Part shown: positions 1 to 64,000 of the stretch, one piece after another
How positions within the stretch are numbered: the stretch's first letter is position 1
Layout: every line of letters begins with the position of its first letter
Assembly (NCBI GenBank): GCA_944377745.1
Contig: CALWFV010000084.1
Location: 1 to 64,000, forward strand
Origin: an uncultured Mediterraneibacter sp.
GTDB taxonomy: Bacteria > Bacillota > Clostridia > Lachnospirales > Lachnospiraceae
Direction of reading: 5' to 3'
DNA: 64,000 nt
The notes under the pieces: generated by a model
What the model saw: the letters and a program-made list of their open reading frames with translations, nothing else
Told to the model about the DNA's origin: nothing
Databases searched by the model: none
Position numbers and translations under genes: made by a program

Positions 1-21
1 GGTATTACCTCCATCATTTGA

Positions 22-150
22 GACCATCTTATCAAATGCAGGAAGGGATTTGAAGGTACGGATGATTACCTACTTACCACCTTAGCAGCTAACATAGCAA
101 TCGCTAAGGCGGGTCAAAAGATGATAAAAAAGTGGGTCGATTTTGCTTGA
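22..150 (+). pseudogene. Unidentified open-frame remnant, possible mobile-element 3' end
   Basis: After a stop at 19-21 the frame stays open to a TGA at 148-150 and reads ...GFEGTDDYLLTTLAANIAIA... ending in WVDFA. There is no start codon or ribosome binding site in the window. The piece overlaps the first copy of a 25-bp direct repeat. It could be the C-terminal end of a transposase or another mobile-element protein, but I do not recognise the family. It is listed because it lies at the outer edge of an AT-rich, probably acquired gene cluster. Confidence 0.25.
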
Positions 151-280
151 CAATCTACACATGGTCCACCAGCCTGCCAGCTGATTGCCACAGCAAACTT
201 AAAAAGTAAGAGATAGACCTTCCCCTGGTGGTGCCGGGGGATTTTTTATTTTGTCAAGGTACGGATGATTACCTACTTAC
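53..280. repeat. 25-bp direct repeat, two copies (53-77 and 256-280)
   Basis: AAGGTACGGATGATTACCTA followed by CTTAC occurs identically at 53-77 and 256-280, 203 bp apart. The sequence after each copy is different but loosely related. A terminator-like hairpin lies just before the second copy. The arrangement resembles a partly duplicated end of an inserted element. Its function is unknown. Confidence 0.7.
222..251 (+). terminator. Rho-independent terminator-like hairpin
   Basis: CCCCTGG (222-228) can pair with CCGGGGG around TGGTG, with one wobble pair, and is followed by ATTTTTTATTTT. It would end plus-strand transcription coming from the left of the window, after the unidentified remnant. 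Confidence 0.6.
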
Positions 281-499
281 ATTTATTCAGACAAGCTATC
301 GCAATACTATGAGTTGCGAAGTGGTATATTAAGCGAAAGTGCACGGAAACATGAATAGTTTTTTTGAAAAAAGTGGGGGAATTTATAAAAAAGGGTTCTT
401 GGAAGCCGCATAGATTGGGGCTTAGAGATTCCGAGAGCCTATTACGTTCAATGGGAGGGGCGAGAAATTTATTCCCCCTCTCCCCTATTGACCGCATTA
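281..499. other. Non-coding stretch downstream of the polysaccharide operon
   Basis: No convincing gene is seen. The only open frame, 74 codons on the minus strand, has no ribosome binding site and biased composition. The stretch lies just past the last gene of the minus-strand operon and may hold its transcript end, but no clear terminator was found. Confidence 0.4.
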
Positions 500-1546
500 T
501 TATTTGACGGTTACCTTATATTTATTTTGTAAATATTCAATCGACTCTTTTAAAGAACTTTTGATATCCCACCATTCTGTCCAATTTGTATCTTTTTTAC
601 ATTGATTAATACTGTTTTCCTCCATTATATCTGGAATAATTTTTAAAGAGTCCTCATAATTCTTGTATTTTATAAAAATCTTTTTATCTGAACAATTTAA
701 TGCAATTTCAGCAAATTTTCTAATCGAAATATACCTACTATATACATCATATCCGAAACAAATTTTTCCATCTTTTAAAATATGCAAAATGGCTCTAACA
801 AGATCGTACACAAAAATAACAGGTCTTGTACATCCCCCATCTGACGTTAGCAATATATCCTTATTTAAAGATACACTTTTTATTATTTCTGCATATACTC
901 GAATGTCAGTGTCATCACTTGGCCCATATACAAACGCGGGACGAATAATTTTAGAAGGAATACCATATTCCTTATTGTAACACACACACAAATTCTCTGC
1001 ACATCGTTTAGCGATGGTATAACTATTAGATTCGTTTAATATATCAATTCCTTGATACATTCCTTCTTTTATTTTGCCATCAAGGTTTCCATAAACCATA
1101 TAGCTACTTAGATATAAAACACTCTGTACATCTCCAAGTCTAGCAAAGTCAAAAATTGTTTTTACACCAAGAATATTAGCCTCTATTAAACTTGCCGGAT
1201 TATCTTTTATTCTGGATGGATTTGAATCTGCCGCTGCATGTATAATATAATCTACCTTATCTTTAATAGTGATCGGTTCTTTAATATCTTGTTCAATTAT
1301 TTTTATATAAGGACTATTCAGCCAGTTTCCATATAATAAACGAGCTTTTTTTTCATCCCTGCAAAGGAGGATGAGTTGAATTTTATTATCAGCAGTCTCG
1401 TTATACAGAATTATTGACATTACAAGAAATCTAGAAATAAAGCCTGTCGCTCCTGCTATTAATATAGTTCTGCCACTATATTCATTAAATATCGGATCAG
1501 TTGCAACTCTTGCAAGTTCTTCTGATTTATGCATTCTCAACAACAT
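500..1546 (-). CDS. NAD(P)-dependent sugar epimerase/reductase (extended SDR)
   Basis: This is an extended short-chain dehydrogenase of the nucleotide-sugar epimerase type, 348 aa. The N-terminal Rossmann loop is GATGFIS (residues 32-38), with Ser where the third Gly is usual. The catalytic pair is Y-x3-K in SYTIAK (about Tyr176/Lys180), and the Ser of the SSYMVYG stretch matches the active-site Ser/Thr position. The ATG at 1546 was chosen because AGAGGA stands 9 nt upstream. An upstream TTG at 1582 extends the frame but has no better site. It is the last gene of the operon, 40 nt after the transketolase C subunit. By position it may reduce a keto group left after the branching step on the CDP-sugar (inference). 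The substrate is not known. Confidence 0.8.
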   Translation of the reverse strand: MLLRMHKSEELARVATDPIFNEYSGRTILIAGATGFISRFLVMSIILYNETADNKIQLILLCRDEKKARLLYGNWLNSPYIKIIEQDIKEPITIKDKVDYIIHAAADSNPSRIKDNPASLIEANILGVKTIFDFARLGDVQSVLYLSSYMVYGNLDGKIKEGMYQGIDILNESNSYTIAKRCAENLCVCYNKEYGIPSKIIRPAFVYGPSDDTDIRVYAEIIKSVSLNKDILLTSDGGCTRPVIFVYDLVRAILHILKDGKICFGYDVYSRYISIRKFAEIALNCSDKKIFIKYKNYEDSLKIIPDIMEENSINQCKKDTNWTEWWDIKSSLKESIEYLQNKYKVTVK

Positions 1547-1586
1547 AAAATTTGTTCCTCTATATTTGTTAGTATTCACCAAACGT

Positions 1587-2471
1587 TTACTGATCTAGCA
1601 TCTCTTCTAGTTTATCAGATATATTTTTGGAGTTTAACCCATAATAATTCATCTTTTCTTCATATGTCCCATAATTACGAAAGATTTCTTTAGGAAATGA
1701 CACTTGATCTATTATTAATTGTTTGCCTGGTAATGCAGCGTGAATATCATCGAGTAATGTTCCTCTATATTCAGGCTCCACTATAAGTATTTTTCCGGAT
1801 TTACAATTTTCTTGCAACACCGCTTTGTCAAATGGCTCTAATGTTGTGTAATATAAAACAGTAACGTCTTTGTCTTTACATACCCCCATTACAGCATCAA
1901 GCATAACGGATACAGCTATTACCGTTGCTTTTGTACCAGTCTGAATAACTGTCGCTTTTCCAAATTTCACGTCAGGATCATAAAGCATATTAGGGTGATC
2001 ACTTATCCTAAAAAATGTAGTATGACCGTTTCGATAACTTTCATTAAAAAGCTGTTGAAATTGTTTTGGCGTTCCCGGTGCCACAAATTCAACTCCCGGG
2101 ATTTGTTTGATAATTGCCGCATCTTCAGCGCAATAATGCGAATACCCATATTTGGGATAATCCACGGCTGCACCCGTACCAATAACATTTATCCCCTGTT
2201 TTTGATATGCCAAATCCATTTTTATTTGTTCCAAAGTTCTTTCTATTAAATAAGGCTGTATTCCAAAAATAATAGGAACTAGCCCTCTGCTGGCCATTCC
2301 TGCCGCAATAGTCATCATTGCATCTTCAAAAATCCCAACATTCATACATCTTTGTGGATAATCTCTAAGTGTTTCTCTAATGGCCCACATCCCAATGTCC
2401 ACTGTCATAAAGACAGTGTCTGGTTCATTTGGTATTATTTCATTAATTCTTTTTAAGAATGCTTTTCTCAA
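1587..2471 (-). CDS. Transketolase, C-terminal subunit (pyrimidine-binding and C domains)
   Basis: At 294 aa this matches the second half of a transketolase: a pyrimidine-binding domain (about residues 1-165) followed by the transketolase C domain. The text GIFEDAMMTIAAGMASRG carries the Glu that activates the ThDP aminopyrimidine in this family. The start is TTG at 2471, overlapping the stop of the N-terminal subunit (TTGA), with AAGGAGG about 11 nt upstream. The two subunits should form one active enzyme that moves a two-carbon ketol group. Because it lies within a CDP-deoxysugar block, a sugar-branching role is plausible. A simple pentose-phosphate role is less likely but not excluded. Confidence 0.85.
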   Translation of the reverse strand: MRKAFLKRINEIIPNEPDTVFMTVDIGMWAIRETLRDYPQRCMNVGIFEDAMMTIAAGMASRGLVPIIFGIQPYLIERTLEQIKMDLAYQKQGINVIGTGAAVDYPKYGYSHYCAEDAAIIKQIPGVEFVAPGTPKQFQQLFNESYRNGHTTFFRISDHPNMLYDPDVKFGKATVIQTGTKATVIAVSVMLDAVMGVCKDKDVTVLYYTTLEPFDKAVLQENCKSGKILIVEPEYRGTLLDDIHAALPGKQLIIDQVSFPKEIFRNYGTYEEKMNYYGLNSKNISDKLEEMLDQ

Positions 2472-3262
2472 AATTCATCAACCTCCTTACAAAGAATTCT
2501 CAGTTCGTTTAAATCTGGGGATTTATGAAACCAAATGTCATTTTCCATCATTGTTTTACTTCCATATCCACGTATAGTTTGTGCAATAACGGCTTTGGGT
2601 TTTCCGTTACATCTGCATTTTATCTGCATAAAGGTCTCTTTTATCTCATCTATATCATGCCCATTTATAGATTCCACATCAAATCCAAATGATATGAGCT
2701 TCTCTTTCATACTTCCCATATCAACCATCGCACCTACTGAATTATTATCGTCTATAATCACACACAGATTATCTAACTTTTTAGAACTGGCAAAAATACA
2801 TGCCTCCCACATTGTACCTTCGCAAAACTCCCCGTCTCCGCAGAGCACATAAATTTGTGAATTGAGATTTTTGATTTTATTAGCCGCAGCAATCCCAACC
2901 GCAAAAGGCAAACCATGACCGAGTGAACCGGCATTGTTTTCAATACCACCCTCAAATTTGGTCAAATCTGTTTGAATACTATACCTACTATGAAATAATC
3001 CAATTTCAGATATGATTTCATCCATGCTAAACATATTTTTCTCTATAAGGACAGGATATAATGCTAGCGTAGCCTGACCCTTACTGATTATAAAAAAATC
3101 GCGATCATCATCTTTCGCCGTTTCTGGAGTCCATTCCATAATATCGTTATACAATACCCAAACTATATCAAGACATGAAAATACACTTTGAAGATTACCA
3201 TCTTGACATTTATGCGAAAGACGTAGGGCCATTTTTCTTAGTTGTTTTGAAATTTCTTTCAT
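2468..3262 (-). CDS. Transketolase, N-terminal subunit (ThDP-binding)
   Basis: This 264-aa protein holds the diphosphate-binding half of transketolase. The ThDP/Mg motif GDGEFCEG is followed about 25 residues later by DDNN, as in the family GDG...N motif. It overlaps the C-terminal subunit by 4 nt, which suggests translational coupling. Split transketolases are common in Firmicutes and archaea. Here the pair follows the aldolase gene by 8 nt inside a sugar-nucleotide block, so it is probably devoted to surface-sugar synthesis (inference). Confidence 0.87.
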   Translation of the reverse strand: MKEISKQLRKMALRLSHKCQDGNLQSVFSCLDIVWVLYNDIMEWTPETAKDDDRDFFIISKGQATLALYPVLIEKNMFSMDEIISEIGLFHSRYSIQTDLTKFEGGIENNAGSLGHGLPFAVGIAAANKIKNLNSQIYVLCGDGEFCEGTMWEACIFASSKKLDNLCVIIDDNNSVGAMVDMGSMKEKLISFGFDVESINGHDIDEIKETFMQIKCRCNGKPKAVIAQTIRGYGSKTMMENDIWFHKSPDLNELRILCKEVDEF

Positions 3263-3270
3263 AAGTCTCT

Positions 3271-4326
3271 TTAATCCTTTTCTTTATTTTTTTCTAGATA
3301 AGTATTATAATATTTATCTGCTGTATCAGTAGAAAAGATAATTTTATCTTCGTCTGTTAATATAGACATAATTTTATTAATAACAGTTGGATCTAATTTG
3401 AGTTTATCATCATAGTAACCTGCATAATTGGGATTACAATGATGAATAGCTGACAAATAATACGGGAATGAATACCCCCATTTTTGTTCTTGGTATATCG
3501 CTTTAATATATTTTTCATATACAGAAATCATAGGCAAAATATCATAGTTTTTGCCGTATACAGTATTTAAATATTTTGCAAATACTTCAAGATTTAAATT
3601 TCCTGCGCCTCGTCCTATTCCATAAACACTCGCATCTACAATCAACGTACGGTCAATATCCTGACTAATAAAATCAACTGCTGATCCATACGCCTGCATC
3701 ATGTTATTATGCCCATGATAGCCTAATGCAATATGGGAATCCAAATATCTTTCTGCAAGAATTGCATAATGCCTAATTTCATCACTGCATAATGTCCCCC
3801 AACTATCTACAATATAGACTGCCATAGGATTTAGCCGCTGAAATAAGTTTAACATTGTTATAAACTCTTCATCAGTATATTGTTCCACACGAGCTGGCTG
3901 TATACAAAGTTTATAACCTCTCTCCACTATTCCCTTGCAGTATTCAAATCCTTCCTGAAGAGCATCACAAATATTTCCAAATTTATCTCTTTTATTTTTC
4001 CATATAATAACTCTAATAATGTCAATGGTATTGTCCGTCTTCTCTTCAATCAATTCGAGAGGAATGGGATTTACCACTTCAATCATTGCTGCATATTCAA
4101 TATGTGGCTTTTTAGGTTCAATAAGTTGTGTAATCTGACTCATTGAATTAAAAACAGTACGATCGTTATTATAGGGTTGATTTTTTAAAAACCCCAATTC
4201 TATAATATCTGTCCCTGTCTTTTCTAATTGTGTAATCATATCGCAAATTGAATTGTAGCCAAATTTCCAATCATTTATATATCCCCCATCACGAAGAGTG
4301 CAATCCAAAAGTCGTATTTTTTTCAT
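3271..4326 (-). CDS. HMGL-like aldolase (pyruvate carboxyltransferase-type TIM barrel)
   Basis: A 351-aa protein of the HMG-CoA lyase / 4-hydroxy-2-oxovalerate aldolase / isopropylmalate synthase superfamily. The N-terminal LLDCTLRDGGY motif supplies the metal-binding Asp and catalytic Arg. GYHGHNN near the middle provides the His-x-His metal ligands. The family makes or breaks C-C bonds next to a 2-oxo acid. The gene begins 1 nt before the end of the acetolactate-synthase-like gene (4328), so the two are very tightly linked. Likely jobs are to supply a 2-oxo acid donor for the ThDP enzyme or to process its product. The substrate cannot be read from sequence. Confidence 0.8.
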   Translation of the reverse strand: MKKIRLLDCTLRDGGYINDWKFGYNSICDMITQLEKTGTDIIELGFLKNQPYNNDRTVFNSMSQITQLIEPKKPHIEYAAMIEVVNPIPLELIEEKTDNTIDIIRVIIWKNKRDKFGNICDALQEGFEYCKGIVERGYKLCIQPARVEQYTDEEFITMLNLFQRLNPMAVYIVDSWGTLCSDEIRHYAILAERYLDSHIALGYHGHNNMMQAYGSAVDFISQDIDRTLIVDASVYGIGRGAGNLNLEVFAKYLNTVYGKNYDILPMISVYEKYIKAIYQEQKWGYSFPYYLSAIHHCNPNYAGYYDDKLKLDPTVINKIMSILTDEDKIIFSTDTADKYYNTYLEKNKEKD

Positions 4327-4327
4327 T

Positions 4328-6040
4328 CTATAACCTCATTAATTCATTAAATTTGTCTCGTTCTATATACGGTCTTTGATCTTGAATTACCCCATTTCTT
4401 CCAAAATTTGGATTTAATTCTGTTTCAACGGGTACATGTACTTCTATTAGCATCCGACTATTGTCTTCTAATAGTATACCGTTTAATTCTGATATATTGT
4501 CTATTTTTGTGTATGTCAAATCAAATGCTAAAGCAATCTTTTTAAAATCAGGAGCTTTATAACCTTTTCCCTCTATAGTCTGGGAATAGTTCCTATCAAA
4601 ATTGGCTTCCTGAAATCCACGAATCATCCCCAACGCTTCATTATTGATAACTATAACTTTAATCGGAAGCTTCTCTCTTTTAATAAACTGCAACTCTTGG
4701 ACATTCATTTGGAGCCCCCCATCTCCATTAAAGCACACAACAGGTTTTTTGCGACCATAATAAACCCCAATAGCTGCAGGTAAAGAAAACCCCATAGCGC
4801 CATGCCCCGCAGACATATAAACTCTTTGGGATTTTTTTAGATGTAAATTTTGCGCTATCCACACCCCACTTTGTCCTACATCGCTAGTTATAGAATAGTT
4901 GTCAGGAATTTTGTCCCCGATTTTTGTAATCAAATGGTTATATTCTTTTTCATCAAACCCTTGTAATTCATTTTTGAGTACTTTACATACATTATTCCAG
5001 GTAGTATTACATTTAGGCAACATATCAATATGCTGTAGCAGATAAGGGATAAGCTTTTTTACGTCTATTTTTAAGTCTACTTCATCTTGGTGTACCTTGT
5101 ATAAAAGATTCCCAGCGTCAATATCAATTCGTATAATCTGTGCCTGTGGAGCAAAATTCTCCCTGATATTTCCCACTTGTTTCAAATCAAGACGAGATCC
5201 CATTGTAATGATTAAATCACTTTTTCCTAATATAAAATTCCCATAGCGATGTCCATTTGCACCAATAAACCCATAGTTAAATTCGTGGTCATATGCAAGT
5301 ATGTCAAACGCCGGCATAGAAAATACCGCTGGAATACGGAGCGTTTCTACCAAGATTTTAATATTTTCTTCTTGCCCTGATATTTTAATTCCGTTACCAA
5401 TCAATAGGCATGGTCTTTCTGAAGCTTCTAATGCTTCTTTTATGGTATCAAAAGAAGCTTCCAAACTACGGTCCTCTTCCACAGATGATGGACTAAATCC
5501 CTCAAGATCATCAATATCGATGTTAGCTCTTTGTATGTCAGCAGGCAGATCAATAACAACTGGACCTGGGTTTCCTGATGTTGCCAAATAATATGCTTTT
5601 TCCAATTCATATCTTATAGCCTTAAGATCATCTATGCATACTGAATATTTTGTTATCGGCTCCATTATTTTCACAATATCTGTTTCCTGAAAACCTCTTT
5701 GACGAATCGGAATATCCTTTTTCATTGTGTATGTATCTACCTGTCCAGTAAAAAAAAGTACAGGTATAGAGTCAAAATAGGCATTAGCCACACCAGTAAC
5801 CAAATTAGTAGCACCCGGACCACTTGTCGCGAAAGCCACTCCAATATTTGAGGAGCTCATTGCATATCCACAAGCCGCAAAAGCCGCCCCCTGTTCATGA
5901 TATGTGGTATGAACAGCTATACTATTCTGACATTTGGTAGCCGAATCAATTAGATGGCAGATAACCCCACCAGGATATCCAAAAATATCTGTAACATGTT
6001 TATCAATTAAAAATGAGATAATATAGTCCGTCACCTTCAT
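4328..6040 (-). CDS. ThDP-dependent acetolactate synthase-like enzyme (YerE-like candidate)
   Basis: A 570-aa enzyme with the full acetohydroxyacid synthase architecture: pyrimidine-binding domain with catalytic Glu49 (HEQGAAF), a central domain, and a diphosphate domain with GDGG...NN (about residues 435-463). In Yersinia, YerE of this family adds an acetyl unit from pyruvate to C4 of CDP-4-keto-3,6-dideoxyglucose to give the branched sugar yersiniose. Placement 12 nt downstream of rfbH, the maker of that keto sugar, makes the same type of reaction likely (inference). No ilvN-like regulatory subunit is nearby, which argues against branched-chain amino acid synthesis. Confidence 0.8.
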   Translation of the reverse strand: MKVTDYIISFLIDKHVTDIFGYPGGVICHLIDSATKCQNSIAVHTTYHEQGAAFAACGYAMSSSNIGVAFATSGPGATNLVTGVANAYFDSIPVLFFTGQVDTYTMKKDIPIRQRGFQETDIVKIMEPITKYSVCIDDLKAIRYELEKAYYLATSGNPGPVVIDLPADIQRANIDIDDLEGFSPSSVEEDRSLEASFDTIKEALEASERPCLLIGNGIKISGQEENIKILVETLRIPAVFSMPAFDILAYDHEFNYGFIGANGHRYGNFILGKSDLIITMGSRLDLKQVGNIRENFAPQAQIIRIDIDAGNLLYKVHQDEVDLKIDVKKLIPYLLQHIDMLPKCNTTWNNVCKVLKNELQGFDEKEYNHLITKIGDKIPDNYSITSDVGQSGVWIAQNLHLKKSQRVYMSAGHGAMGFSLPAAIGVYYGRKKPVVCFNGDGGLQMNVQELQFIKREKLPIKVIVINNEALGMIRGFQEANFDRNYSQTIEGKGYKAPDFKKIALAFDLTYTKIDNISELNGILLEDNSRMLIEVHVPVETELNPNFGRNGVIQDQRPYIERDKFNELMRL

Positions 6041-6052
6041 TCTAAAGTCTCC

Positions 6053-7399
6053 CTACTTATTTACTGCTTCTATTATTACTTTAGCCATATATTCTATCAT
6101 TGTATCTGTCATTCCCGGATATACCCCAACCCAAAATGTGTTGCTCATAATAAAATCGGTATTTGACAATTTGCCTACCACACGATACGCTGACGGCATA
6201 TCTCTAATTTGTTTAAAACATGGATGTTTGATTAAATTCCCACTAAATAATAGCCTTGTTTGTATATTATGATCTTCGATATTTTTGATAACAATATTAC
6301 GTTCCAAACCACTTTCCGGTTTTATGGATAATAGAAAACCAAACCAAGAAGGAATACTGCCCGGAGCTGGTTCAGGTAATATCAATTTATCAGCAACTGG
6401 TTCTAAAGACTCTCTGAGATATTCCCAGTTGTGCCTTCTACGTTCGATAAATGATGGAAACTTTTTTAACTGCTCACATCCTATTGCTGCCTGCATATCA
6501 GTCACTTTTAGATTATAACCAAAGTGACTGTAGACATATTTATGGTCATATCCTTTTGGGAGTTCCCCATATTGTCCGTCAAACCGATGTCTACAGAAAT
6601 TATCCTGCCCTGAAGGACAGATACAGTCTCGTCCCCAATCACGATAAGATAAAATTAGTCGGTGAAGCAAAGAATTATTTGTATATACGCACCCACCTTC
6701 CCCCATTGTCATATGATGAGGAGGGTAAAAACTGCTAGTCCCGATATCTCCCCAAGTTCCCGTATATCGCGTTTCTCCATTAATGGTATATTTTGATCCT
6801 AACGCATCACAATTATCCTCAATCAGCCATAATCCATATTTATCACAAAATTCTTTTACAGCTTTTAAATCAAACGGATTTCCTAATGTATGTGCAACCA
6901 TGACCGCTTTAGTTTTATCTGACAACGCTTTTTCTAATTGACTAACATCAATATTATATTGTGGAACCGTTACATCTACAAATACAGGGATTGCTCCATA
7001 TTGTATTATAGGAGCAATTGTAGTAGGAAAACCACAAGCTACCGTAATTATTTCATCACCTCTCAATATCTGTCGCTGCCCAAGTTCAGGGGCTGTTAAC
7101 GTCATAAATGCTATTAAATTTGCTGATGAACCACTATTGACCAAATGTGCATATTTCACGCCTATCCAGAAAGCAAATTCTTTTTCAAATTTATCAGAAA
7201 AACGCCCGGTAGTTAACCAGAAATCTAGCGTTGCATCAGTCAGTGCCTGCATCTCTTTTTCATCATAAACTCTAGACGCATAAGTTATTCTGTCTCCCGG
7301 ATTAAAACTCTCTTTTTCTTTTTTAAATTGATGATAGTATTCTGCAACTAGAGATTTTATTTCGTTCCTTGCCTCAATTTCGGTGTTCCATTTAGACAT
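6053..7399 (-). CDS. rfbH: CDP-4-keto-6-deoxy-D-glucose 3-dehydrase (E1, RfbH)
   Basis: A 448-aa member of the DegT/DnrJ/EryC1/StrS fold. The usual PLP-binding Lys is replaced by His in SFYPPHHMTMGEGG, the mark of E1/RfbH and ColD dehydratases. A cysteine set C-x1-C-x7-C (DCICPSGQDNFC) with a further Cys about 61 residues upstream matches the known [2Fe-2S] ligand pattern of E1, with a slightly longer first spacing. It should use PMP to remove the C3 hydroxyl of CDP-4-keto-6-deoxyglucose. GGAGG lies 9 nt before the ATG. The partner reductase E3 (rfbI/ascD) is not in the window. Confidence 0.92.
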   Translation of the reverse strand: MSKWNTEIEARNEIKSLVAEYYHQFKKEKESFNPGDRITYASRVYDEKEMQALTDATLDFWLTTGRFSDKFEKEFAFWIGVKYAHLVNSGSSANLIAFMTLTAPELGQRQILRGDEIITVACGFPTTIAPIIQYGAIPVFVDVTVPQYNIDVSQLEKALSDKTKAVMVAHTLGNPFDLKAVKEFCDKYGLWLIEDNCDALGSKYTINGETRYTGTWGDIGTSSFYPPHHMTMGEGGCVYTNNSLLHRLILSYRDWGRDCICPSGQDNFCRHRFDGQYGELPKGYDHKYVYSHFGYNLKVTDMQAAIGCEQLKKFPSFIERRRHNWEYLRESLEPVADKLILPEPAPGSIPSWFGFLLSIKPESGLERNIVIKNIEDHNIQTRLLFSGNLIKHPCFKQIRDMPSAYRVVGKLSNTDFIMSNTFWVGVYPGMTDTMIEYMAKVIIEAVNK

Positions 7400-7446
7400 G
7401 ACTTGATACCTCCTATAAATGACCTATTAAAATCTATATTTAATAA

Positions 7447-8520
7447 TTACTGTTTTGCCAGAAACTCATCAATTTGCTGTTCCATACACGCTGAAATATT
7501 GCCACCATTTATCCAACATTTTGTCCATTCCACCGTTTTTTCTACAGCCTTGGGCAAATTCCATCGAGGCGCCCAGTTTAAAAAAGATTTAATTTTCGAG
7601 CAGTCTAGTTTTAAATATGTTGCTTCGTGCGGTCCATTATCGCTTTTGTTAATCCATTTTATTTCGTCTCCCCAATAATATATAAAAAGATCAGCCAGAT
7701 CTCCAGTAGAGTAGCAATCTACTTCATCTGGTCCTACATTATAAAAGCCTTGTAAACTTGGATCTTCATACTGTCTACCTGCAATAAGTAAATATGCAAA
7801 GAGTGGTTCTAATACATGTTGATAGGGTCTCGTAGAATAAGGATTTCGTACAATGATATCTTGCTTTTTTATAGCTGCTCTAATACAATCAGGTATTATT
7901 CTGTCAGGTGCAAAATCACCACCGCCTATTACATTTCCGGCTCTAGCTGTTGAAACAGCAATTTGGGGCTTAATTCCATTGTTAAAAAATGAATTCTTAT
8001 AGCTATGTGTAACCAATTCGGAGCATGATTTTGAATTTGAATAAGGATCATATCCATCTAATTCATCATTTTCACGATAGCCATATACCCATTCCTTATT
8101 TAAATATACTTTATCAGTTGTCACATTCAAAACAGATTTTATATTACCATTTACCCTCACGCACTCAAGCAAATTAACTGTTCCCATAACATTTGTTTCA
8201 TATGTGTAGACTGGATTATTGTAACCATCTTTTACAATCGGCTGTGCTGCTAAGTGAAATACAATATCTGCCTTTGAACATTCAAGTGCGTTTTCTAAAT
8301 CTTTTAAATTTCTAATATCTCCATAAATTGAGTTTACTTCATCCTGCACACCCGAAAGCTCAAATAATGAAGGGAAGGTATTATCTATAGGCAACGAATA
8401 CCCTGTAACGATTGCCCCATATTTAGCTAATATCTTGCACAGCCAACTTCCCTTAAAACCTGTATGCCCCGTAACAAATACTTTTTTCCCTTTATAAAAA
8501 GAAAAATCAAAAACTGCCAT
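7447..8520 (-). CDS. rfbG: CDP-glucose 4,6-dehydratase
   Basis: A 357-aa extended SDR. It has a Rossmann motif GHTGFKGSW near residue 18 and a Y-x3-K active site in YDPYSNSKSCSE. The GFKGSW signature and the overall length are typical of RfbG rather than dTDP-glucose dehydratase. It converts CDP-D-glucose to CDP-4-keto-6-deoxy-D-glucose, the substrate of RfbH. It sits 6 nt downstream of rfbF in the canonical rfbF-rfbG-rfbH order, which strengthens the call. Confidence 0.93.
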   Translation of the reverse strand: MAVFDFSFYKGKKVFVTGHTGFKGSWLCKILAKYGAIVTGYSLPIDNTFPSLFELSGVQDEVNSIYGDIRNLKDLENALECSKADIVFHLAAQPIVKDGYNNPVYTYETNVMGTVNLLECVRVNGNIKSVLNVTTDKVYLNKEWVYGYRENDELDGYDPYSNSKSCSELVTHSYKNSFFNNGIKPQIAVSTARAGNVIGGGDFAPDRIIPDCIRAAIKKQDIIVRNPYSTRPYQHVLEPLFAYLLIAGRQYEDPSLQGFYNVGPDEVDCYSTGDLADLFIYYWGDEIKWINKSDNGPHEATYLKLDCSKIKSFLNWAPRWNLPKAVEKTVEWTKCWINGGNISACMEQQIDEFLAKQ

Positions 8521-8526
8521 AATAAA

Positions 8527-9306
8527 CTAATCCTTCCATACTTTCCATGGAGCATTCCCCGACGCCCACATTTTTTCTAAAAGAGTTTTTTCACGCTTTG
8601 TATCCATGCACTGCCAAAACCCTTTATGATTATATGCTTGTAATTCCCCTTCAGCAGCAAGTAATTCCAGCGTCTCTTTTTCCAATACAGTTTTATCATC
8701 TTGAAGATACTTAAAAATTTGAGGTTCTAAAACCATAAATCCAATATTGATACGATTTTCTTCCGAATCCATTTTCTCTTTGAATTTTATTACATTATTA
8801 TTTTTGTCAAGATCCAAAATACCAAAACGCTGATTTAGAATTGCTGATGATAATGTTGCTATTTTTCCCCTCGATTTATGAAATTCTAAAAGTTCTTTCA
8901 AATTAAGGTCACTAACACCGTCCCCATACGTTAGAAAAAAAGGTTCATTGTTAATATAATCCGCTATTCTTTTTATACGACCTCCAGTCATTGTGTCTAA
9001 TCCCGTGTCTACTACAGTAACTTTCCAGGGTTCTGCAGACGCATTATGAACTAACATTTTATTGTTAGCTTCAAAATCAAAGGTTATATCAGATGTATAT
9101 AAATAATAATTAGCAAACCATTCTTTTATGATATGCTGTTTATAACCGGCACAAATAATAAACTCATTAAACCCATAATATGAATATAGTTTCATAATAT
9201 GCCAAATGATAGGCATTCCTCCAATTTCTAACATAGGTTTAGGTCTGTATTCCGATTCCTCTGATATTCTTGTCCCATAGCCCCCCGCCAGTATTACTAC
9301 CTTCAT
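8527..9306 (-). CDS. rfbF: Glucose-1-phosphate cytidylyltransferase
   Basis: A 259-aa nucleotidyltransferase. The N-terminus MKVVILAGGYGTRI holds the nucleotide-binding GG-x-GTR loop, followed by RPKPMLEIGG and a conserved YGDGVSDL Mg-binding stretch. It makes CDP-glucose from CTP and glucose 1-phosphate, the entry to the CDP-3,6-dideoxyhexose route. Its start overlaps the end of the flippase gene by 4 nt (9303-9306), showing operon organisation. Confidence 0.94.
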   Translation of the reverse strand: MKVVILAGGYGTRISEESEYRPKPMLEIGGMPIIWHIMKLYSYYGFNEFIICAGYKQHIIKEWFANYYLYTSDITFDFEANNKMLVHNASAEPWKVTVVDTGLDTMTGGRIKRIADYINNEPFFLTYGDGVSDLNLKELLEFHKSRGKIATLSSAILNQRFGILDLDKNNNVIKFKEKMDSEENRINIGFMVLEPQIFKYLQDDKTVLEKETLELLAAEGELQAYNHKGFWQCMDTKREKTLLEKMWASGNAPWKVWKD

Positions 9307-10625
9307 TTTAATCCTTCTCCTTGTTTAATGATATTATTTACATATATTGTATATATAATATTACCTACGAAAGAAGTGAGTCCAGTTGCCAGACAAACGC
9401 CTGTGGTGCCAAGTCCCCCAATCGTTGCTAAGAAGACTGAAAGAGGAATATTGACAACTGCAGCGCCAACTGCAACTGCTACTTGCAAATTTACTTTACC
9501 CATTCCATTCATAGCTGTAGCGTAAATCATGCTATATATATATGAAAAAACATATAGCCCCATTGTTACAATTAAACCTGATTCATAAACCAAATGCTGT
9601 CCCAACCATAAATCGGAAAGATGTTGAAAGAAAATCACAGTAAACATCATAACAATAAAGATTGGAATCAATAGTATACGCATTTTTCTTATAATACTTC
9701 GCATCCATTTATAATTCTTCATCTCCATTGCAACTGTAAATTTTGACCATAAAGGCGCTACCAAAGCTGAAAAAACTGAACTAAAGGCTAAAAATACTTT
9801 ATTTACTGTGTTATATGGTGTTACTAAATCTGGACCGTATAAGGTTGTTATAATAATATTATCACAAGTAAATAAAATCAAAGCAGCTATTTGTAAAATA
9901 AAAAATTTAATACCTAAGCCACATATAGCTTTCACTTTAGAACCATCAAACAATTTCCAAGAAGGCCTAAAATAATTTGCTTTTTTCCATATTTTTAAAG
10001 AATAATAAATATTGACTAAAAAACTTGATAAACTAAATATTATTGCTACTACTAAGAGTTCACCTGAAAATACATATGAAACGATAAGGATCCCAAGAAG
10101 ATTTAGTAATTGGATTATCATTCCCTGAAAAGTGACAGTTTCCGCTTTTTGATCAGCATAATACTCTGCCTTTTGTAAAGATAAAAAAAGATTTATGCAT
10201 ACAAAAGTGAAGCTGACCAAGACTGCATTCTGACTTTCTATATCAGTATTAAAAATAGTCTTCCAGTTTAACAAAACAGCTAAACTGATAACAATTATTG
10301 TTACGACTGTACATATGTAAAAAAGTATTTTATACGCTGTAGAAACGGAATATTTAGCCTTTAGATACTCTTTTTGAGCAAGCTCACGAGATAGAGAATT
10401 TCGTAAACCATTACCTATTCCAACATCAAAATAATTAATCCAATTTATAATTGATAAAATCGTTGACCAAATTCCATATTTCGTATTTCCAAGCCAAGCA
10501 ATAAGTACCGGTGTATAAATAAAAGAAAAAAACATATTAAGAGGTTTATAGATAGTACTTAAAACCATACTCTTATATAAGTTCTCTTTTTTTATGTAGC
10601 TAAACAAATTTTCTAATAATTTCAT
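9303..10625 (-). CDS. Wzx-type polysaccharide flippase
   Basis: A 440-aa integral membrane protein with about a dozen hydrophobic segments spread over its length, in the polysaccharide transporter/MOP superfamily. The N-terminal GNTKYGIWSTILSIINWINY stretch is typical of O-antigen flippases. It should move undecaprenyl-linked repeat units across the membrane. It overlaps both neighbours by 4 nt (rfbF downstream, a GT2 upstream). It is the only flippase of the left operon; a second one is at 31116-32579. Confidence 0.85.
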   Translation of the reverse strand: MKLLENLFSYIKKENLYKSMVLSTIYKPLNMFFSFIYTPVLIAWLGNTKYGIWSTILSIINWINYFDVGIGNGLRNSLSRELAQKEYLKAKYSVSTAYKILFYICTVVTIIVISLAVLLNWKTIFNTDIESQNAVLVSFTFVCINLFLSLQKAEYYADQKAETVTFQGMIIQLLNLLGILIVSYVFSGELLVVAIIFSLSSFLVNIYYSLKIWKKANYFRPSWKLFDGSKVKAICGLGIKFFILQIAALILFTCDNIIITTLYGPDLVTPYNTVNKVFLAFSSVFSALVAPLWSKFTVAMEMKNYKWMRSIIRKMRILLIPIFIVMMFTVIFFQHLSDLWLGQHLVYESGLIVTMGLYVFSYIYSMIYATAMNGMGKVNLQVAVAVGAAVVNIPLSVFLATIGGLGTTGVCLATGLTSFVGNIIYTIYVNNIIKQGEGLK

Positions 10626-11605
10626 TTGTGTTTACACCCCATATAAATCTCACGTAAAAACATTAGGCATTTGGAAGGAAGGTACGTCGCTGCTATAAGA
10701 GGAAGCCAAAGTATCGGAAACTCTTTAACACCTTGGAAAATATAATGTCTATTTTCAAGTCCAAGTCCTGTTTCTGTAGTTCTGAACGCCAATATTAATT
10801 TCAAAACATCTTTTAACATCGTTTTCTTATATACCCGTTTTAATATTTTTTCTTTTATCCCAGTTTCTTTTCCCAATTGTAAAATTAGTCTTTTATATCC
10901 CTTGACCCATACAGTAAAAAGATTGTAGCCCCCAGTAGTACCACTTCTTGCTGCGATACAAGGCTCCTTAAATGCAATATATGTGCCATCTTCTTTCAGG
11001 CATTCTAATACGGTTTGCGCGGAAGCAATAAATTCTCCTTTATATAAATTACGATTTACCTTTTTGGCTATTGATGTACGGTATATAGACGTTGACAATA
11101 ACGTAATTTGAATATTGACTAATTCGAAAAAATATTCTTTATTTTTAGTTATTATATTTCCAGGAATCTTTAATCTGGGGCTTTTACAGTCTGGTATAGA
11201 CGTGAATTTTTTATAAAAATTTATTGCATTTATATATATATAGTTAGGTTCATTTTCAATAACTTCCATAATCCTTTTTAAACTTCCGGGCAGTAAAATA
11301 TCATCGTCAGAAAGAATATACGTATACTTCCCTTGTGCATATTTGAAGCATCTATCTACGTTTTCCTCAACCCCTACATTTCTTTCGTTACAGAAATACG
11401 TAATATTAGGAAAATTATTTTTCAACATCTCTTTTGTACTATCTGTTGAGGCGTTGTCTGAAATTATAAGTTCGATAGTTTCTGGTTTTGGTATTTTTTG
11501 TATTTCTTTCTCTACGCTTTTTAAACATTCCTTTAAGAAATCACATCTGTTATATGTAGGTATTATAATTGATAATAAAATTGTTCGTGTCACTATACTA
11601 TTCAT
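10622..11605 (-). CDS. Family 2 glycosyltransferase
   Basis: A 327-aa GT-A type transferase. LSIIIPTYNR near the N-terminus, the ISDNASTDST motif and a DDD metal-binding motif (ILSDDDILLPGS) at about residue 100 are all present. The C-terminal third is variable and probably sets acceptor choice. It overlaps the flippase gene by 4 nt. The sugar transferred cannot be inferred. It may be the one that uses the CDP-deoxysugar made by the downstream genes, since it is close to them, but that is a guess. Confidence 0.85.
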   Translation of the reverse strand: MNSIVTRTILLSIIIPTYNRCDFLKECLKSVEKEIQKIPKPETIELIISDNASTDSTKEMLKNNFPNITYFCNERNVGVEENVDRCFKYAQGKYTYILSDDDILLPGSLKRIMEVIENEPNYIYINAINFYKKFTSIPDCKSPRLKIPGNIITKNKEYFFELVNIQITLLSTSIYRTSIAKKVNRNLYKGEFIASAQTVLECLKEDGTYIAFKEPCIAARSGTTGGYNLFTVWVKGYKRLILQLGKETGIKEKILKRVYKKTMLKDVLKLILAFRTTETGLGLENRHYIFQGVKEFPILWLPLIAATYLPSKCLMFLREIYMGCKHK

Positions 11606-11654
11606 CCTTTTTTATTTTTCTAACCAAATAACAGTCTCTCCAATATTTAGCTCA

Positions 11655-13451
11655 CTAATTTATATAAACGCTATCCCTCTCAACAAAAACACACAATAAT
11701 TCAGTTTCAAAAATTATATTGAATTTTTCTTCTAATATTTCAATATTTCCAGAGGCCTTTTTTTCTATCAATATTCCAGTATCGCCTAATATATCATGTG
11801 CATCTAATAAATCACTAATCTCTATAGATTCTATTGTTTTATATGGATAAAAAAATTGAATGCTTTCCATATATTGATTTCCCATAACAAAATATATTTC
11901 AGGCTCTTGTTCTAATGCATTTATATATTCCGTAATAGCTAATGTATTTTCACTCTTCTCAGCTTGATCAACTAATACTGTTCCTTGTAGGGAAATTATT
12001 ATATTCTGCATTAAAAGAATTGCTGTAATCATTACTACCAAGCAAAAGTTAATATTTATCTTTTTCCATTTGACTTTTTGGTTTAATAAAACCATCAATA
12101 TAGTAGACCAAAATATCTTTACTAAAAACATCTTATAAATCAAGTTTTCGGTATAGATTAATTCTCCGTCTGATAAATAAGGGGTTAAACTAAGTACCCC
12201 TAACGGGGCTATAATATTTGTAAAATCATCTCCAGTTTCTATCCACTCTTTCACATAGTTATCTGTGCAAACAGAGAGCAAACAGCAAATAACAATAAAA
12301 AGAAAAAATAGAATATTAGGATTTCGTTTTTTAGCAAGTTCGATAATTCCAAATAATGTTATAACAGCCATCAAAAAGTCTGTATAACGCCCATATATTA
12401 AATGATCTACTCTAAGTGGAACTATCATAGTTAAAGCTGAAACCAGTAACATACTAACAAATCCCAGCCCGACAAATAATACTATCCACTCTTTACTTGT
12501 AATCTCACTCGATTTATGAAACATTTTTTTTAAACAAGAAACAACTGTTCTTATTATAAATAAAACGCCCCAATAAGCCATTCCATAAGAGCTCAAAAAA
12601 ATATACCATAGTCTTCCCAATAAATTCAAAATAAACACTTTAAGACCATTTAATGTAAGCAAGATCCGAATTTTTTCTCCTTGTCCACTATAATCCGTAT
12701 ATCCTAATATCTGACTATTCGCATAATACGTATCAATCAAACCCTTTTTTATTACTGCATACATCCCCCATATTATTACTACAAATATTAAAAAAAACAC
12801 TATTTTTTTTAAAGAGATATTATTTTTTATAAAAAATAATAGAAGTATGATTGTTGCGCTTAATAAAATACCAATCGTTCTTTGATGTACAACATATAAA
12901 TATATTAAGGACAGCCCCATTCCCGCTAACCTTAAAAATGTAATTTTTTCAGTCAATAAAACTAAGCAAAGAATGATGATCCAAAACATTGTGTACAATA
13001 ATGTCTCACTTAAGGTATAATGTGCATAAATAATATTCACCGGAAATATCGTCACAAAAAAGCAAGTTATCACTATAAATAATCGATTTATTTCGGGGAA
13101 AATTTTATTAATAACAAATATAGCTATGAAAAATGAAATTACTAATAACATTCCATTTATAATAACAGCACATTTATATGCAATCAGCGAATTATTTGCT
13201 ATTAATAAAATCGGTAAAAGCAAAAAACTATAGCCAAAAGAATAGTATTGTACTGTGCTCATAAGCTCGGTCCAATCTAAACCAGCAAAATAAGCCGCTG
13301 CTGCCCAGTAACCAAATTCATCATTATAGATTACAAGGCTATCTAGTTTATCTATATCTATTAAAGAAAAAAATAAAATGCTCAAACATAAAATGCTTAT
13401 CATAACAATATTTGTTTGTTTTACTCTCTTTGTTACATTCACTTTTTTCAA
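11655..13451 (-). CDS. Multi-pass membrane protein, candidate GT-C glycosyltransferase
   Basis: A 598-aa very hydrophobic protein with more than ten predicted membrane segments and a short soluble tail (about residues 500-598). After the first membrane segment it has IYNDEFGYWAAAAYFAG, an acidic pair in the first outer loop as in GT-C enzymes that use polyprenyl-phosphate sugars. The same signature is in the protein at 21111-23246. The function may be transfer of a side-branch sugar outside the cell, or polymerisation. No other O-antigen polymerase is seen in the left operon, so a polymerase role is possible. The DNA is strongly AT-rich. Confidence 0.6.
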   Translation of the reverse strand: MKKVNVTKRVKQTNIVMISILCLSILFFSLIDIDKLDSLVIYNDEFGYWAAAAYFAGLDWTELMSTVQYYSFGYSFLLLPILLIANNSLIAYKCAVIINGMLLVISFFIAIFVINKIFPEINRLFIVITCFFVTIFPVNIIYAHYTLSETLLYTMFWIIILCLVLLTEKITFLRLAGMGLSLIYLYVVHQRTIGILLSATIILLLFFIKNNISLKKIVFFLIFVVIIWGMYAVIKKGLIDTYYANSQILGYTDYSGQGEKIRILLTLNGLKVFILNLLGRLWYIFLSSYGMAYWGVLFIIRTVVSCLKKMFHKSSEITSKEWIVLFVGLGFVSMLLVSALTMIVPLRVDHLIYGRYTDFLMAVITLFGIIELAKKRNPNILFFLFIVICCLLSVCTDNYVKEWIETGDDFTNIIAPLGVLSLTPYLSDGELIYTENLIYKMFLVKIFWSTILMVLLNQKVKWKKININFCLVVMITAILLMQNIIISLQGTVLVDQAEKSENTLAITEYINALEQEPEIYFVMGNQYMESIQFFYPYKTIESIEISDLLDAHDILGDTGILIEKKASGNIEILEEKFNIIFETELLCVFVERDSVYIN

Positions 13452-13495
13452 AAAAATCCTCCACCATCTCTAAATTCAAGACATATTCAAAACAA

Positions 13496-14614
13496 TTATT
13501 TCTCCATTATCAAATATTTTTTTACAGCAACTGTATTCTCGTATTTTTCCAAAAATGTTTTCCTTACTGCATCCACATAACCCATATTAGTTCTTTCACG
13601 AAACACAAACCGAATGTTCTTTACATATTCTTCGGATGTATTACATCGATAAATACCATCCACACCTTCAAGCTCATATCCCTCTAACGCCTCATCAGAT
13701 GCAAACATAATTTTTCCATACATCATAGCCTCTGCTGTTTTTATTTTTATTCCATCCCCATATAAAATGGGCATTACCATTGCATAATTGGTGTAATAAT
13801 ACTGTTCAAGATCCTGCACTGTACCTATCACTTTCACATTTTTCTTTTGCAATTCAAGAGATTTTTTTTCAAATCCTTTTCCCACTATTAATAAAGTATA
13901 GTCTTCTAATTCACTCATTACATTCTCGATGAACCATTTTATCCCATCATAGTTAGGAGGAAAATTTGAGCCAATAAATAAAAGTATTTTTTCCTTTTTT
14001 ATTTTAACTCTTATGTGTTTTTCTTCCGAGAATCTATCTTTAAAAGTCATGGGTATGATAGCCGAGACATTACGATTATATAATTTTTTTACCAGTTTAC
14101 TATCTCTATCTGTAAGACAAATAATTTTATCAGCATATTTCAATGTCATATTTTCATTTAGTTTTACAAAAAAAAAGGGAAGTAATAAAAATGGGTTTTG
14201 CTTCTTCACTTTATTCCAAACATAATATTTTTCGATATTTTCAACAAAAATTTGTGTTTCTATATTTAATGAATTCAATTTTTTAACAAGCGGCCCAAAT
14301 AAAGATCGTTCTAAAAATACAATATCAAAATTTTCTTGTTTAACATAATCAATAAGTTTTTTTTCTTGCTTAGCTGAAGAAAAGGCGTGAAGTGTAAATA
14401 CATCACAAATTTTAGCCAATAAAGATGTATGAGATTTTTCGCGGCGAATAAATTTATCTGAATCTTTGAAATCATTAGTAAAAATATATGCATACGCATT
14501 TTTTTTTCCGTAAACATCTTGTAACATAGTGAAATTACGATAAGAACATTTTTTTCCACCATCTGTTTGATCCAAAATAAATTCTTGTCCACATACAAAA
14601 AGTACTTTTTTCAT
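13496..14614 (-). CDS. Family 4-like glycosyltransferase
   Basis: A 372-aa GT-B type transferase. The C-terminal half has the GT4 pattern: LLFIGSNFPPNYDG, then LLIVGKG, then a PILYGDGIKIKTAEAMMYG stretch with the nucleotide-sugar-binding acidic/Gly region. This PxxxGxGxKxK variant is typical of surface-polysaccharide GT4 enzymes. It is the first gene after the IS110 remnant and has a 44-nt gap to the membrane protein. The donor sugar is unknown. Confidence 0.8.
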   Translation of the reverse strand: MKKVLFVCGQEFILDQTDGGKKCSYRNFTMLQDVYGKKNAYAYIFTNDFKDSDKFIRREKSHTSLLAKICDVFTLHAFSSAKQEKKLIDYVKQENFDIVFLERSLFGPLVKKLNSLNIETQIFVENIEKYYVWNKVKKQNPFLLLPFFFVKLNENMTLKYADKIICLTDRDSKLVKKLYNRNVSAIIPMTFKDRFSEEKHIRVKIKKEKILLFIGSNFPPNYDGIKWFIENVMSELEDYTLLIVGKGFEKKSLELQKKNVKVIGTVQDLEQYYYTNYAMVMPILYGDGIKIKTAEAMMYGKIMFASDEALEGYELEGVDGIYRCNTSEEYVKNIRFVFRERTNMGYVDAVRKTFLEKYENTVAVKKYLIMEK

Positions 14615-14774
14615 AATTTTTTCCTTGTATGATGTTTATAGAAACTTAAACACCACACTTCCTTTCTTTTTAATCTGGTATCGTGGTTCAATACATTCAG
14701 ATACTGTGGACTTTTGATTTGTTCTCTGTAGCCTTGGCTACTCTATAAGAGTGTGTTGCCGCTGCCTTTATCTG

Positions 14775-15123
14775 AATTGTTTATGTGCTGGATGTTGCCT
14801 GGGGTATTGTCCTTGGCGAGATCGGTGATATTCACCGATTTTCCACCCCAATAAGCTGCCGGCGTTTGCCGGTCTGGATTCATCTGTATACCAGTCCGAA
14901 AATTTTCAGGTCAAGCGGACATGGTTGTCAAAACACAGTTCCCGTCTTCTCCGATATACACTGACAAACACAGCTCACAATGTAGTCCACCTTTAAAGCT
15001 TACTATGATAAGAAGATTGCAGAGAACTGGACTCACTACAATGCGCTTGGGCATTCCATTGGCAAACTTGTCAGAGTCATGTGGAAGTTGCTGACTGGCG
15101 AAGTGGAATTTTGCCTAGATTAA
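14775..15123 (+). pseudogene. IS110-family transposase, C-terminal remnant (frameshifted)
   Basis: Reading across at least two frame changes gives the IS110 C-terminal domain in order: LGEIGDIHRF, then KLPAFAGLDSSVYQS, then SRLLRYTLTNTAHNVV, then YYDKKIAENWTHYNALGHS and a closing KLVRVMWKLLTGEVEF before TAA at 15121-15123. The LxEIGDI, FAGLDP-like and ALGHxxxKLVRV motifs are family hallmarks. The N-terminal DEDD catalytic domain is missing, so it cannot be active. It lies where base composition changes inside the polysaccharide operon and probably marks a past insertion or recombination joint. Confidence 0.85.
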
Positions 15124-15338
15124 GATGTCTGTATACCAATATCAATAGATTTTTTAAGCTCCCTAAACGAACTCTATTCAACTTCCCCTTTTTTACCGTA
15201 GATGCCCAAAAGAAATATTTTGCTAATTTATACTTGACTTTTCATAGCTGGTGTCCAACTAACTTTTATTTAAGTGATTAGCGCTCGACCTTTATCTCAG
15301 AGAAATAAGGAGAATCTAAAAACTAAAAATTCAGAAGA
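15124..15338. other. Non-coding gap between IS remnant and rmd
   Basis: AT-rich sequence with no gene. A weak inverted repeat (CCTTTAT...ATAAGG, near 15289-15310) follows the end of rmd on the minus strand. It is not a convincing terminator, so read-through into the left half of the operon remains possible. A short plus-strand frame starting at 15081 only borrows the IS remnant and is not a gene. Confidence 0.4.
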
Positions 15339-16283
15339 TCAATAATCCGTTTCCTCTCTCCAATAATTCAGTGTTTCTTCTATCGTTCTTTCAATTGCTA
15401 TCTCTGGACTCCATCCCGTACATTCCTGCAGCTTGCGAATATCCGCCTCTATAATCGGGACATCTATCGGACGAAATCTTTTTTCTTCCACTTCTACACG
15501 GATTGTTCCTGGGGAGATAGAAATAATTTTTTTTAATATTTCTTCTATGGAAACTGCCTTTCCACTGCCAACATTATATGTTTCACCCCTGTTCCCGCTC
15601 TCCATTAACAACGCATACGCCCTTACAACATCCCTTACGTCAGTAAAATCTCTCTTTGCCTTCAAATTTCCAACTCTGATAACAGACAATGACTGATCTC
15701 GTTCAAGTGTCGCAACCTGTTTACAGAAATCCGATACAACAAACTGCTCACTCTGCCCTGGTCCGATATGATTAAAGGCCCGGACCATAATGATATCCAT
15801 GCCGTATGCATCAGTATAAATTTTCCCAAGCATATTCTGGCTTGCCTTCGTTGCCGCATAAATATTCCCGGGACGAAGGAGGGTTTCTTCATCAATGGGA
15901 ACTTCTTCTGGCAATACACGACCATATTCTTCTCCTGACCCTACCAATAATATCCGTGGGAAATATGTCAACTTTCGTATAGAATTCAGGATATTCAGAG
16001 TGCCTTTTATATTGATGTCTACAGTAAGTCCCGGATTTTTCCAGGACTGAGCTACTGAACTCTGTGCAGCCAAATGATAAATTGCATCTGGTTGAATATG
16101 ATTTAACAGCGAAAAGACTTTTTCAGCGTCCAAAATGTCAAGGTCATATACTCCATATTCTTCAGTTTTGATTTTTTCATGGGGTAGCTTAGTCACAAAC
16201 ACCTGGTCTCCATTCGTTTTTAAATGTTCTGCCAGATATCTTCCAACAAATCCACAGCCTCCTATAATAAGCGCTTTTTTCAT
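15339..16283 (-). CDS. rmd: GDP-6-deoxy-D-lyxo-4-hexulose reductase (Rmd-like)
   Basis: A 314-aa extended SDR. It has the GGCGFVGRYL Rossmann motif at residues 8-17 and a Y-x3-K site in IYAATKASQN. The RAFNHIGPGQ substrate-loop motif is typical of the Rmd/Tld group. It reduces GDP-4-keto-6-deoxy-mannose. Since gmd is 15 nt upstream, the product is most likely GDP-D-rhamnose. A GDP-6-deoxy-talose product is the main alternative. A fucose synthase is less likely because GFS proteins differ in the substrate loop. Confidence 0.8.
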   Translation of the reverse strand: MKKALIIGGCGFVGRYLAEHLKTNGDQVFVTKLPHEKIKTEEYGVYDLDILDAEKVFSLLNHIQPDAIYHLAAQSSVAQSWKNPGLTVDINIKGTLNILNSIRKLTYFPRILLVGSGEEYGRVLPEEVPIDEETLLRPGNIYAATKASQNMLGKIYTDAYGMDIIMVRAFNHIGPGQSEQFVVSDFCKQVATLERDQSLSVIRVGNLKAKRDFTDVRDVVRAYALLMESGNRGETYNVGSGKAVSIEEILKKIISISPGTIRVEVEEKRFRPIDVPIIEADIRKLQECTGWSPEIAIERTIEETLNYWREETDY

Positions 16284-16298
16284 GGATCCAACTCCTCG

Positions 16299-17324
16299 TT
16301 ATTGTGCTGCCAGCTCTTTTGTTATCATCTCCATATCGTTTAGAACCATCCGTTCAACCATATCTTCAAAAGAAATTTTTCTTTCCCACCCGAGTCTGGT
16401 TTCTGCCTTTCTCGGATTCCCTAAAAGCAGTTCAACCTCGGCGGGACGGAAGAACTTTGGATTTACTTTTACAAGAACTTTTCCTGTGTTCTTTTCCTTC
16501 CCTGTCTCATGAATCCCCGTCCCTGACCACTCCAAGTCAAGTCCGGCTTTTTTAAACGCAATATCAACAAATTCCCTGACCGTCCTTGTCTCATTTGTCG
16601 CAATCACATAGTCATCTGGTTTCTCCTGCTGTAACATTAACCACATAGCCTTTACATAATCTTTTGAATGTCCCCAATCACGTTTTGCGTCTAAATTCCC
16701 CAGTTCCACATACTCCTGGAGGCCGTGCTTTATTCTTGCGACAGCATTGGTTATTTTCCTGGTGACAAACTCTTTTCCCCTTCTTTCGCTTTCGTGGTTA
16801 AAGAGGATTCCGCTACAAGCAAACATCCCATAGCTTTCACGGTAATTTTTGGTGATCCAGTGGCCATACAGTTTTGCCACCCCATATGGACTTCTGGGAT
16901 AAAAAGGCGTTGTTTCTGTCTGAGGTGTTTCCTGCACCAGACCAAACATTTCGGAAGTAGACGCTTGATAAAAATGTGCTTCCGGCTTCACAGTGCGAAT
17001 AGCTTCCAGTAAGTTTGTAACCCCTACAGCATCAATCTCTGCTGTTGCGATCGGCTGTTCCCAACTGGTCGCCACGAAGGACTGAGCCGCCAAGTTATAG
17101 ACTTCATCTGCCTGGGATATTTTCATCGCATTGATAAGAGATACGATATCTGTCATATCTGCATAGATAAATTCAATTTTTTCTTTAATGGGTTCCACGT
17201 TTCCATAATCAACAACACTTTTTCTTCTCATGATTCCGTAGACTTTATAACCTTTTTCCAGCAGCAGTTCTGCCAAATATGAGCCATCCTGCCCTGTTAT
17301 TCCTGTAATTAATGCCGATTTCAT
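16299..17324 (-). CDS. gmd: GDP-mannose 4,6-dehydratase
   Basis: A 341-aa extended SDR. It starts with ALITGITGQDGSYLAELLL, the Gmd NADP-binding signature. It has ASTSEMFG with the catalytic Thr-x-Glu and YPRSPYGVAKLYGHW with the Tyr/Lys pair, and the NHESERRG and ETRTVREFVD stretches conserved in Gmd. It makes GDP-4-keto-6-deoxy-D-mannose from GDP-mannose. The following rmd gene completes GDP-D-rhamnose synthesis. GDP-mannose itself must come from genes outside the window. Confidence 0.95.
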   Translation of the reverse strand: MKSALITGITGQDGSYLAELLLEKGYKVYGIMRRKSVVDYGNVEPIKEKIEFIYADMTDIVSLINAMKISQADEVYNLAAQSFVATSWEQPIATAEIDAVGVTNLLEAIRTVKPEAHFYQASTSEMFGLVQETPQTETTPFYPRSPYGVAKLYGHWITKNYRESYGMFACSGILFNHESERRGKEFVTRKITNAVARIKHGLQEYVELGNLDAKRDWGHSKDYVKAMWLMLQQEKPDDYVIATNETRTVREFVDIAFKKAGLDLEWSGTGIHETGKEKNTGKVLVKVNPKFFRPAEVELLLGNPRKAETRLGWERKISFEDMVERMVLNDMEMITKELAAQ

Positions 17325-17361
17325 TTGTAACTGTCTCCTTTAAACAAAAAATTCTATATGC

Positions 17362-18489
17362 TTATAAGAACTTTCCGACATGTTCTGTCATCCTGTCCCA
17401 AGAATACTTATAAGCTTCTTCCTGGATATACCCTTTAAATTCTTGTTCCTTCTTTTCTGTAAAATATTGAGTTATCACACTTGCAAGTGCTTCTGGATCT
17501 TTTGGCTTTACAATGTACCCGGTCTTTCCATTTATTACGACATCCGGTAGGCCCCCTACCGCTGTAACAACCACTGGTTTTTCAAAGCCATATGCCACCT
17601 GTACGACTGCACTCTGAGTTGCTGATTCGTAGGGAAGCACAACCAGATCACATGCTGCAAAATATTTCTCTACCTCTTTGTCAGGAATATAACCATCATG
17701 AACTTCCAACATTTCACTAATACCTAACCTTTGAATAAGCTCTGTGTACTCTTCCTTATCGCCGCCAAAATCTCCCACGACCAGCAGTTTCACTTCAGTC
17801 AGCGCTTCCTTCAGAACGGGAAGCGCATTAAGCAAATGTTTTAACCCTTTATACTCTCGTACAAATCCAAAGAAAAGCAGGATCTTTTCACTTTCATTTA
17901 GTTTTAATATTTTTCTAGCCTCCTCCTTGCTCATATTTTGGAATTTAAATGCATTATAAGTAGGAAGAACGGCACGTATATATTCAGCATCTTTTTTTAT
18001 GCTAAGCAAATCTTCTGTGTCTGTCCCGGATTGTGTGATAAAATAATCCCCCTGCTTTAACACCATCTTTGTCAGAACTCGGTCCAGAGGGAACCGCTCA
18101 TGTGGGAATACATTGTGGCACAGAAACAATATTTTGGTTTTCCCCAGCAATTTGCATACTGTCCAGTAGCAAGGTACAAAATACGGATGCCACCACTGGA
18201 ATATCACAAGGTCAGGTTTTGATTTCCTGATCCGCCTTGCACTGCTGATCCAGTTAAAAGGGTTGGCAGTATTGATCATGTAGTCAGTCTCAGGGATTTT
18301 AAAAGCATCATTGCTGTAGTCCTTCTGTTCTTTCTTAAATAAAAACTTTGGGTACTGCATCTTGAATGAGATCATGTCCACCCGAAACTTTTTGACAAGT
18401 GCCCGATACATAAGGCCGGTATAATGAGAAATCCCGCCTTTATAGGGATATACTGGACCGATCAGAACGATATGTTTCAACTCATTCAT
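17362..18489 (-). CDS. Family 4 glycosyltransferase
   Basis: A 375-aa GT-B transferase. IGPVYPYKGGISHYT at the N-terminus is the Gly-rich acceptor loop. The C-terminal domain has LLFFGFVREYKGLKHLL and the E-x7-E-like region in LPYESATQSAVVQVAYGFEKPVV. The architecture is that of mannosyl/rhamnosyl-type GT4 enzymes. As the gene directly follows gmd/rmd upstream on the transcript, use of GDP-D-rhamnose as donor is plausible but unproven. Confidence 0.83.
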   Translation of the reverse strand: MNELKHIVLIGPVYPYKGGISHYTGLMYRALVKKFRVDMISFKMQYPKFLFKKEQKDYSNDAFKIPETDYMINTANPFNWISSARRIRKSKPDLVIFQWWHPYFVPCYWTVCKLLGKTKILFLCHNVFPHERFPLDRVLTKMVLKQGDYFITQSGTDTEDLLSIKKDAEYIRAVLPTYNAFKFQNMSKEEARKILKLNESEKILLFFGFVREYKGLKHLLNALPVLKEALTEVKLLVVGDFGGDKEEYTELIQRLGISEMLEVHDGYIPDKEVEKYFAACDLVVLPYESATQSAVVQVAYGFEKPVVVTAVGGLPDVVINGKTGYIVKPKDPEALASVITQYFTEKKEQEFKGYIQEEAYKYSWDRMTEHVGKFL

Positions 18490-18586
18490 TTTTCTATTTC
18501 GCGGCAGAGCAGTAATACAATGTCGCTAAGACAAATGGACGTTTGTCCAACAAACTGCCTAACCGCTTTTCTCCTCTTTCGTCTTA

Positions 18587-19564
18587 TTATTCATCCCGGC
18601 CACTCGTTTTCAATTCCTCATGTCCAGGACCATAATCCATTTTTCGCAATTCAAATTGAATCTCTTCCAACAATTTTCTATTTGCTGAAATCACATCTCC
18701 CAGAAGACCAATTACCCCACACATCATTGCGATTATAACAAACATACTCGCAAGGATCAAGGACTGAATATGGCCGGCACCAGAACCGCTAAAATAAAAT
18801 ATTAAAAACCGTATTCCAATCACTACACCCGCCACGCCGAAAATCCCCGCCAGCCATGCAAAGCAATACAATGGCTTATACATCATCAGAGCACGTCCAA
18901 TTGTCAGAATAGATTTCTTCACATACCCAAACATACTATGAAACAGCCTGGAGGGCCGCAATTCAGCATTTGTCCGAATCGGCACAGACGTAACAGCCAT
19001 CTTTTGCCTTCCGGCTTGTACGATTGTCTCCAGCGTATACGTATATTCATTGATTACATTCAGTCTCATCGCCGTATGTCTGCTATAAGCCCGAAATCCA
19101 CTGGGAGCATCCGGAATATCTGTTTTCGACGCTTTCCGCACAACCCAGCTCCCAAGATGCTGCAGTTTTTTCTTCAGGGGTGAGAAATGTTCAGTCTGAT
19201 CTATAGGCCTCTCCCCTACTACCATTCCTGCATCACCACTCAGGATAGGCCGGATCAATTTCTCAATGTCATCGCCACAGTACTGATTGTCCGCATCTGT
19301 ATTGACAATAATGTCTGCTCCATTTCTAAGACAAGCATCAATCCCTGCCATAAACCCTCTGGCAAGACCTTTATTATTACGGAAATTTACAATATAATTC
19401 ACGCCCCAGTTTTTCGCAACTTCGACTGTATTATCTTTGCTCCCATCATTGATGACCAGGTATTCTATAACGTCTATCCCGTCTATATGTTTAGGCAGAG
19501 CATTCAATGCAATCTCCAGCGTTTCCGCTTCATTAAAACATGGGATCTGAATAATAAGCTTCAT
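18587..19564 (-). CDS. Family 2 glycosyltransferase, polyprenyl-phosphate type (GtrB/DPM-like)
   Basis: A 325-aa protein. Residues 1-210 are a GT2 catalytic domain with IQIPCFNEAETLE, VINDGSKDNT and the DxD motif in VNTDADNQY. Residues about 225-295 form two membrane segments. Such enzymes load a sugar onto undecaprenyl phosphate at the inner face of the membrane. The lipid-linked sugar could feed GT-C enzymes like those at 11655-13451 and 21111-23246, which fits their shared presence here (inference). Confidence 0.82.
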   Translation of the reverse strand: MKLIIQIPCFNEAETLEIALNALPKHIDGIDVIEYLVINDGSKDNTVEVAKNWGVNYIVNFRNNKGLARGFMAGIDACLRNGADIIVNTDADNQYCGDDIEKLIRPILSGDAGMVVGERPIDQTEHFSPLKKKLQHLGSWVVRKASKTDIPDAPSGFRAYSRHTAMRLNVINEYTYTLETIVQAGRQKMAVTSVPIRTNAELRPSRLFHSMFGYVKKSILTIGRALMMYKPLYCFAWLAGIFGVAGVVIGIRFLIFYFSGSGAGHIQSLILASMFVIIAMMCGVIGLLGDVISANRKLLEEIQFELRKMDYGPGHEELKTSGRDE

Positions 19565-19581
19565 CTTACTGTACCTCTCTT

Positions 19582-20889
19582 TTATCTGTCATTTATCGTT
19601 CTTCTGCCTATAGAACTATATGTCGTTTTTGTGCCTTCAAACGCACTAAGCGGATAGCAGTTTCTCCCATCCAGTACAATCGGTGTCTTCATCAGCTCTT
19701 CATATTTACGGACATCAAAGTTGACTACCTGTTCCCATTCAGTAAAGATCAGACACAAATCCGCGCCTTCCAGTGTCTCTTCTATTGTAGAAAAATATTG
19801 TATATTCTTATTTGAAATTTTCTTTTTGAAGTTCTCCTCACCTACAGGATCCCAGATTCTTACATTTGCCCCATCCTCCAGAAGCAGCGGAATATTAACA
19901 AGCGAGGGGGCCTCTCTGAGATCATCCGTTCCCGGCTTGAATGTGCATCCCAAAACTGCAACATTTAAGAAAAGGAACTCATCATAATATTTCTTTGCTT
20001 TTTTTATTAGTTTAAATTTTTGGCTGTCGTTCACCTCGATTGCGGCTTTAATCGTACGTATCTCATTGTCATTAAAGCTCGCCAGCCAGCTGAGAGCCTT
20101 TGTATCCTTCGGGAAACAGGATCCTCCATACCCGATACCTGCATTTAAGAATCGGTCCCCAATTCGAGCATCATACCCCATCCCCATTGTAACCTCTTCC
20201 ACATCGGCTCCAACGGTCTCACACAGATTTGCGATCTCATTGACATAGCTGATCTTTAATGCTAGGAAATCATTAGAAGCATATTTGATCATCTCCGCAC
20301 TCCTGCGACCTACCACAAGCTTCGGCGCATCAAAATCCTGATATACTTCCTTCAGAACTTTACCCGGCTCTTCTTCATTAACTCCGATCACAATGCGTGA
20401 AGCATGAAGCGTATCTCTGACTGCCGTTCCCTGAGACAGAAATTCCGGATTAGATGCCACATATATTTTCACACTGTGTTTCTGCTTATCATGAATATAC
20501 GATTCTATTTTGTCATTTGTTCCGATCGGAACAGTGGATTTCACGACCACAACACAGTCTTTCTCGGCAGACACTGCAATCTGCTTCGCCACTTGGTACA
20601 CATAGGATAGATTTGCCGACCCGTCTGTTTTCTCCGGAGTCCCCACTCCAATAAAGATCACATCTGCATCCTTATATGAGGAAACATAATCTGTACTAAA
20701 TACCAGACGATCCATATTATCCCTCATAAGTTCCGGAAGCCCTGGCTCGTAAATTGGGGATTCCCCTTTCTTCATCATTGCAACTTTCTGTTCATCCACA
20801 TCCACGCAAGTAACGTTATGTCCTTTGCTCGCCAGACATACTCCTGTGACCAGACCTACATATCCTGTGCCTGCAACCGCTATCTTCAT
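19582..20889 (-). CDS. ugd: UDP-glucose/GDP-mannose 6-dehydrogenase
   Basis: A 435-aa dehydrogenase. It has an N-terminal NAD site MKIAVAGTGYVGLVTG, the substrate-grasp motif SPIYEPGLPEL and the catalytic cysteine in GYGGSCFPKDTKAL (about residue 260). It oxidises UDP-glucose to UDP-glucuronate in two steps. It is the first gene of the left operon, with a TATAAT promoter about 60-85 nt upstream. UDP-glucose rather than GDP-mannose is the favoured substrate because the sequence is close to bacterial Ugd. Confidence 0.92.
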   Translation of the reverse strand: MKIAVAGTGYVGLVTGVCLASKGHNVTCVDVDEQKVAMMKKGESPIYEPGLPELMRDNMDRLVFSTDYVSSYKDADVIFIGVGTPEKTDGSANLSYVYQVAKQIAVSAEKDCVVVVKSTVPIGTNDKIESYIHDKQKHSVKIYVASNPEFLSQGTAVRDTLHASRIVIGVNEEEPGKVLKEVYQDFDAPKLVVGRRSAEMIKYASNDFLALKISYVNEIANLCETVGADVEEVTMGMGYDARIGDRFLNAGIGYGGSCFPKDTKALSWLASFNDNEIRTIKAAIEVNDSQKFKLIKKAKKYYDEFLFLNVAVLGCTFKPGTDDLREAPSLVNIPLLLEDGANVRIWDPVGEENFKKKISNKNIQYFSTIEETLEGADLCLIFTEWEQVVNFDVRKYEELMKTPIVLDGRNCYPLSAFEGTKTTYSSIGRRTINDR

Positions 20890-20946
20890 TGTTCAGTACC
20901 TCTCATTTATCAACATATTAATTTGGGATTCGACACATCCTGATAT

Positions 20947-20975
20947 ATTATAGCACATTTTTTTCTTTCCTTAAA
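20947..20975 (-). promoter_or_regulatory. Promoter of the left polysaccharide operon (ugd)
   Basis: On the minus strand there is a perfect TATAAT (complement of 20947-20952) with a weaker TTTAAG -35 (20970-20975) at 17-bp spacing. The TATAAT ends about 57 nt before the ugd start. It is divergent from the promoter at 21049-21078. Confidence 0.55.
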
Positions 20976-21048
20976 TAGCTTTTTATAGCATTTTTAAGGG
21001 AATATTTGACCTTTATAACATTTATATACATTATGTCTTTTTCCACAG

Positions 21049-21078
21049 TTGTAACCACGTTCAACTCTATGCTATACT
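21049..21078 (+). promoter_or_regulatory. Promoter of the 711-aa membrane protein gene
   Basis: TTGTAA (21049-21054) and TATACT (21073-21078) are 18 bp apart. AGGGAGTG at 21098-21105 then precedes the ATG at 21111. Because the -10 box lies inside a longer open frame that begins at 21006, the downstream ATG is preferred. Confidence 0.55.
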
Positions 21079-21110
21079 TAATGGGAAATTTACGTATAGG
21101 GAGTGACTAC

Positions 21111-23246
21111 ATGAATTTAATCAGTTTACACATAAAACCATCCTATAAATTTCTAATGATATCCGGCTGTATTGTACTATTTCTTCTAGGCATAAACATC
21201 CCCAATTTATCCCAGATTTTTGTTCTCCACGACGAATTTGGATACTGGTATAATGCGGCTCATTTCGCAGGATACGACTGGTCAGGAATCGAGGGAATTT
21301 CGGAATACTACTCCTACGGATATAGTATGCTTCTCGCCCCACTCTTCCATATATTCGATTCCAGTATAACTATTTATCGCACCGCAATCACTCTTAATAT
21401 TGTATTACTTGTTTTAAGTTTCTTTATATCATGTAGATGTGCCTTTCGGCTTTTTCCGGATATCTCGAAAAAAGTCCTTGTTTTTTTCTGTCTGCTGACC
21501 ACTCTTTATGGCGGCTATATTTTTGATGTAAATATTACCTGGGGTGAACCTTTGCTACTGTTTGTATTCTGGATACTACTGCTGACTTTAATTAATTATT
21601 TTGATACGCATTCCTGTCTGCTGTTAATCCTTTCCATCGCAGAGGGCATATATATCTATACTATACACCAGCGCGCTCTCGGAGTTGTAATTGCTCTTTT
21701 CCTGGTACTCTTTTTCCATATTATTATCTTCTGTAATCGTTCACAGAGGAAATATATTTTTGTAATGTTAATAATCTTTATTATTTTCTTTGCTGTTGCG
21801 ACTGCTGTTAAGAGGGATTTGGTAAGTTCAATCTGGAGCCCTTCCTTTACAATCTCATCTTCAAATTTTAATGATTACAGCGGACAGTTCGACAAAATCA
21901 TTGCATTCTTCACATCAGGAGATTTTTTTGTCTCTGTCATAAAGGGATTTCTCTCTAAAATATTTTATCTTTTATGTGCAAGCGGACTACTGATACTGTG
22001 GGGTGCATATTTTATCATTCATAAAACTTTTCATAAGGATTTTAAGAATGTTCCTTTTCAAATGATATATATTTTCTGTATTTTATCCGTTCTGGCGTTA
22101 GAAGGTGTCAGCGCGCTTTATTTCAACACTTATCCACGCCTTGACACAGTCCTCTACGGCCGCTATGCAGAATTTGCCGCAGCCCCGCTTATCCTGTTTG
22201 GACTGTGTTTTCTCTATCAAAAAATGGGGACAACTAAAGTTCTGTTCAGCGGAATATTTATTTACCTTCTTCTCTCTTTAACAGCGATAGAGCAGTTGTT
22301 TGAAGGTTCAGGCAACATGTATTTAAGCAGTGTTGTTGGCAACATTTTTTACGACTCTGCTACAGACCGCATGAATACCGGATATCTTATTGTTATTCCG
22401 CTGCTGATTGGTATTTTTCTCTTTGTTCTTTTTCAGCAGCGTAGGAGAATACTATACTTTGTCGCTGTAATCCCGCTTTTATCTCTGTGGATCTATGCAG
22501 ATTACTACACTTTAAAAGTGGATGTCAACGAATCCCAGCGGCTTGCTTCCGGTTACAATCATCTCTGCGATGACATCACAGATCTTGGGGAAGATCTCCC
22601 TATTTATTTTGTATATAAAGAAGAACTTGGCAGTTCAAACTGGAACATTGAAAGGATACAATTCTCACTGTATGACAGAAAGATCCAGCTTATTATGCCG
22701 GAGGACGTAGACTCATTATCCGGCGATCATATCCTTCTTCAGTACAGTCTGAATGGGATCAATATGGATGACTATACTGTTTACTCACAAGCCCATGGCA
22801 TGGTCGCGGCTGTCCCCACTGACTCTTCTCTTGCTGAAGCCGCCCTCAGTAAACAGTTCAAGGAGTCTGTTTTTGACCCAACAGATCGAACAAATGGCAT
22901 TGAAGATTATGGCGGAAGATATTCCTTATCATCCAGTCATAAAGAGGGGATGTTATCCTACGGAAACAATCTTTCTTTAAATGCAGGAACTTACGAAGTC
23001 AATCTTTCCTTCCATGTCAGCGAAATCACGGATACTTCGCTTGGCTGCTTCGATATAACCACAGATCAGGGGGCAAACGAACTATTGTGGAGCGCTTTGA
23101 CAACTGCCGAAATTGACGAAGACGGTTATGCAGAACTCACTTACACTTTCACATGTGAGAACTCAAACTTTGTAGAATTTCGTGTTTATACTTATGACAC
23201 TTCTCTTTTTGAACTGGATTCGATCACTTATCAACGCATTATGTAA
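21111..23246 (+). CDS. Multi-pass membrane protein with C-terminal beta domain, candidate GT-C glycosyltransferase
   Basis: A 711-aa protein with about a dozen membrane segments up to roughly residue 465, then a soluble, Ser/Thr-rich tail of about 230 residues with beta-strand character. It contains VLHDEFGYWYNAAHFAGYDW near residue 40, closely matching the signature of the protein at 11655-13451. The start at 21111 puts that motif at the same distance from the N-terminus in both proteins. The acidic pair suggests a GT-C enzyme using a polyprenyl-phosphate sugar outside the membrane. The tail may bind glycan. It is the only plus-strand gene between the two polysaccharide operons. Confidence 0.6.
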   Translation: MNLISLHIKPSYKFLMISGCIVLFLLGINIPNLSQIFVLHDEFGYWYNAAHFAGYDWSGIEGISEYYSYGYSMLLAPLFHIFDSSITIYRTAITLNIVLLVLSFFISCRCAFRLFPDISKKVLVFFCLLTTLYGGYIFDVNITWGEPLLLFVFWILLLTLINYFDTHSCLLLILSIAEGIYIYTIHQRALGVVIALFLVLFFHIIIFCNRSQRKYIFVMLIIFIIFFAVATAVKRDLVSSIWSPSFTISSSNFNDYSGQFDKIIAFFTSGDFFVSVIKGFLSKIFYLLCASGLLILWGAYFIIHKTFHKDFKNVPFQMIYIFCILSVLALEGVSALYFNTYPRLDTVLYGRYAEFAAAPLILFGLCFLYQKMGTTKVLFSGIFIYLLLSLTAIEQLFEGSGNMYLSSVVGNIFYDSATDRMNTGYLIVIPLLIGIFLFVLFQQRRRILYFVAVIPLLSLWIYADYYTLKVDVNESQRLASGYNHLCDDITDLGEDLPIYFVYKEELGSSNWNIERIQFSLYDRKIQLIMPEDVDSLSGDHILLQYSLNGINMDDYTVYSQAHGMVAAVPTDSSLAEAALSKQFKESVFDPTDRTNGIEDYGGRYSLSSSHKEGMLSYGNNLSLNAGTYEVNLSFHVSEITDTSLGCFDITTDQGANELLWSALTTAEIDEDGYAELTYTFTCENSNFVEFRVYTYDTSLFELDSITYQRIM

Positions 23247-23256
23247 ACAATAAAAC

Positions 23257-23310
23257 AGCCACTCTATCCTCACAGATATTTCAGAGTGATAGAATGGCTT
23301 ATTTTTATTT
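23257..23310. terminator. Bidirectional terminator between convergent genes
   Basis: AGCCACTCTATC (23257-23268) pairs with GATAGAATGGCT (23288-23299) with one mismatch. It is followed on the plus strand by TTATTTTTATTTTT. On the minus strand the stem runs into GTTTTATTG. It separates the plus-strand membrane protein gene from the minus-strand operon that ends at 23305. Confidence 0.85.
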
Positions 23311-24381
23311 TTCAAGATATCTGAGACTTTCCTCTACCGCATCCGACAGATACCCTCCTGAACAGAGTTTACTCGAGATATGTTTAATATTTTCTTCAAT
23401 TTCAACATATTTTTCCACAGATATATTTTTTAGTCTTTTTCCCAGTTCATCCAGAGAATCAATTGTAATACCAATCTTATTTTCTTCGATAAAAGAAGCT
23501 TCAGCAGCCTCCTTCCAGATAATCACCGGAATGCCGAGTGAAATATACAGCGATACTTTATGGGGATTATTATACCGCAGATATTCCCCATAAGCTCCCG
23601 TACACGCGTTTGTGCTCACTCCATCCCAAACTAATCCCCAGCTCCCTCTGATGTGTGCCGCTAACTGATCCGATGGATAAACTCCTCTGTATATGACATT
23701 ATCCGCTTCCATTTGCTTCTCAAACCCAGGACCATACAATGAGAAATCACAGTCCTTGATTTCTTTTAGTTTTCTAAGATATCCGGCTTTATTCCCATCC
23801 AGATTTCCTGCGATAACTACACTTCCATCCCTTCTCTCATCAGTCACGGCAGCCGAATTTCCAATATAATCAAATACCTGCAATGTCACAATATGAGATT
23901 TCACACTTTGCTCGAGAAGATACTCTTTCATCCTGTCATTATGAGCTATGATTACATCGGACAGACCCCAAAATACTTTTTCATGTGAATATTGCTTTGT
24001 TGTCTCTTGCGGAAAACGAATGGAATCAATGTCATGGATCAATAATATCACCTTAACATTTTTCTGTTTTTTCAATCTGGCAATATACCAGGCCGCCACT
24101 TTATTAAACACCAGACTGTTCAGAAATGGAAATTGGACCAACATCACTGAGTCACGCTCTATCCGATTCCCGATTTTTATCCAGTCCAGATTGGTCCAGA
24201 ACATCATTCGTATATAATGAACAATTTTACTTTGTAACGATTTTTTTCTATGGATGTCTAATGCAGTCCAATGATTTTTACTTAAAATAGAACTTACATC
24301 TTGTCTTGCCTTAGAAAGAGCACTTTGATCTTTTCCCGCTTCTTCCTGAACAAAATATTTTTTCACAAAATATGCCCTCAC
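23305..24381 (-). CDS. Gtf3/WbbI-like glycosyltransferase (possible galactofuranosyltransferase)
   Basis: A 358-aa GT-B protein. LLIHDIDSIRF at about residue 118, VFWGLSDVIIAHNDRMKEYL and LVWDGVSTNACTGAYGEYL are characteristic of the family that includes streptococcal Gtf3 and the galactofuranosyltransferase WbbI. NNPHKVSLYISLGIPVI is the donor-binding end of the fold. It is the last gene of the right operon. If it uses UDP-galactofuranose, a glf mutase would be expected, and none is in the window, so the donor is open. Confidence 0.7.
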   Translation of the reverse strand: MRAYFVKKYFVQEEAGKDQSALSKARQDVSSILSKNHWTALDIHRKKSLQSKIVHYIRMMFWTNLDWIKIGNRIERDSVMLVQFPFLNSLVFNKVAAWYIARLKKQKNVKVILLIHDIDSIRFPQETTKQYSHEKVFWGLSDVIIAHNDRMKEYLLEQSVKSHIVTLQVFDYIGNSAAVTDERRDGSVVIAGNLDGNKAGYLRKLKEIKDCDFSLYGPGFEKQMEADNVIYRGVYPSDQLAAHIRGSWGLVWDGVSTNACTGAYGEYLRYNNPHKVSLYISLGIPVIIWKEAAEASFIEENKIGITIDSLDELGKRLKNISVEKYVEIEENIKHISSKLCSGGYLSDAVEESLRYLEK

Positions 24382-24406
24382 TTTTTAATGATCACAAAAA
24401 CTTTCG

Positions 24407-25399
24407 TTAAACGCTTCTCCGTAGATTTAACAAAAAATGCCGTAACACAACCAGCCACTTTGCCGGCACCCCCATACAGAGCAGTCTGATAAAAATGCGG
24501 TTAGCTGAATTTATATAACCGCTGTTTATATATTTTGAATTTTGTCGGATCTTTCTTTTAAGGTCCGATATCAAACGATAGTATTCTCTTTTCTTTGTAT
24601 AAATAATGCGGTCGATTATAGTAAATAAAACAATAATAAGTCTGGAATATGCCGCCTTATCAAACTGATTCTCGTGTTGCTCAGAATATACTATCATTTT
24701 TTCAGCCTCTTTGATACCGATCAGTTCTCTTTCTGAAAATCTCTTATTTGTTGCACTGTCTTCCCGCTGAAAATAATAGTAACAGCATTTTCCCGTATAC
24801 ACCGCTTTATCACACTGATCATACAACTCGATTCCTATAGCCACATCTTCCATATACCTTCGGTCCTCTGGGAAGGCAACATTTTGAAAAAGCTTTTTTT
24901 TAAACAGTTTATCACACATAAACCCCTTAAACAGCCTTTGAGAGATCCACTCTTCCATGAGCTGGTCATGAGTCCACACGTAGAACAGGTTCTCATCTGA
25001 CTGCTTTTGTGTTTTGCCTGATGGCCATACCATAGCATATCCGACGATGGAGACATCAGCATTATTTTCTTGAAGATTATCATACAATATTTCGTACATG
25101 TCAGGAGAAATCCAGTCATCAGAATCTACAAAGCCGACATAATCTCCCGTACATATTTCCAAAGCTTTATTCCTGGCCGCCGAAGGACCACTGTTTGAAG
25201 TATGAAGCACAGTGATTCTAGAATCTTTTTCTGCATACTCATCGCATATTTGCGGGGAACCGTCAGACGACCCGTCATCCACCAGTAAAATTTCCAAATT
25301 TTGATATGTTTGGCCAATAACGCTTTCAATGCAGCGTCTCAAATACTTTTCAACGTTATAAACCGGAATAATAACAGAAATTAATGGCCTTTCAGTCAT
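24407..25399 (-). CDS. Family 2 glycosyltransferase
   Basis: A 330-aa GT2. It has ISVIIPVYNVEKYL at the N-terminus, LLVDDGSSDGS and the VDSDDWISPDM metal motif at about residue 85. The ATG at 25399 has GGGGGAGTGAA directly before it. A longer frame from 25522 adds 41 hydrophilic residues, overlaps the upstream gene and lacks a ribosome site, so it was rejected. The C-terminal region has YYYFQREDSAT, common in capsule GT2 enzymes. Confidence 0.85.
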   Translation of the reverse strand: MTERPLISVIIPVYNVEKYLRRCIESVIGQTYQNLEILLVDDGSSDGSPQICDEYAEKDSRITVLHTSNSGPSAARNKALEICTGDYVGFVDSDDWISPDMYEILYDNLQENNADVSIVGYAMVWPSGKTQKQSDENLFYVWTHDQLMEEWISQRLFKGFMCDKLFKKKLFQNVAFPEDRRYMEDVAIGIELYDQCDKAVYTGKCCYYYFQREDSATNKRFSERELIGIKEAEKMIVYSEQHENQFDKAAYSRLIIVLFTIIDRIIYTKKREYYRLISDLKRKIRQNSKYINSGYINSANRIFIRLLCMGVPAKWLVVLRHFLLNLRRSV

Positions 25400-25416
25400 T
25401 TCACTCCCCCGTCCTT

Positions 25417-26169
25417 CTATTTTCTGATCATCCTTTTTAACTTTTCTCTGCCCGTTTCTCCAATCACGCGCGTGATCATTCCTTTCGCCCAGTCTTTTCT
25501 TCGATCCCATGAACTTTTCCATGCTCCGCTGTAATGGTGGATAGTACGGGTATTTTCGGTAATCTCCATACGCATTGTAGAATAATTGATCGGGGAAAAA
25601 TAATCCGCTGGATAGACAGTCACTCCATCAGGCGTTTTTGTAATACTGTCTGACATTAGAAGTTGATACTTTTCATTAAAAAATTTGTAAATATACTGCG
25701 AATTGGGCATGGTGTCTGATTTTCCCTGTCTATCAAGAAATCTCCTGTTTCTGTAATCATCAAGCAATTCTTTGAGCCATTGTTCTCCCTTTCTCGCACC
25801 GATCACCGCAGTACAGACAGTATATCTGCTCTCAAAACCGATAAAAGACTGATGCTCCAGAAGATCATCCATAGATTTTATGATCTCCACATCCGTATCC
25901 AGATATATTCCTCCGTACTCGTACAGTACATAAAGTCTCATTACGTCTGTGACAAATGCCCACTTTTGTTTTTGTATTGCCTCCTCTACATATGGCATAT
26001 TTATTTTCTCGAATGGAAATATGTCTTCATTCCATTCTTTTATCTCAAAATCAGGGGCATACTTTCTCCATGTAGACATATATTTTTGTATCTCTTCCGG
26101 CTTCTCTTTTCTTCCGAGCCAGCAGTAATGGATCGTTTTAGGAATTCTTTTCTGTCCACTTTCCATCAT
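25417..26169 (-). CDS. Family 32 glycosyltransferase (capsular polysaccharide type)
   Basis: A 250-aa protein. IPKTIHYCWLGRKEKPE at the start and the DxD motif in YEYGGIYLDTDVEI (about residues 92-105) define the GT32/OCH1-like family, whose members often transfer galactose or mannose. It overlaps the upstream unknown gene by 4 nt and lies 17 nt before the next GT2. It is likely cytoplasmic and works on the lipid-linked repeat unit. Confidence 0.88.
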   Translation of the reverse strand: MMESGQKRIPKTIHYCWLGRKEKPEEIQKYMSTWRKYAPDFEIKEWNEDIFPFEKINMPYVEEAIQKQKWAFVTDVMRLYVLYEYGGIYLDTDVEIIKSMDDLLEHQSFIGFESRYTVCTAVIGARKGEQWLKELLDDYRNRRFLDRQGKSDTMPNSQYIYKFFNEKYQLLMSDSITKTPDGVTVYPADYFSPINYSTMRMEITENTRTIHHYSGAWKSSWDRRKDWAKGMITRVIGETGREKLKRMIRK

Positions 26170-27491
26170 TCAACCTCCAGTCTCTCATACTCTGATTCCG
26201 TGATCTTTCTCACTCCACCATCTTCAAGTCCTGCCAGAGCTGACGTAAGAGACTTTATCTGCCAGCCGTTCTCATTCTCGCACATTGTAAAACCGGTCAG
26301 ATAGTATTCCCTTCCATATACATATACAGCTGCGTACTCATTCTCACCGAGATGAATAATTTTTTTCAGATCCATATAGGGGATATTCTCAGGATTCAGC
26401 TTTCCTACGATTTCTTCTCCTGTCATCCCCAGATCTTCCAGCGGCTGCGGGTCACGTGTTTTCTCTTCAAAAAGCAGTCCGCAATACATCTCCACGATCT
26501 GCTTTGCGAACTCTTTCTGGCGGTTCATGACTGATACCTGATCGCTCTCCAGCTGCTCATGTCCAAGGTATCCGAAGCAGAGTGCAGATGTGATATCCTC
26601 CTTTTCAATATATTTACTGAACTGTGTGATCACATCCTCGGGACTCTGAGAATACGCCTGCCCTGCAAGAAAGTAATTCGGAGGGAGCATCTGCTGCTCC
26701 GGATCATCTGTATACTGGAGTTCTTCCTCTTCTCCCAGAGTCTCCCACACTTCTTCTTCCACTTCCGGGTCTGTCAGGCTCTCATAAATTTCTTCATCTG
26801 TCCCGGCAAGTCCGCTTTGAACGTTACCGGAGACAGCGGCTTCCAGACGAAATACCTTCCAACTCTCTCCATATTTCGCAACAGTGACCGGAAACATATA
26901 CAGTTCCTCTCCACACCTGATCTCCGCCAGCATCTCGCACATCACGTCAGCGCCCCAGCACTCGCTCAGTTCCAGCATCTCGCGCTGGTACTGTCCTGTC
27001 ATCTGCTCTTCGGGAAGAAGTATACGCACATCCAGAATCTCGGCCTTCTCCCACTCCAGAGCGTTCTCAAGGGATGCCATCTCCGCCGCATACTGTCCGG
27101 CGATCTCAGAGGATGCGGCCGGCACATATTGTGCATAAACAGAAGAAGGCGGATTGAATTCTGAAGAGAACTGTTCCTCCATATCTATGATCTTTGCCGA
27201 ATCTGCCCCCAGCACCATCTCATCCACAGGAAATGCTCTCATTGCTTTATCAAGATCGTCCTCTCTTACAGCACTTATCAGATATCTTACCGTATCTTCC
27301 CCTGCTGTAAATCCATCGACAGTAGCAGGTCTTGCCATCGCCTCGGTCACCACTGTGGGCTCGATCGCAGATCTTTTCTCATACATCTTTATCACCAAAA
27401 CAAGACACATCACCAGAACTATAAGAGCGAAGCCTGCCAGGATTGGATATTTTTTTATCATCTTTCCTATTTCAATCTTTTTCTGTCTCAT
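26166..27491 (-). CDS. Membrane-anchored extracytoplasmic protein of unknown function
   Basis: A 441-aa protein that I do not recognise. A single membrane segment (about residues 18-38, GFALIVLVMCLVLVI) follows a basic N-terminus, so most of the protein should face outward. The rest is acidic and mostly alpha-helical in character. It may contain two related halves, since both have stretches like EDTVRYLISAVREDDLDKA and EDVITQFSKYIEKEDITSA. It overlaps genes on both sides (27488-27491 and 26166-26169), so it is a fixed member of the polysaccharide operon, perhaps helping polymerisation or attachment. Confidence 0.6.
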   Translation of the reverse strand: MRQKKIEIGKMIKKYPILAGFALIVLVMCLVLVIKMYEKRSAIEPTVVTEAMARPATVDGFTAGEDTVRYLISAVREDDLDKAMRAFPVDEMVLGADSAKIIDMEEQFSSEFNPPSSVYAQYVPAASSEIAGQYAAEMASLENALEWEKAEILDVRILLPEEQMTGQYQREMLELSECWGADVMCEMLAEIRCGEELYMFPVTVAKYGESWKVFRLEAAVSGNVQSGLAGTDEEIYESLTDPEVEEEVWETLGEEEELQYTDDPEQQMLPPNYFLAGQAYSQSPEDVITQFSKYIEKEDITSALCFGYLGHEQLESDQVSVMNRQKEFAKQIVEMYCGLLFEEKTRDPQPLEDLGMTGEEIVGKLNPENIPYMDLKKIIHLGENEYAAVYVYGREYYLTGFTMCENENGWQIKSLTSALAGLEDGGVRKITESEYERLEVE

Positions 27492-28714
27492 ACTGTTTCC
27501 TCAATAACTTCCTGACGTTTCCCAATGATATCGCCTGCTTTTGCCTTATCCTTTCCTTTTCCCTTCCACGCTGCCAGAAGTGCAAAAAAGAATGGATTAT
27601 AAGACACCGCCATCATATGATGTTCCACAACACACTGTATCGCGATTACTGTGACAATGATAAGAAAAGCCCAGTCTCTCCTCTCTCTCGCACGAAAGTT
27701 CATGATGCAGAAGATCAGAAGTATCACCCCGAACACGACCGCGCCATATTGAAGAAGCACATACATATACGAGCTGTCCAGAAAGAAGTAGTGAATGACA
27801 TCTTTCGTTGTTCCGCCGTTTCCTTTCATCGGTATATATCTTCCGAGAATCGAAAGTCCGTACAGATCCAGTCCCTTTTTTCCGAAATACAGCCTGTTAT
27901 TCAACACTCTGTTCACAAGTGAAAGCAGAGGATTACTCTCGGAATACAGCCAGGAAGCTGCGAGGACACCACCCGCGCACAGCGTAGGGACAACGGCAAG
28001 AAGCATGGACAGACCGCCATTCATCTGATACGTTCCGCCTTTTCTGAGAGACCGGCTGTTCCGTATCTTATAATAAAGAATCCCCGCCGCCAGCAGAAGG
28101 ATGCAGATCGTATTCAGCCGGGCTTCACAAAAAAGATAGACAAATGCCGCAAGCCCCGCAAGTACGACAATCTCTATATATTTGATTTTCTCTCTGCGGA
28201 GATAACAGTATACGGCACTTAAGTAGAACACATATGCGGAAAAATCCGTCGGATAATTAACCCCGAATGCCATTCTGGTGCGTCGTCCTTCCTGGTGATA
28301 CACCAGGTTTTCCACATGACCGGTCAAAGCCGCTGCTACAGTTATAACCAAAAGCCCTCCAATAACTGACAGAAAGACTTTACATATTTTTCTGAAATCG
28401 ATTCCCCTTGCTCCGACAATCAGCAGAAAACAATTATATATTTCATCATAGCCGTTGTGGTTCCATGAAACGACAAAGCCAACTCCTATAATTGCAATCA
28501 GAATATATTCGCTCCAGCCGCTTTTCTCGCTGACCAGGAATCTCAAAAATATTATTGTCATCAAAACCGCTTTGAGATCTCCATACAGCCCTTCCGGCCA
28601 TGCAATTTCAAACATCGTTGTATAAAGAAACTGTTGTGCAAGAAAGACAGCAAAGAAGAACAAATATACATTTTCCAGCACCTTTTCTATATTAATATTC
28701 TTAATCCTGTCCAT
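27488..28714 (-). CDS. Wzy-like polysaccharide polymerase (O-antigen polymerase candidate)
   Basis: A 408-aa membrane protein with about ten to eleven hydrophobic segments and one larger outer loop in its C-terminal half (about residues 270-320). This layout is typical of Wzy/EpsG-type polymerases, which join repeat units outside the membrane. It is followed and preceded by overlapping genes (1 nt with PssE-like, 4 nt with the unknown protein). Sequence conservation in this class is very low, so the call rests on topology and context. Confidence 0.6.
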   Translation of the reverse strand: MDRIKNINIEKVLENVYLFFFAVFLAQQFLYTTMFEIAWPEGLYGDLKAVLMTIIFLRFLVSEKSGWSEYILIAIIGVGFVVSWNHNGYDEIYNCFLLIVGARGIDFRKICKVFLSVIGGLLVITVAAALTGHVENLVYHQEGRRTRMAFGVNYPTDFSAYVFYLSAVYCYLRREKIKYIEIVVLAGLAAFVYLFCEARLNTICILLLAAGILYYKIRNSRSLRKGGTYQMNGGLSMLLAVVPTLCAGGVLAASWLYSESNPLLSLVNRVLNNRLYFGKKGLDLYGLSILGRYIPMKGNGGTTKDVIHYFFLDSSYMYVLLQYGAVVFGVILLIFCIMNFRARERRDWAFLIIVTVIAIQCVVEHHMMAVSYNPFFFALLAAWKGKGKDKAKAGDIIGKRQEVIEETV

Positions 28715-29232
28715 TACTTTCCCCTCTGTCTCCCTTTTTCCATCAGTCTGTCTGCGATCACTTCAAGCTGTTCATTAAATCTGGCGTTGTTGCTCTTCAT
28801 TTCCTTAGGCATCCCCGAAACGATATTATCATAATTCCTGATCGCATCTCCAAGTTTATTGATATCATAGACAGGAATAATATTCCCATGTCTCTCTGAC
28901 ACCATTCTCACAAACTCTTCCTGATGGTCATTCACATGTTCTCCAAACTCTTTCTTCCTCGGCACAACGATCGGCACTTTTCCGATCTGAAGCGGCATGA
29001 TAAAGCTTGACGGTCCTCCGTGCGTGATGACGATCCCGGCTTTGCTTACCAGCTCCTGCATTTTTTTATAAGGAAACATTTTTTCCCATTGGCAGTATTC
29101 AGGAAGGTATGTACTGTATCCCGTCTGGACTACAATATCGTCTTCTATTTTTCCTTCTCTTTTCAGCTCGTCCACCGCCCTTATCAGCCGGTCAAACTGC
29201 TGCTCGTGAGTTCCCACCGTAACAAAGATCAT
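28714..29232 (-). CDS. PssE/Alg13-like glycosyltransferase subunit
   Basis: A 172-aa protein with the C-terminal half of a GT28-type transferase: IFVTVGTHEQQFDRLI at the start and GIVITHGGPSSFIMPLQIGKVPIVVPR for donor binding. In streptococci and Sinorhizobium such subunits (Cps14G, PssE) pair with an Alg14-like partner. The partner is directly upstream and shares one base with it (29232). The pair probably transfers galactose or another UDP-sugar to the second position of the repeat unit. Confidence 0.88.
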   Translation of the reverse strand: MIFVTVGTHEQQFDRLIRAVDELKREGKIEDDIVVQTGYSTYLPEYCQWEKMFPYKKMQELVSKAGIVITHGGPSSFIMPLQIGKVPIVVPRKKEFGEHVNDHQEEFVRMVSERHGNIIPVYDINKLGDAIRNYDNIVSGMPKEMKSNNARFNEQLEVIADRLMEKGRQRGK

Positions 29233-29702
29233 CAGAATATTCCTCCCAGATTAACAGCTCTCGGATAAACCTTTTTCTGTTCTTCCCACTGTACGATAAA
29301 GCAGTCCACGATCGGGTACACCATTTTTCCGGTCATAGTAGGTTTATCGATCCGGTCATAAACCTCGATATAAATCAGCTTTTTCCCCATCAGCTTTGCA
29401 AGGTAAAAAAAAGGAACAGCCACCGCAGCGCCGGAAGAGATAAGCAGATCCGGTTTTTCTTTCCGCAGCACTTTCCATGCCACATAAGTATTCCTTATAA
29501 GATTCTTCAGGTTTCTGTTTGTGGGATAATAGCATGGATATACCTTTTCTCCTTCCAGGATACTCCGTGCATCCTCTTTATCGAAAGTTACCCAGAAACG
29601 TTCCTTTGTCTTCCAAAAGGGTTTCAGCATATAGAGATGTGTCAGATGCCCTCCACTTGAACCGACCAGACACACTTTTATATTTTTCTTCGTATCTGTC
29701 AT
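29232..29702 (-). CDS. PssD/Alg14-like glycosyltransferase subunit
   Basis: A 156-aa protein with the N-terminal membrane-associated half of the bipartite transferase. KVCLVGSSGGHLTHLYML is the family's acceptor-binding start, and PDLLISSGAAVAVPFFYLAK and YIEVYDRIDKPTMTGKMVYP follow in the usual order. It anchors the PssE-like subunit to the membrane. It overlaps the initiating transferase gene by 4 nt. Confidence 0.88.
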   Translation of the reverse strand: MTDTKKNIKVCLVGSSGGHLTHLYMLKPFWKTKERFWVTFDKEDARSILEGEKVYPCYYPTNRNLKNLIRNTYVAWKVLRKEKPDLLISSGAAVAVPFFYLAKLMGKKLIYIEVYDRIDKPTMTGKMVYPIVDCFIVQWEEQKKVYPRAVNLGGIF

Positions 29703-31111
29703 ACTGATCCTTTCCCCGTAAATATTACTTTAACAGTCTGGAATAAGATTCTCATATCCATCGCAATGCTCCAGTTCTCAATATACTCCGTATCCAGCCT
29801 GACGACCTCTTCGAAGTCCACGATATCGCTTCGTCCGCTGACCTGCCACATTCCCGTCAGTCCGGGCTTTGCCGCCAGTCTTGCCTTGTGATGCATCTCG
29901 TACTTTTCATACTCGTCCACAGTGGGCGGACGTGTCCCGACCAGGCTCATATCCCCTTTCAGCACATTAAAGAACTGAGGAAACTCATCCAGAGAGGTTC
30001 GTCTCATAAAACGTCCGATCGGTATGATCCTGGGATCGTTGTCCATTTTGAACATCAGCCCCTGCATCTTATTCTCCGCCATCAGATCTTTCTTTCTCTC
30101 TTCCGCATCCGGATACATGGAACGGAACTTATAAATACGGAATTTACGCCCATTTCGTCCTACTCTCTCCTGGGAAAAGAAGATCGGGCCGGGGCTCTGG
30201 ATGAAGATGACCGGGCCGAATATAACAGTCAGAACCGCTGTAAAGGCAATCCCGACAAGGCTTCCCAGGATATCCATAATCCGTTTGATCAGCATATCTC
30301 TGGGTTCCGCGAAATTTATCCCGGAGGTGATGACCAGATGATCCGCGAACGTCTCAACCATCATATGGCTTGTCTCACGCACCCTCCTGCCCAGGTTAAG
30401 ATGTGAGACGATGCCCATCTCCCGGCATGCCGCAAGAACCTCTTTCTGGTCACTGCCCTCCGGGAGGTCTACAAAAACTTCATCGACCACATTCCGTTTC
30501 AGATATGTGATGGCATCTTCTTTCCCCGCGATGACCGGGATCCCAAGTATATCGGAACTGTTTTCTTTAGCAGAGTCGATGAGTATGATTCCCTGGATGT
30601 AGAATCCGGTATAGGTCTTTTTCTTTATAACATCAACAGTCTCCTTTGCCCGCTCCTCTGTTGATATCACGACAAGCGACTGCAGATACCTCTTATCCTG
30701 CATCCGTTTTCTTATCAGATTCTTCCACAGAAGGCGCTCCGCGTATATAAGAACCGTTCCTGTCACCCACAGCTGAAGAAAAACCGCCCTGGAATATATG
30801 CTGGAAGTCTTTGTAACGAAAAGATAAGTAAATACAAACATTACCACGATGGTGGTGCTCATAATGGAACTTTTAAATTCCTGGAAATATCCCCGTCTGA
30901 GAATATCTTTATACAGTTCCAGAAAAAAAGAAGTGCAGATCTGGACCAGTGCGATAATGATTCCGATATTCCTGTAACCCGGATCTTCGTAAGGCCATAC
31001 AAAGCCATGCCTGATCATAAATGACGCCACATATGCGATCTGCATACAGAGAATATCCAATATAATAAAATCCAGGTGCTTTATCCACACACTCTTATCT
31101 CTCTGGTACAT
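29699..31111 (-). CDS. Undecaprenyl-phosphate sugar-phosphate transferase (WbaP/CpsE type)
   Basis: A 470-aa polyprenyl glycosylphosphotransferase. The first 130 residues hold four to five membrane segments, residues about 140-260 form a nucleotide-binding-like domain, and the C-terminal 200 residues are the bacterial sugar transferase domain with KFRSMYPDAEERK, RRTSLDEFPQFFNVLKGDMS and VGTRPPTVDEYEKY. It starts repeat-unit assembly by moving hexose 1-phosphate (commonly Glc or Gal) to undecaprenyl phosphate. A second, shorter initiator is encoded at 38563-39264. Confidence 0.9.
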   Translation of the reverse strand: MYQRDKSVWIKHLDFIILDILCMQIAYVASFMIRHGFVWPYEDPGYRNIGIIIALVQICTSFFLELYKDILRRGYFQEFKSSIMSTTIVVMFVFTYLFVTKTSSIYSRAVFLQLWVTGTVLIYAERLLWKNLIRKRMQDKRYLQSLVVISTEERAKETVDVIKKKTYTGFYIQGIILIDSAKENSSDILGIPVIAGKEDAITYLKRNVVDEVFVDLPEGSDQKEVLAACREMGIVSHLNLGRRVRETSHMMVETFADHLVITSGINFAEPRDMLIKRIMDILGSLVGIAFTAVLTVIFGPVIFIQSPGPIFFSQERVGRNGRKFRIYKFRSMYPDAEERKKDLMAENKMQGLMFKMDNDPRIIPIGRFMRRTSLDEFPQFFNVLKGDMSLVGTRPPTVDEYEKYEMHHKARLAAKPGLTGMWQVSGRSDIVDFEEVVRLDTEYIENWSIAMDMRILFQTVKVIFTGKGSV

Positions 31112-31115
31112 ACCT

Positions 31116-32579
31116 CTACCTCTGTGATCCGATCCTGGTGATCAGTCCGAAGACTGATCCCATGATCTCCCTGACAAATTTTTCTCTTAAAACTAATAAT
31201 ACTATACCATATACCCCGAAAAAAGCAATCGCCGACACCACCAGCGTCAGAAACGCCCCGAAAGATGTAAACATGCGTATCAGTATTACTGTTCCCGCGG
31301 CAAGCACTGACGCCGAGATGATCTTCCAGAACTGAATCCCTTTCAGCATCCCACCGATCTGGTCTCTCAGATATACCCCTTGTACGATCAGGACCAGTGC
31401 TTCCGCCATCAGCGTCGCAAACGCCGCTCCTGATGCCCCGAACTTCGGAATAAGTACAAGGTTAAACAAAAAGTCAAGGACTGCCCCTGCCGTAACAGAA
31501 TAGACCACCTTCACTTCCTGCCCAACCGGAGTCAGAACCTGCATTCCCGTAATGTTTGACAGTCCAATGAGCAGGACCGTCGGCATAAGTATGATCATGG
31601 GCGCTGTCGCCGGAATGAAGGCTTCTCCCGCCAGAAAGAGGATGGACTCTTCCGCGTAGAGCGCGAAATATATCGTCACTGCGCTGGCCGCCACAAAGAC
31701 GAAGTTGAATGCTTTCCTGACCATCTTCTGAAAGGCTTCCTTATTCCCGTTCTGTACATAGTATGACAGTCTGGGAAGAAGAACCGTTCCCAGGGACGTC
31801 ACGCAGCTCACGAGAACTGTCTTCACTCTGATCCCGGCGTTATAATATCCTACCTCCGTGTCACCTTTCATAAACTGCAGCATGACGATATCCAGATTCA
31901 GATAGACACTGGTCGCCGCCGAAAGCAGAAAGAACCGCAGTGTGGCTCCGATATGTTTCTTCAGTTCATATGTCCCGGTTTTTCTAAAAGTGATAAACTT
32001 TCTCAGCCGGATAAAGTTCAGGACATAGGATCCGAAGCTTCCGACCACGTAAATCCCGCCGTATACCACGTAATCTCCCGGATCTCTCACAAAGAGAAAC
32101 ATGAGGATCAGGCCGATCAGCTTGAAGATGATCGCGCAGGTCGTGATATAGGAATACTGCTCCAGAGCATTGTAGAACCACTGGACTCCGATCGCTGTAA
32201 GCCCGATGCTCACGGAAACTACCATCAGCAGCTGCTTTTCCGCCGCGAACTGTGGCACCGCAAACAGCAGTACGAAAAATACGATATAAGTGATCGCTGT
32301 CGTCACCGCGCTGATGATGAGCAGTTCCTGAACTGTCTTTGAGAGTTTTTCCTTGTCGTCCCTTACTACAGCACAGGCCCGCACGCCGTAAGTCGGGATA
32401 CCCAGTGTGGCAAACATCGTAAAATACGAGATCACCGATGTGGCAAAGGACACAGTGCCGCTGCGCTCTACGAGCAGCACCCTGGAAATATACGGGAACG
32501 TGATCAGCGGGAATATGATCGACGACATCGTAAAGATCGCGTTCATGATGAAATTAAATTTGACTGAATGTGTTTTCAT
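31116..32579 (-). CDS. Wzx-type polysaccharide flippase
   Basis: A 487-aa membrane protein with about fourteen hydrophobic segments, of the RfbX/Wzx polysaccharide transporter family. The N-terminal PLITFPYISRVLLVERSG and LGIPTYGVRACA stretches are strongly typical. It follows a GT2 by 1 nt and precedes the initiating transferase by 4 nt. It should export the repeat unit made by the right operon. Confidence 0.9.
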   Translation of the reverse strand: MKTHSVKFNFIMNAIFTMSSIIFPLITFPYISRVLLVERSGTVSFATSVISYFTMFATLGIPTYGVRACAVVRDDKEKLSKTVQELLIISAVTTAITYIVFFVLLFAVPQFAAEKQLLMVVSVSIGLTAIGVQWFYNALEQYSYITTCAIIFKLIGLILMFLFVRDPGDYVVYGGIYVVGSFGSYVLNFIRLRKFITFRKTGTYELKKHIGATLRFFLLSAATSVYLNLDIVMLQFMKGDTEVGYYNAGIRVKTVLVSCVTSLGTVLLPRLSYYVQNGNKEAFQKMVRKAFNFVFVAASAVTIYFALYAEESILFLAGEAFIPATAPMIILMPTVLLIGLSNITGMQVLTPVGQEVKVVYSVTAGAVLDFLFNLVLIPKFGASGAAFATLMAEALVLIVQGVYLRDQIGGMLKGIQFWKIISASVLAAGTVILIRMFTSFGAFLTLVVSAIAFFGVYGIVLLVLREKFVREIMGSVFGLITRIGSQR

Positions 32580-32580
32580 C

Positions 32581-33585
32581 TTATCCTACCCTCATCCGGA
32601 GTTTGCTTAAAGCTGTCCAGAACCAGTATCTTTTAAATCCGCTTTTTCTCAGCGCGTGCAGCATTTTGCTTCTGGAGTCTGAGAGTTCGTAGATCGTCCT
32701 GCTCTTTTCTTTTACTGCGGCGTCAAATTCTTCAAACTGCCTGCGGATTTCTTTGTCCGAAGCCGGGAAACTGGCATAAATGCCCGCCTGATCCCCTACC
32801 ATGATCGCCGCCTGATTGTTCAGGTATACCGCTTTGTCCTTATCTCCGCCGGACTTTTCGTAGCTGACGGCAAAATCAATCAGACGCAGCGTCACTCTTA
32901 CATGATCCGGCAGATGTTTCTGAAATCCCTGCATGCTCACACTCTGCGTAGCCACGGCAAGCCGGTACATATACACGCACAGGTCAAAATACTGCACGGT
33001 ATTTACATACGGCACCGGAAAAGTGATATATTCATTGTCAACATAGAAGCAGTGTTCGTCCAGCCGGATCCTGTTTTTCTGAAGGATCTCAGTGCGGATG
33101 ACCAGCGCATGCATCGGAATTTCCGACTGATGAGCGGCTTCGTTAAATGTACTTACCGGATTTTCCCTGAACCAGGGGAAATCTTCCAGCTTCTTTTCTT
33201 TTGTCCTGTCGTTTACTTTATAATAATTCGTGACCACATAGTCAGCGTCCGTACTCTCAAGCCGGCGGACAAGCTCTGCGAAGTCTTCTGTATTGACCCA
33301 GTCGTCTCCGTCCACAACCTTGAAGTATTTCCCCGATGCCTCTTCGATCCCCCGGTTGATCGTGGAACCGTGTCCGCCGTTTTCTTTATTGATGAGCCGG
33401 AATGTCTGGGGATACTGTCGGACGTACTCTTCCGCAATCTTTGGTGTACTGTCCTTTGATCCGTCATTTACGACAAGAATCTCGATCTCAGACATAATCT
33501 CTTCTGAAATAAAAGACGAAAGGGTATCCCTCAGATATTGTTCTACATTATAAGACGGAATCACAACCGTAAGTACTTTATTCAT
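32581..33585 (-). CDS. Family 2 glycosyltransferase
   Basis: A 334-aa GT2. It has LTVVIPSYNVEQYL, VVNDGSKDST and VDGDDWVNTEDF (metal motif DGDD, about residues 93-96). ENGGHGSTINRGIEEASGKYF is the usual second motif. It overlaps the upstream GT4 by 8 nt. The C-terminal region is helical and unassigned. The donor is unknown. Confidence 0.87.
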   Translation of the reverse strand: MNKVLTVVIPSYNVEQYLRDTLSSFISEEIMSEIEILVVNDGSKDSTPKIAEEYVRQYPQTFRLINKENGGHGSTINRGIEEASGKYFKVVDGDDWVNTEDFAELVRRLESTDADYVVTNYYKVNDRTKEKKLEDFPWFRENPVSTFNEAAHQSEIPMHALVIRTEILQKNRIRLDEHCFYVDNEYITFPVPYVNTVQYFDLCVYMYRLAVATQSVSMQGFQKHLPDHVRVTLRLIDFAVSYEKSGGDKDKAVYLNNQAAIMVGDQAGIYASFPASDKEIRRQFEEFDAAVKEKSRTIYELSDSRSKMLHALRKSGFKRYWFWTALSKLRMRVG

Positions 33586-34696
33586 CCTTTCCTCCCGATA
33601 TCAGTCTGTTCAGACTTTTTTTCTGTTCCCTGAGGTCATAGTTTACGGCATTTTCACTGTATACCACAGAATCTCTGTCCAGCTCTCCCATGCGGATCAC
33701 TTCGTCCGCCCAGTATTCCGGAGACTCTTTCAGCGGGACAAAGTTGCATCGGTCTGAGATCCTTGTCTCCTCTGTCACAGAATCACTGATCACACAGGGA
33801 AGCCCGGTACACTGGGCCTCGATTCCGACCGTCGGAAGTCCTTCGAAATGAGACGGCAGAAGAAATACGTCCATCGCCTGAAGGACTCCATCCACGTCCT
33901 CCCGCCGTCCCAGGAACCGGACTGCGTCGGAGAGGCCTTCCCGTTCAACCTGCCGTTTTACGTCCTCAAACCGGATCCCCTGTCCCACAAGCAGAAGGAT
34001 GGAGTCCGGTCTCTTTTCATGAAGCGCCTTGAATATCCTGATCAGATACGCATGATTTTTCTGATAGCAGAAGTTTCCCACATGGCCCGCCACGAAACGC
34101 TCCTCTATCCCCAGCTCTTTTCTCATTCTGCTGCGGATCTCAGGGCGGAAACGAAATCTTTCCCGGTCCACTGCATTGTAGATCACCTGAAAGTTTTCCG
34201 ATTGGACAATGCGCCGGGGGAACATCCAGTCCCCCGCTTTCACAGAGCAGGCGCAGAATTCATTTCCCGCCCTGTAAAATACAGGTCTGCACACGCTCTG
34301 CAAAATGTCAAATATTATCTTTTTCAGGGAACTTTCACAGTCGTTCCCTCCCGAATGACTGTGCAGGATCCTTCTGGGAACCTGACAGGATTTTGCCGCA
34401 AATGCGGCCGGCATATCCATGGATGTCGATACGTTCAGGTACACGATATCATATTTTTCCTTCCGGATCAGTTGTTTTACCTGGAGGAACTGCTTTAAAG
34501 GGTGTCTTAAAGTCGCGATCTCTGTCAGCCTGGATCCGTAACGGCTGAGGTGCTTTTTTAATTCAGAATCCGCTTCGTTTGTCAGCAGATCGATCTGCAT
34601 CCCTTCTTTCCAGACCGCATCGATAAAATGAAGAAGGTACGTATCAAGCCCCCCTGAACGCCCGTCCATGATAAATCCCAGAAGGATCTTTTTCAT
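33578..34696 (-). CDS. Family 4 glycosyltransferase
   Basis: A 372-aa GT-B transferase. It has MDGRSGGLDTYLLHF at the N-terminal Gly loop, RFVAGHVGNFCYQKNHAYLI at the domain boundary and a C-terminal FLLPSHFEGLPTVGIEAQ with the E-x7-E motif. The ATG at 34696 was chosen: it has AGGGGAGG upstream and overlaps the polymerase stop by 4 nt. A start at 34837 would add 47 residues inside the upstream gene. This PSHFEGLPTV subgroup includes many EpsF-like capsule enzymes. Confidence 0.88.
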   Translation of the reverse strand: MKKILLGFIMDGRSGGLDTYLLHFIDAVWKEGMQIDLLTNEADSELKKHLSRYGSRLTEIATLRHPLKQFLQVKQLIRKEKYDIVYLNVSTSMDMPAAFAAKSCQVPRRILHSHSGGNDCESSLKKIIFDILQSVCRPVFYRAGNEFCACSVKAGDWMFPRRIVQSENFQVIYNAVDRERFRFRPEIRSRMRKELGIEERFVAGHVGNFCYQKNHAYLIRIFKALHEKRPDSILLLVGQGIRFEDVKRQVEREGLSDAVRFLGRREDVDGVLQAMDVFLLPSHFEGLPTVGIEAQCTGLPCVISDSVTEETRISDRCNFVPLKESPEYWADEVIRMGELDRDSVVYSENAVNYDLREQKKSLNRLISGGKDE

Positions 34697-36120
34697 CGGG
34701 ATACCTCCCCTCGTCTGAGTGTTTCCATAAAGTATCCGAAGCAGAGCCAGAATATATATGTCTGGGGCGCGTTCAGATAGAATACCATTGAGAGGAACAG
34801 GCTTCCCGCCCCCATGACTGCCGCAGTGATAAAGCACGCTGCCGCAAAATCCTGTTCCTCCGCCCTTACAGAGGATATCTTTTTCTTCATAAGCCGGCCC
34901 GTATTTACCACGATCGCCAGGAAGATCGCGATTCCGATCATTCCCTGGCTGACAAGGATGTCCATGACCGAATTATGTAAAGAGTCGTATTTGGCCTTCT
35001 CCGGATTATTGACAAGATATGTATCCGGCAGATTTTTTTCAGCGTAAGCCGTCATATTACGGAAACTTACACCATATACCGGGGACGCCTCCGCGATCTC
35101 AAACCCGCTCTTCCAGATTGAAAACCGCCCGTTACTTGCGTCCTGCACCAGATCCTGCTTTCTTCCAACCTGGCCTGACAGATTCTTGTCTTTAGTTGCA
35201 TTTGCATTTGTATTTGTGTTTTTCCCCTGATCAACAGCAGGCTTCTTCGGAAGCATCGCCTCAATCTTGCTGTCGATAAGATTATACTCCTGCTTACATC
35301 CGTAGGAGCCTCCGGCGAGGATGGCAGCGGCAAGGACCCCGAAGCAGCAGCATACGGTCAGTGTCTTCACGGTTGAGCTGCCTTTTTTCCTTTCTCTTCT
35401 GTAGACCAGGGCCGCGGTCCACAGAAAGCCCGCTGCTGCCAGCATTACCGTACCGGTTCTTGAATCTGACAGCACGATGTACAGAAACTGCACGATCATT
35501 GAAAGGATCAGAAGGGCTTTGACCACTTTCCTCTTTACAGCAAGAAACAGATAAAACGAGAGGAGCAGGGCCGCTATGGCGATCGCCGCCCCATGGTTAG
35601 GGTCATCGTACATTCCCCAGAGACGCCCCCACTTGAAACCAACAGTCTTAAATCCGACATTCTGTCCCTCTCTCACCACATAAACTCCATACTCTCTCCC
35701 CCATACTACCATGGTGATGCTGATGAAGTTTACGATCACGCAATAGACGGTCCATATCGCTGAAACAGCAAAAAATTCTTTTTTCATCTCTTCTGCGGAA
35801 CAGATCGCGCAGGAGGCATACAGTACGACCATCGACAGCACAAGCCAGATCAGTTCTTTTATATTCTCCGCAACGCCATATCTGTAATTCAGCAGTGAAC
35901 TCAGGACATAGCTCGCGAGGAACGCGGCGATCAGCCAGATATTCCAGACTTTTATATAATCCCGGAATCGGATCAGCATACAGGCAGCCGCCGCACCCCC
36001 GAAAACGGCAAGAAAGTCTGTCGCCCATCCCATGACTGTCGTTTCATTGATAAACGCATTAAAGGCGAGCAGGATATAAACCAGATAATATAATTTAAAA
36101 GCAAATAAAAATCGTTTCAT
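34693..36120 (-). CDS. O-antigen ligase/polymerase-family membrane protein
   Basis: A 475-aa protein with ten or more membrane segments and a large outer loop (about residues 275-385) rich in Lys, Asn and Thr. The loop ends near NPEKAKYDSLHNSVMDILVSQG, the HNxxxDxLxxxG pattern of the Wzy_C/WaaL family. It could polymerise repeat units or transfer chains. With the Wzy-like gene at 27488-28714, the operon holds two proteins of this general class. It ends in a 4-nt overlap with the GT4 gene. Confidence 0.78.
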   Translation of the reverse strand: MKRFLFAFKLYYLVYILLAFNAFINETTVMGWATDFLAVFGGAAAACMLIRFRDYIKVWNIWLIAAFLASYVLSSLLNYRYGVAENIKELIWLVLSMVVLYASCAICSAEEMKKEFFAVSAIWTVYCVIVNFISITMVVWGREYGVYVVREGQNVGFKTVGFKWGRLWGMYDDPNHGAAIAIAALLLSFYLFLAVKRKVVKALLILSMIVQFLYIVLSDSRTGTVMLAAAGFLWTAALVYRRERKKGSSTVKTLTVCCCFGVLAAAILAGGSYGCKQEYNLIDSKIEAMLPKKPAVDQGKNTNTNANATKDKNLSGQVGRKQDLVQDASNGRFSIWKSGFEIAEASPVYGVSFRNMTAYAEKNLPDTYLVNNPEKAKYDSLHNSVMDILVSQGMIGIAIFLAIVVNTGRLMKKKISSVRAEEQDFAAACFITAAVMGAGSLFLSMVFYLNAPQTYIFWLCFGYFMETLRRGEVSR

Positions 36121-36124
36121 TCTA

Positions 36125-37219
36125 CTATCTCCCGGATTTTATCTTTGAATATACCATCGGCATCATTTTTTGGATCATATAAACAGCTCTTCCCATACTA
36201 AGGCATAGAAGAGTATTCCTGGTCCGCAGCACCGTGATCAGAACAGATAGCGCGCGGCTGTCCTCAGCCCTTGACACGTCGATCAGATCATTGAAAAGTC
36301 TGTCATCAAACAATTTTCTGCACCATCCCGCCCTTTCGGCATGTCCCATCCCTGACCTTCTGTCACAGTTTCTCTGCATTGCCGAAAGGATATATCTCGC
36401 ATACAGACCGCCCAGGATCTCTTTTACTTCCTCTGTACAGATCCCCCAGTCCACATACTGTTCAAACAGCATCTGGATCCGCCTTCTATGAAACTTAAAG
36501 TAATCCCGAGTGAACTCATTGGTCAGATTCGCCTCCATGCGTTTTGCATAGTGATACGGACAGAATGCCAGGATATTGAGCGTATCGATATCCATACAGT
36601 ACTCTACGTTAAATTTGATATCTTCGATAAATTTCGCCTCGTTATAGTCCGCGAAACGGAACCCTCCTCTTCTCAGGTATTCCAGATCATAGACCTTATT
36701 CCAGGGATAGCCGTACAGAGTTTCCCTTTCCAGGCGGATCATCTCCGGGCGCAGTTCTTCTTTCGTCCGGAAATATTTTTCTTCGTGGCAGATAACATGG
36801 CTGTACTGAAAATGGCTCTGCTGGTCAAAGTACTCCTCCGCAAGGCCGAAGATCACCATCTTCGCAGGATTGATATCCAGCGATTCCTTTACTTTTTGAA
36901 GCAGATCAGGATCAACTCTGTCATCAGCATCCGCAAGCCACAGATAGTTTCCCCTCGCTTCTTCGATCCCTCTGTTCCTTGCAGCGCTGACCCCTCTGTT
37001 TGTGTCCATCGAGAGAAGACGTATCCTTCTGTCCTCTTCTGCCACCTTCTCTATGAGCGCTGCGCTTCCGTCTGTGGAGCAGTCGTTTACCGCGATCAGT
37101 TCCCAGTCCGTAAATGTCTGTTTCCGTATGCTGTCGATCATCCTGCCGATATAGTGCTCACAGTTATATACCGGCATCACAATACTGAAAAACGGTTTTT
37201 CCCCTTCTCTCATATCCAT
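36125..37219 (-). CDS. Family 2 glycosyltransferase
   Basis: A 364-aa GT2. FSIVMPVYNCEHYIG, AVNDCSTDGS and WLADADDRVDPD (acidic metal motif near residue 95) are seen in order. NRGVSAARNRGIEEARGNY confirms the family. The C-terminal 130 residues are predicted helical without membrane spans. It sits 19 nt downstream of a GT4 and 4 nt upstream of the ligase/polymerase gene. The donor is unknown. Confidence 0.87.
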   Translation of the reverse strand: MDMREGEKPFFSIVMPVYNCEHYIGRMIDSIRKQTFTDWELIAVNDCSTDGSAALIEKVAEEDRRIRLLSMDTNRGVSAARNRGIEEARGNYLWLADADDRVDPDLLQKVKESLDINPAKMVIFGLAEEYFDQQSHFQYSHVICHEEKYFRTKEELRPEMIRLERETLYGYPWNKVYDLEYLRRGGFRFADYNEAKFIEDIKFNVEYCMDIDTLNILAFCPYHYAKRMEANLTNEFTRDYFKFHRRRIQMLFEQYVDWGICTEEVKEILGGLYARYILSAMQRNCDRRSGMGHAERAGWCRKLFDDRLFNDLIDVSRAEDSRALSVLITVLRTRNTLLCLSMGRAVYMIQKMMPMVYSKIKSGR

Positions 37220-37238
37220 TCTGTCCCGCTTCCCCCTC

Positions 37239-38459
37239 TTACTTTTTCAGAAGTGTTTCTATAAGGCTCACTATTTTCCGGTAGGATTTGGGGCGGTCAA
37301 ACTGCTCCTCCGCGATCTGTCTGGCTCTTTTTCCCATCTCCAGGCATATGTTCTTATCACGGTACAGTCTTTCCACTGCATCTGCAAGGACATTCACATC
37401 CTCCGGTTCAATGTTGATCCCGAATCCGTCGTGCTCTACCTTTGCCCGAAATTCCGGGCTCATACACGTATTGATCATAGGCTTTCCGGCGGCCAGATAA
37501 TCACCGATCTTTGTGACAATGCTCTGCGGCGCCTTTCTCACGAAAGAATTGACCAGGATGTCTGAAGCCTTCAGGTACGCCGCCATCTTATCATACGGTG
37601 CATATCCGACGAATTCAACACTGGAAATGTTTCTTGATAAAGCAAGTTCTTCCAGCTCATCTTTCATGGGCCCCCCGCCCAGGATCTTGAATTTTATCTC
37701 TGTTCTTCCTCTTTTTAAGAGTTCCTCCGCCGCCAGCACCATTGTCCGGATATCATAACTTGTCCCGATGGTTCCGGCATAGGACACCCAGAATTCTCCC
37801 TCAGATTTCCGGACTTCATCCCTGTTCTTCTCAGCGCCTTCATCAAACTCTTTTAATTCATTCCCTACATAGACAGTCTCCCGCGGGATCGGACGATCCT
37901 GAGCCTGAAACGGTCTGTCCCTGTATTCATCGGACGTGCCTATCACACCGGAGACCAGACGATATACTTTCTCTGCGTCCCGCTTCAGTGGATAAAACAG
38001 GATATCGCTCACCACAGGGATATCCAGAACCATCCGCATCGCCTCGGGCCACAGATCATTGACGTCTGCGACAAAAGGAATCCCTTTCTTTTTCGCGAAT
38101 TCCGCTGCCGCCAGGGCGACGTCGTTGGGCGGGATCTCCGCGTAAATCAGATCGTAACCCCCTTCCTTCTCAAGAAAAGCCCTCAGGTTCTTTGCCGCGG
38201 CAGCATGACTTCGTACTCTGCGCAAATCTATATTTTTCTTATACCCCGGCTCATAGATAAATTTGATCCCGAATTTATAGTGATCCTTTCTGATCTTATC
38301 CAGATCTCTCTGCGCTTTCTCCCAGTGCTGAAATGTGGTCGTGATCAGATCCACCTGATATCCAGCATCTGTGAGAAACTCGCAGATATAGCGGAATCTC
38401 GTATATCCTTTTTCGTCGTTCAGGCGCACGCCCATGGTAACAACTGCGATCTTGTACAT
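37239..38459 (-). CDS. Family 4 glycosyltransferase
   Basis: A 406-aa GT-B enzyme. It has YKIAVVTMGVRLNDEKGYTR at the start and VDVNDLWPEAM, then WVSYAGTIGTSYDI and FKILGGGPMKDELE in the C-terminal domain. The ATG at 38459 was chosen, with AGGAG about 10 nt upstream; the longer frame to 38501 runs into an inverted repeat. The VNDLWPEA motif is common among WbuB-type transferases that add an N-acetylamino sugar next to the first sugar. Confidence 0.82.
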   Translation of the reverse strand: MYKIAVVTMGVRLNDEKGYTRFRYICEFLTDAGYQVDLITTTFQHWEKAQRDLDKIRKDHYKFGIKFIYEPGYKKNIDLRRVRSHAAAAKNLRAFLEKEGGYDLIYAEIPPNDVALAAAEFAKKKGIPFVADVNDLWPEAMRMVLDIPVVSDILFYPLKRDAEKVYRLVSGVIGTSDEYRDRPFQAQDRPIPRETVYVGNELKEFDEGAEKNRDEVRKSEGEFWVSYAGTIGTSYDIRTMVLAAEELLKRGRTEIKFKILGGGPMKDELEELALSRNISSVEFVGYAPYDKMAAYLKASDILVNSFVRKAPQSIVTKIGDYLAAGKPMINTCMSPEFRAKVEHDGFGINIEPEDVNVLADAVERLYRDKNICLEMGKRARQIAEEQFDRPKSYRKIVSLIETLLKK

Positions 38460-38486
38460 ATTCTGATAACTCCTGATCATTTTAGA

Positions 38487-38544
38487 TAACAGTTCAGCCA
38501 TAAGACTGGGTGCGGTTTTACGAATAGCGCGGACTGAACTGTTA
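38487..38544. repeat. 11-bp perfect inverted repeat in an operon gap
   Basis: TAACAGTTCAG (38487-38497) and CTGAACTGTTA (38534-38544) flank a 36-bp loop in the 103-bp gap between the sugar transferase and the GT4 gene. In the transcript it could form a stem just before the GT4 ribosome site. There is no T-run, so it is not a typical terminator. Confidence 0.7.
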
Positions 38545-38562
38545 CTATTTGGTTTTCTTTTT

Positions 38563-39264
38563 CTATCGGATCACGGCAAACACCGTGTCGATCATCACTT
38601 TGATATCCCCGAAAATACTGAATTTCTTCAGATAATCCAGATTGTATTTCATTTTTTCCGGAAGAATATACCTGACGTAAATCGCGTCCACTGTCCCTGC
38701 TTCCTCTTTCAGGTATTTCTCCATTATCTCGTCTTCATCCTTATAGGCAATGCTTGTCCTGGACGTGATCCCCGCTGGGAGCAGAAGTGTCGCGAACATC
38801 TCATCTGAATAGGCATCCACATACTTCTTCACCTCTGGTCTTGTCCCCACAAAGCTCATATCTCCGCTGATCACGTTGAAAAGCTGTGGGAGTTCGTCCA
38901 GCCTGCATTTTCTCAAAAGATTTCCCATGCGGGTGATCCTGCTGTCCCCAGCTGTAGTGACCGCCGGGCCTTTTTGATCCGCGTCCGCGACCATAGTCCG
39001 GAATTTGAAGATCCGGTACTCTTTTCCATATCGGGTGATTCTCTTCTGGCGGAAAAATACCGGACCTCTGCTGTCTGCTTTAATGCAGGCAGCGAGGATC
39101 AGCATGACAGGTGAGAGAATCAGTGTCAGGATCAGTGCCATGAGAAGATCCATTCCTCTCTTCAGCACAAGATCCCCCTGTCTTTTTCTCAGAACATCAT
39201 AGTATGGTCTTACCTTCTGGTTTTTCATACATTCCGGAAGCTGATCCCATTTCCTGAATCCCAT
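38563..39264 (-). CDS. Bacterial sugar transferase, short initiating type (PglC/EpsL-like)
   Basis: A 233-aa monotopic sugar-phosphate transferase with a single hydrophobic hairpin (about residues 40-60) and the catalytic core: KFRTMVADADQKGP, RKCRLDELPQLFNVISGDMS and FVGTRPEVKKYV. The ATG at 39264 has GGGAG 9 nt upstream. An alternative GTG at 39303 does not. Short enzymes of this kind commonly use UDP-diNAcBac or GalNAc/GlcNAc derivatives. The dehydratase and aminotransferase genes just upstream fit an amino-sugar donor. Confidence 0.85.
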   Translation of the reverse strand: MGFRKWDQLPECMKNQKVRPYYDVLRKRQGDLVLKRGMDLLMALILTLILSPVMLILAACIKADSRGPVFFRQKRITRYGKEYRIFKFRTMVADADQKGPAVTTAGDSRITRMGNLLRKCRLDELPQLFNVISGDMSFVGTRPEVKKYVDAYSDEMFATLLLPAGITSRTSIAYKDEDEIMEKYLKEEAGTVDAIYVRYILPEKMKYNLDYLKKFSIFGDIKVMIDTVFAVIR

Positions 39265-39326
39265 AATTTTTCTCCCTGTTTTACCGTGTGTTTTTGCAGG
39301 CACTGTACTGTTGCTTATACAGAAAG

Positions 39327-40535
39327 CTATACTCCCGCTGATTCTTTAAACATCTTGATCACATACTCCTGCTGCTCGTCTGTCAGGCACGTGTGGAGGG
39401 GCAGTGTGATCTCATTTTTAAACTGGGCGTATGCATTCGGATAATCCCCGATATTAAATCCCAGATTTTTATACGCTGTCAGCAGCGGCAGCGGCTTATA
39501 GTGCACATTGGCTGCAACTTCCTTCTCCGCTATCTGCGTGATGATCTGATTGCATTCCTCTCTTGTCTTCCCGGTGAGGCGGGTCAGATAGAGATGGCCG
39601 CTTGAACTCCAGGTATCTCCATAATGTTCCAGCACCTGTACTTTATCGCTCTTCAGCTCCTCATCATACCGTCCGATGAGCTCTCTCCTCCTTTTGAGGA
39701 TCCCGTCATAGCGCTTCATCTGCGCCAGGCCGATGGCAGCCTGGAGATCTGTCATATTACATTTATAAAGAGGCGCGACGATATCATATTCCCACGCCCC
39801 CGCCTTCGTCTTCGCCAGAGCGTCCTTGGACTGCCCGTGAAGAGAATAGAGCATGTACTCTCTGTAGAGTTCTTCGCTGTCAACCCCTGAATTTTCGACT
39901 TTTTTCGACCAGGTCACTGCTCCCCCTTCCGCCGTAGTCAGATTCTTTACGGCATGAAAAGAAAAACAGGTAAAATCCGCAATCTGACCGCACATCTTTC
40001 CGTCTCTGGACGCGCCGAATGCGTGAGCCGCGTCCGCAAGGACCAGGATGCGCCCCAGCGCCTCCTGTCTCTCATTCGCCGGGCGGAATAAAGGTTTCTT
40101 CTCCTCCGCGATCTTAAATATCTCATCATATCTGGAATAGGCGATCCCGGCAAGATCAACACAGATCACTGCCTTCGTCCGCTCTGTCACGGCCTTCTCC
40201 ACCTCTGCCGGATCCATCTCAAAGCTTCCCGGCAGGGTGTCCACCAGGACCGGCGTGGCTCCCACATGACAGATCACACTGCACGTTGCCGTATACGTGT
40301 ATGCCGTAGTGATGACCTCATCGCCCGGACCGATCCCCATGATCCGAAGGGTCATCTCCATACACGCAGTCGCTGATCCGAGGCAGACCGCTTTTTCTGT
40401 CCCGCACAAGGCGGCAATCCCGCGCTCGAATTCCTTCGTGCGCGGGCCTGTTGTGATCCAGCCGCTGCGCAAAGCCGCAGCGACCTCCTGTATTTCTTCT
40501 TCTGTAATATCCGGTGGTGAAAATTCAACTCTCAT
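39327..40535 (-). CDS. PLP-dependent sugar aminotransferase (DegT/DnrJ/EryC1/StrS)
   Basis: A 402-aa aminotransferase. The catalytic Lys is in SFHAVKNLTTAEGG (about residue 205), the PLP phosphate-binding GSATACMEM lies near residue 55, and the LADAAHAFGA stretch supplies the Asp to the pyridine nitrogen. It overlaps the dehydratase by 4 nt. Acting on UDP-4-keto-6-deoxy-GlcNAc from that enzyme, it would give a UDP-4-amino-sugar as in bacillosamine synthesis (inference). An insert of about 25 residues after VDLAGIAYSRYDE is longer than in PglE-type enzymes. Confidence 0.85.
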   Translation of the reverse strand: MRVEFSPPDITEEEIQEVAAALRSGWITTGPRTKEFERGIAALCGTEKAVCLGSATACMEMTLRIMGIGPGDEVITTAYTYTATCSVICHVGATPVLVDTLPGSFEMDPAEVEKAVTERTKAVICVDLAGIAYSRYDEIFKIAEEKKPLFRPANERQEALGRILVLADAAHAFGASRDGKMCGQIADFTCFSFHAVKNLTTAEGGAVTWSKKVENSGVDSEELYREYMLYSLHGQSKDALAKTKAGAWEYDIVAPLYKCNMTDLQAAIGLAQMKRYDGILKRRRELIGRYDEELKSDKVQVLEHYGDTWSSSGHLYLTRLTGKTREECNQIITQIAEKEVAANVHYKPLPLLTAYKNLGFNIGDYPNAYAQFKNEITLPLHTCLTDEQQEYVIKMFKESAGV

Positions 40536-42526
40536 TTTGCCGCCTCCTTATCTTTCGGACCGTTATACGCAACAGTATGAGCCAGAAAAGCGCTTGGAAG
40601 TTCTGGATTGTGATCCGGGAACTCATCGTGCAGACTTTCCTGTATCTTCTTATCCCTCTCAATATCCGCCTCCCGCAGATGGTAAGTAGGAACGATTTTG
40701 TGTACGATCTGCTTCATTTCCTTTGTCTCCGCGTACGCTTCTCTGTACAGATCTTCCAGATCTCTCACAAACTCATCTTCATCGAATTCGATCGGTTTTC
40801 CGATATGGATCAGCTCATTCTCCGTCTCCTGCAGTCCTTCCTCGTCCATAAGGAGTTCTTCATACAGTTTTTCTCCCGGACGCAGGCCGGTATATTTGAT
40901 CTCGATATCCCGATCCGGCACAAATCCGGAGAGCTGGATCAGGTTTCTTGCCAGATCTGCGATCTTTACCGGCTGTCCCATGTCAAGGACAAAGATCTCT
41001 CCTCCTTTTGCGCTGGCTCCCGCCTGAAGGACGAGGGACACCGCCTCAGGTATGGTCATGAAATATCTTATGATATCCGGGTGAGTGACTGTCACCGGCC
41101 CGCCCGCTTCGATCTGTTTTTTAAACAACGGGATCACACTTCCGTTGCTGCCCAGTACATTTCCGAAACGGACCGCCACGAACTCTGTCTTAGAGTGATT
41201 GTTGAACATCTGGATGATCATCTCGCACATCCGTTTAGACGCCCCCATGATATTCGTCGGGTTAACTGCTTTGTCTGTGGAGATGAGCACAAATTTCTGC
41301 GTTCCAAACCGGTCCGCTGCCAGAGCCACTTTATAAGTTCCGAACACATTGTTCTTGATCGCCTCGTTGGGACTGTCCTCCATCAGCGGCACGTGCTTGT
41401 GAGCCGCCGCGTGATAGACAATATCCGGCCTGTACTCAGCGAAGACACTGTTCAGTTTCCTCCCGTTTCTCACGGATCCGATCAGTACCACAAGATCAAG
41501 ATACGGATATTTTGCCCTCAGCTCCTGCTGGATCTCATAGGCATTGTTCTCATAGATATCAAATATGATGAGCTGTCGTACGCCGTTTGCCGCAATCTGG
41601 CGGCAGAGCTCGCTTCCAATGCTCCCGCCTCCGCCTGTCACAAGCACCACCTTGTCGGACACATAACGGCCGATCTTCTCTGTAGTAATCTGGACCGGTT
41701 CCCGGCCAAGGAGATCCTCAATCTCCACGTGGCGCAGCTTCGATACTGTAACGTCTCCATTTACAAGCTGATACACTCCCGGGAGGATCTTCAGGTCGCA
41801 GTTCGGTACTTTCTGACAGATCTCAAGGATCTTCCTCTGCTCCGCTTTGCTGGCGCTGGGGATTGCGATGATGATCTCCGTAATCCCGTATTTCTGTGCA
41901 TTTTCAAGAATTGAGTCTCTTCCCCCCACGACTTTCACGCCGTGGATATAGGTTCCGTGCTTTCTCGGATTATCGTCTATGATACAACAGAGTTTGGAGT
42001 CCAGCTTTGTGCTCAGTTCCAGCTCTTTCATGACCACATTGCACGCTTCCCCGGCGCCGATGATCATCGTGTTCCGCATATGAGCCCCGTGCAGATTGCT
42101 CCGGTAAAGGAGACGGATCAGGCGGTATGAGAAGCGGCTCAGACAGGTCAGCAGGAACAGCGCTGCTCCATACAGCACAAAATAGCTTCTGTAGATCGGG
42201 CGGTATGTCAGATAGTAGCCCAGAACATTGAGGAGCATACATACCGCACACGCTTCGATGATATTGACAAGTTCTTTTATACTGGCATATCTCCACAGGC
42301 TGGTATACAGCTTAAATATGGCAAATACGATCAGCGTCGCGATCGTATTCGGAATCACCAGTTCCTTCACCGAAGTATAATACTCGATCGGGATATCAGC
42401 CAGATACATGTTAAATCTGATCCAAAGCGCAAGAAATGAACTGATATTGATAAATACAATGTCCAGCAATACCAGAAATACTTTATATATAACTGAAAGG
42501 TCCCATTTTCTAATCCACTTTTTCAT
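40532..42526 (-). CDS. UDP-N-acetylhexosamine 4,6-dehydratase, membrane type (CapD/PglF/FlaA1 family)
   Basis: A 664-aa protein. Residues 1-130 carry four membrane segments. A CoA-binding-like Rossmann domain follows (MIIGAGEACNVV near 155), then the SDR catalytic domain with VLVTGGGGSIGSELCRQI at about residue 293 and VNPTNIMGASKR (Met replaces Tyr in the Y-x3-K motif, as in PglF/CapD). FKKQIEAGGPVTVTHPDI is also conserved. It makes UDP-4-keto-6-deoxy-GlcNAc or a related sugar. It is the second gene of the right operon. Confidence 0.9.
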   Translation of the reverse strand: MKKWIRKWDLSVIYKVFLVLLDIVFINISSFLALWIRFNMYLADIPIEYYTSVKELVIPNTIATLIVFAIFKLYTSLWRYASIKELVNIIEACAVCMLLNVLGYYLTYRPIYRSYFVLYGAALFLLTCLSRFSYRLIRLLYRSNLHGAHMRNTMIIGAGEACNVVMKELELSTKLDSKLCCIIDDNPRKHGTYIHGVKVVGGRDSILENAQKYGITEIIIAIPSASKAEQRKILEICQKVPNCDLKILPGVYQLVNGDVTVSKLRHVEIEDLLGREPVQITTEKIGRYVSDKVVLVTGGGGSIGSELCRQIAANGVRQLIIFDIYENNAYEIQQELRAKYPYLDLVVLIGSVRNGRKLNSVFAEYRPDIVYHAAAHKHVPLMEDSPNEAIKNNVFGTYKVALAADRFGTQKFVLISTDKAVNPTNIMGASKRMCEMIIQMFNNHSKTEFVAVRFGNVLGSNGSVIPLFKKQIEAGGPVTVTHPDIIRYFMTIPEAVSLVLQAGASAKGGEIFVLDMGQPVKIADLARNLIQLSGFVPDRDIEIKYTGLRPGEKLYEELLMDEEGLQETENELIHIGKPIEFDEDEFVRDLEDLYREAYAETKEMKQIVHKIVPTYHLREADIERDKKIQESLHDEFPDHNPELPSAFLAHTVAYNGPKDKEAAK

Positions 42527-42555
42527 AAACTTTTACCAACCTTATTTTACAGTCT

Positions 42556-42585
42556 CCAGACGGGACCCTCTCCCGCCTGGTTTTT
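42556..42585 (+). terminator. Terminator-like hairpin facing the plus strand
   Basis: CCAGACGGGA (42556-42565) pairs with TCCCGCCTGG (42571-42580), one wobble, followed by TTTTT. The T-run is only on the plus strand, opposite to the genes on both sides. It may stop antisense transcription, or act as a simple stem in the minus-strand message between the LCP gene and capD. Confidence 0.5.
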
Positions 42586-42599
42586 CTGTGCAAAAGCCG

Positions 42600-44294
42600 C
42601 TACTCTGTGGCAGTCCCCTCCAGAGTATCTCCATTCTCCACCTTGTCAATCGCTTCTTTGATCGCGTCGACAGAAGCCTGATCCGGCTGCATTACGTACA
42701 GCGGAGCACCGGAGTAGGAGTAACAGTACTGACTGTCTCCTGTTCCCTCTGCCGCCATGGATGTGATGTTCCAGGACACGCCGTCCGAGAGCTGGGTCTT
42801 GATCAGTTCCTGGATCTGCGATTCCGACATATTCGTCTCCACGTTTCCACTGACGCTGTTCAGTATCCCGTTGGCTCCCGTGAGGATCGCCGGTGAAACC
42901 ATCTTCTTGATCATGGCGGTGATAACAGCCTGCTGATCCTTCCCTCTCTGGTTGTCCCCTCCTGGTACATTCTGACGCTCTCTGGAGAATGCAAGCGCCT
43001 CCTCACCGTTAAAATGATTTGTGCCCTGAACTACATTGACCACTCTTCCCGAATCGCCGCTTGTTGTGAATGCGTATTCAGATTCCACATCCACGCCTCC
43101 GAGCGCATCCACGATCTCGATCAGGGATGTGAAATTGACTCTCGCGTAAAACTGTATCTCTGTATCGTAGAGCTGCTCCAGCGTAGACATGGATGCATCC
43201 ACACCATAGATTCCCGCATGGGTCAGCTTGTCTTTCTGACCTCCGGACACTCCCGGGATCTCCACGTAATAATCTCTCGGCGTTGTCACGAGAAGGATCT
43301 GATGGCTGACCGGATTTACAACAGCAATGATGTTCACGTCGCTGCGGCTGTTTGTCTCGATCGGACCAAACACATCGATTCCGCTGATATACACACTGAA
43401 GGTTTCATCCTGTACCGCCACGTCCACCGACTGGTCTTCCACTTCACTTCTGATACTGTGTGAGTAGATTATCTTTGTATTCTGGCTGTATCCCTCAAAG
43501 GCCTCTTCCAGAATACCGGTATAACCCTCATTATAGATGATCGCGTCCACTTCACCATTATGAAGGGCCTGAGCCTGTTCTGCGAGACTGTCGTATTCCT
43601 CCGTTGCAATATCACTGCCGAGTTCGCTGTTGATGGCTTCTACAGTCTGGGTGATTTGATCCCCGTTCATGGAATACTGGACACCGAAGGTGTAGTCCGC
43701 CGCATCCTGAATCGACTCTGCCGGATCATCTGTCATGACTGCCACAACAATATTATCCAGCTCATAATCACCGCCGGAAATGTTGGAAATCGTTCCGCTT
43801 GTCTTAAACAGGAAATAGGAACCGATGATCAGTATGATCGTTATGAACACACTGATGATCTTTCCAGTGATCGCATTCTTCTTTGAAAAAAACTGACTCA
43901 CCAAAATGATTAGCCAGAAGAGGAAAAGAAGAATGCCAATCGCACCCAGGTAACTGTTCGGCAGCATGTTGAGCACAAAGAGTCCTGCCATAAATACAAT
44001 CGTTGCGATCAGCTGGATCACCGCTATGACAAGTCCCACATTCCTGCTGATCTTGTTTTCATGTCTTTCTTCGTATACCGCGCCGGAATTTTTTCGTCCT
44101 CGTCCGCTGTTTCCGCTCTTTGCTCTGCCATACTCGGTGCTACGTGCGCCTCTCCCGTATGCCGACTGAGAGGAGGATCTTTTCTTTACCGGCTGTTTCC
44201 TGCCGCTGGCTGAACTCCCCGGCCCCGAACCGGAAGGTTTACGCCGTTGTGCCGGTTTCTTCCCTCTGCGCTGTATATCATCTCTCTGACTCAT
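42600..44294 (-). CDS. LCP-family protein (LytR-CpsA-Psr), polymer-wall ligase candidate
   Basis: A 564-aa membrane protein. The first 80 residues are basic and Ser/Gly-rich (cytoplasmic), followed by three membrane segments (about 85-170). Residues about 175-290 resemble a periplasmic solute-binding fold, and the LCP domain follows with VNPVSHQILLVTTPRDYYV, GGVDVESEYAF and EALAFSRERQNVPGGDNQRG (conserved Arg/Asp for pyrophosphate binding). LCP enzymes attach undecaprenyl-linked polymers to peptidoglycan. It is the first gene of the right operon, so it likely anchors that polysaccharide. Confidence 0.88.
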   Translation of the reverse strand: MSQRDDIQRRGKKPAQRRKPSGSGPGSSASGRKQPVKKRSSSQSAYGRGARSTEYGRAKSGNSGRGRKNSGAVYEERHENKISRNVGLVIAVIQLIATIVFMAGLFVLNMLPNSYLGAIGILLFLFWLIILVSQFFSKKNAITGKIISVFITIILIIGSYFLFKTSGTISNISGGDYELDNIVVAVMTDDPAESIQDAADYTFGVQYSMNGDQITQTVEAINSELGSDIATEEYDSLAEQAQALHNGEVDAIIYNEGYTGILEEAFEGYSQNTKIIYSHSIRSEVEDQSVDVAVQDETFSVYISGIDVFGPIETNSRSDVNIIAVVNPVSHQILLVTTPRDYYVEIPGVSGGQKDKLTHAGIYGVDASMSTLEQLYDTEIQFYARVNFTSLIEIVDALGGVDVESEYAFTTSGDSGRVVNVVQGTNHFNGEEALAFSRERQNVPGGDNQRGKDQQAVITAMIKKMVSPAILTGANGILNSVSGNVETNMSESQIQELIKTQLSDGVSWNITSMAAEGTGDSQYCYSYSGAPLYVMQPDQASVDAIKEAIDKVENGDTLEGTATE

Positions 44295-44445
44295 TTATAT
44301 TCAAACCCTTTCTCATCTTTTCTTTTATAGTATTATGCCGCTGTCCATCCAGCTCACAAGAAGAACGCCGGACAGCATCCTGTTTCTGGTAACACGCTCT
44401 TTCTATATTAGCATTTTTCGATTTATTTCGCAACAAATCCGGGTA

Positions 44446-44474
44446 ATTATAATGATTTCTTAAATATTGTTTAA
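44446..44474 (-). promoter_or_regulatory. Possible promoter of the right polysaccharide operon
   Basis: Minus-strand TATAAT (complement of 44446-44451) with a poor -35 (TTAAAC, 44469-44474) at 17 bp. It would give a leader of about 145 nt before the LCP gene. The rest of the 44295-44558 gap holds no gene. Confidence 0.4.
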
Positions 44475-44558
44475 ATATCTTCCCCATTTTCTTCACTTTT
44501 AAAACCATTTTCACAAATACCTTTGAGCCATATCTTTAGAAAAATTTATAAAAATCTA

Positions 44559-44587
44559 TTGACAGAATCGAAATATATCTGTATACT
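44559..44587 (+). promoter_or_regulatory. tRNA-Arg promoter
   Basis: Perfect TTGACA (44559-44564), 17-bp spacer and TATACT (44582-44587), about 31 bp before the mature tRNA start. Confidence 0.9.
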
Positions 44588-44618
44588 ATATTTTGCTGTG
44601 AGAAAGACAGCAGGATAT

Positions 44619-44692
44619 GTGCGATTAGCTCAGCTGGATAGAGCGTCTGGCTACGGACCAGAAGGTCGGGAGTTCGAATCTTCTATCGCACG
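44619..44692 (+). tRNA. tRNA-Arg (anticodon ACG)
   Basis: A 74-nt cloverleaf. The acceptor stem GTGCGAT pairs with ATCGCAC plus a G discriminator. The D arm is AGCTCAGCTGGATAGAGC, the anticodon stem TCTGG/CCAGA encloses CTACGGA (anticodon ACG), and the T arm contains GTTCGAATC. CCA is not encoded. It has its own promoter and terminator and is transcribed against the surrounding genes. The wobble A is normally changed to inosine, reading CGU/CGC/CGA. Confidence 0.97.
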
Positions 44693-44698
44693 TAAGAA

Positions 44699-44729
44699 AA
44701 GGATGTTGCATAGTGCAGCATCCTTTTTT
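44699..44729 (+). terminator. Terminator of tRNA-Arg
   Basis: AAGGATGTTGCA pairs with TGCAGCATCCTT around TAG (one wobble pair), followed by a T-run. It begins 7 nt after the tRNA. Confidence 0.92.
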
Positions 44730-44752
44730 CTGAATATTACGACAATATTCGT

Positions 44753-44795
44753 AGAAAGTGCCAGGCACCTTTTCACTAGGTGCCTGGCACTTTCT
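44753..44795. repeat. Perfect 18-bp palindromic hairpin with GTGCCAGGCAC core
   Basis: AGAAAGTGCCAGGCACCT (44753-44770) and its exact reverse complement (44778-44795) flank a 7-nt loop. It lies between the tRNA terminator and the end of trpS, 16 bp from the trpS stop. Each arm itself contains GTGCCAGGCAC, a smaller palindrome. It looks like a REP-type intergenic element. It may also protect or end the trpS message, although no T-run follows on the minus strand. Confidence 0.8.
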
Positions 44796-44810
44796 TAAAG
44801 CAAATTCAGA

Positions 44811-45896
44811 CTATTCTGAAAACTTCTTGCTCTGTTCCTGGATCAGCTCCATATCATCAAAGTAATTGATCTTCATAGCGTCCTTTACTTCTTTCAATGT
44901 CTGCGCGGCAGCTTTCTCCGCTTTCTCGCTTCCCTTTTTGAGAATTTCATAGACCGCCGGGATATCTTTCTGGAATTCTTTCCTGCGGTTGCGGATCGGC
45001 TCCAGTTCTGCCTGGAGAACATTGTTCAGGAATCGTTTCACCTTCATATCCCCGAGACCGCCGCGTTTGTAATGCTCTTTCAGCTCGTCGAGATTTGAGT
45101 ATTCCGGAAGGAATTCCGGAAAATACTCCGGTTTACAGAAGGCGTCCAGATAAGTGAATACGGTATTTCCTTCCAGCTTGCCGGGATCTTCAATCCGGAT
45201 GTGGGTCGGATCAGTGAACATGCTGAACACTTTCTTCTTGATATCCTCCGGCTCCTCGGAGAGATAGATGCAGTTTCCGAGGGACTTGCTCATCTTCGCC
45301 TTGCCGTCGATCCCCGGGAGACGCATGCATGCTTCATTTTCCGGGAGCAGGATCTTCGGCTCCACCAGGGTCTCTCCATACACGGAATTAAACTTGTGGA
45401 CGATCTCCTTCGTCTGCTCCAACATCGGCATCTGATCCTCTCCCACCGGCACGGTCGTGGCCTTGAACGCCGTGATATCGGCAGCCTGGCTGATCGGATA
45501 GGTAAAGAATCCAACCGGAATGCTGGCCTCAAAATTTCTCATCTGTATCTCAGACTTCACAGTAGGATTACGCTGAAGTCTGGATACAGTCACCAGGTTC
45601 ATATAATAAAACGACAGTTCGCACAGTTCCGGGATCTGGGACTGGATGAGCAGAGTAGATTTCTCCGGATCCAGACCGCATGCCAGATAGTCCAGCGCCA
45701 CCTCGATAATATTCTGGCGCACCTTTTCCGGATTATCCGCATTGTCCGTCAGCGCCTGAGCGTCCGCGATCATGATAAAAATATCGTCAAAGTCTCCTGT
45801 ATTCTGAAGTTCAACCCTTCTTCTGAGGGACCCCACATAATGTCCGACGTGGAGTCTCCCCGTCGGACGGTCGCCTGTAAGCATGATCTTTTTCAT
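44811..45896 (-). CDS. trpS: Tryptophanyl-tRNA synthetase
   Basis: A 361-aa class I synthetase. [18 protein letters not shown] carries the HIGH-like motif (HVGH) and [10 protein letters not shown] the KMSKS motif (about residues 197-206). It charges tRNA-Trp. No T-box leader is present: the gap to the upstream PAP2 gene is only 37 nt, so it is probably read from the PAP2 promoter at 46693-46721. It is of the TrpRS type with GDRPTG instead of GxxPSG, which is common in Firmicutes as a main or second copy. Confidence 0.96.
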
Positions 45897-45933
45897 ATAG
45901 TTCTTTTCCTCCTGACTCTCATCTCAAATGATA

Positions 45934-46614
45934 TCATTTATTCTGAAGCACCGGACGTTTTGCAAGCCGCGGCGCTCTTCTTCCCTCTTTCACGTAGACG
46001 AACTGGTACAGCACATATGCCATCAGAAATGCAGCCATAACATCCAGTACCGAGTGCTGTTTCAGGAACATGGTCGCCAATATGATCAGCGTGGCAAGGA
46101 CATACGCCCCTGTGCACACCACTCTGTGTTTCTGAAGTTCTCTGCTCTCATGAATCGCAATGCAGGAACAAACAGAATTAAACACATGCAGGCTCGGAAA
46201 TACGTTGGTACACGTATCCGCCCGGTAAAGCATCCTCACCATATCCACAAATATATTATCCCGCTCAAATACCATCGGCCTCAGATCCTGCCCGTTGGGA
46301 AAGACCGTTGATATGATAAGGAAAATCGTCATCCCCGTAAACATGATCTTTGCAAGCTTATAAAACCCTTCCACATCCGTGAGAAAGAAATACAGCATCA
46401 CTGCTGCGATAAAAGCGAACCACAGCAGATAGGGCACGATAAAATACTCCACAAATGGAATGTGTTCATCCAGCGGCGTCTGTATGACGTGATAGTGGGT
46501 GGTCACATGTTTCTCTAGAAACAAAAACCAGGGCATATACACAAATATATAAAGAAACACCCATGCATGTTTATATTTTTTTGTCAGTTCATTGAACCTT
46601 TCTTTCCACTTCAT
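45934..46614 (-). CDS. PAP2-family membrane phosphatase
   Basis: A 226-aa protein with about five to six membrane segments. The PAP2 active site is seen as NVFPSLHVFNS (motif with catalytic His) and later FLKQHSVLDVMAA (second His, Asp). Such enzymes remove phosphate from lipid phosphates such as phosphatidate or undecaprenyl diphosphate, or act as inositolphosphorylceramide-synthase-like proteins. Its neighbour is a lipid kinase, so a role in lipid phosphate turnover is plausible. Confidence 0.85.
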   Translation of the reverse strand: MKWKERFNELTKKYKHAWVFLYIFVYMPWFLFLEKHVTTHYHVIQTPLDEHIPFVEYFIVPYLLWFAFIAAVMLYFFLTDVEGFYKLAKIMFTGMTIFLIISTVFPNGQDLRPMVFERDNIFVDMVRMLYRADTCTNVFPSLHVFNSVCSCIAIHESRELQKHRVVCTGAYVLATLIILATMFLKQHSVLDVMAAFLMAYVLYQFVYVKEGRRAPRLAKRPVLQNK

Positions 46615-46692
46615 ATCTGATGCTCCCTTGTCAAGCGCGGCCCTCCTGATTCACGCCCTGCGCTCCGCAGCATATTTTCTTTGATCGCCTCG

Positions 46693-46721
46693 ATTATAGC
46701 ACGATTCAAAATCAACAACAA
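46693..46721 (-). promoter_or_regulatory. Promoter for the PAP2-trpS unit
   Basis: On the minus strand there is TTGTTG (46716-46721), 17 bp, then TATAAT (46693-46698), about 80 nt upstream of the PAP2 gene start. Confidence 0.7.
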
Positions 46722-46763
46722 CTGACTTCATAAAACGTTAACAAATCTTTCGAAGTTCTTCAG

Positions 46764-47684
46764 TTATGCCGTGATAACCCGGATCTTTTCCTCCTTGACG
46801 CACACTTCCACCTCTCTTCTCAGAAACAGCGGTTCCCCGTCTGTGTGGATCGGAAGCGGCTTTTCGGACTTCACCCGGATCCTGCTGCCCCTTCGGATGG
46901 TAACTCCCCGGAATCCCGCATGCTTTCCCAGCAGAGCCATAGGAAGGAAAAGAAGCACTTTCGTCCTCGGCACGTCCGCCACAACAAGCAGATCCAGCTT
47001 TCCGTCCCCTGGAAGTGCTTCCGGACAGAATCGAAATCCCCCGCCCTCACAGGGCAGGTTCATAAACGCGGCGAAGTACGCCTTTTGAAACGTTTCTTCC
47101 TTCCCGCCGTCCACCTGCACCGACATGGCTGCAGGACTGAACTTGAGCAGCCGGTCCAGTGCCACCACCGCATAGGAAAGTTTTCCCAGATTCAGCTTAT
47201 TTAAAAGCACCTTCCATCTGGAGAGGCAGACCTGATGGCAGACGCCGGCGTCAAAGCCGATCCCCGCGCTGACCGCGAACTTTCTCTTTTTCCCGTTTCT
47301 GGAGATCACTCCCACATCCAGCTCCACTGTCCTTTCCCCGGTCAGGACTGTTTCCAGCGCGTCCATCGGTTCTCTTTTGATCCCCAGTCCCCGGGCGAAA
47401 TCATTGCTGGACCCGATTGGAATATACCCGAGGGTGATCTTCCCGGGATCTTCCACCCCGTTCAGCACTTCATTGACCGTTCCGTCACCGCCCAGCACAA
47501 CGATGGTGTGCTCTTTCCCGTCAGCCGTGACCTCCCGGGCAATCTTCTCCGCATGCCCCGGCTTTTCCGTCGTATACACCCGGTAATGTCTCCTTCTTTT
47601 TTTCAGCTCCGGTTCGATAAGATCCCATGTCACGCCGCCCATTCCGGAACGGGCATGGGGATTTACAATAAAAATATAACTCAT
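46764..47684 (-). CDS. Diacylglycerol kinase-family lipid kinase (YegS/DgkB type)
   Basis: A 306-aa soluble lipid kinase. The N-terminal IVNPHARSGMG and the nucleotide-binding VLGGDGTVNEVLNG (about residues 63-76) with GYIPIGSSNDFARGLG define the DAGK catalytic domain. The C-terminal half is the beta-rich lipid-binding part (PIHTDGEPL). It phosphorylates diacylglycerol or a related lipid. It overlaps the TetR-type regulator gene by 4 nt, so the regulator may control it. Confidence 0.92.
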   Translation of the reverse strand: MSYIFIVNPHARSGMGGVTWDLIEPELKKRRRHYRVYTTEKPGHAEKIAREVTADGKEHTIVVLGGDGTVNEVLNGVEDPGKITLGYIPIGSSNDFARGLGIKREPMDALETVLTGERTVELDVGVISRNGKKRKFAVSAGIGFDAGVCHQVCLSRWKVLLNKLNLGKLSYAVVALDRLLKFSPAAMSVQVDGGKEETFQKAYFAAFMNLPCEGGGFRFCPEALPGDGKLDLLVVADVPRTKVLLFLPMALLGKHAGFRGVTIRRGSRIRVKSEKPLPIHTDGEPLFLRREVEVCVKEEKIRVITA

Positions 47685-48307
47685 TCTTCTGTTCCGCCGT
47701 CTACAGGGCAGAGCGTGCTGTCCAGATATTTCCCGAGCAGCCGGCTCATATTCCCCTCAAAATCAACTTTTCCGCTCCTGACGCACCACTCAAACACATT
47801 TCCGATGACGATCATCCGGATATCTGTGGTAAATTCTTCAATGCTGACGTTGAGCCGGATCACCCCCGCCCTGACAGCCTTCTCAACATAGCACTGGACC
47901 GTCACGATGGGATATGGGCGCTCTGAGCGCTCCGCCGCGTTCAGCGCCTGGTTTTTCGTGTCATAATACCCGGACATGAACTCCACGCCCAGTTCCCGGC
48001 AGTATTTTACATAATTCATATAGACGCCGATGATTCCCTGTTTCGCGCCTTCCACATCTTTCGGCGTCTCCAGCAGATCCGGGTTGATGGTAGGCTGATC
48101 TTCGATATAATAGGAAAGCAGATCATCTTTTGTCTTAAAATGATGGTAAAAACTTCCATTGGAAACTCCCGCCTCCTCGCAGATGTTCTTGATCGACAGC
48201 TCTTCATACCCCTTTTTCTGCAGAATCCTCTTGGCCGCCTGAAAGATCTTTTCCTTCGTCTCTCTTGATTTCTTCTGCTGTCTGGATAATTCTGTTTTCT
48301 CGTCCAT
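47681..48307 (-). CDS. TetR/AcrR-family transcriptional regulator
   Basis: A 208-aa protein. The helix-turn-helix is at about residues 33-52 (SIKNICEEAGVSNGSFYHHF), followed by an unassigned ligand domain. The ATG at 48307 has AGGAG 11 nt upstream and gives the usual N-terminal length. An upstream ATG at 48349 lacks a clear site. It is co-transcribed with the lipid kinase and is probably autoregulatory. The inducer is unknown. Confidence 0.88.
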   Translation of the reverse strand: MDEKTELSRQQKKSRETKEKIFQAAKRILQKKGYEELSIKNICEEAGVSNGSFYHHFKTKDDLLSYYIEDQPTINPDLLETPKDVEGAKQGIIGVYMNYVKYCRELGVEFMSGYYDTKNQALNAAERSERPYPIVTVQCYVEKAVRAGVIRLNVSIEEFTTDIRMIVIGNVFEWCVRSGKVDFEGNMSRLLGKYLDSTLCPVDGGTEE

Positions 48308-48455
48308 TGGTAAATACGCTCCTGTTATATGATACGCGGCATATCCCACTCTGATGCCCCGCTCAATGTCCCCAGTATATCACACTTCCCTTCCTGATTC
48401 AAGAAAACAGAGCGGACTCTGTTCTGATTCTGTATCCTTTCCTGCGCATCTATTT

Positions 48456-50222
48456 CTATCCGGTCTTATCCGCTCTCCTTTGCTTCCTTTTTCCTGTCAC
48501 AAGAGAGGTAAAGGCCTCGAACGCCGACGGCATGGGATATTTTTCTTCCAATTCTTTTTTCCCGGCGAAGATCACTTCTCCTGTCATATGTTTTTCCAGT
48601 TCGTCCACAAGGATCTCGTAACCGTGCATATGCCATTCCACGTGGCTGAAAATATGCTTCGCGTTTCCCAGCTTCCTCACACGGACAGGCACAAGCCCCA
48701 GTTCCTTTGCATATGCGACAACTTCCTCCTGATCCAGGTGTCCCTCCGTGTTCGGAAACTCATACATTCCCGCCAGCAGACCGTGGTCCGGCCTTTTCCG
48801 TATGGCCACGTCCGTGCTGTCGCAGAAAAGGAACACGGTTCGTTTTTCTATCCGTCTTTCCTTCCCTTTCTTTTTCACTGGAAAACTGAGCTGCGTTCCC
48901 TGTGCATATGCGCGGCACAGAGCGTTCACCGGACAATCCCCGCATTTCGGCTCTCCATTCGGGAGACATACGACAGCCCCCAGTTCGATCAGCCCCTGAT
49001 TGAAGTCTCCTGGACAGTCACGGGGGATCACTTCCTCCAGCATCTCCTCGATCTTTTTTCTTGTCCCGGATTTTGTGATGTCCTCCGGATCCTCCAGCAG
49101 CCGGGTCACCACCCGGAACACGTTTCCGTCTACAGCAGCCTTCGGGATCCCGTAGACAAAGGAGCTGACCGCCCCCGCTGTATAGTTCCCGATCCCCTGG
49201 AGGGATCGGATATCGTCATAATTTTCCGGGAATTTTCCACCGAACTCCTCCATAATCTGGATAGCGGCTTTTTTCAGATTCCTTGCACGGCTGTAATAGC
49301 CAAGCCCCTCCCAAAGTTTCAGGAGCCTGTCTTCCGGCACCTCCGCCAGCGCCCGCACGTCTGGAAGTTCCCGGATAAATCTCTCATAATAAGGCTTTAC
49401 CGCTTCTACTCTGGTCTGCTGGAGCATGATCTCCGAGACCCATACCCGATAAGCATTCATTCGCTTTCGCCATGGAAGATCCCTCTTGTTTTCCCGGAAC
49501 CATTCCACCACCGGCGCTGCTGCCTCCTCCAGGATCGGTTCTCCCAGAACGACCTTGACCGGGCTGTCGATCCGGATACTGTCCTCCGTCACATCGCAGT
49601 CATACGCCAGTACTCTCACGCCGGCCTTAGCCGCTTTCCGAAGCGCCTCTGCGAACGCCGGATGGGTATCCATGTTGGGAGTGAAATATCGCACTCCTTT
49701 CATCTGAATCACAAAGAATACATATGTCTCGTACCCTTCCTTCTCCGCATGCTCCAGTTCTTCCAGATGCTTCACAGCTCGCTCGCTGGGAGCATCCGGA
49801 AAACGGCACACACCCTTCCCCTCAAGAGTTACTCCTTTCACTTCGATAAAGATTCTGCGCTCCCCCGCCTCCACATAGAGATCGAAACGTGAATTCCTGT
49901 AAGTTGTCTCCGGACGGATCAGAGTAATATTTTCCGCAAAATGCCCTTCCCGGATCCACTCTTCCACAACCCGATTTGGAATCTGCGAATCCATATTGAT
50001 CATCCGGTTTCCTTTCTCCACGGCGATCAGATCCCACTTCGTCTTTCTGTCCGGATTGGCGCTTCTCTGGATGTAAACCCGTGCCCCCGGGATCAGAAGC
50101 TCCGCGCAGCGCCCTGTGTTTTTCACATGCACGGTTTCTTTTTCTCCATTTAGTTCCACATACGCAATGAACCGGTTTGGTCGCTCAAGAAACACTGCTT
50201 TTTCTATTCTTTCATATTTCAT
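48456..50222 (-). CDS. mutY: SfsA-MutY fusion: DNA-binding nuclease domain plus A/G-specific adenine glycosylase
   Basis: A 588-aa two-domain protein. Residues 1-230 are a complete SfsA-like protein (GRCAELLIPGARVYIQRS, then RFDLYVEAGERRIFIEVKGVTL with the Asp/Glu-x-Lys nuclease residues, then ERAVKHLEEL). Residues about 235-588 are MutY: catalytic Glu in WVSEIMLQQTRVE, helix-hairpin-helix LQGIGNYTAGAV, Asp in VDGNVFRV, an iron-sulfur set C-x7-C-x2-C-x5-C, and a C-terminal NUDIX-like 8-oxoG recognition domain. MutY removes A opposite 8-oxoG. The start at 50222 matches the SfsA family start and has GGAG 11 nt upstream. No stop or frameshift separates the two halves. Confidence 0.93.
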   Translation of the reverse strand: MKYERIEKAVFLERPNRFIAYVELNGEKETVHVKNTGRCAELLIPGARVYIQRSANPDRKTKWDLIAVEKGNRMINMDSQIPNRVVEEWIREGHFAENITLIRPETTYRNSRFDLYVEAGERRIFIEVKGVTLEGKGVCRFPDAPSERAVKHLEELEHAEKEGYETYVFFVIQMKGVRYFTPNMDTHPAFAEALRKAAKAGVRVLAYDCDVTEDSIRIDSPVKVVLGEPILEEAAAPVVEWFRENKRDLPWRKRMNAYRVWVSEIMLQQTRVEAVKPYYERFIRELPDVRALAEVPEDRLLKLWEGLGYYSRARNLKKAAIQIMEEFGGKFPENYDDIRSLQGIGNYTAGAVSSFVYGIPKAAVDGNVFRVVTRLLEDPEDITKSGTRKKIEEMLEEVIPRDCPGDFNQGLIELGAVVCLPNGEPKCGDCPVNALCRAYAQGTQLSFPVKKKGKERRIEKRTVFLFCDSTDVAIRKRPDHGLLAGMYEFPNTEGHLDQEEVVAYAKELGLVPVRVRKLGNAKHIFSHVEWHMHGYEILVDELEKHMTGEVIFAGKKELEEKYPMPSAFEAFTSLVTGKRKQRRADKTG

Positions 50223-50312
50223 CTCTGATATCTCTCCTGCTGTTTTTTCATACACACCGGCCATATCCCATTACTTTTTGATCCGCGCAATACGGCCGGC
50301 TCATTGTAAACC

Positions 50313-50344
50313 AAAAAACCAGCCTCCCTTTTCAGGAAGCCGGT
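50313..50344 (-). terminator. Terminator downstream of uppP
   Basis: On the minus strand ACCGGCTTCC (50335-50344) pairs with GGAGGCTGGT (50318-50327, one wobble) and is followed by TTTTTT. It lies between the uppP stop (50404) and the SfsA-MutY start. Confidence 0.88.
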
Positions 50345-50403
50345 CTTAGGTATGATAAAAAAAAATTTTCTCAGTCCCTCACTGTTTTTCCAACGCCGTT
50401 CCC

Positions 50404-51231
50404 TTAAGCCAGCAGCGCTGCGATTCCGAAGTAGAGCAGCACAATGATACCAAGCACGATTCTGTAGTAACCGAATATTTTGAAGTCATTTTTCTTGATG
50501 TATCTCATCAGGAATTTGATCGCCACGATCGACACAGCAAATGAAACTGCAGTTCCGAGCAGCAGGAGAAACACCTGCATCGCTGTAAAATTAAGCCCGA
50601 AATGAATCAGCTTTACCGCGCTGGCGCCGAACATCGCCGGGATAGCCAGGAAGAAGGTGAACTCCGTTGCGACCGCCCTTGATACTCCCAGCATGAGCGC
50701 ACCGACGATAGTGGCTCCGGAGCGGGATGTTCCTGGTATCATTGCCAGCATCTGGAAAATACCAATAATCAGGACCATCTGTATAGAGAGATGGGAAATC
50801 TTTTTCACCTTAGGTTCCTTTCCCTTCTGATAGTTTTCTATCACAATGAAGAGGACTCCGTAAAGGATAAGCATTGCCGCCACCACATACGCATTGTTAA
50901 ACTTTTCTTCAATAAAATCGTTGAATGGGATTCCGATCACCGCTGCCGGAATCGAACCGATCACAACCTTGATCCAGAGCTGGAACGTCATCATCTTCTG
51001 CTTTTCTGTCTTCTTTGGTGAGAACGGATTCAGCTTGTGGAAGTAGATCACCAAAACCGCCAGGATCGCACCCAGCTGGATCACCACATAAAACATATCC
51101 AGGAAATCCTGATTCTGTTTCAGCTGAAGAAGCCGCTCCAGCAGGATCAGATGCCCTGTACTGCTGATGGGAAGCCACTCGGTGATTCCCTCCACAATTC
51201 CGAAAATGATTACTTTTAAGACCTCTAACAT
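50404..51231 (-). CDS. uppP: Undecaprenyl-diphosphatase (BacA type)
   Basis: A 275-aa membrane enzyme with seven to eight hydrophobic segments. GIVEGITEWLPISSTGHLIL at residues 12-31 is the family signature with the catalytic Glu and Ser. The second motif PGTSRSGATIVGALMLG has the essential Arg. It converts C55-PP to C55-P, recycling the carrier lipid for peptidoglycan and the Wzy polysaccharides. It overlaps the HAD gene end by 7 nt. GGAGGAG stands before the ATG. Confidence 0.96.
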   Translation of the reverse strand: MLEVLKVIIFGIVEGITEWLPISSTGHLILLERLLQLKQNQDFLDMFYVVIQLGAILAVLVIYFHKLNPFSPKKTEKQKMMTFQLWIKVVIGSIPAAVIGIPFNDFIEEKFNNAYVVAAMLILYGVLFIVIENYQKGKEPKVKKISHLSIQMVLIIGIFQMLAMIPGTSRSGATIVGALMLGVSRAVATEFTFFLAIPAMFGASAVKLIHFGLNFTAMQVFLLLLGTAVSFAVSIVAIKFLMRYIKKNDFKIFGYYRIVLGIIVLLYFGIAALLA

Positions 51232-52073
51232 ATTCTTTCTCCTCCTCCGAGAGCAAATTTTTCTATCGCTTTTGCCGCCCCGTCCTCCTCATTGCTTTCA
51301 GTTATGTAATCGGCTGCCTTTTTCACCTGCTCCTCTCCGTTTGCCATCGCCACGCCAAGCCCGACCTCCCGGAGCATTTCCGTATCGTTGTCACCGTCTC
51401 CGCAGGCCATGATCTCTTCTCTCTTTATGCCGAGAAGTTTCCCGAGTTCCACTAGTCCGGCTCCTTTGTTCACTCCCGCCGCATTGACCTCGATATTATA
51501 TCCCAGCGATCCCACAAGCGCCAGACCATCCACCTGGCTCAGTTCTCTCCAGGCTTTCATGCGCTCATCCATATCTGAAAAAAGCGCCTGAATTTTATCA
51601 AGCCCTTTATTTTCCTTTAATGTAAACTCATAGATGTCATCAACCCATATCCTTGTTGTCCTGATATATTCCCACATGCCGGGATTATGATGATATCTTT
51701 CTACCTTATCTTTTTTGTTATTCGGTGCATATCCCTGCCCCTCAAAATATACCTCTTGTAATGTATCATATTTTCCGCAGATTTCCAACGCTTTTTTCGC
51801 CAGATTCAAAGGAAGGAGCTGCTCTTTTAATACTTTTCCCTCTGTTCTGTCAATGATCCTTGCTCCATTGGACGTCAGGGCATATCTCATGCCTGGAAAT
51901 TCCCTGAGTTCCACCGGTATTCCCATCCAGGGGCGGCCGGTTGCCACCAGGACTATGATTCCGGCGTCCAGCGCTTTTTTTATAACATACCTGGAATAGG
52001 AGGTTATCTCCTTCTTCTCGTTCAGAAGAGTCCCGTCCAGATCCAGTCCGATCATTTTTATCCTGTGTTCCAC
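51225..52073 (-). CDS. Cof-type HAD-superfamily phosphatase
   Basis: A 282-aa hydrolase. Motif I is IGLDLDGTLLNEK (nucleophile Asp near residue 10), motif II lies in VLVATGRPW, and motif IV is ACGDGDNDTEML near residue 215. The large IIB cap domain is in the middle. These enzymes remove phosphate from sugar phosphates, flavin mononucleotide or similar metabolites. The specific substrate is unknown. It is the first gene of a unit that continues to uppP. Confidence 0.9.
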   Translation of the reverse strand: MEHRIKMIGLDLDGTLLNEKKEITSYSRYVIKKALDAGIIVLVATGRPWMGIPVELREFPGMRYALTSNGARIIDRTEGKVLKEQLLPLNLAKKALEICGKYDTLQEVYFEGQGYAPNNKKDKVERYHHNPGMWEYIRTTRIWVDDIYEFTLKENKGLDKIQALFSDMDERMKAWRELSQVDGLALVGSLGYNIEVNAAGVNKGAGLVELGKLLGIKREEIMACGDGDNDTEMLREVGLGVAMANGEEQVKKAADYITESNEEDGAAKAIEKFALGGGERIC

Positions 52074-52100
52074 TTCTTTACTCCTTTCTCTTTTTTAAAT

Positions 52101-52250
52101 GTGTGCGCCCCGGCTCCGTCCAGCCATGCCAGGCTCGATTCCGCCGCTTTGCGGCTTCTTCTCGCTTACGGCGTGCGCCCCGGCTCCATCCAGCCATGCC
52201 AGGCTCGATTCCGCCGCTTCGCGCCTTCTTCTCGCTTACGGCGTGCGCCG
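52101..52250. repeat. 70-bp tandem repeat, two full copies
   Basis: A 70-bp unit starting GYGTGCGCCCCGGCTCC occurs at 52101-52170 and again at 52171-52240 with only a few differences, and a third copy begins at 52241. The core GGCTCGATTCCGCCGCTT resembles the repeats at 57722-57930. In the minus-strand message it lies in the leader of the HAD-uppP unit. It belongs to a dispersed GC-rich intergenic repeat type. Confidence 0.85.
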
Positions 52251-52333
52251 TATGGCTGCACATAAAAACATCCAATCGCAAGCAAGCTTGCATTGTCTGT
52301 TTTAAATGCAGCCGCATGGCTTACTTAAAAAAT

Positions 52334-52375
52334 ATTTTAACAGAGTTTGCGTAATAACGCAATTTATAGTATAAT
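52334..52375. promoter_or_regulatory. Back-to-back divergent promoters sharing an inverted repeat
   Basis: TTGCGT (52347-52352) and ACGCAA (52357-52362) form an inverted repeat. The first is the -35 of a plus-strand promoter (17 bp to TATAAT at 52370-52375). The second, on the minus strand, is the -35 of a leftward promoter (17 bp to TAAAAT at 52334-52339). They would drive the cell wall hydrolase and the HAD-uppP unit in turn. Their -35 regions overlap, so the two should compete for polymerase. Confidence 0.7.
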
Positions 52376-52451
52376 AGTTACTCGGTAATTATTAACCACT
52401 TGTTACAGTACAAGCTGTAGCAGCCACTTTTCAGAAAGGATTATTGAGATT

Positions 52452-53579
52452 ATGGAAATCTACAGAAAACGAAGGATGAGGACGGGCATTGCCCTGATCT
52501 GTTCTCTCGCGGTCACACTTTCAATCGTTCCCTCATATGCGGCGGATGATATCGAAAGTCTGGAAAACCAAACCTCTGCCCTTGAAGATGAACTAAAAGG
52601 TATCAATCAGGAAATCCTCTCTCTGAGCGAGGAGATCTCTTCTACAGAAATGCAGGTGGAGATCCTCAACGGTGAGATCCAGAGGACGACGGACAACCTT
52701 CAGGAAGCCGAAGCAAATGAGGCGAAACAATATGAAGATATGAAGACCCGAATTAAATATATGTATGAACACGGCAATGCAACACTCCTGGAGATGCTTT
52801 TTTCTGCCGAAGATATGACAGATTTTCTAAACAAAGCTGATTTTATTGAAAATCTGAGCGAATATGACAGAAATTCTCTGAATGAGCTCAAGGAGATCCA
52901 TCAGGAGATCCAGGATGAAAAAAATGCTCTGGAAGAACAGCAGTCCTCACTCACCGAGCTGCAGTCAAGTCTAGAGAGTAAGCAGCAGGAACTTCAGGCC
53001 AAAGCGAATGAAACTTCCACAAATCTTGCGGAAGTAAATCAGCGTCTTGAACAGGCTCGTAAAGAAGAGGCTGAAAGGATTGCCCGTGAAGCGGCAGAGC
53101 GCAAGGCCGCAGAGGAAGCTGCCGCAGCAGCCGCGGCAGCAGAAGCAGCTGCACAGAGCAGTTCATCCGATTCTTCTTCAGGAGGTTACGATAACTCTGT
53201 TGTGAGCGGAGGTTCTGTCAGCGCTTCTGCCGACGATGTCACACTCCTTGCAGCACTCCTTGACTGCGAGGCCATCGGCGATTACGATGCAATGCTTGCT
53301 GTTGCTACTGTAATCATGAACCGTGTGGAGAGCTCCCGCTTCGGTAACAGTATTTCGTCGGTGATCTATGCAAGCGGACAGTTTGAGCCGGTGTGGACAG
53401 GTCGTCTGGACGCACGGCTTGAGAGCGGCCCAAGCAGTCTTGCCGTGCAGGTGGCACAGGATGCTATCAACGGCTCACGGCTGGCTGCGGTTGCAGACTG
53501 TTACTATTTCCTTTATGCCCCATCAACAAACAGAGATGGAGTAAATATTGGAGGCAACCTTTTCTTTACAAGCTGGTAA
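52452..53579 (+). CDS. Secreted cell wall hydrolase: coiled coil plus SleB-type domain
   Basis: A 375-aa exported protein. The signal peptide covers residues 1-30 (basic start, ALICSLAVTLSIVPSYAADD with AYA-like cleavage). Residues about 34-215 form a long coiled coil like that of PcsB/CwlO proteins, and a Glu/Ala-rich linker follows. Residues about 260-375 are a SleB/hydrolase_2 domain (LLAALLDCEAIGDYDAMLAV with the catalytic Glu; AVATVIMNRV; SVIYASGQFEPV). It should cut the peptidoglycan glycan strand. The coiled coil may regulate it, as with FtsEX-controlled hydrolases (inference). Confidence 0.9.
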   Translation: MEIYRKRRMRTGIALICSLAVTLSIVPSYAADDIESLENQTSALEDELKGINQEILSLSEEISSTEMQVEILNGEIQRTTDNLQEAEANEAKQYEDMKTRIKYMYEHGNATLLEMLFSAEDMTDFLNKADFIENLSEYDRNSLNELKEIHQEIQDEKNALEEQQSSLTELQSSLESKQQELQAKANETSTNLAEVNQRLEQARKEEAERIAREAAERKAAEEAAAAAAAAEAAAQSSSSDSSSGGYDNSVVSGGSVSASADDVTLLAALLDCEAIGDYDAMLAVATVIMNRVESSRFGNSISSVIYASGQFEPVWTGRLDARLESGPSSLAVQVAQDAINGSRLAAVADCYYFLYAPSTNRDGVNIGGNLFFTSW

Positions 53580-53606
53580 GATCACATAACATCATTTTTA
53601 ATATAA

Positions 53607-53652
53607 GATAAAGGGAAGGGATCTGCATGAAACGAGATCCCTTCCCTTTATC
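53607..53652. terminator. Long symmetric hairpin between convergent genes
   Basis: GATAAAGGGAAGGGATCT (53607-53624) pairs exactly with AGATCCCTTCCCTTTATC (53635-53652) around a 10-nt loop. T-rich sequence follows on the plus side. It probably ends transcription of both the hydrolase and the SMR transporter gene. Confidence 0.8.
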
Positions 53653-53689
53653 TGTATCTTATTTTCTCATCTGAATATCTTCCGGAGAC

Positions 53690-54010
53690 TTAATGTCCAG
53701 ACGTTGCTTTCAGACCAATGATTCCGATAAGCAGCAGCAAAACAAAGAACAGCCTTGCGGGAGTGACAGACTCTTTAAAAAGCACAATGCCTATTATAAC
53801 AGCTCCCAGCGCCCCAATTCCTGTCCAGATTGTGTAGGCGATTCCCAGCGGAAGATTTTTCGTTGCCTGAGCCAGAAAGACAAAGCTCAAAATCAGGCCG
53901 ATTACTGTCATTATCGTATATTTTATCTCGCTGAAACCGTCAGAGAGCTTCATGCATGTAGACCAGAAGCATTCCAGACCTCCTGCGATCACTAAAAGTA
54001 CCCATTCCAT
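53690..54010 (-). CDS. Small multidrug resistance-family exporter (SugE/Gdx-like)
   Basis: A 106-aa protein with four membrane segments. The conserved Glu of helix 1 is in VIAGGLECFWSTCMKLSDGF, and helix 3 has LPLGIAYTIWTGIGALGAV, the SugE/Gdx pattern (WTGIG). The Gdx subgroup exports guanidinium in exchange for protons; wider quaternary ammonium export is also possible. No guanidine riboswitch-like structure was seen upstream. It is a single gene beyond the ribosomal operon terminator. Confidence 0.9.
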   Translation of the reverse strand: MEWVLLVIAGGLECFWSTCMKLSDGFSEIKYTIMTVIGLILSFVFLAQATKNLPLGIAYTIWTGIGALGAVIIGIVLFKESVTPARLFFVLLLLIGIIGLKATSGH

Positions 54011-54057
54011 CTCTGTTCCATCCTTTCATTCCTCTATTCTATTCCTTTTTATCCGCA

Positions 54058-54116
54058 AAACAAAGGAAGCGCTGGATATGTATCTTTAAAAGCCTATCGA
54101 TACAATCCAACGCTTA
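54058..54116 (-). terminator. Terminator of the ribosomal-protein operon
   Basis: On the minus strand AAGCGTTGGATTGTATC pairs with GATACATATCCAGCGCTT (complement of 54067-54115) with small bulges. It is followed by CCTTTGTTTT. It lies 25 nt after the rplQ stop. Confidence 0.8.
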
Positions 54117-54140
54117 CCCGGCGGCAATTTCAATGTGAAA

Positions 54141-54677
54141 TTATACCAGTTCGATCAGAACCTCCATCGCTGCGTCACCTTTACGCTGTCCGATCTTAAC
54201 GATCCTTGTGTAACCACCGTTGCGGTCCGCATACTTCGGTGCGATCTCATCAAAGAGCTTAGCTACCATGTCAACACTCTTTGTGTTTGCTTTCTTTCCT
54301 GCTCCCTTAGCCGGAACTTCTTTCACCGGGTAAAGGACTTTCAGCATCTCACGTCTTGCGTGAAGTCTGCTCGGCTGATCCTTCTTGATCTTCTTCTCAA
54401 CTTCGTCATAAACAGTTACTTTCTTTCCGTCTACAACTTCTTTGACTCTCTTGCCGTCTTTGTCTTTGCGAGCAACTTTTGCAGTAACTGTAACTTCATC
54501 AAAGTTATCTTTCTCTCTTACTGCCATTGCAATCAGACCTTCTGCGATCTTGCGGATCTCTTTTGCCTTTGCTTCTGTTGTAACGATCTTGCCGTTGTTG
54601 AGCAGCGCTGTTACCTGATTTCTTAACAGGGCTTTTCTCTGTCCTGATGTTCTGCCAAGTTTTCTATACTTTGCCAT
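54141..54677 (-). CDS. rplQ: 50S ribosomal protein L17
   Basis: A 178-aa L17 with a core that starts YRKLGRTSGQRKALLRNQ and ends RNGGYTRIVKIGQRKGDAA. It is longer than the usual 110-130 aa because about 55 extra residues, rich in Lys, Asp and Val, are inserted after AMAVREKDNFDEV, before the SRLHARREMLKVLY part resumes. Elongated L17 proteins are known in Lachnospiraceae. It is the last gene of the alpha operon, 269 nt after rpoA. Confidence 0.96.
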   Translation of the reverse strand: MAKYRKLGRTSGQRKALLRNQVTALLNNGKIVTTEAKAKEIRKIAEGLIAMAVREKDNFDEVTVTAKVARKDKDGKRVKEVVDGKKVTVYDEVEKKIKKDQPSRLHARREMLKVLYPVKEVPAKGAGKKANTKSVDMVAKLFDEIAPKYADRNGGYTRIVKIGQRKGDAAMEVLIELV

Positions 54678-54946
54678 TTCTGATTATCCTCCTAAATCTT
54701 TCCGTTCAGCCGCGCCAATCGCAAAGCCGCACTTGCGTGCTTACTGCGGCTGCCGCCGCTCTTTGCTCATGAGCAGGCGCTCATCCCATGTATACGCCCG
54801 CCCCCAAACCATGCGAGCATGGTTTCTGAGCCCGGTCAATACATGGCTGAACTAGAATATCACATTTGGTTATGCATCTTCGGGCTTATTAATCAAATGT
54901 TCCCGCCGTGCTCTTCGGGCTTACCGGCGGAAAATGTCTTTTTAAA
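54678..54946. other. rpoA-rplQ spacer with hairpins
   Basis: This 269-bp gap is large for the rpoA-rplQ junction. It contains several GC-rich stem candidates, including CCGCCG...CGGCGG (54902-54934) around a TTCGGGCTTA loop, and TTCGGGCTTA occurs a second time nearby. ACCATGCGAGCATGGT (54818-54833) is also a near-perfect palindrome. No gene is seen. It may act as an RNA processing or regulatory spacer. Confidence 0.5.
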
Positions 54947-55906
54947 TTATTCTTCTCCGTGGTTCAGTTCAAGGTTCAGCTCTTTCAGCTTAGCCAGGAC
55001 TTCTTCCAGAGACTTACGTCCCAGGTTACGGACTTTCATCATATCTTCCGGCGTTTTGTTTGTAAGCTCTTCTACCGTATTGATTCCGGCTCTCTTCAGA
55101 CAGTTGTAAGAACGTACAGAAAGCTCAAGTTCATCAATGCTCATCTCAAGCACTTTTTCTTTCTCGTCATCCTCTTTCTCGATCATGACTTCAGCCGCCT
55201 GAGCAACTTCTGAAAGGTCGATAAAGAGTTTCAGATGCTCACTGAGCACTTTCGCCGCAAGGCTTACCGCTTCATCCGGGAGCATCGTTCCCTTTGTCCA
55301 CACATCCAGGGTGAGCTTATCATAATCAGTGATCTGTCCGACGCGGGTATTCTCTACTGACAGGTTGACTCTCTCCACTGGTGTATAGATAGAATCGATC
55401 GGGATAACGCCGATCGGCATATCTTCCGTCTTATTCTTATCAGCGCTTACATATCCTCTTCCCTTTGTGATGGTGAGTTCCATATAAAGCTTGCTGTCTT
55501 TCCCTCCGCTCAGAGTAGCGATGACCTGATCGGGATTTACGATCTCAATATCCGAATCAGCCTGGATATCAGCGCCTGTCACAACGCCTTCTCCTTCGTA
55601 TTCAATATAAGCGGTCTTCACTTCATCTGACTCTGATGTGTTCTTGATCGCCAGAGATTTCAGGTTCATGATGATCTCTGTCACATCTTCCTTGATCCCC
55701 GGTATGGAGCTGAATTCGTGCAGGACGCCGTCGATCTTTACAGAACTGATGGCAGCTCCCGGAAGAGAAGAAAGCATGATCCTTCTCAGGGAGTTTCCAA
55801 GCGTATTACCGTATCCTCTCTCAAGCGGTTCTACGACAAATCTGCCGTACTTTTTATCTTCTGAAACATCTGTAATCTCAATATTCGGTTTATTAAAATC
55901 AAACAC
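54947..55906 (-). CDS. rpoA: RNA polymerase alpha subunit
   Basis: A 319-aa alpha subunit. The N-terminal assembly domain has [22 protein letters not shown] and [16 protein letters not shown]. The linker begins near residue 230, and the C-terminal DNA-binding domain contains [17 protein letters not shown] and [15 protein letters not shown]. The length is normal for the family. It lies between rpsD and rplQ as in most Firmicutes. Confidence 0.98.
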
Positions 55907-55989
55907 TACACAGACCCTCCTTGTGGGTTAAAATATGTTTGAGGGGGTACAATTTTTTCTAAATAACTGTTATCTGTACAGACGTTCAA

Positions 55990-56583
55990 TTATTTAGAAT
56001 ACAGCTCGACGATAAGCATCTCGTCAACCGGAACATCAATTGCTTCTCTTGTCGGAAGCTCTTTCACAGTACCTTTCAGATTCTCAGAGTCAACATCCAG
56101 CCAGTCCGGAATCATGTTTCCACCTGTCACCTCGAGGATCTCTTTATATCTCGGTGAACTTTTCTTTGTCTCTTTGATCTCGATCGTATCTCCGGCTTTT
56201 ACAAGGTAAGATGGAATGTTCACCTGCTTGCCGTTTACAAGAACATGTTTGTGATCAACAATCTGTCTTGCTTCTTTTCTCGTTCTTGCAAGACCCATGC
56301 GGAAAACAACGTTATCCAGTCTGGACTCCAGAAGTCTCATCAGGTTTTCACCTGTCATACCTTCCATCTGTTTTGCTTTAGCGTAGTAGTTTCTGAACGG
56401 TTTCTCTAATACGCCGTAAATAAATTTTGCTTTCTGTTTCTCACGTAACTGGAGACCATACTCGCTCATTTTTCTGTTTGATCTTTTTAACTGTCTGTTA
56501 GATTTCTTGCTGATTCCTAAATAAATCGGATCCATTCCAAGGGAACGGCATCTCTTAAGAACAGGAACTCTGTTTACTGCCAT
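55990..56583 (-). CDS. rpsD: 30S ribosomal protein S4
   Basis: A 197-aa S4. It starts [19 protein letters not shown] and has the S4 RNA-binding domain near residues 85-150 ([36 protein letters not shown]). The ATG at 56583 has AGGAGG 9 nt upstream; a longer frame to 56619 was rejected. The N-terminal cysteines for zinc are absent except one, so this is a C-minus form. Confidence 0.97.
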
Positions 56584-56684
56584 GTCTATCCTCCTAAATT
56601 TATACATGCCAGCGGGCATCTTATGCCGCTGTTATATTTCCTTCCATAGTAACGCTAAAAACCAACCTGCCAAAACGTCTGTAA

Positions 56685-57080
56685 TCAGACTCTTCTGCGT
56701 TTCGGCGGGCGGCATCCGTTGTGCGGAACCGGTGTTACGTCCTTGATGCTCACTACATCAATACCGCATGCCTGAAGAGCACGGATCGCTGCCTCTCTTC
56801 CTGATCCCGGTCCTTTTACGAATACATCTACAGATTTAAGACCATGTACTAATGCTGCCTTAGCTGCTGTCTCTGCTGCCATCTGTGCTGCATATGGAGT
56901 AGATTTCCTTGAACCTCTAAATCCCAGACCGCCTGCACTTGCCCATGAAAGAGCATTTCCCTGTGTGTCTGTCAGTGTAACAATTGTATTGTTAAAAGAT
57001 GACTGGATGTGTGCTTGTCCTCGTTCAACGTTTTTCTTGACACGTTTTTTTGTTACTTTCTTTGCAACTCTCTTTGCCAT
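56685..57080 (-). CDS. rpsK: 30S ribosomal protein S11
   Basis: A 131-aa S11. It has a basic N-terminus, then [39 protein letters not shown] and the C-terminal [18 protein letters not shown]. Length and motifs are standard. It lies between rpsM and rpsD; the gap to rpsM is about 210 bp and contains no gene. Confidence 0.98.
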
Positions 57081-57290
57081 TTAAACTAACCTACTTTCTT
57101 CTTTCTCTAAAAATCAAGGTGGTTCGATTCTCTAAGCTCGCGCGAGGATACTCTTCGCTACGCTCTGAGTATCTGCTTTCTCACTAGGCTCGATAATATC
57201 TCGCCAAGTGTTCAATGCATCGCTAAGTTCATCGAACAAAGTTTGCACTAACCTCAAGCTGCGCTTATCAGCTTGCTTTCGCTAAGTGCT
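57081..57290. other. rpsM-rpsK spacer with short dispersed repeats
   Basis: This 210-bp spacer holds no gene. It has several copies of a short motif (GCTAAGTTCA at 57222-57231, CCAAGTGTTCA at 57203-57213, GCTAAGTG near its right end) that also occurs between rpmJ and rpsM (58401-58411, 58443-58455). Normal spacing here in related genomes is much shorter. Confidence 0.45.
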
Positions 57291-57659
57291 CTACTTTTTC
57301 TTATTAGCTACAGTTCTCTTCGGACCTTTGCATGTTCTTGCATTTGTCTTGGTCTTCTGTCCACGTACCGGAAGTCCTTTTCTGTGACGGATTCCACGGT
57401 AGCAACCGATTTCTTTCAGTCTCTTGATGTTCAGCTGGATTTCTCTTCTGAGATCACCTTCTACAACCTGTGTCTCGTCGATAACCGCGCTGATCTTCTT
57501 TACTTCTTCACTTGTAAGATCTCTTACACGTGTGTCAGGATTTACTCCTGCCTCCGCAAGGATACGGTTTGAGCTTGTTCTGCCGATTCCATAGATATAA
57601 GTCAGACCGATTTCAATGCGTTTGTCTCTTGGTAAGTCTACACCTGCAATACGAGCCAT
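57291..57659 (-). CDS. rpsM: 30S ribosomal protein S13
   Basis: A 122-aa S13. It starts [20 protein letters not shown] and ends with the basic [20 protein letters not shown] tail. The ATG at 57659 has GGAGG 8-9 nt upstream and fits the universal S13 start; a frame from 57674 adds five residues only. It follows a repeat-rich spacer of about 800 bp after rpmJ. Confidence 0.98.
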
Positions 57660-58458
57660 GTGTCTTTCCTCCACTTTCTTAACTACTCTTTTTCTGTCAA
57701 TTCATTAAATATGCTCTGCACGCTCGATTCCGCTTCGCTCCATCTCGCTGTGGCTGCGCGCCACATACATTTCCGTCTGTGTCACTGTCCGCAGACTACC
57801 GTCTGCACAGTGCTCGTCAGGGCTTTTACGCCATGCATGCTCGATTCCGCTTCGCTTCATCTCGCTGTGGCTATGCGCCACATACATTTCCGTCTGTGTC
57901 ACTGTCCGCAGACTATCGTCTGCACAGTGCCACCGCCTGAAATGTGCATAGCTTGACAGGTTCACATATTGTCTCAAATTGAGGCTGTGAATGCCGCTGT
58001 ATGGAATGGCTTTTTCCACACTTCTGGTGTTCAGCACTCTACCGGGACTGTCTCCCGATATCCCAGCCCAGAAATGCACAGAATGCATTCCCTTTCCCGG
58101 CACGGACCTGTTCTAAAGACCCGCCAATGCAAGCGCCGGGTATTATAAGCAATATACAATCGTATCCGACCGCCATTACTGCCGGACACACAGACCATCG
58201 CTCCACGGTACCTTCAGAGCGGATGTATCCTTACTGTATATTAAACAGCCCTACACACTGCCTGGTGTGTCGCGCTGTCAGCCGCCTAATTCATTGCACA
58301 AAATGTTGACTGATAATACATCGATTCAACATACGTCCGTGCGCCTAAGTTCCCCCTTCGCCTTTGGCTCGGGCTCACTAACGCTTGGGACGAACCTTCT
58401 CACTAAGTTCAAGCTTCCCCGTACGCCCGTACGCCTCGCTTTCACTAAGTGTTCAGTG
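57660..58458. other. Expanded rpmJ-rpsM spacer, repeat mosaic
   Basis: About 800 bp with no credible gene. It contains two 92-bp direct repeats (57722-57930), short CACTAAGTTCA-type repeats at the rpmJ end, and a middle part (about 57960-58330) of unknown nature. On the minus strand the middle part has a broken frame around 58035-58230 without start or ribosome site. The alpha-operon message must cross all of it to reach rpsM. Confidence 0.6.
57722..57930. repeat. Two ~92-bp direct repeats (117-bp period)
   Basis: GCTCGATTCCGCTTCGCT begins near-identical copies at 57722-57812 and 57839-57930, both running through CACATACATTTCCGTCTGTG and GTCTGCACAGTGC with only two or three changes. A unique 26-bp piece separates them. 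The GCTCGATTCCGC core is shared with the tandem repeat at 52101-52240. Confidence 0.9.
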
Positions 58459-58572
58459 TCACCCTTGACGCTGTTTGTGCTTCGGATTCTCACAGATTAC
58501 TCTGATGCTTCCTTTTCTTTTAATGATCTTGCATTTTTCACAAATTGGTTTTACTGATGATCTAACCTTCAT
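58459..58572 (-). CDS. rpmJ: 50S ribosomal protein L36
   Basis: A 37-aa zinc-ribbon protein reading [20 protein letters not shown], then [17 protein letters not shown]. The zinc set C-x2-C...C-x4-H is complete. GGAGG lies 8 nt before the ATG. It is too short to show up in ordinary long-ORF searches. It has its own strong promoter at 58654-58683 and is cut off from infA by an acyltransferase gene. Confidence 0.98.
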
Positions 58573-58616
58573 GTCAAATCCTCCTTCCCTGCTTTGCTCC
58601 GCCTACAATTCCTGGT

Positions 58617-58642
58617 ATTTTTGGGCACACCACCCCAAAAAT
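58617..58642 (-). promoter_or_regulatory. 5' leader hairpin of the rpmJ-rplQ message
   Basis: ATTTTTGGG (58617-58625) and CCCAAAAAT (58634-58642) form a perfect 9-bp stem with an 8-nt loop, starting only a few nt after the expected transcript start. It may protect the 5' end or serve in ribosomal protein feedback control (inference). Confidence 0.55.
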
Positions 58643-58653
58643 GACCATTTCAT

Positions 58654-58683
58654 AGTATAGCATCCAATGCGTTGTAAAGTCAA
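58654..58683 (-). promoter_or_regulatory. Strong promoter upstream of rpmJ
   Basis: On the minus strand there is TTGACT (complement of 58678-58683), 18 bp, then TATACT (58654-58659). The start point would be near 58647, giving a leader of about 75 nt. It gives rpmJ, rpsM, rpsK, rpsD, rpoA and rplQ a promoter independent of the genes further upstream. Confidence 0.8.
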
Positions 58684-58716
58684 TCTTTTTTTCCAGTTTC
58701 TCTAACATTTTTGAAG

Positions 58717-59775
58717 CTATATCATCCACTTTCCAACTATTGGAATTTTTTCAAACAAAAATGCTAAAACCAGACTTATCCCAAATACAAGAACACTCAC
58801 TGCCGGAACCGAAATCAAGGCATTAAATGATGCCGTGGATATTCCAAACCAGGAGTTGAGATGTTCTAATATAAATACATGTATCAAGTAAATAAATAAC
58901 GTATATTCGGAAATTCTGGAAATAATACATTTAGTCTTGCTGTCCGCAACATCAGACGGAATTTTCAGAAATAAAACAAAAATTATAGCTGCTTCTAAAA
59001 AAGTTGGTAAAACGTTATTAGCATAATATGCACCTCTTAAATCACCGAAACTTACTGCCCTGTATTCTTCAACTTTTGCAGTAACAATAACGATTATTGC
59101 CAATAACGAAAGCAAATATCTTGTCTTTATTTTTACAAGATACTCCTTCTTTTCTGCAAGCATATATCCTGTAATAAAATAGCCTGACAAACCGCATAGT
59201 TCATAAGGAATAACATTTAGTATTGTTTTTATTGTCTCATGACTTTCAAAGACATTTAAAACCGTTGTTCTCATTATTGCAAAAACAAAAAACATACCGC
59301 ACGCATACTCAAGATATATATTCTTTTTTTGTTTTGCCGCAACCCAGAATATTGGAATCATAATATATATTCCTATCAGTGTCGGCAAATACCATAGATG
59401 AAATTTGGGATATGCAATTTGTTGAAACAGGGTGAAGAAATTTTCCGGCTTAAGAGCTTCCTTCAAACCGAGACTGTCCACTCCATAAAAAAGAGCCCAT
59501 AAACAATAAACAACTAAAAGCTTCCATATATTTTTTCTAAACAGTCTTTTGATTGATAATTCAGACTTATTCAAAAAAAGCACGCCGCTTAACATTACAA
59601 ACACTGGAACGCTGCTTCTCACAGCGCTGTTATATAAATTGTATATTTTCCATTGTATACTGCCGGGATCTTCAACATACCACCATTGGGTTGAAGCATG
59701 GACAATAATTACCATAAAACATGCAAAAATCCGCAGACAGTCCAAATCAAACCGACGTTTTACAGACTCATTCAT
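58717..59775 (-). CDS. Acyltransferase family 3 membrane protein (OafA/WecH-like), inserted in ribosomal operon
   Basis: A 352-aa integral membrane acyltransferase with about ten hydrophobic segments. RRFDLDCLRIFACFMVIIVH near the N-terminus holds the Arg/His positions typical of the family, and FHLWYLPTLIGIYIMIPIFW in the middle is the HLWYL signature. Such enzymes O-acetylate surface sugars or lipids. It begins 8 nt after infA and ends 34 nt before the rpmJ promoter. Its DNA is much AT-richer than the ribosomal genes. No RBS of the GGAGG type is seen (weak AGGTTCTGGA). Recent transfer into the operon is likely. Confidence 0.9.
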   Translation of the reverse strand: MNESVKRRFDLDCLRIFACFMVIIVHASTQWWYVEDPGSIQWKIYNLYNSAVRSSVPVFVMLSGVLFLNKSELSIKRLFRKNIWKLLVVYCLWALFYGVDSLGLKEALKPENFFTLFQQIAYPKFHLWYLPTLIGIYIMIPIFWVAAKQKKNIYLEYACGMFFVFAIMRTTVLNVFESHETIKTILNVIPYELCGLSGYFITGYMLAEKKEYLVKIKTRYLLSLLAIIVIVTAKVEEYRAVSFGDLRGAYYANNVLPTFLEAAIIFVLFLKIPSDVADSKTKCIISRISEYTLFIYLIHVFILEHLNSWFGISTASFNALISVPAVSVLVFGISLVLAFLFEKIPIVGKWMI

Positions 59776-59783
59776 TCCAGAAC

Positions 59784-60002
59784 CTATTTATCTCTCCACA
59801 CGATCCTGCCCTTGCTCAGATCATACGGGGACATTTCCAGGGTTACCTTATCACCCGGAAGGATCTTGATAAAGTTCATTCTCAGCTTTCCGCTGATATG
59901 CGCCAGTACGATGTGGCCGTTTTCCAGTTCTACTTTAAACATTGCATTCGGGAGTTTTTCTACTACGACTCCTTCAATTTCAATCACGTCAGCTTTTGAC
60001 AT
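59784..60002 (-). CDS. infA: Translation initiation factor IF-1
   Basis: A 72-aa S1/OB-fold protein: [20 protein letters not shown] at the start, [19 protein letters not shown] in the middle and [13 protein letters not shown] at the end. This is the normal IF-1 length and is intact despite the acyltransferase gene placed directly after it. It binds the A site of the 30S subunit in initiation. It is 2 nt downstream of the KOW gene. Confidence 0.98.
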
Positions 60003-60004
60003 TT

Positions 60005-60244
60005 TCAGTCCTCCTCGTATTCTCTGATCACTTTTCTTATCTCTATGTCAGAAGAGATATCCTCCGCCCTCATCTTCAGGATCGGCTGCAGATGGCGGAC
60101 ATTTTTCTTTTTCATCCGGCTCAGGGGCCTTAAGCCCCCGTCTGCCAGATATACATATTCATTTTTGACACTGATCACGGCATATATACAGCCTTTATCA
60201 TGTCCCGCCTTTGACCTGACCAGCATCCCCGGCCTGTAATCCAT
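60005..60244 (-). CDS. KOW-domain RNA-binding protein (L14e-like)
   Basis: A 79-aa small protein with a KOW motif at the start ([20 protein letters not shown]) and a basic tail ([20 protein letters not shown]). Proteins of this kind are found between map and infA in many Clostridia and are thought to bind ribosomal or other RNA. The exact role is unknown. It is 6 nt after adk, with map missing from the usual position. Confidence 0.88.
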
Positions 60245-60250
60245 CGCCGG

Positions 60251-60895
60251 TTACTCTCCAAGGATATTTACGATCTCTGCGAAGACGTCGTCAATATCGA
60301 TCGTCCCGTCCACATCCCTGAGTATTCCTGACTCTTTATAGTAGTCGATCAGGGGCTGCGTCTGCTCGTGGTAAACGCCGAGCCTTTTCTGGACTGTCTC
60401 AGGCTTATCGTCGTCCCTGAGGATAAGGCTTCCGCCGCATTTATCGCAGATGCCTTCCTTCTCTGTCGGCGCATAAACGATATGGTATGTCGCGCCGCAG
60501 TCAACGCACGCGCGTCTTCCGGACATGCGGTTTACGATATTCTCATCCGGCACTTCTACATTGATCGCATAATCCATCTTCTCGCCAATCGCTGCAAGCG
60601 CCTTATCGAGCGCTTCTGCCTGCGGGATCGTTCTCGGGAAACCATCAAGAACATAACCGCCCTCGCAGTCGTCCTGTTTTACTCTGTCAACAACGAGGTC
60701 CACTACAAGTTCGTCTGGTACAAGAAGTCCCTGATCCATATAGGTCTTTGCTTTCTTTCCCAGCTCTGTCCCGTTCTTGATGTTTGCTCTGAAGATATCG
60801 CCTGTGGAAATATGCGGGATGGAATATTTCTCTGCGATCTTCTTTGCCTGTGTGCCTTTCCCGGCTCCGGGTGCTCCCAGCATGATAATCTTCAT
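60251..60895 (-). CDS. adk: Adenylate kinase
   Basis: A 214-aa long-type kinase. The P-loop is [13 protein letters not shown] (residues 7-19), and [13 protein letters not shown] is the AMP-binding region. The LID domain has a zinc-type four-cysteine set (CVDC...CDKC). It balances AMP, ADP and ATP. It follows secY with a 129-bp gap that contains a hairpin. Confidence 0.98.
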
Positions 60896-60979
60896 CTTTC
60901 ACTCCTCCATTCTCTTTGGAATCTATAGTCAAAGCACCAGCTGGGTGCTTCGAACTCCGTAAACCATGCTAGCCCGCTG

Positions 60980-61007
60980 GGTTTTATCCTTTTATCAGGA
61001 TAAAACC
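60980..61007. repeat. Perfect 11-bp hairpin between secY and adk
   Basis: GGTTTTATCCT (60980-60990) pairs with AGGATAAAACC (60997-61007) around a 6-nt loop. Outer TAGC/GCTA flanks extend it with mismatches. There is no T-run on the minus strand. It may be an RNA processing or stability element in the operon message. Confidence 0.7.
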
Positions 61008-61024
61008 GGCGAGCTAAATATTGT

Positions 61025-62377
61025 CTAATATCCAAGGAAGCTGTTCTTCATGTTGCTTCCCTTATTGTTTAAAAATCCCGTGTAGTTTCTCACGAGCATC
61101 TGAGATTCGATCTTCTTTATCGTATCAAGCACAACGCCTACGATAATGATGATCGATGTTCCGCCAAAAGAAACGTTCGCACCAAAAATTCCATTAAAAA
61201 AGTACGGGATGACCTGAACGATAATCAGTCCGCATGCGCCGATAAAGATGATGTAGTTCAGTATCTTCTGCAGATATTCTACCGTCGGTTTTCCAGGACG
61301 GATTCCCGGAATAAATCCACCGCTCTTTTTCATGTTGTTCGCAATCTCGAGCGGATTGAATGTGATCGATGTGTAGAAATATGCAAAAAATACGGTAAGT
61401 ACGATGTAGACGAGCAGTCCGATCGAATAGATCGGATGTTCCGGATCGCACCAGTTATTGGAATTCATGCCGGCAAGTATCTGGCTTCCGATGCCGGTAC
61501 CGTTTCCTGCTCCTACAAACTGCGCGATCACGATCGGCGTCTGCATCAGAGAAGAAGCGAAGATAACAGGGATAACTCCCGCAGTATTCACGCGAAGCGG
61601 GATATGAGTAGACTGTCCGCCGTACATCTTTCTTCCCTGGACTTTTTTGGAATACTGGACCGCGATCCTTCTCTCGCCGCTCTGCAGGATAACTACGAAA
61701 ACGACCACAACAAGAATGACCGCAAGGATAACAAGTGCGGCAAGACCGCCCTGAGCGATCGACTTTCCTTCTACAAACTGTGTATACAGTGCAACACAAT
61801 CATCTGGCACGCGCGAGAGGATATTAATGAGAAGTACAATGGAAATACCGTTTCCGACTCCTTTCTCTGTGATCCGCTCTCCGATCCACATCAGAAATGC
61901 ACTTCCTGCTGTCAGCGTGCACACTACGATAGCGCAGTTTACAAAATTGTATTCCTCGAGGAGTCCCTGACGTCCGAATCCCACCGCCATTGCTGTGGAT
62001 TCGATCAGAGCCAGACCTACTGTCACGTATCTGGTGATCGCCGCGATCTTCTTTCTTCCGTCCTCTCCCTCTTTCTGCATTTCCTCAAGCTTCGGAATTG
62101 CGATGGTAAGGAGCTGCATGATGATGGAAGATGTGATGTACGGAGTGATACTCAGCGCAAATACTGACATGTTTGTAAAGGAACCACCGGTGAACGCTTC
62201 AAAAAAATTGAATGCGTCACCGGTCTGGTTTTCAAAGAACTCCTGAATGAAGGTTGGATCAACGCCCGGTGTGGGCAGCTGTGATCCAAATCTAACAACG
62301 ATAAGCATTACAAATGTATACAGAATCCTCTTTCGTATATCTTCTATCTGGAATGCTCTTCGCACTGTCTTCAGCAT
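61025..62377 (-). CDS. secY: Protein translocase subunit SecY
   Basis: A 450-aa membrane protein with ten transmembrane segments. It has RILYTFVMLIVVRFGSQLPTPG in the first segment, FEAFTGGSFTNMSVFALSIT plug-region features, GERITEKGVGNGISIVL and VQYSKKVQGRKMYGG in the cytoplasmic loops. It forms the export channel with SecE/SecG. Its start shares a base with the end of rplO (62377). Confidence 0.98.
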   Translation of the reverse strand: MLKTVRRAFQIEDIRKRILYTFVMLIVVRFGSQLPTPGVDPTFIQEFFENQTGDAFNFFEAFTGGSFTNMSVFALSITPYITSSIIMQLLTIAIPKLEEMQKEGEDGRKKIAAITRYVTVGLALIESTAMAVGFGRQGLLEEYNFVNCAIVVCTLTAGSAFLMWIGERITEKGVGNGISIVLLINILSRVPDDCVALYTQFVEGKSIAQGGLAALVILAVILVVVVFVVILQSGERRIAVQYSKKVQGRKMYGGQSTHIPLRVNTAGVIPVIFASSLMQTPIVIAQFVGAGNGTGIGSQILAGMNSNNWCDPEHPIYSIGLLVYIVLTVFFAYFYTSITFNPLEIANNMKKSGGFIPGIRPGKPTVEYLQKILNYIIFIGACGLIIVQVIPYFFNGIFGANVSFGGTSIIIIVGVVLDTIKKIESQMLVRNYTGFLNNKGSNMKNSFLGY

Positions 62378-62817
62378 TAGATCACCTCTGCTTTTCCACC
62401 AAGTGCCTCAATCTTCTCAGCAGCCTTTGCACTGAATGCATTAGCCTGAACTGTGAGTTTCTTAGTTAACTCTCCATTTCCAAGAATTTTTACCCCGTCT
62501 CTCGGGTTCTTGACGATCCCGTTTTCGATCAGAGTCTCAACGGATACTGTAGCGCCATCCTCAAATACTTCAAGAGCGCTTAAGTTGATACCGACGATCG
62601 TCTTAGAATTTCTGCATTTGAAACCTCTCTTCGGTATTCTTCTGTATAAAGGCATCTGGCCACCTTCAAAGCCCGGTCGTGTAGCGCCTGAACGTGCTTT
62701 CTGTCCCTTGTGTCCCTTGCCGGCTGTCTTTCCGTTTCCGGAACCGTGACCACGGCCTCTTCTGAAATTATCACTCTGTTTTGCACCGTCTGCCGGTCTC
62801 AAGTTTGATAAGTCCAT
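62377..62817 (-). CDS. rplO: 50S ribosomal protein L15
   Basis: A 146-aa L15 with [18 protein letters not shown] and the Gly/Lys-rich [20 protein letters not shown] segment, then [18 protein letters not shown]. The size is standard. It lies between rpmD and secY as expected. Confidence 0.98.
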
Positions 62818-62838
62818 GACATTACCTCCTTATCTTAA

Positions 62839-63021
62839 TTATGCCTCTTCTTCAACTTTCACTAAATGTCTAACCTGCTGTACCATACCTCTGGTAGCCG
62901 CGTTATCCGGCAGAACGACCGTTTTGTTCAGCTTCTTGAGACCAAGAGCTTCCACTGTCTTTCTGTGCTTCGGTATAGCGCCGATTGTAGACTTTACTAA
63001 CGTAATCTTTAAGTTTGCCAT
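62839..63021 (-). CDS. rpmD: 50S ribosomal protein L30
   Basis: A 60-aa L30. It has [20 protein letters not shown] and the C-terminal [16 protein letters not shown]. This is the usual bacterial length. It lies 17 nt after rpsE. Confidence 0.97.
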
Positions 63022-63038
63022 TACACTCTTACCTCCTA

Positions 63039-63548
63039 TCAGCCTACGATCTCTTCGATTGATTTGCCGCGAAGTCTTGCAACCTCTTCCGGAGTCTTAA
63101 CGTCTTTGAGTCCTTCGATCGTAGCAAGCACAACATTCTGTTTGTTGTTGGATCCCAGAGATTTTGTACGGATATTCTTGATTCCCGCCATCTCGATAAC
63201 GGCACGCGCAGGACCTCCTGCGATCACACCGGTACCGTCCGGAGCGTTCTTAAGAAGCACGGAAGCGCTTCCGAATTTTCCGATCACATCGTGTGTGATA
63301 CTGTCGTTCTGGTCAAGAGTAACGGAGATCATTTTCTTCATCGCGTCCTCTTTTCCTTTCCGGATTGCCTCCGGGATTTCAGCGGCTTTTCCCAAACCTG
63401 CACCAACATGTCCTTTTCCGTCGCCGACAACAACTAAAGCTGTGAATCTGAAGTTACGACCACCTTTAACAACTTTGGTAACACGTTTGATTGATACCAC
63501 TTTTTCTAATAATTCCATCTGTCCAGCATCAATACGTTCCTGTTTCAT
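63039..63548 (-). CDS. rpsE: 30S ribosomal protein S5
   Basis: A 169-aa S5. The double-stranded-RNA-binding domain has [20 protein letters not shown] and [20 protein letters not shown]. The C-terminal domain has [19 protein letters not shown]. All are standard for bacterial S5. Confidence 0.98.
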
Positions 63549-63564
63549 CTGTGTTCTCCCTTCC

Positions 63565-63933
63565 TTAGAAATTCAGCCCAGCTTCTCTTGCTGCGTCTGC
63601 CAGTGCTTTGATTTTTCCCTGATATATAAAGCCGCCTCTGTCAAAGACAACATCTGTGATGCCTTTTTCTTTAGCTCTCTCAGCGATCACTTTTCCAAGG
63701 TACGCCGCCGCATCAACGTTGTTGGTCTTCTCAAGCTCTGCCTTCACATCTTTCTGAAGAGTGGAAGCGGAAACAAGAGTATTGCCAACAGTATCATCGA
63801 TGATCTGAGCGTACATATGATTATTGCTTCTGAACACAGCTAAACGCGGTCTCTCAGCTGTACCGCTGAAACGGTTGCGTAATTTCATGTGTTTTTTTCT
63901 ACGAATTTCGCTTCTTGATTTCTTACTAACCAT
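63565..63933 (-). CDS. rplR: 50S ribosomal protein L18
   Basis: A 122-aa L18. It has [35 protein letters not shown] and the C-terminal [20 protein letters not shown]. The ATG at 63933 was chosen, with GGAG 9 nt upstream; a GTG at 63939 would touch the ribosome site. It binds 5S rRNA. Confidence 0.97.
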
Positions 63934-63950
63934 TTTCACACTCTCCTTAT

Positions 63951-64000
63951 TTATTTCTTACCAGTCTTACCAACTTTACGTCTGATCACTTCGTCAGCGT
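63951..64000 (-). CDS. rplF: 50S ribosomal protein L6 (C-terminal end only)
   Basis: The last 15 codons before a TAA at 63951-63953 read [15 protein letters not shown], the conserved L6 C-terminus (usually YxDE.IRRK.GK). The rest of the gene lies beyond the right edge. Its position before rplR matches the spc operon. Confidence 0.9.

Follow-up and report, generated by a model that had tools for sequence, protein, structure and literature searches.

The structures of caryophyllose and other higher branched sugars have been established, whereas most of what the literature covered here says on how the long branches are made is inference. The branch of caryophyllose is a 1,3,4,5-tetrahydroxyhexyl group (PMC5706390, accessible part). 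According to the available portion of PMC12247030, ErwE of erwiniose and MMAR_2332 of caryophyllose favour hydroxylated 2-oxo acids longer than pyruvate, action of MMAR_2332 on a ketone not being demonstrated there. They provide precedents for longer branches, whereas the initial annotation of the present locus took only the YerE-type step to be well known. ThDP enzymes that form tertiary alcohols are wanted as biocatalysts (PMC12247030).

The window analysed here is a 64,000-nucleotide stretch from an uncultured Mediterraneibacter sp. At 500-9306 it carries eight ORFs, all on the minus strand, as are the other window genes given coordinates below, with intergenic gaps of -4 to 47 bases. The order is rfbF, rfbG, rfbH, a ThDP enzyme, an HMGL-type aldolase, the N and C halves of a split transketolase, and an SDR. 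From the sequence we consider it probable, at roughly 60%, that the product of the operon is a CDP-activated 3,6-dideoxyhexose bearing a long carbon chain at C4, similar to caryophyllose or erwiniose and destined for a surface polysaccharide. A polysaccharide flippase-like gene (9303..10625; Pfam Polysacc_synt) overlaps rfbF by four bases (gap -4), and a family 2 glycosyltransferase gene (Pfam Glycos_transf_2) lies at 10622..11605. At the other end, the contig starts at base 1 of the window and a 25-base repeat at 53-77 recurs at 256-280, so the chromosome past the SDR is out of view.

The first three genes are identified by NCBIfam equivalogs: rfbF, glucose-1-phosphate cytidylyltransferase (8527..9306, 259 aa; TIGR02623, 378.7 bits against a cut-off of 300); rfbG, CDP-glucose 4,6-dehydratase (7447..8520, 357 aa; TIGR02622, 433.6 against 278); and rfbH, the 3-dehydrase E1 (6053..7399, 448 aa; PRK15407, 714 against 423). 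In RfbH the PLP lysine is replaced by His (YPPHHMTMGEGG). Its cysteines 197, 259, 261 and 269 are arranged as C-X61-C-X1-C-X7-C. The iron-sulphur motif of E1 is C-X57-C-X1-C-X7-C; the exact X57 spacing is absent here, and among 15 related RfbH rows 13 have X61 and two X57. RfbH works with a reductase, DdhD/RfbI, of about 330 aa. The ORFs and Pfam matches of the operon include no such reductase, and the four genome-wide Fer2 matches lie in ORFs of 585, 155, 901 and 232 aa, none of that length. The initial annotation had these three genes making CDP-4-keto-3,6-dideoxyglucose. The evidence for this intermediate comes down to RfbH, whose reductase partner was not found in these searches.

The ThDP-dependent carboligase of IlvB/YerE type (4328..6040, 570 aa) has the Pfam TPP_enzyme N, M and C domains and retains the Glu of HEQG and GDG...NN. 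It adjoins rfbF-rfbG-rfbH, and the gene that follows it encodes the aldolase, not a small subunit. Its closest solved structure is 5ahk, which we take to be PpYerE; AHAS I (6lpi) is second. Its score against TIGR00118 is 400 bits, below the cut-off of 538. A clade joining it and its counterpart in a related locus (L139, below) with the IlvB set, as expected of an IlvB/G/I acetolactate synthase, was rejected (p-AU 0.0056, for groups named after a first tree had been inspected). In the tree, which was built without the sequences of ErwE, MMAR_2332 and YpYerE, 5ahk goes with IlvB at 88/89 support, but a clade of 5ahk with the window set was not rejected (p-AU 0.18). A plasmid search with this enzyme returned 74 records; the annotated ones among the 30 listed are ilvB, ilvG or ilvI, and the best match, an Aeromonas record, groups with IlvG in the tree. 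A search for a ThDP enzyme elsewhere on a Desulfobaculum plasmid gave 0 matches, by itself uninformative.

The aldolase (3271..4326, 351 aa) belongs to the HMGL/DRE-TIM family and resembles 4-hydroxy-2-oxovalerate aldolases (Pfam HMGL-like; motifs DCTLRDGG, GYHGHNN and GRGAGNL). Its profile matches are 3dxi and solved 4-hydroxy-2-oxovalerate aldolases, and the metal motif, Asp and HxH, is present. In DmpG the His after RDG is catalytic. That position is occupied by Tyr16 in all six rows of our alignment A1 of the family. In 17 of the aldolase loci listed, a KdsB-like label falls no more than three genes away from the aldolase, and 11 of these also have a HAD phosphatase there. Such neighbours follow the usual logic of ulosonic acids, which suggests that the aldolase probably yields a 2-oxo acid, both in loci of this kind and in those with ThDP or transketolase enzymes.

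The split transketolase, here called TKb, has an N half at 2468..3262 (264 aa; Pfam Transketolase_N) and a C half at 1587..2471 (294 aa, TTG start; Pfam Transket_pyr), both placed by alignment and tree. With the ThDP motif GDG...N and the catalytic Glu, it is a member of the transketolase superfamily. The N half retains GDGE and N, but SGH has become GN, SKGH SKGQ and GHPD QTD. The C half retains the catalytic Glu and one His, but TH has become TG, GEDG PKYG and GRS SDH. All five aligned TKb rows are altered at SGH (N), SKGH (Q), GHP (Q/T) and GRS (D), and L139 likewise by motif; the canonical residues are retained in the genome's own paralogues (L119, L120) and in 6yak/6yaj. Ordinary transketolases bind ketose phosphates; the His of SGH, SKGH and GHP are substrate residues and the Arg of GRS belongs to the phosphate site. 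Because TKb lacks these residues, the two-carbon ketol branch suggested in the initial annotation is less attractive. One further transketolase match (in genome G1098) was rejected as a TKb: it retains the canonical histidines and has no aldolase in the 19.9 kb examined.

The last gene (500..1582, 360 aa, TTG start) encodes an extended-type SDR (Pfam Epimerase; motifs GATGFIS, SSYMVYG and YTIAK), presumed to be an NAD(P)H reductase or epimerase. Clear Pfam domains are present in the ThDP enzyme, the aldolase and each half of the transketolase. However, the ThDP enzyme reaches no NCBIfam cut-off among the 25 of 54 families listed, nor do the aldolase (10 families), the N half (13) or the C half (7), indicating homologues of the housekeeping enzymes rather than those enzymes themselves.

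The gene set recurs. In L139, a locus in a genome from a different family within the order, seven of the eight genes are found and their arrangement is unchanged; identities are 57-79% (rfbF 66%, rfbG 61%, rfbH 79%, ThDP enzyme 62%, aldolase 57%, transketolase N half 72% and C half 73%), and the ThDP enzyme again adjoins rfbF-rfbG-rfbH. L139 differs by an extra Nudix gene, by an SDR of the classical rather than the extended type, and by fusion of the aldolase to a glycosyltransferase. Retention of the order implies that the set is no accident. Among 79 aldolase loci, a ThDP or transketolase enzyme is present in 14 of 14 with rfbH versus 13 of 65 without (p 1.6e-8). Where a CMP-sugar-synthetase-like gene is near the aldolase, such an enzyme is present in 0 of 29 loci, versus 27 of 50 others (p 1.8e-7); this count disregards a DXS-like gene that lies on the opposite strand in one of the 29 (L107). 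The co-occurrence search thus bears out the initial proposal that the carbon-carbon bond-forming enzymes belong with rfbFGH, and the tree, the NCBIfam cut-offs and the transketolase residues agree that they are not amino-acid or pentose-phosphate enzymes.

The partners of the aldolase vary. According to the trees, two distinct ThDP lineages pair with its family. A Campylobacteraceae locus (L062) reads rfbF-rfbG-aldolase-ThDP enzyme-transketolase N and C halves-SDR, rfbH being absent, and a Spirochaetia locus (L063) has rfbFGH, a 554-aa gene, the aldolase, a ThDP enzyme, a DXS-like gene and an SDR. In four loci (L031, L035, L037 and L038) the place of the ThDP enzyme is taken by a second transketolase pair. 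In L129 the aldolase and TKb lie within a GDP-colitose-like operon (gmd, colD-like, Fcl-like), and the 19.9 kb examined there show no further ThDP enzyme. The ThDP enzyme is therefore not a universal partner of the aldolase.

The pathway we favour would begin with RfbF, RfbG and RfbH making the CDP-4-keto sugar, as their families suggest, RfbH with a reductase partner not found in the above searches. The aldolase, judging from its family and alternative partners, would join pyruvate and an aldehyde into a 4-hydroxy-2-oxo acid. By analogy with ErwE and MMAR_2332, the ThDP enzyme would decarboxylate this acid and attach the resulting acyl group at the C4 ketone, and the SDR may reduce the newly formed ketone. 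A 1,3,4,5-tetrahydroxyhexyl branch, as in caryophyllose, is what a pyruvate aldol product would be expected to give. The larger, 2-oxo-acid-derived branch entertained in the initial annotation is thus the most likely product. TKb, which shares a gene run with the aldolase in all seven loci found, might make or lengthen the aldehyde used by the aldolase, a tentative assignment at somewhat less than even odds and the weakest step. We count the following against the pathway: the failure to find an RfbH reductase, the Tyr for the DmpG His, the gene contents of L129, of the four loci with a second transketolase pair and of L041 and L042 (below), and the MMAR_2332 ketone activity.

Alternatively, TKb itself could couple the product of the aldolase to the keto sugar, with the donor built by the IlvB-like ThDP enzyme or, in other loci, by the second transketolase pair. 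We consider this unlikely, yet a short-type aldolase is in the same gene run in all seven TKb loci found (fused to a glycosyltransferase in L037 and L139), TKb keeps its ThDP site while losing the canonical ketose-phosphate residues, and L129 has a GDP-4-keto-sugar pathway but, in the stretch examined, no ThDP enzyme besides TKb. However, the ThDP enzyme adjoins the aldolase without TKb in L027, L062 and L063 (also in L026, whose contig ends after the ThDP gene), and the colitose-type set of L129 could complete its sugar alone. Less probable still is that the aldolase puts pyruvate directly on the C4 ketone of the CDP-sugar, the ThDP enzyme and transketolase then altering the branch. The branch of shewanellose would suggest such an addition, and in L041 and L042 the aldolase accompanies rfbF-rfbG and a 2-hydroxyacid dehydrogenase (mutually unrelated, Ldh_2 and D-2-hydroxyacid type), while neither rfbH nor a ThDP enzyme was detected in about 21 kb. 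However, the 2-oxo acid there could be used free of sugar, a ThDP or transketolase enzyme is present in each of the 14 rfbH loci, and ErwE, as described in the accessible text, is a ThDP enzyme acting at the ketone. A yersiniose-type route, where acetyl from pyruvate is all that the ThDP enzyme adds and the aldolase and transketolase make a separate polysaccharide decoration, is very improbable: although 5ahk is the nearest solved relative and its clade with the window set was not rejected (p-AU 0.18), 1 base separates the aldolase gene from the ThDP gene on one side and 8 bases separate it from the transketolase genes on the other, and aldolases of this family pair with two ThDP lineages elsewhere. 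That ordinary acetolactate synthase, transketolase and leucine-type enzymes lie near rfbFGH by chance, as domain names would allow, can be dismissed, given the missed NCBIfam cut-offs among the families listed, the rejected IlvB clade (p-AU 0.006), separate IlvB-like (L116, L117) and transketolase copies in the genome and the order kept in L139.

The short-type aldolase and TKb may even form a mobile two-enzyme cassette that branches CDP and GDP sugars, TKb being a new class of sugar-branching ligase, a speculation we regard as rather doubtful. Being compact and conserved, the operon would allow the building of the donor, its coupling and the final reduction to be assayed enzyme by enzyme. For the family of 3dxi, a solved structure named only 'putative aldolase', the kind of product becomes predictable from gene neighbours.

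We found no relevant description of this gene combination in the open-access literature; key papers of the field are outside that scope and novelty is not claimed. The YerE-like clusters of yersiniose, erwiniose and caryophyllose, as far as the available text describes them, pair an IlvB-like ThDP enzyme with genes for CDP-4-keto-3,6-dideoxyglucose, as here (PMC12247030). The present operon has in addition a dedicated HMGL-type aldolase and TKb, a difference that is unproven, the gene contents of the erwiniose and caryophyllose clusters being uncompared. For the M. marinum caryophyllose cluster, the accessible parts of PMC4703794, PMC5706390, PMC12507525, PMC13354803, PMC12395582 and PMC4403928 contain neither 'aldolase' nor 'transketolase'. 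In miharamycin and amipurimycin a split transketolase is proposed to branch a keto sugar, as might happen here; unlike the window operon, theirs is an antibiotic pathway with a proposed hydroxyacetyl transfer, and the accessible text mentions no aldolase (PMC12247030). The window aldolase matches DmpG (1nvm) and 3dxi in its DRE-TIM barrel profile and shares the Arg-Asp and HxH motifs; it differs from DmpG in the Tyr at the catalytic His position and in its setting of polysaccharide genes, no acetaldehyde dehydrogenase gene being found within the operon. Similarly, TKb shares two chains, the same domains, the ThDP motif and the catalytic Glu with the split-gene transketolase of Carboxydothermus (6yak/6yaj), but forms a separate clade (100/100) in which the canonical positions have changed from His to N, His to Q, His to Q/T and Arg to Asp.

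All eight genes of the operon (500-9306) lie on the minus strand, with intergenic gaps of -4 to 47 bases: rfbF, rfbG, rfbH, a ThDP enzyme, an HMGL-type aldolase, two transketolase halves, and an extended SDR. The three rfb genes exceed their NCBIfam equivalog cut-offs; the aldolase, the transketolase halves and the ThDP enzyme reach no cut-off among the NCBIfam families listed (25 of 54 families for the ThDP enzyme). Upstream, the same gene run carries a flippase-like gene and glycosyltransferases. The operon has a G+C content of 34% and the stretch 9307-20889 one of 36%, as against 49% at 26166-50264, suggesting from composition that the block was acquired. Two GDP-mannose 4,6-dehydratase family genes (15339-17324) probably serve another sugar of the same polysaccharide. 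Base 1 of the window is the start of the contig, and near this end a 25-base direct repeat (53-77 and 256-280) is perhaps part of an insertion element.

Conserved co-occurrence of the eight genes, a check proposed in the initial annotation, holds for seven of them in L139, a locus from another family that retains these seven in order, at 57-79% identity. An added Nudix gene separates its rfbG and rfbH, and its SDR is classical instead of extended. L139 was found by searching 392 genomes of the order for the transketolase, and is separate from the best-80 aldolase set described below. In that search the transketolase was absent from the four other genomes of the window's genus listed; the locus is therefore accessory.

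The aldolase is uncommon, with matches in 6/398 genomes of the phylum and 32/150 of the family (E 1e-30; own genome counted in both), most of them to a longer version of the protein. Four short-form aldolases were aligned (A2) and the alignment was scanned against genome contigs, the best 80 of at least 578 confirmed candidates being kept; annotation found the aldolase frame in 79, L055 being left out. A ThDP or transketolase enzyme is present in all 14 loci with rfbH (no more than three genes away in 12) as against 13 of the 65 without it (Fisher p 1.6e-8). In 29 loci a gene for a KdsB-like CMP-sugar synthetase lies no more than three genes from the aldolase; none of these has a ThDP or transketolase enzyme, as against 27 of the other 50 (p 1.8e-7; an opposite-strand DXS-like gene in L107 uncounted), and rfbH is found in 0/29 and 14/50, respectively (p 0.0014). 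These p values overstate independence, given the relatedness among loci, several short contigs, and labelling by BLAST and small profiles. When "ThDP/TK near, or rfbH in locus" is mapped as a label on an aldolase tree of 87 rows (quick method), it requires 10 changes against a shuffled mean of 26 (0/500 as low), so this context is clustered, with more than one origin.

The closest solved relative of the ThDP enzyme is 5ahk, which we take as PpYerE; acetolactate synthase I (6lpi) comes next. Two trees place the window's enzyme outside the IlvB/IlvG/IlvI clade, which holds both paralogues from its own genome, and group it with the enzymes of L026, L027, L062 (Campylobacteraceae) and L063 (Spirochaetia), joined by L139 in the second (support 92/94 and 94/93). 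In each of these five loci the ThDP gene adjoins the aldolase; L085, which joins in the larger tree, has four genes between the two. The separation from amino-acid enzymes on which the initial annotation depended was upheld, since a clade forcing the window and L139 enzymes into the IlvB set was rejected (p-AU 0.0056). A constraint joining the window set to 5ahk was not rejected (p-AU 0.18), the unconstrained tree placing 5ahk nearer IlvB; the groups for both constraints were named only after the first ThDP tree was seen. By context, the enzyme is a YerE-like member. Many loci pair the aldolase with another ThDP lineage, of ~600 residues.

A clade named TKb (support 100/100) unites the transketolase pairs of the window, L035, L037, L038 and L129, apart from the two own-genome pairs, 6yak/6yaj, L062, and the second pair (TKa) of L035-L038. 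In all five, the positions that we take as the three canonical substrate His hold N, Q and Q (or T), and the presumed phosphate-site Arg is Asp; GDG...N is retained, as are the catalytic Glu and one His. The last N-half His is ambiguous in the alignment by a one-residue shift. A further C-half His is Gly in TKb, but also Ser in L119 (an own-genome paralogue), Gly in L062 and Asp in TKa, so by alignment this change is not diagnostic. In L062 the GHP His is also lost (Leu), and Lys replaces the phosphate-site Arg. The TKb motifs are also present in L139. TKb is rare, occurring in 2/397 family genomes, own included (E 1e-70), and in 1/398 phylum genomes, the window's own (E 1e-65). The order search gave matches in 3/392, own included; the match in genome G1098 is an ordinary transketolase.

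A short-type aldolase lies in the same run in all seven TKb loci (the above six and L031, assigned on identity alone, 63-84% over its pieces), with glycosyltransferase gene(s) between the two in L031 and L038. In six of the seven, rfb genes are present; two of these have the ThDP enzyme after rfbH, the other four TKa. The exception, L129 (1-19901), has the aldolase, TKb and an Fe-type alcohol dehydrogenase among gmd, colD-like, Fcl-like and manC-like genes, a colitose-like GDP pathway. A Desulfobaculum plasmid (NZ_CP090010.1) carries the locus region twice, in opposite orientations (L031 and L121), with an identical aldolase protein accession in both and several genes in pieces, which may reflect decay, duplication or unpolished sequence. 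In L037 (10007-13171) and L139 (6466-9666) a single protein of 1,054 or 1,066 residues joins the aldolase to a family 2 glycosyltransferase.

Profile matches of the aldolase are to 3dxi and solved 4-hydroxy-2-oxovalerate aldolases. The motifs DCTLRDGG and GYHGHNN are kept, with Tyr where DmpG has His. The long aldolase (~530 aa) adjoins the KdsB-like gene in L061, L069, L074, L083 and others, across several phyla, and on a Leisingera plasmid (L032); these loci may reach an ulosonic acid through a pyruvate aldolase, bypassing KdsA-type synthases. An HAD phosphatase occurs in 11 of the 17 loci listed with a KdsB-like label near the aldolase. A KdsB-like gene with an HAD phosphatase is how the synthesis and activation of an ulosonic acid are usually encoded, which implies a 2-oxo-3-deoxy acid as the aldolase product. 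L041 (5966-11017) and L042 (7095-11014) have rfbF-rfbG, a 2-hydroxyacid dehydrogenase and the aldolase, with neither rfbH nor a ThDP enzyme detected at the locus; their dehydrogenases, from unrelated families, likewise imply a 2-oxo acid. L030 (1-17000) has rfbF, rfbH, rfbG, a ThDP enzyme and a long aldolase, with 3-dehydroquinate-synthase-like, FGGY kinase, glyoxalase-like, HAD and radical SAM/SPASM genes, and perhaps makes a carbocyclic branch. In L108 a DHQ-synthase-like gene adjoins the ThDP enzyme.

From gene families, order, conservation, active-site motifs and tree positions, all observed directly, we infer the reaction steps. The aldolase would form a 4-hydroxy-2-oxo acid, the ThDP enzyme would pass the acyl portion of this acid on to the CDP-4-keto sugar at C4, and the SDR would reduce the ketone. 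Among the genome's Fer2 matches examined, no RfbI/DdhD reductase was found for RfbH, which counts against the mechanism. In the weakest step, TKb may supply the aldehyde, a role that fits L062 and L063, whose otherwise similar operons have a transketolase or DXS-like enzyme after the ThDP enzyme; a coupling role for TKb instead fits L129. The operon would work like erwiniose- and caryophyllose-type branching: ErwE and MMAR_2332 prefer donors of the 4-hydroxy-2-oxo acid type, although MMAR_2332 is not reported to act on a ketone (PMC12247030), and the caryophyllose branch is described as 1,3,4,5-tetrahydroxyhexyl (PMC5706390).
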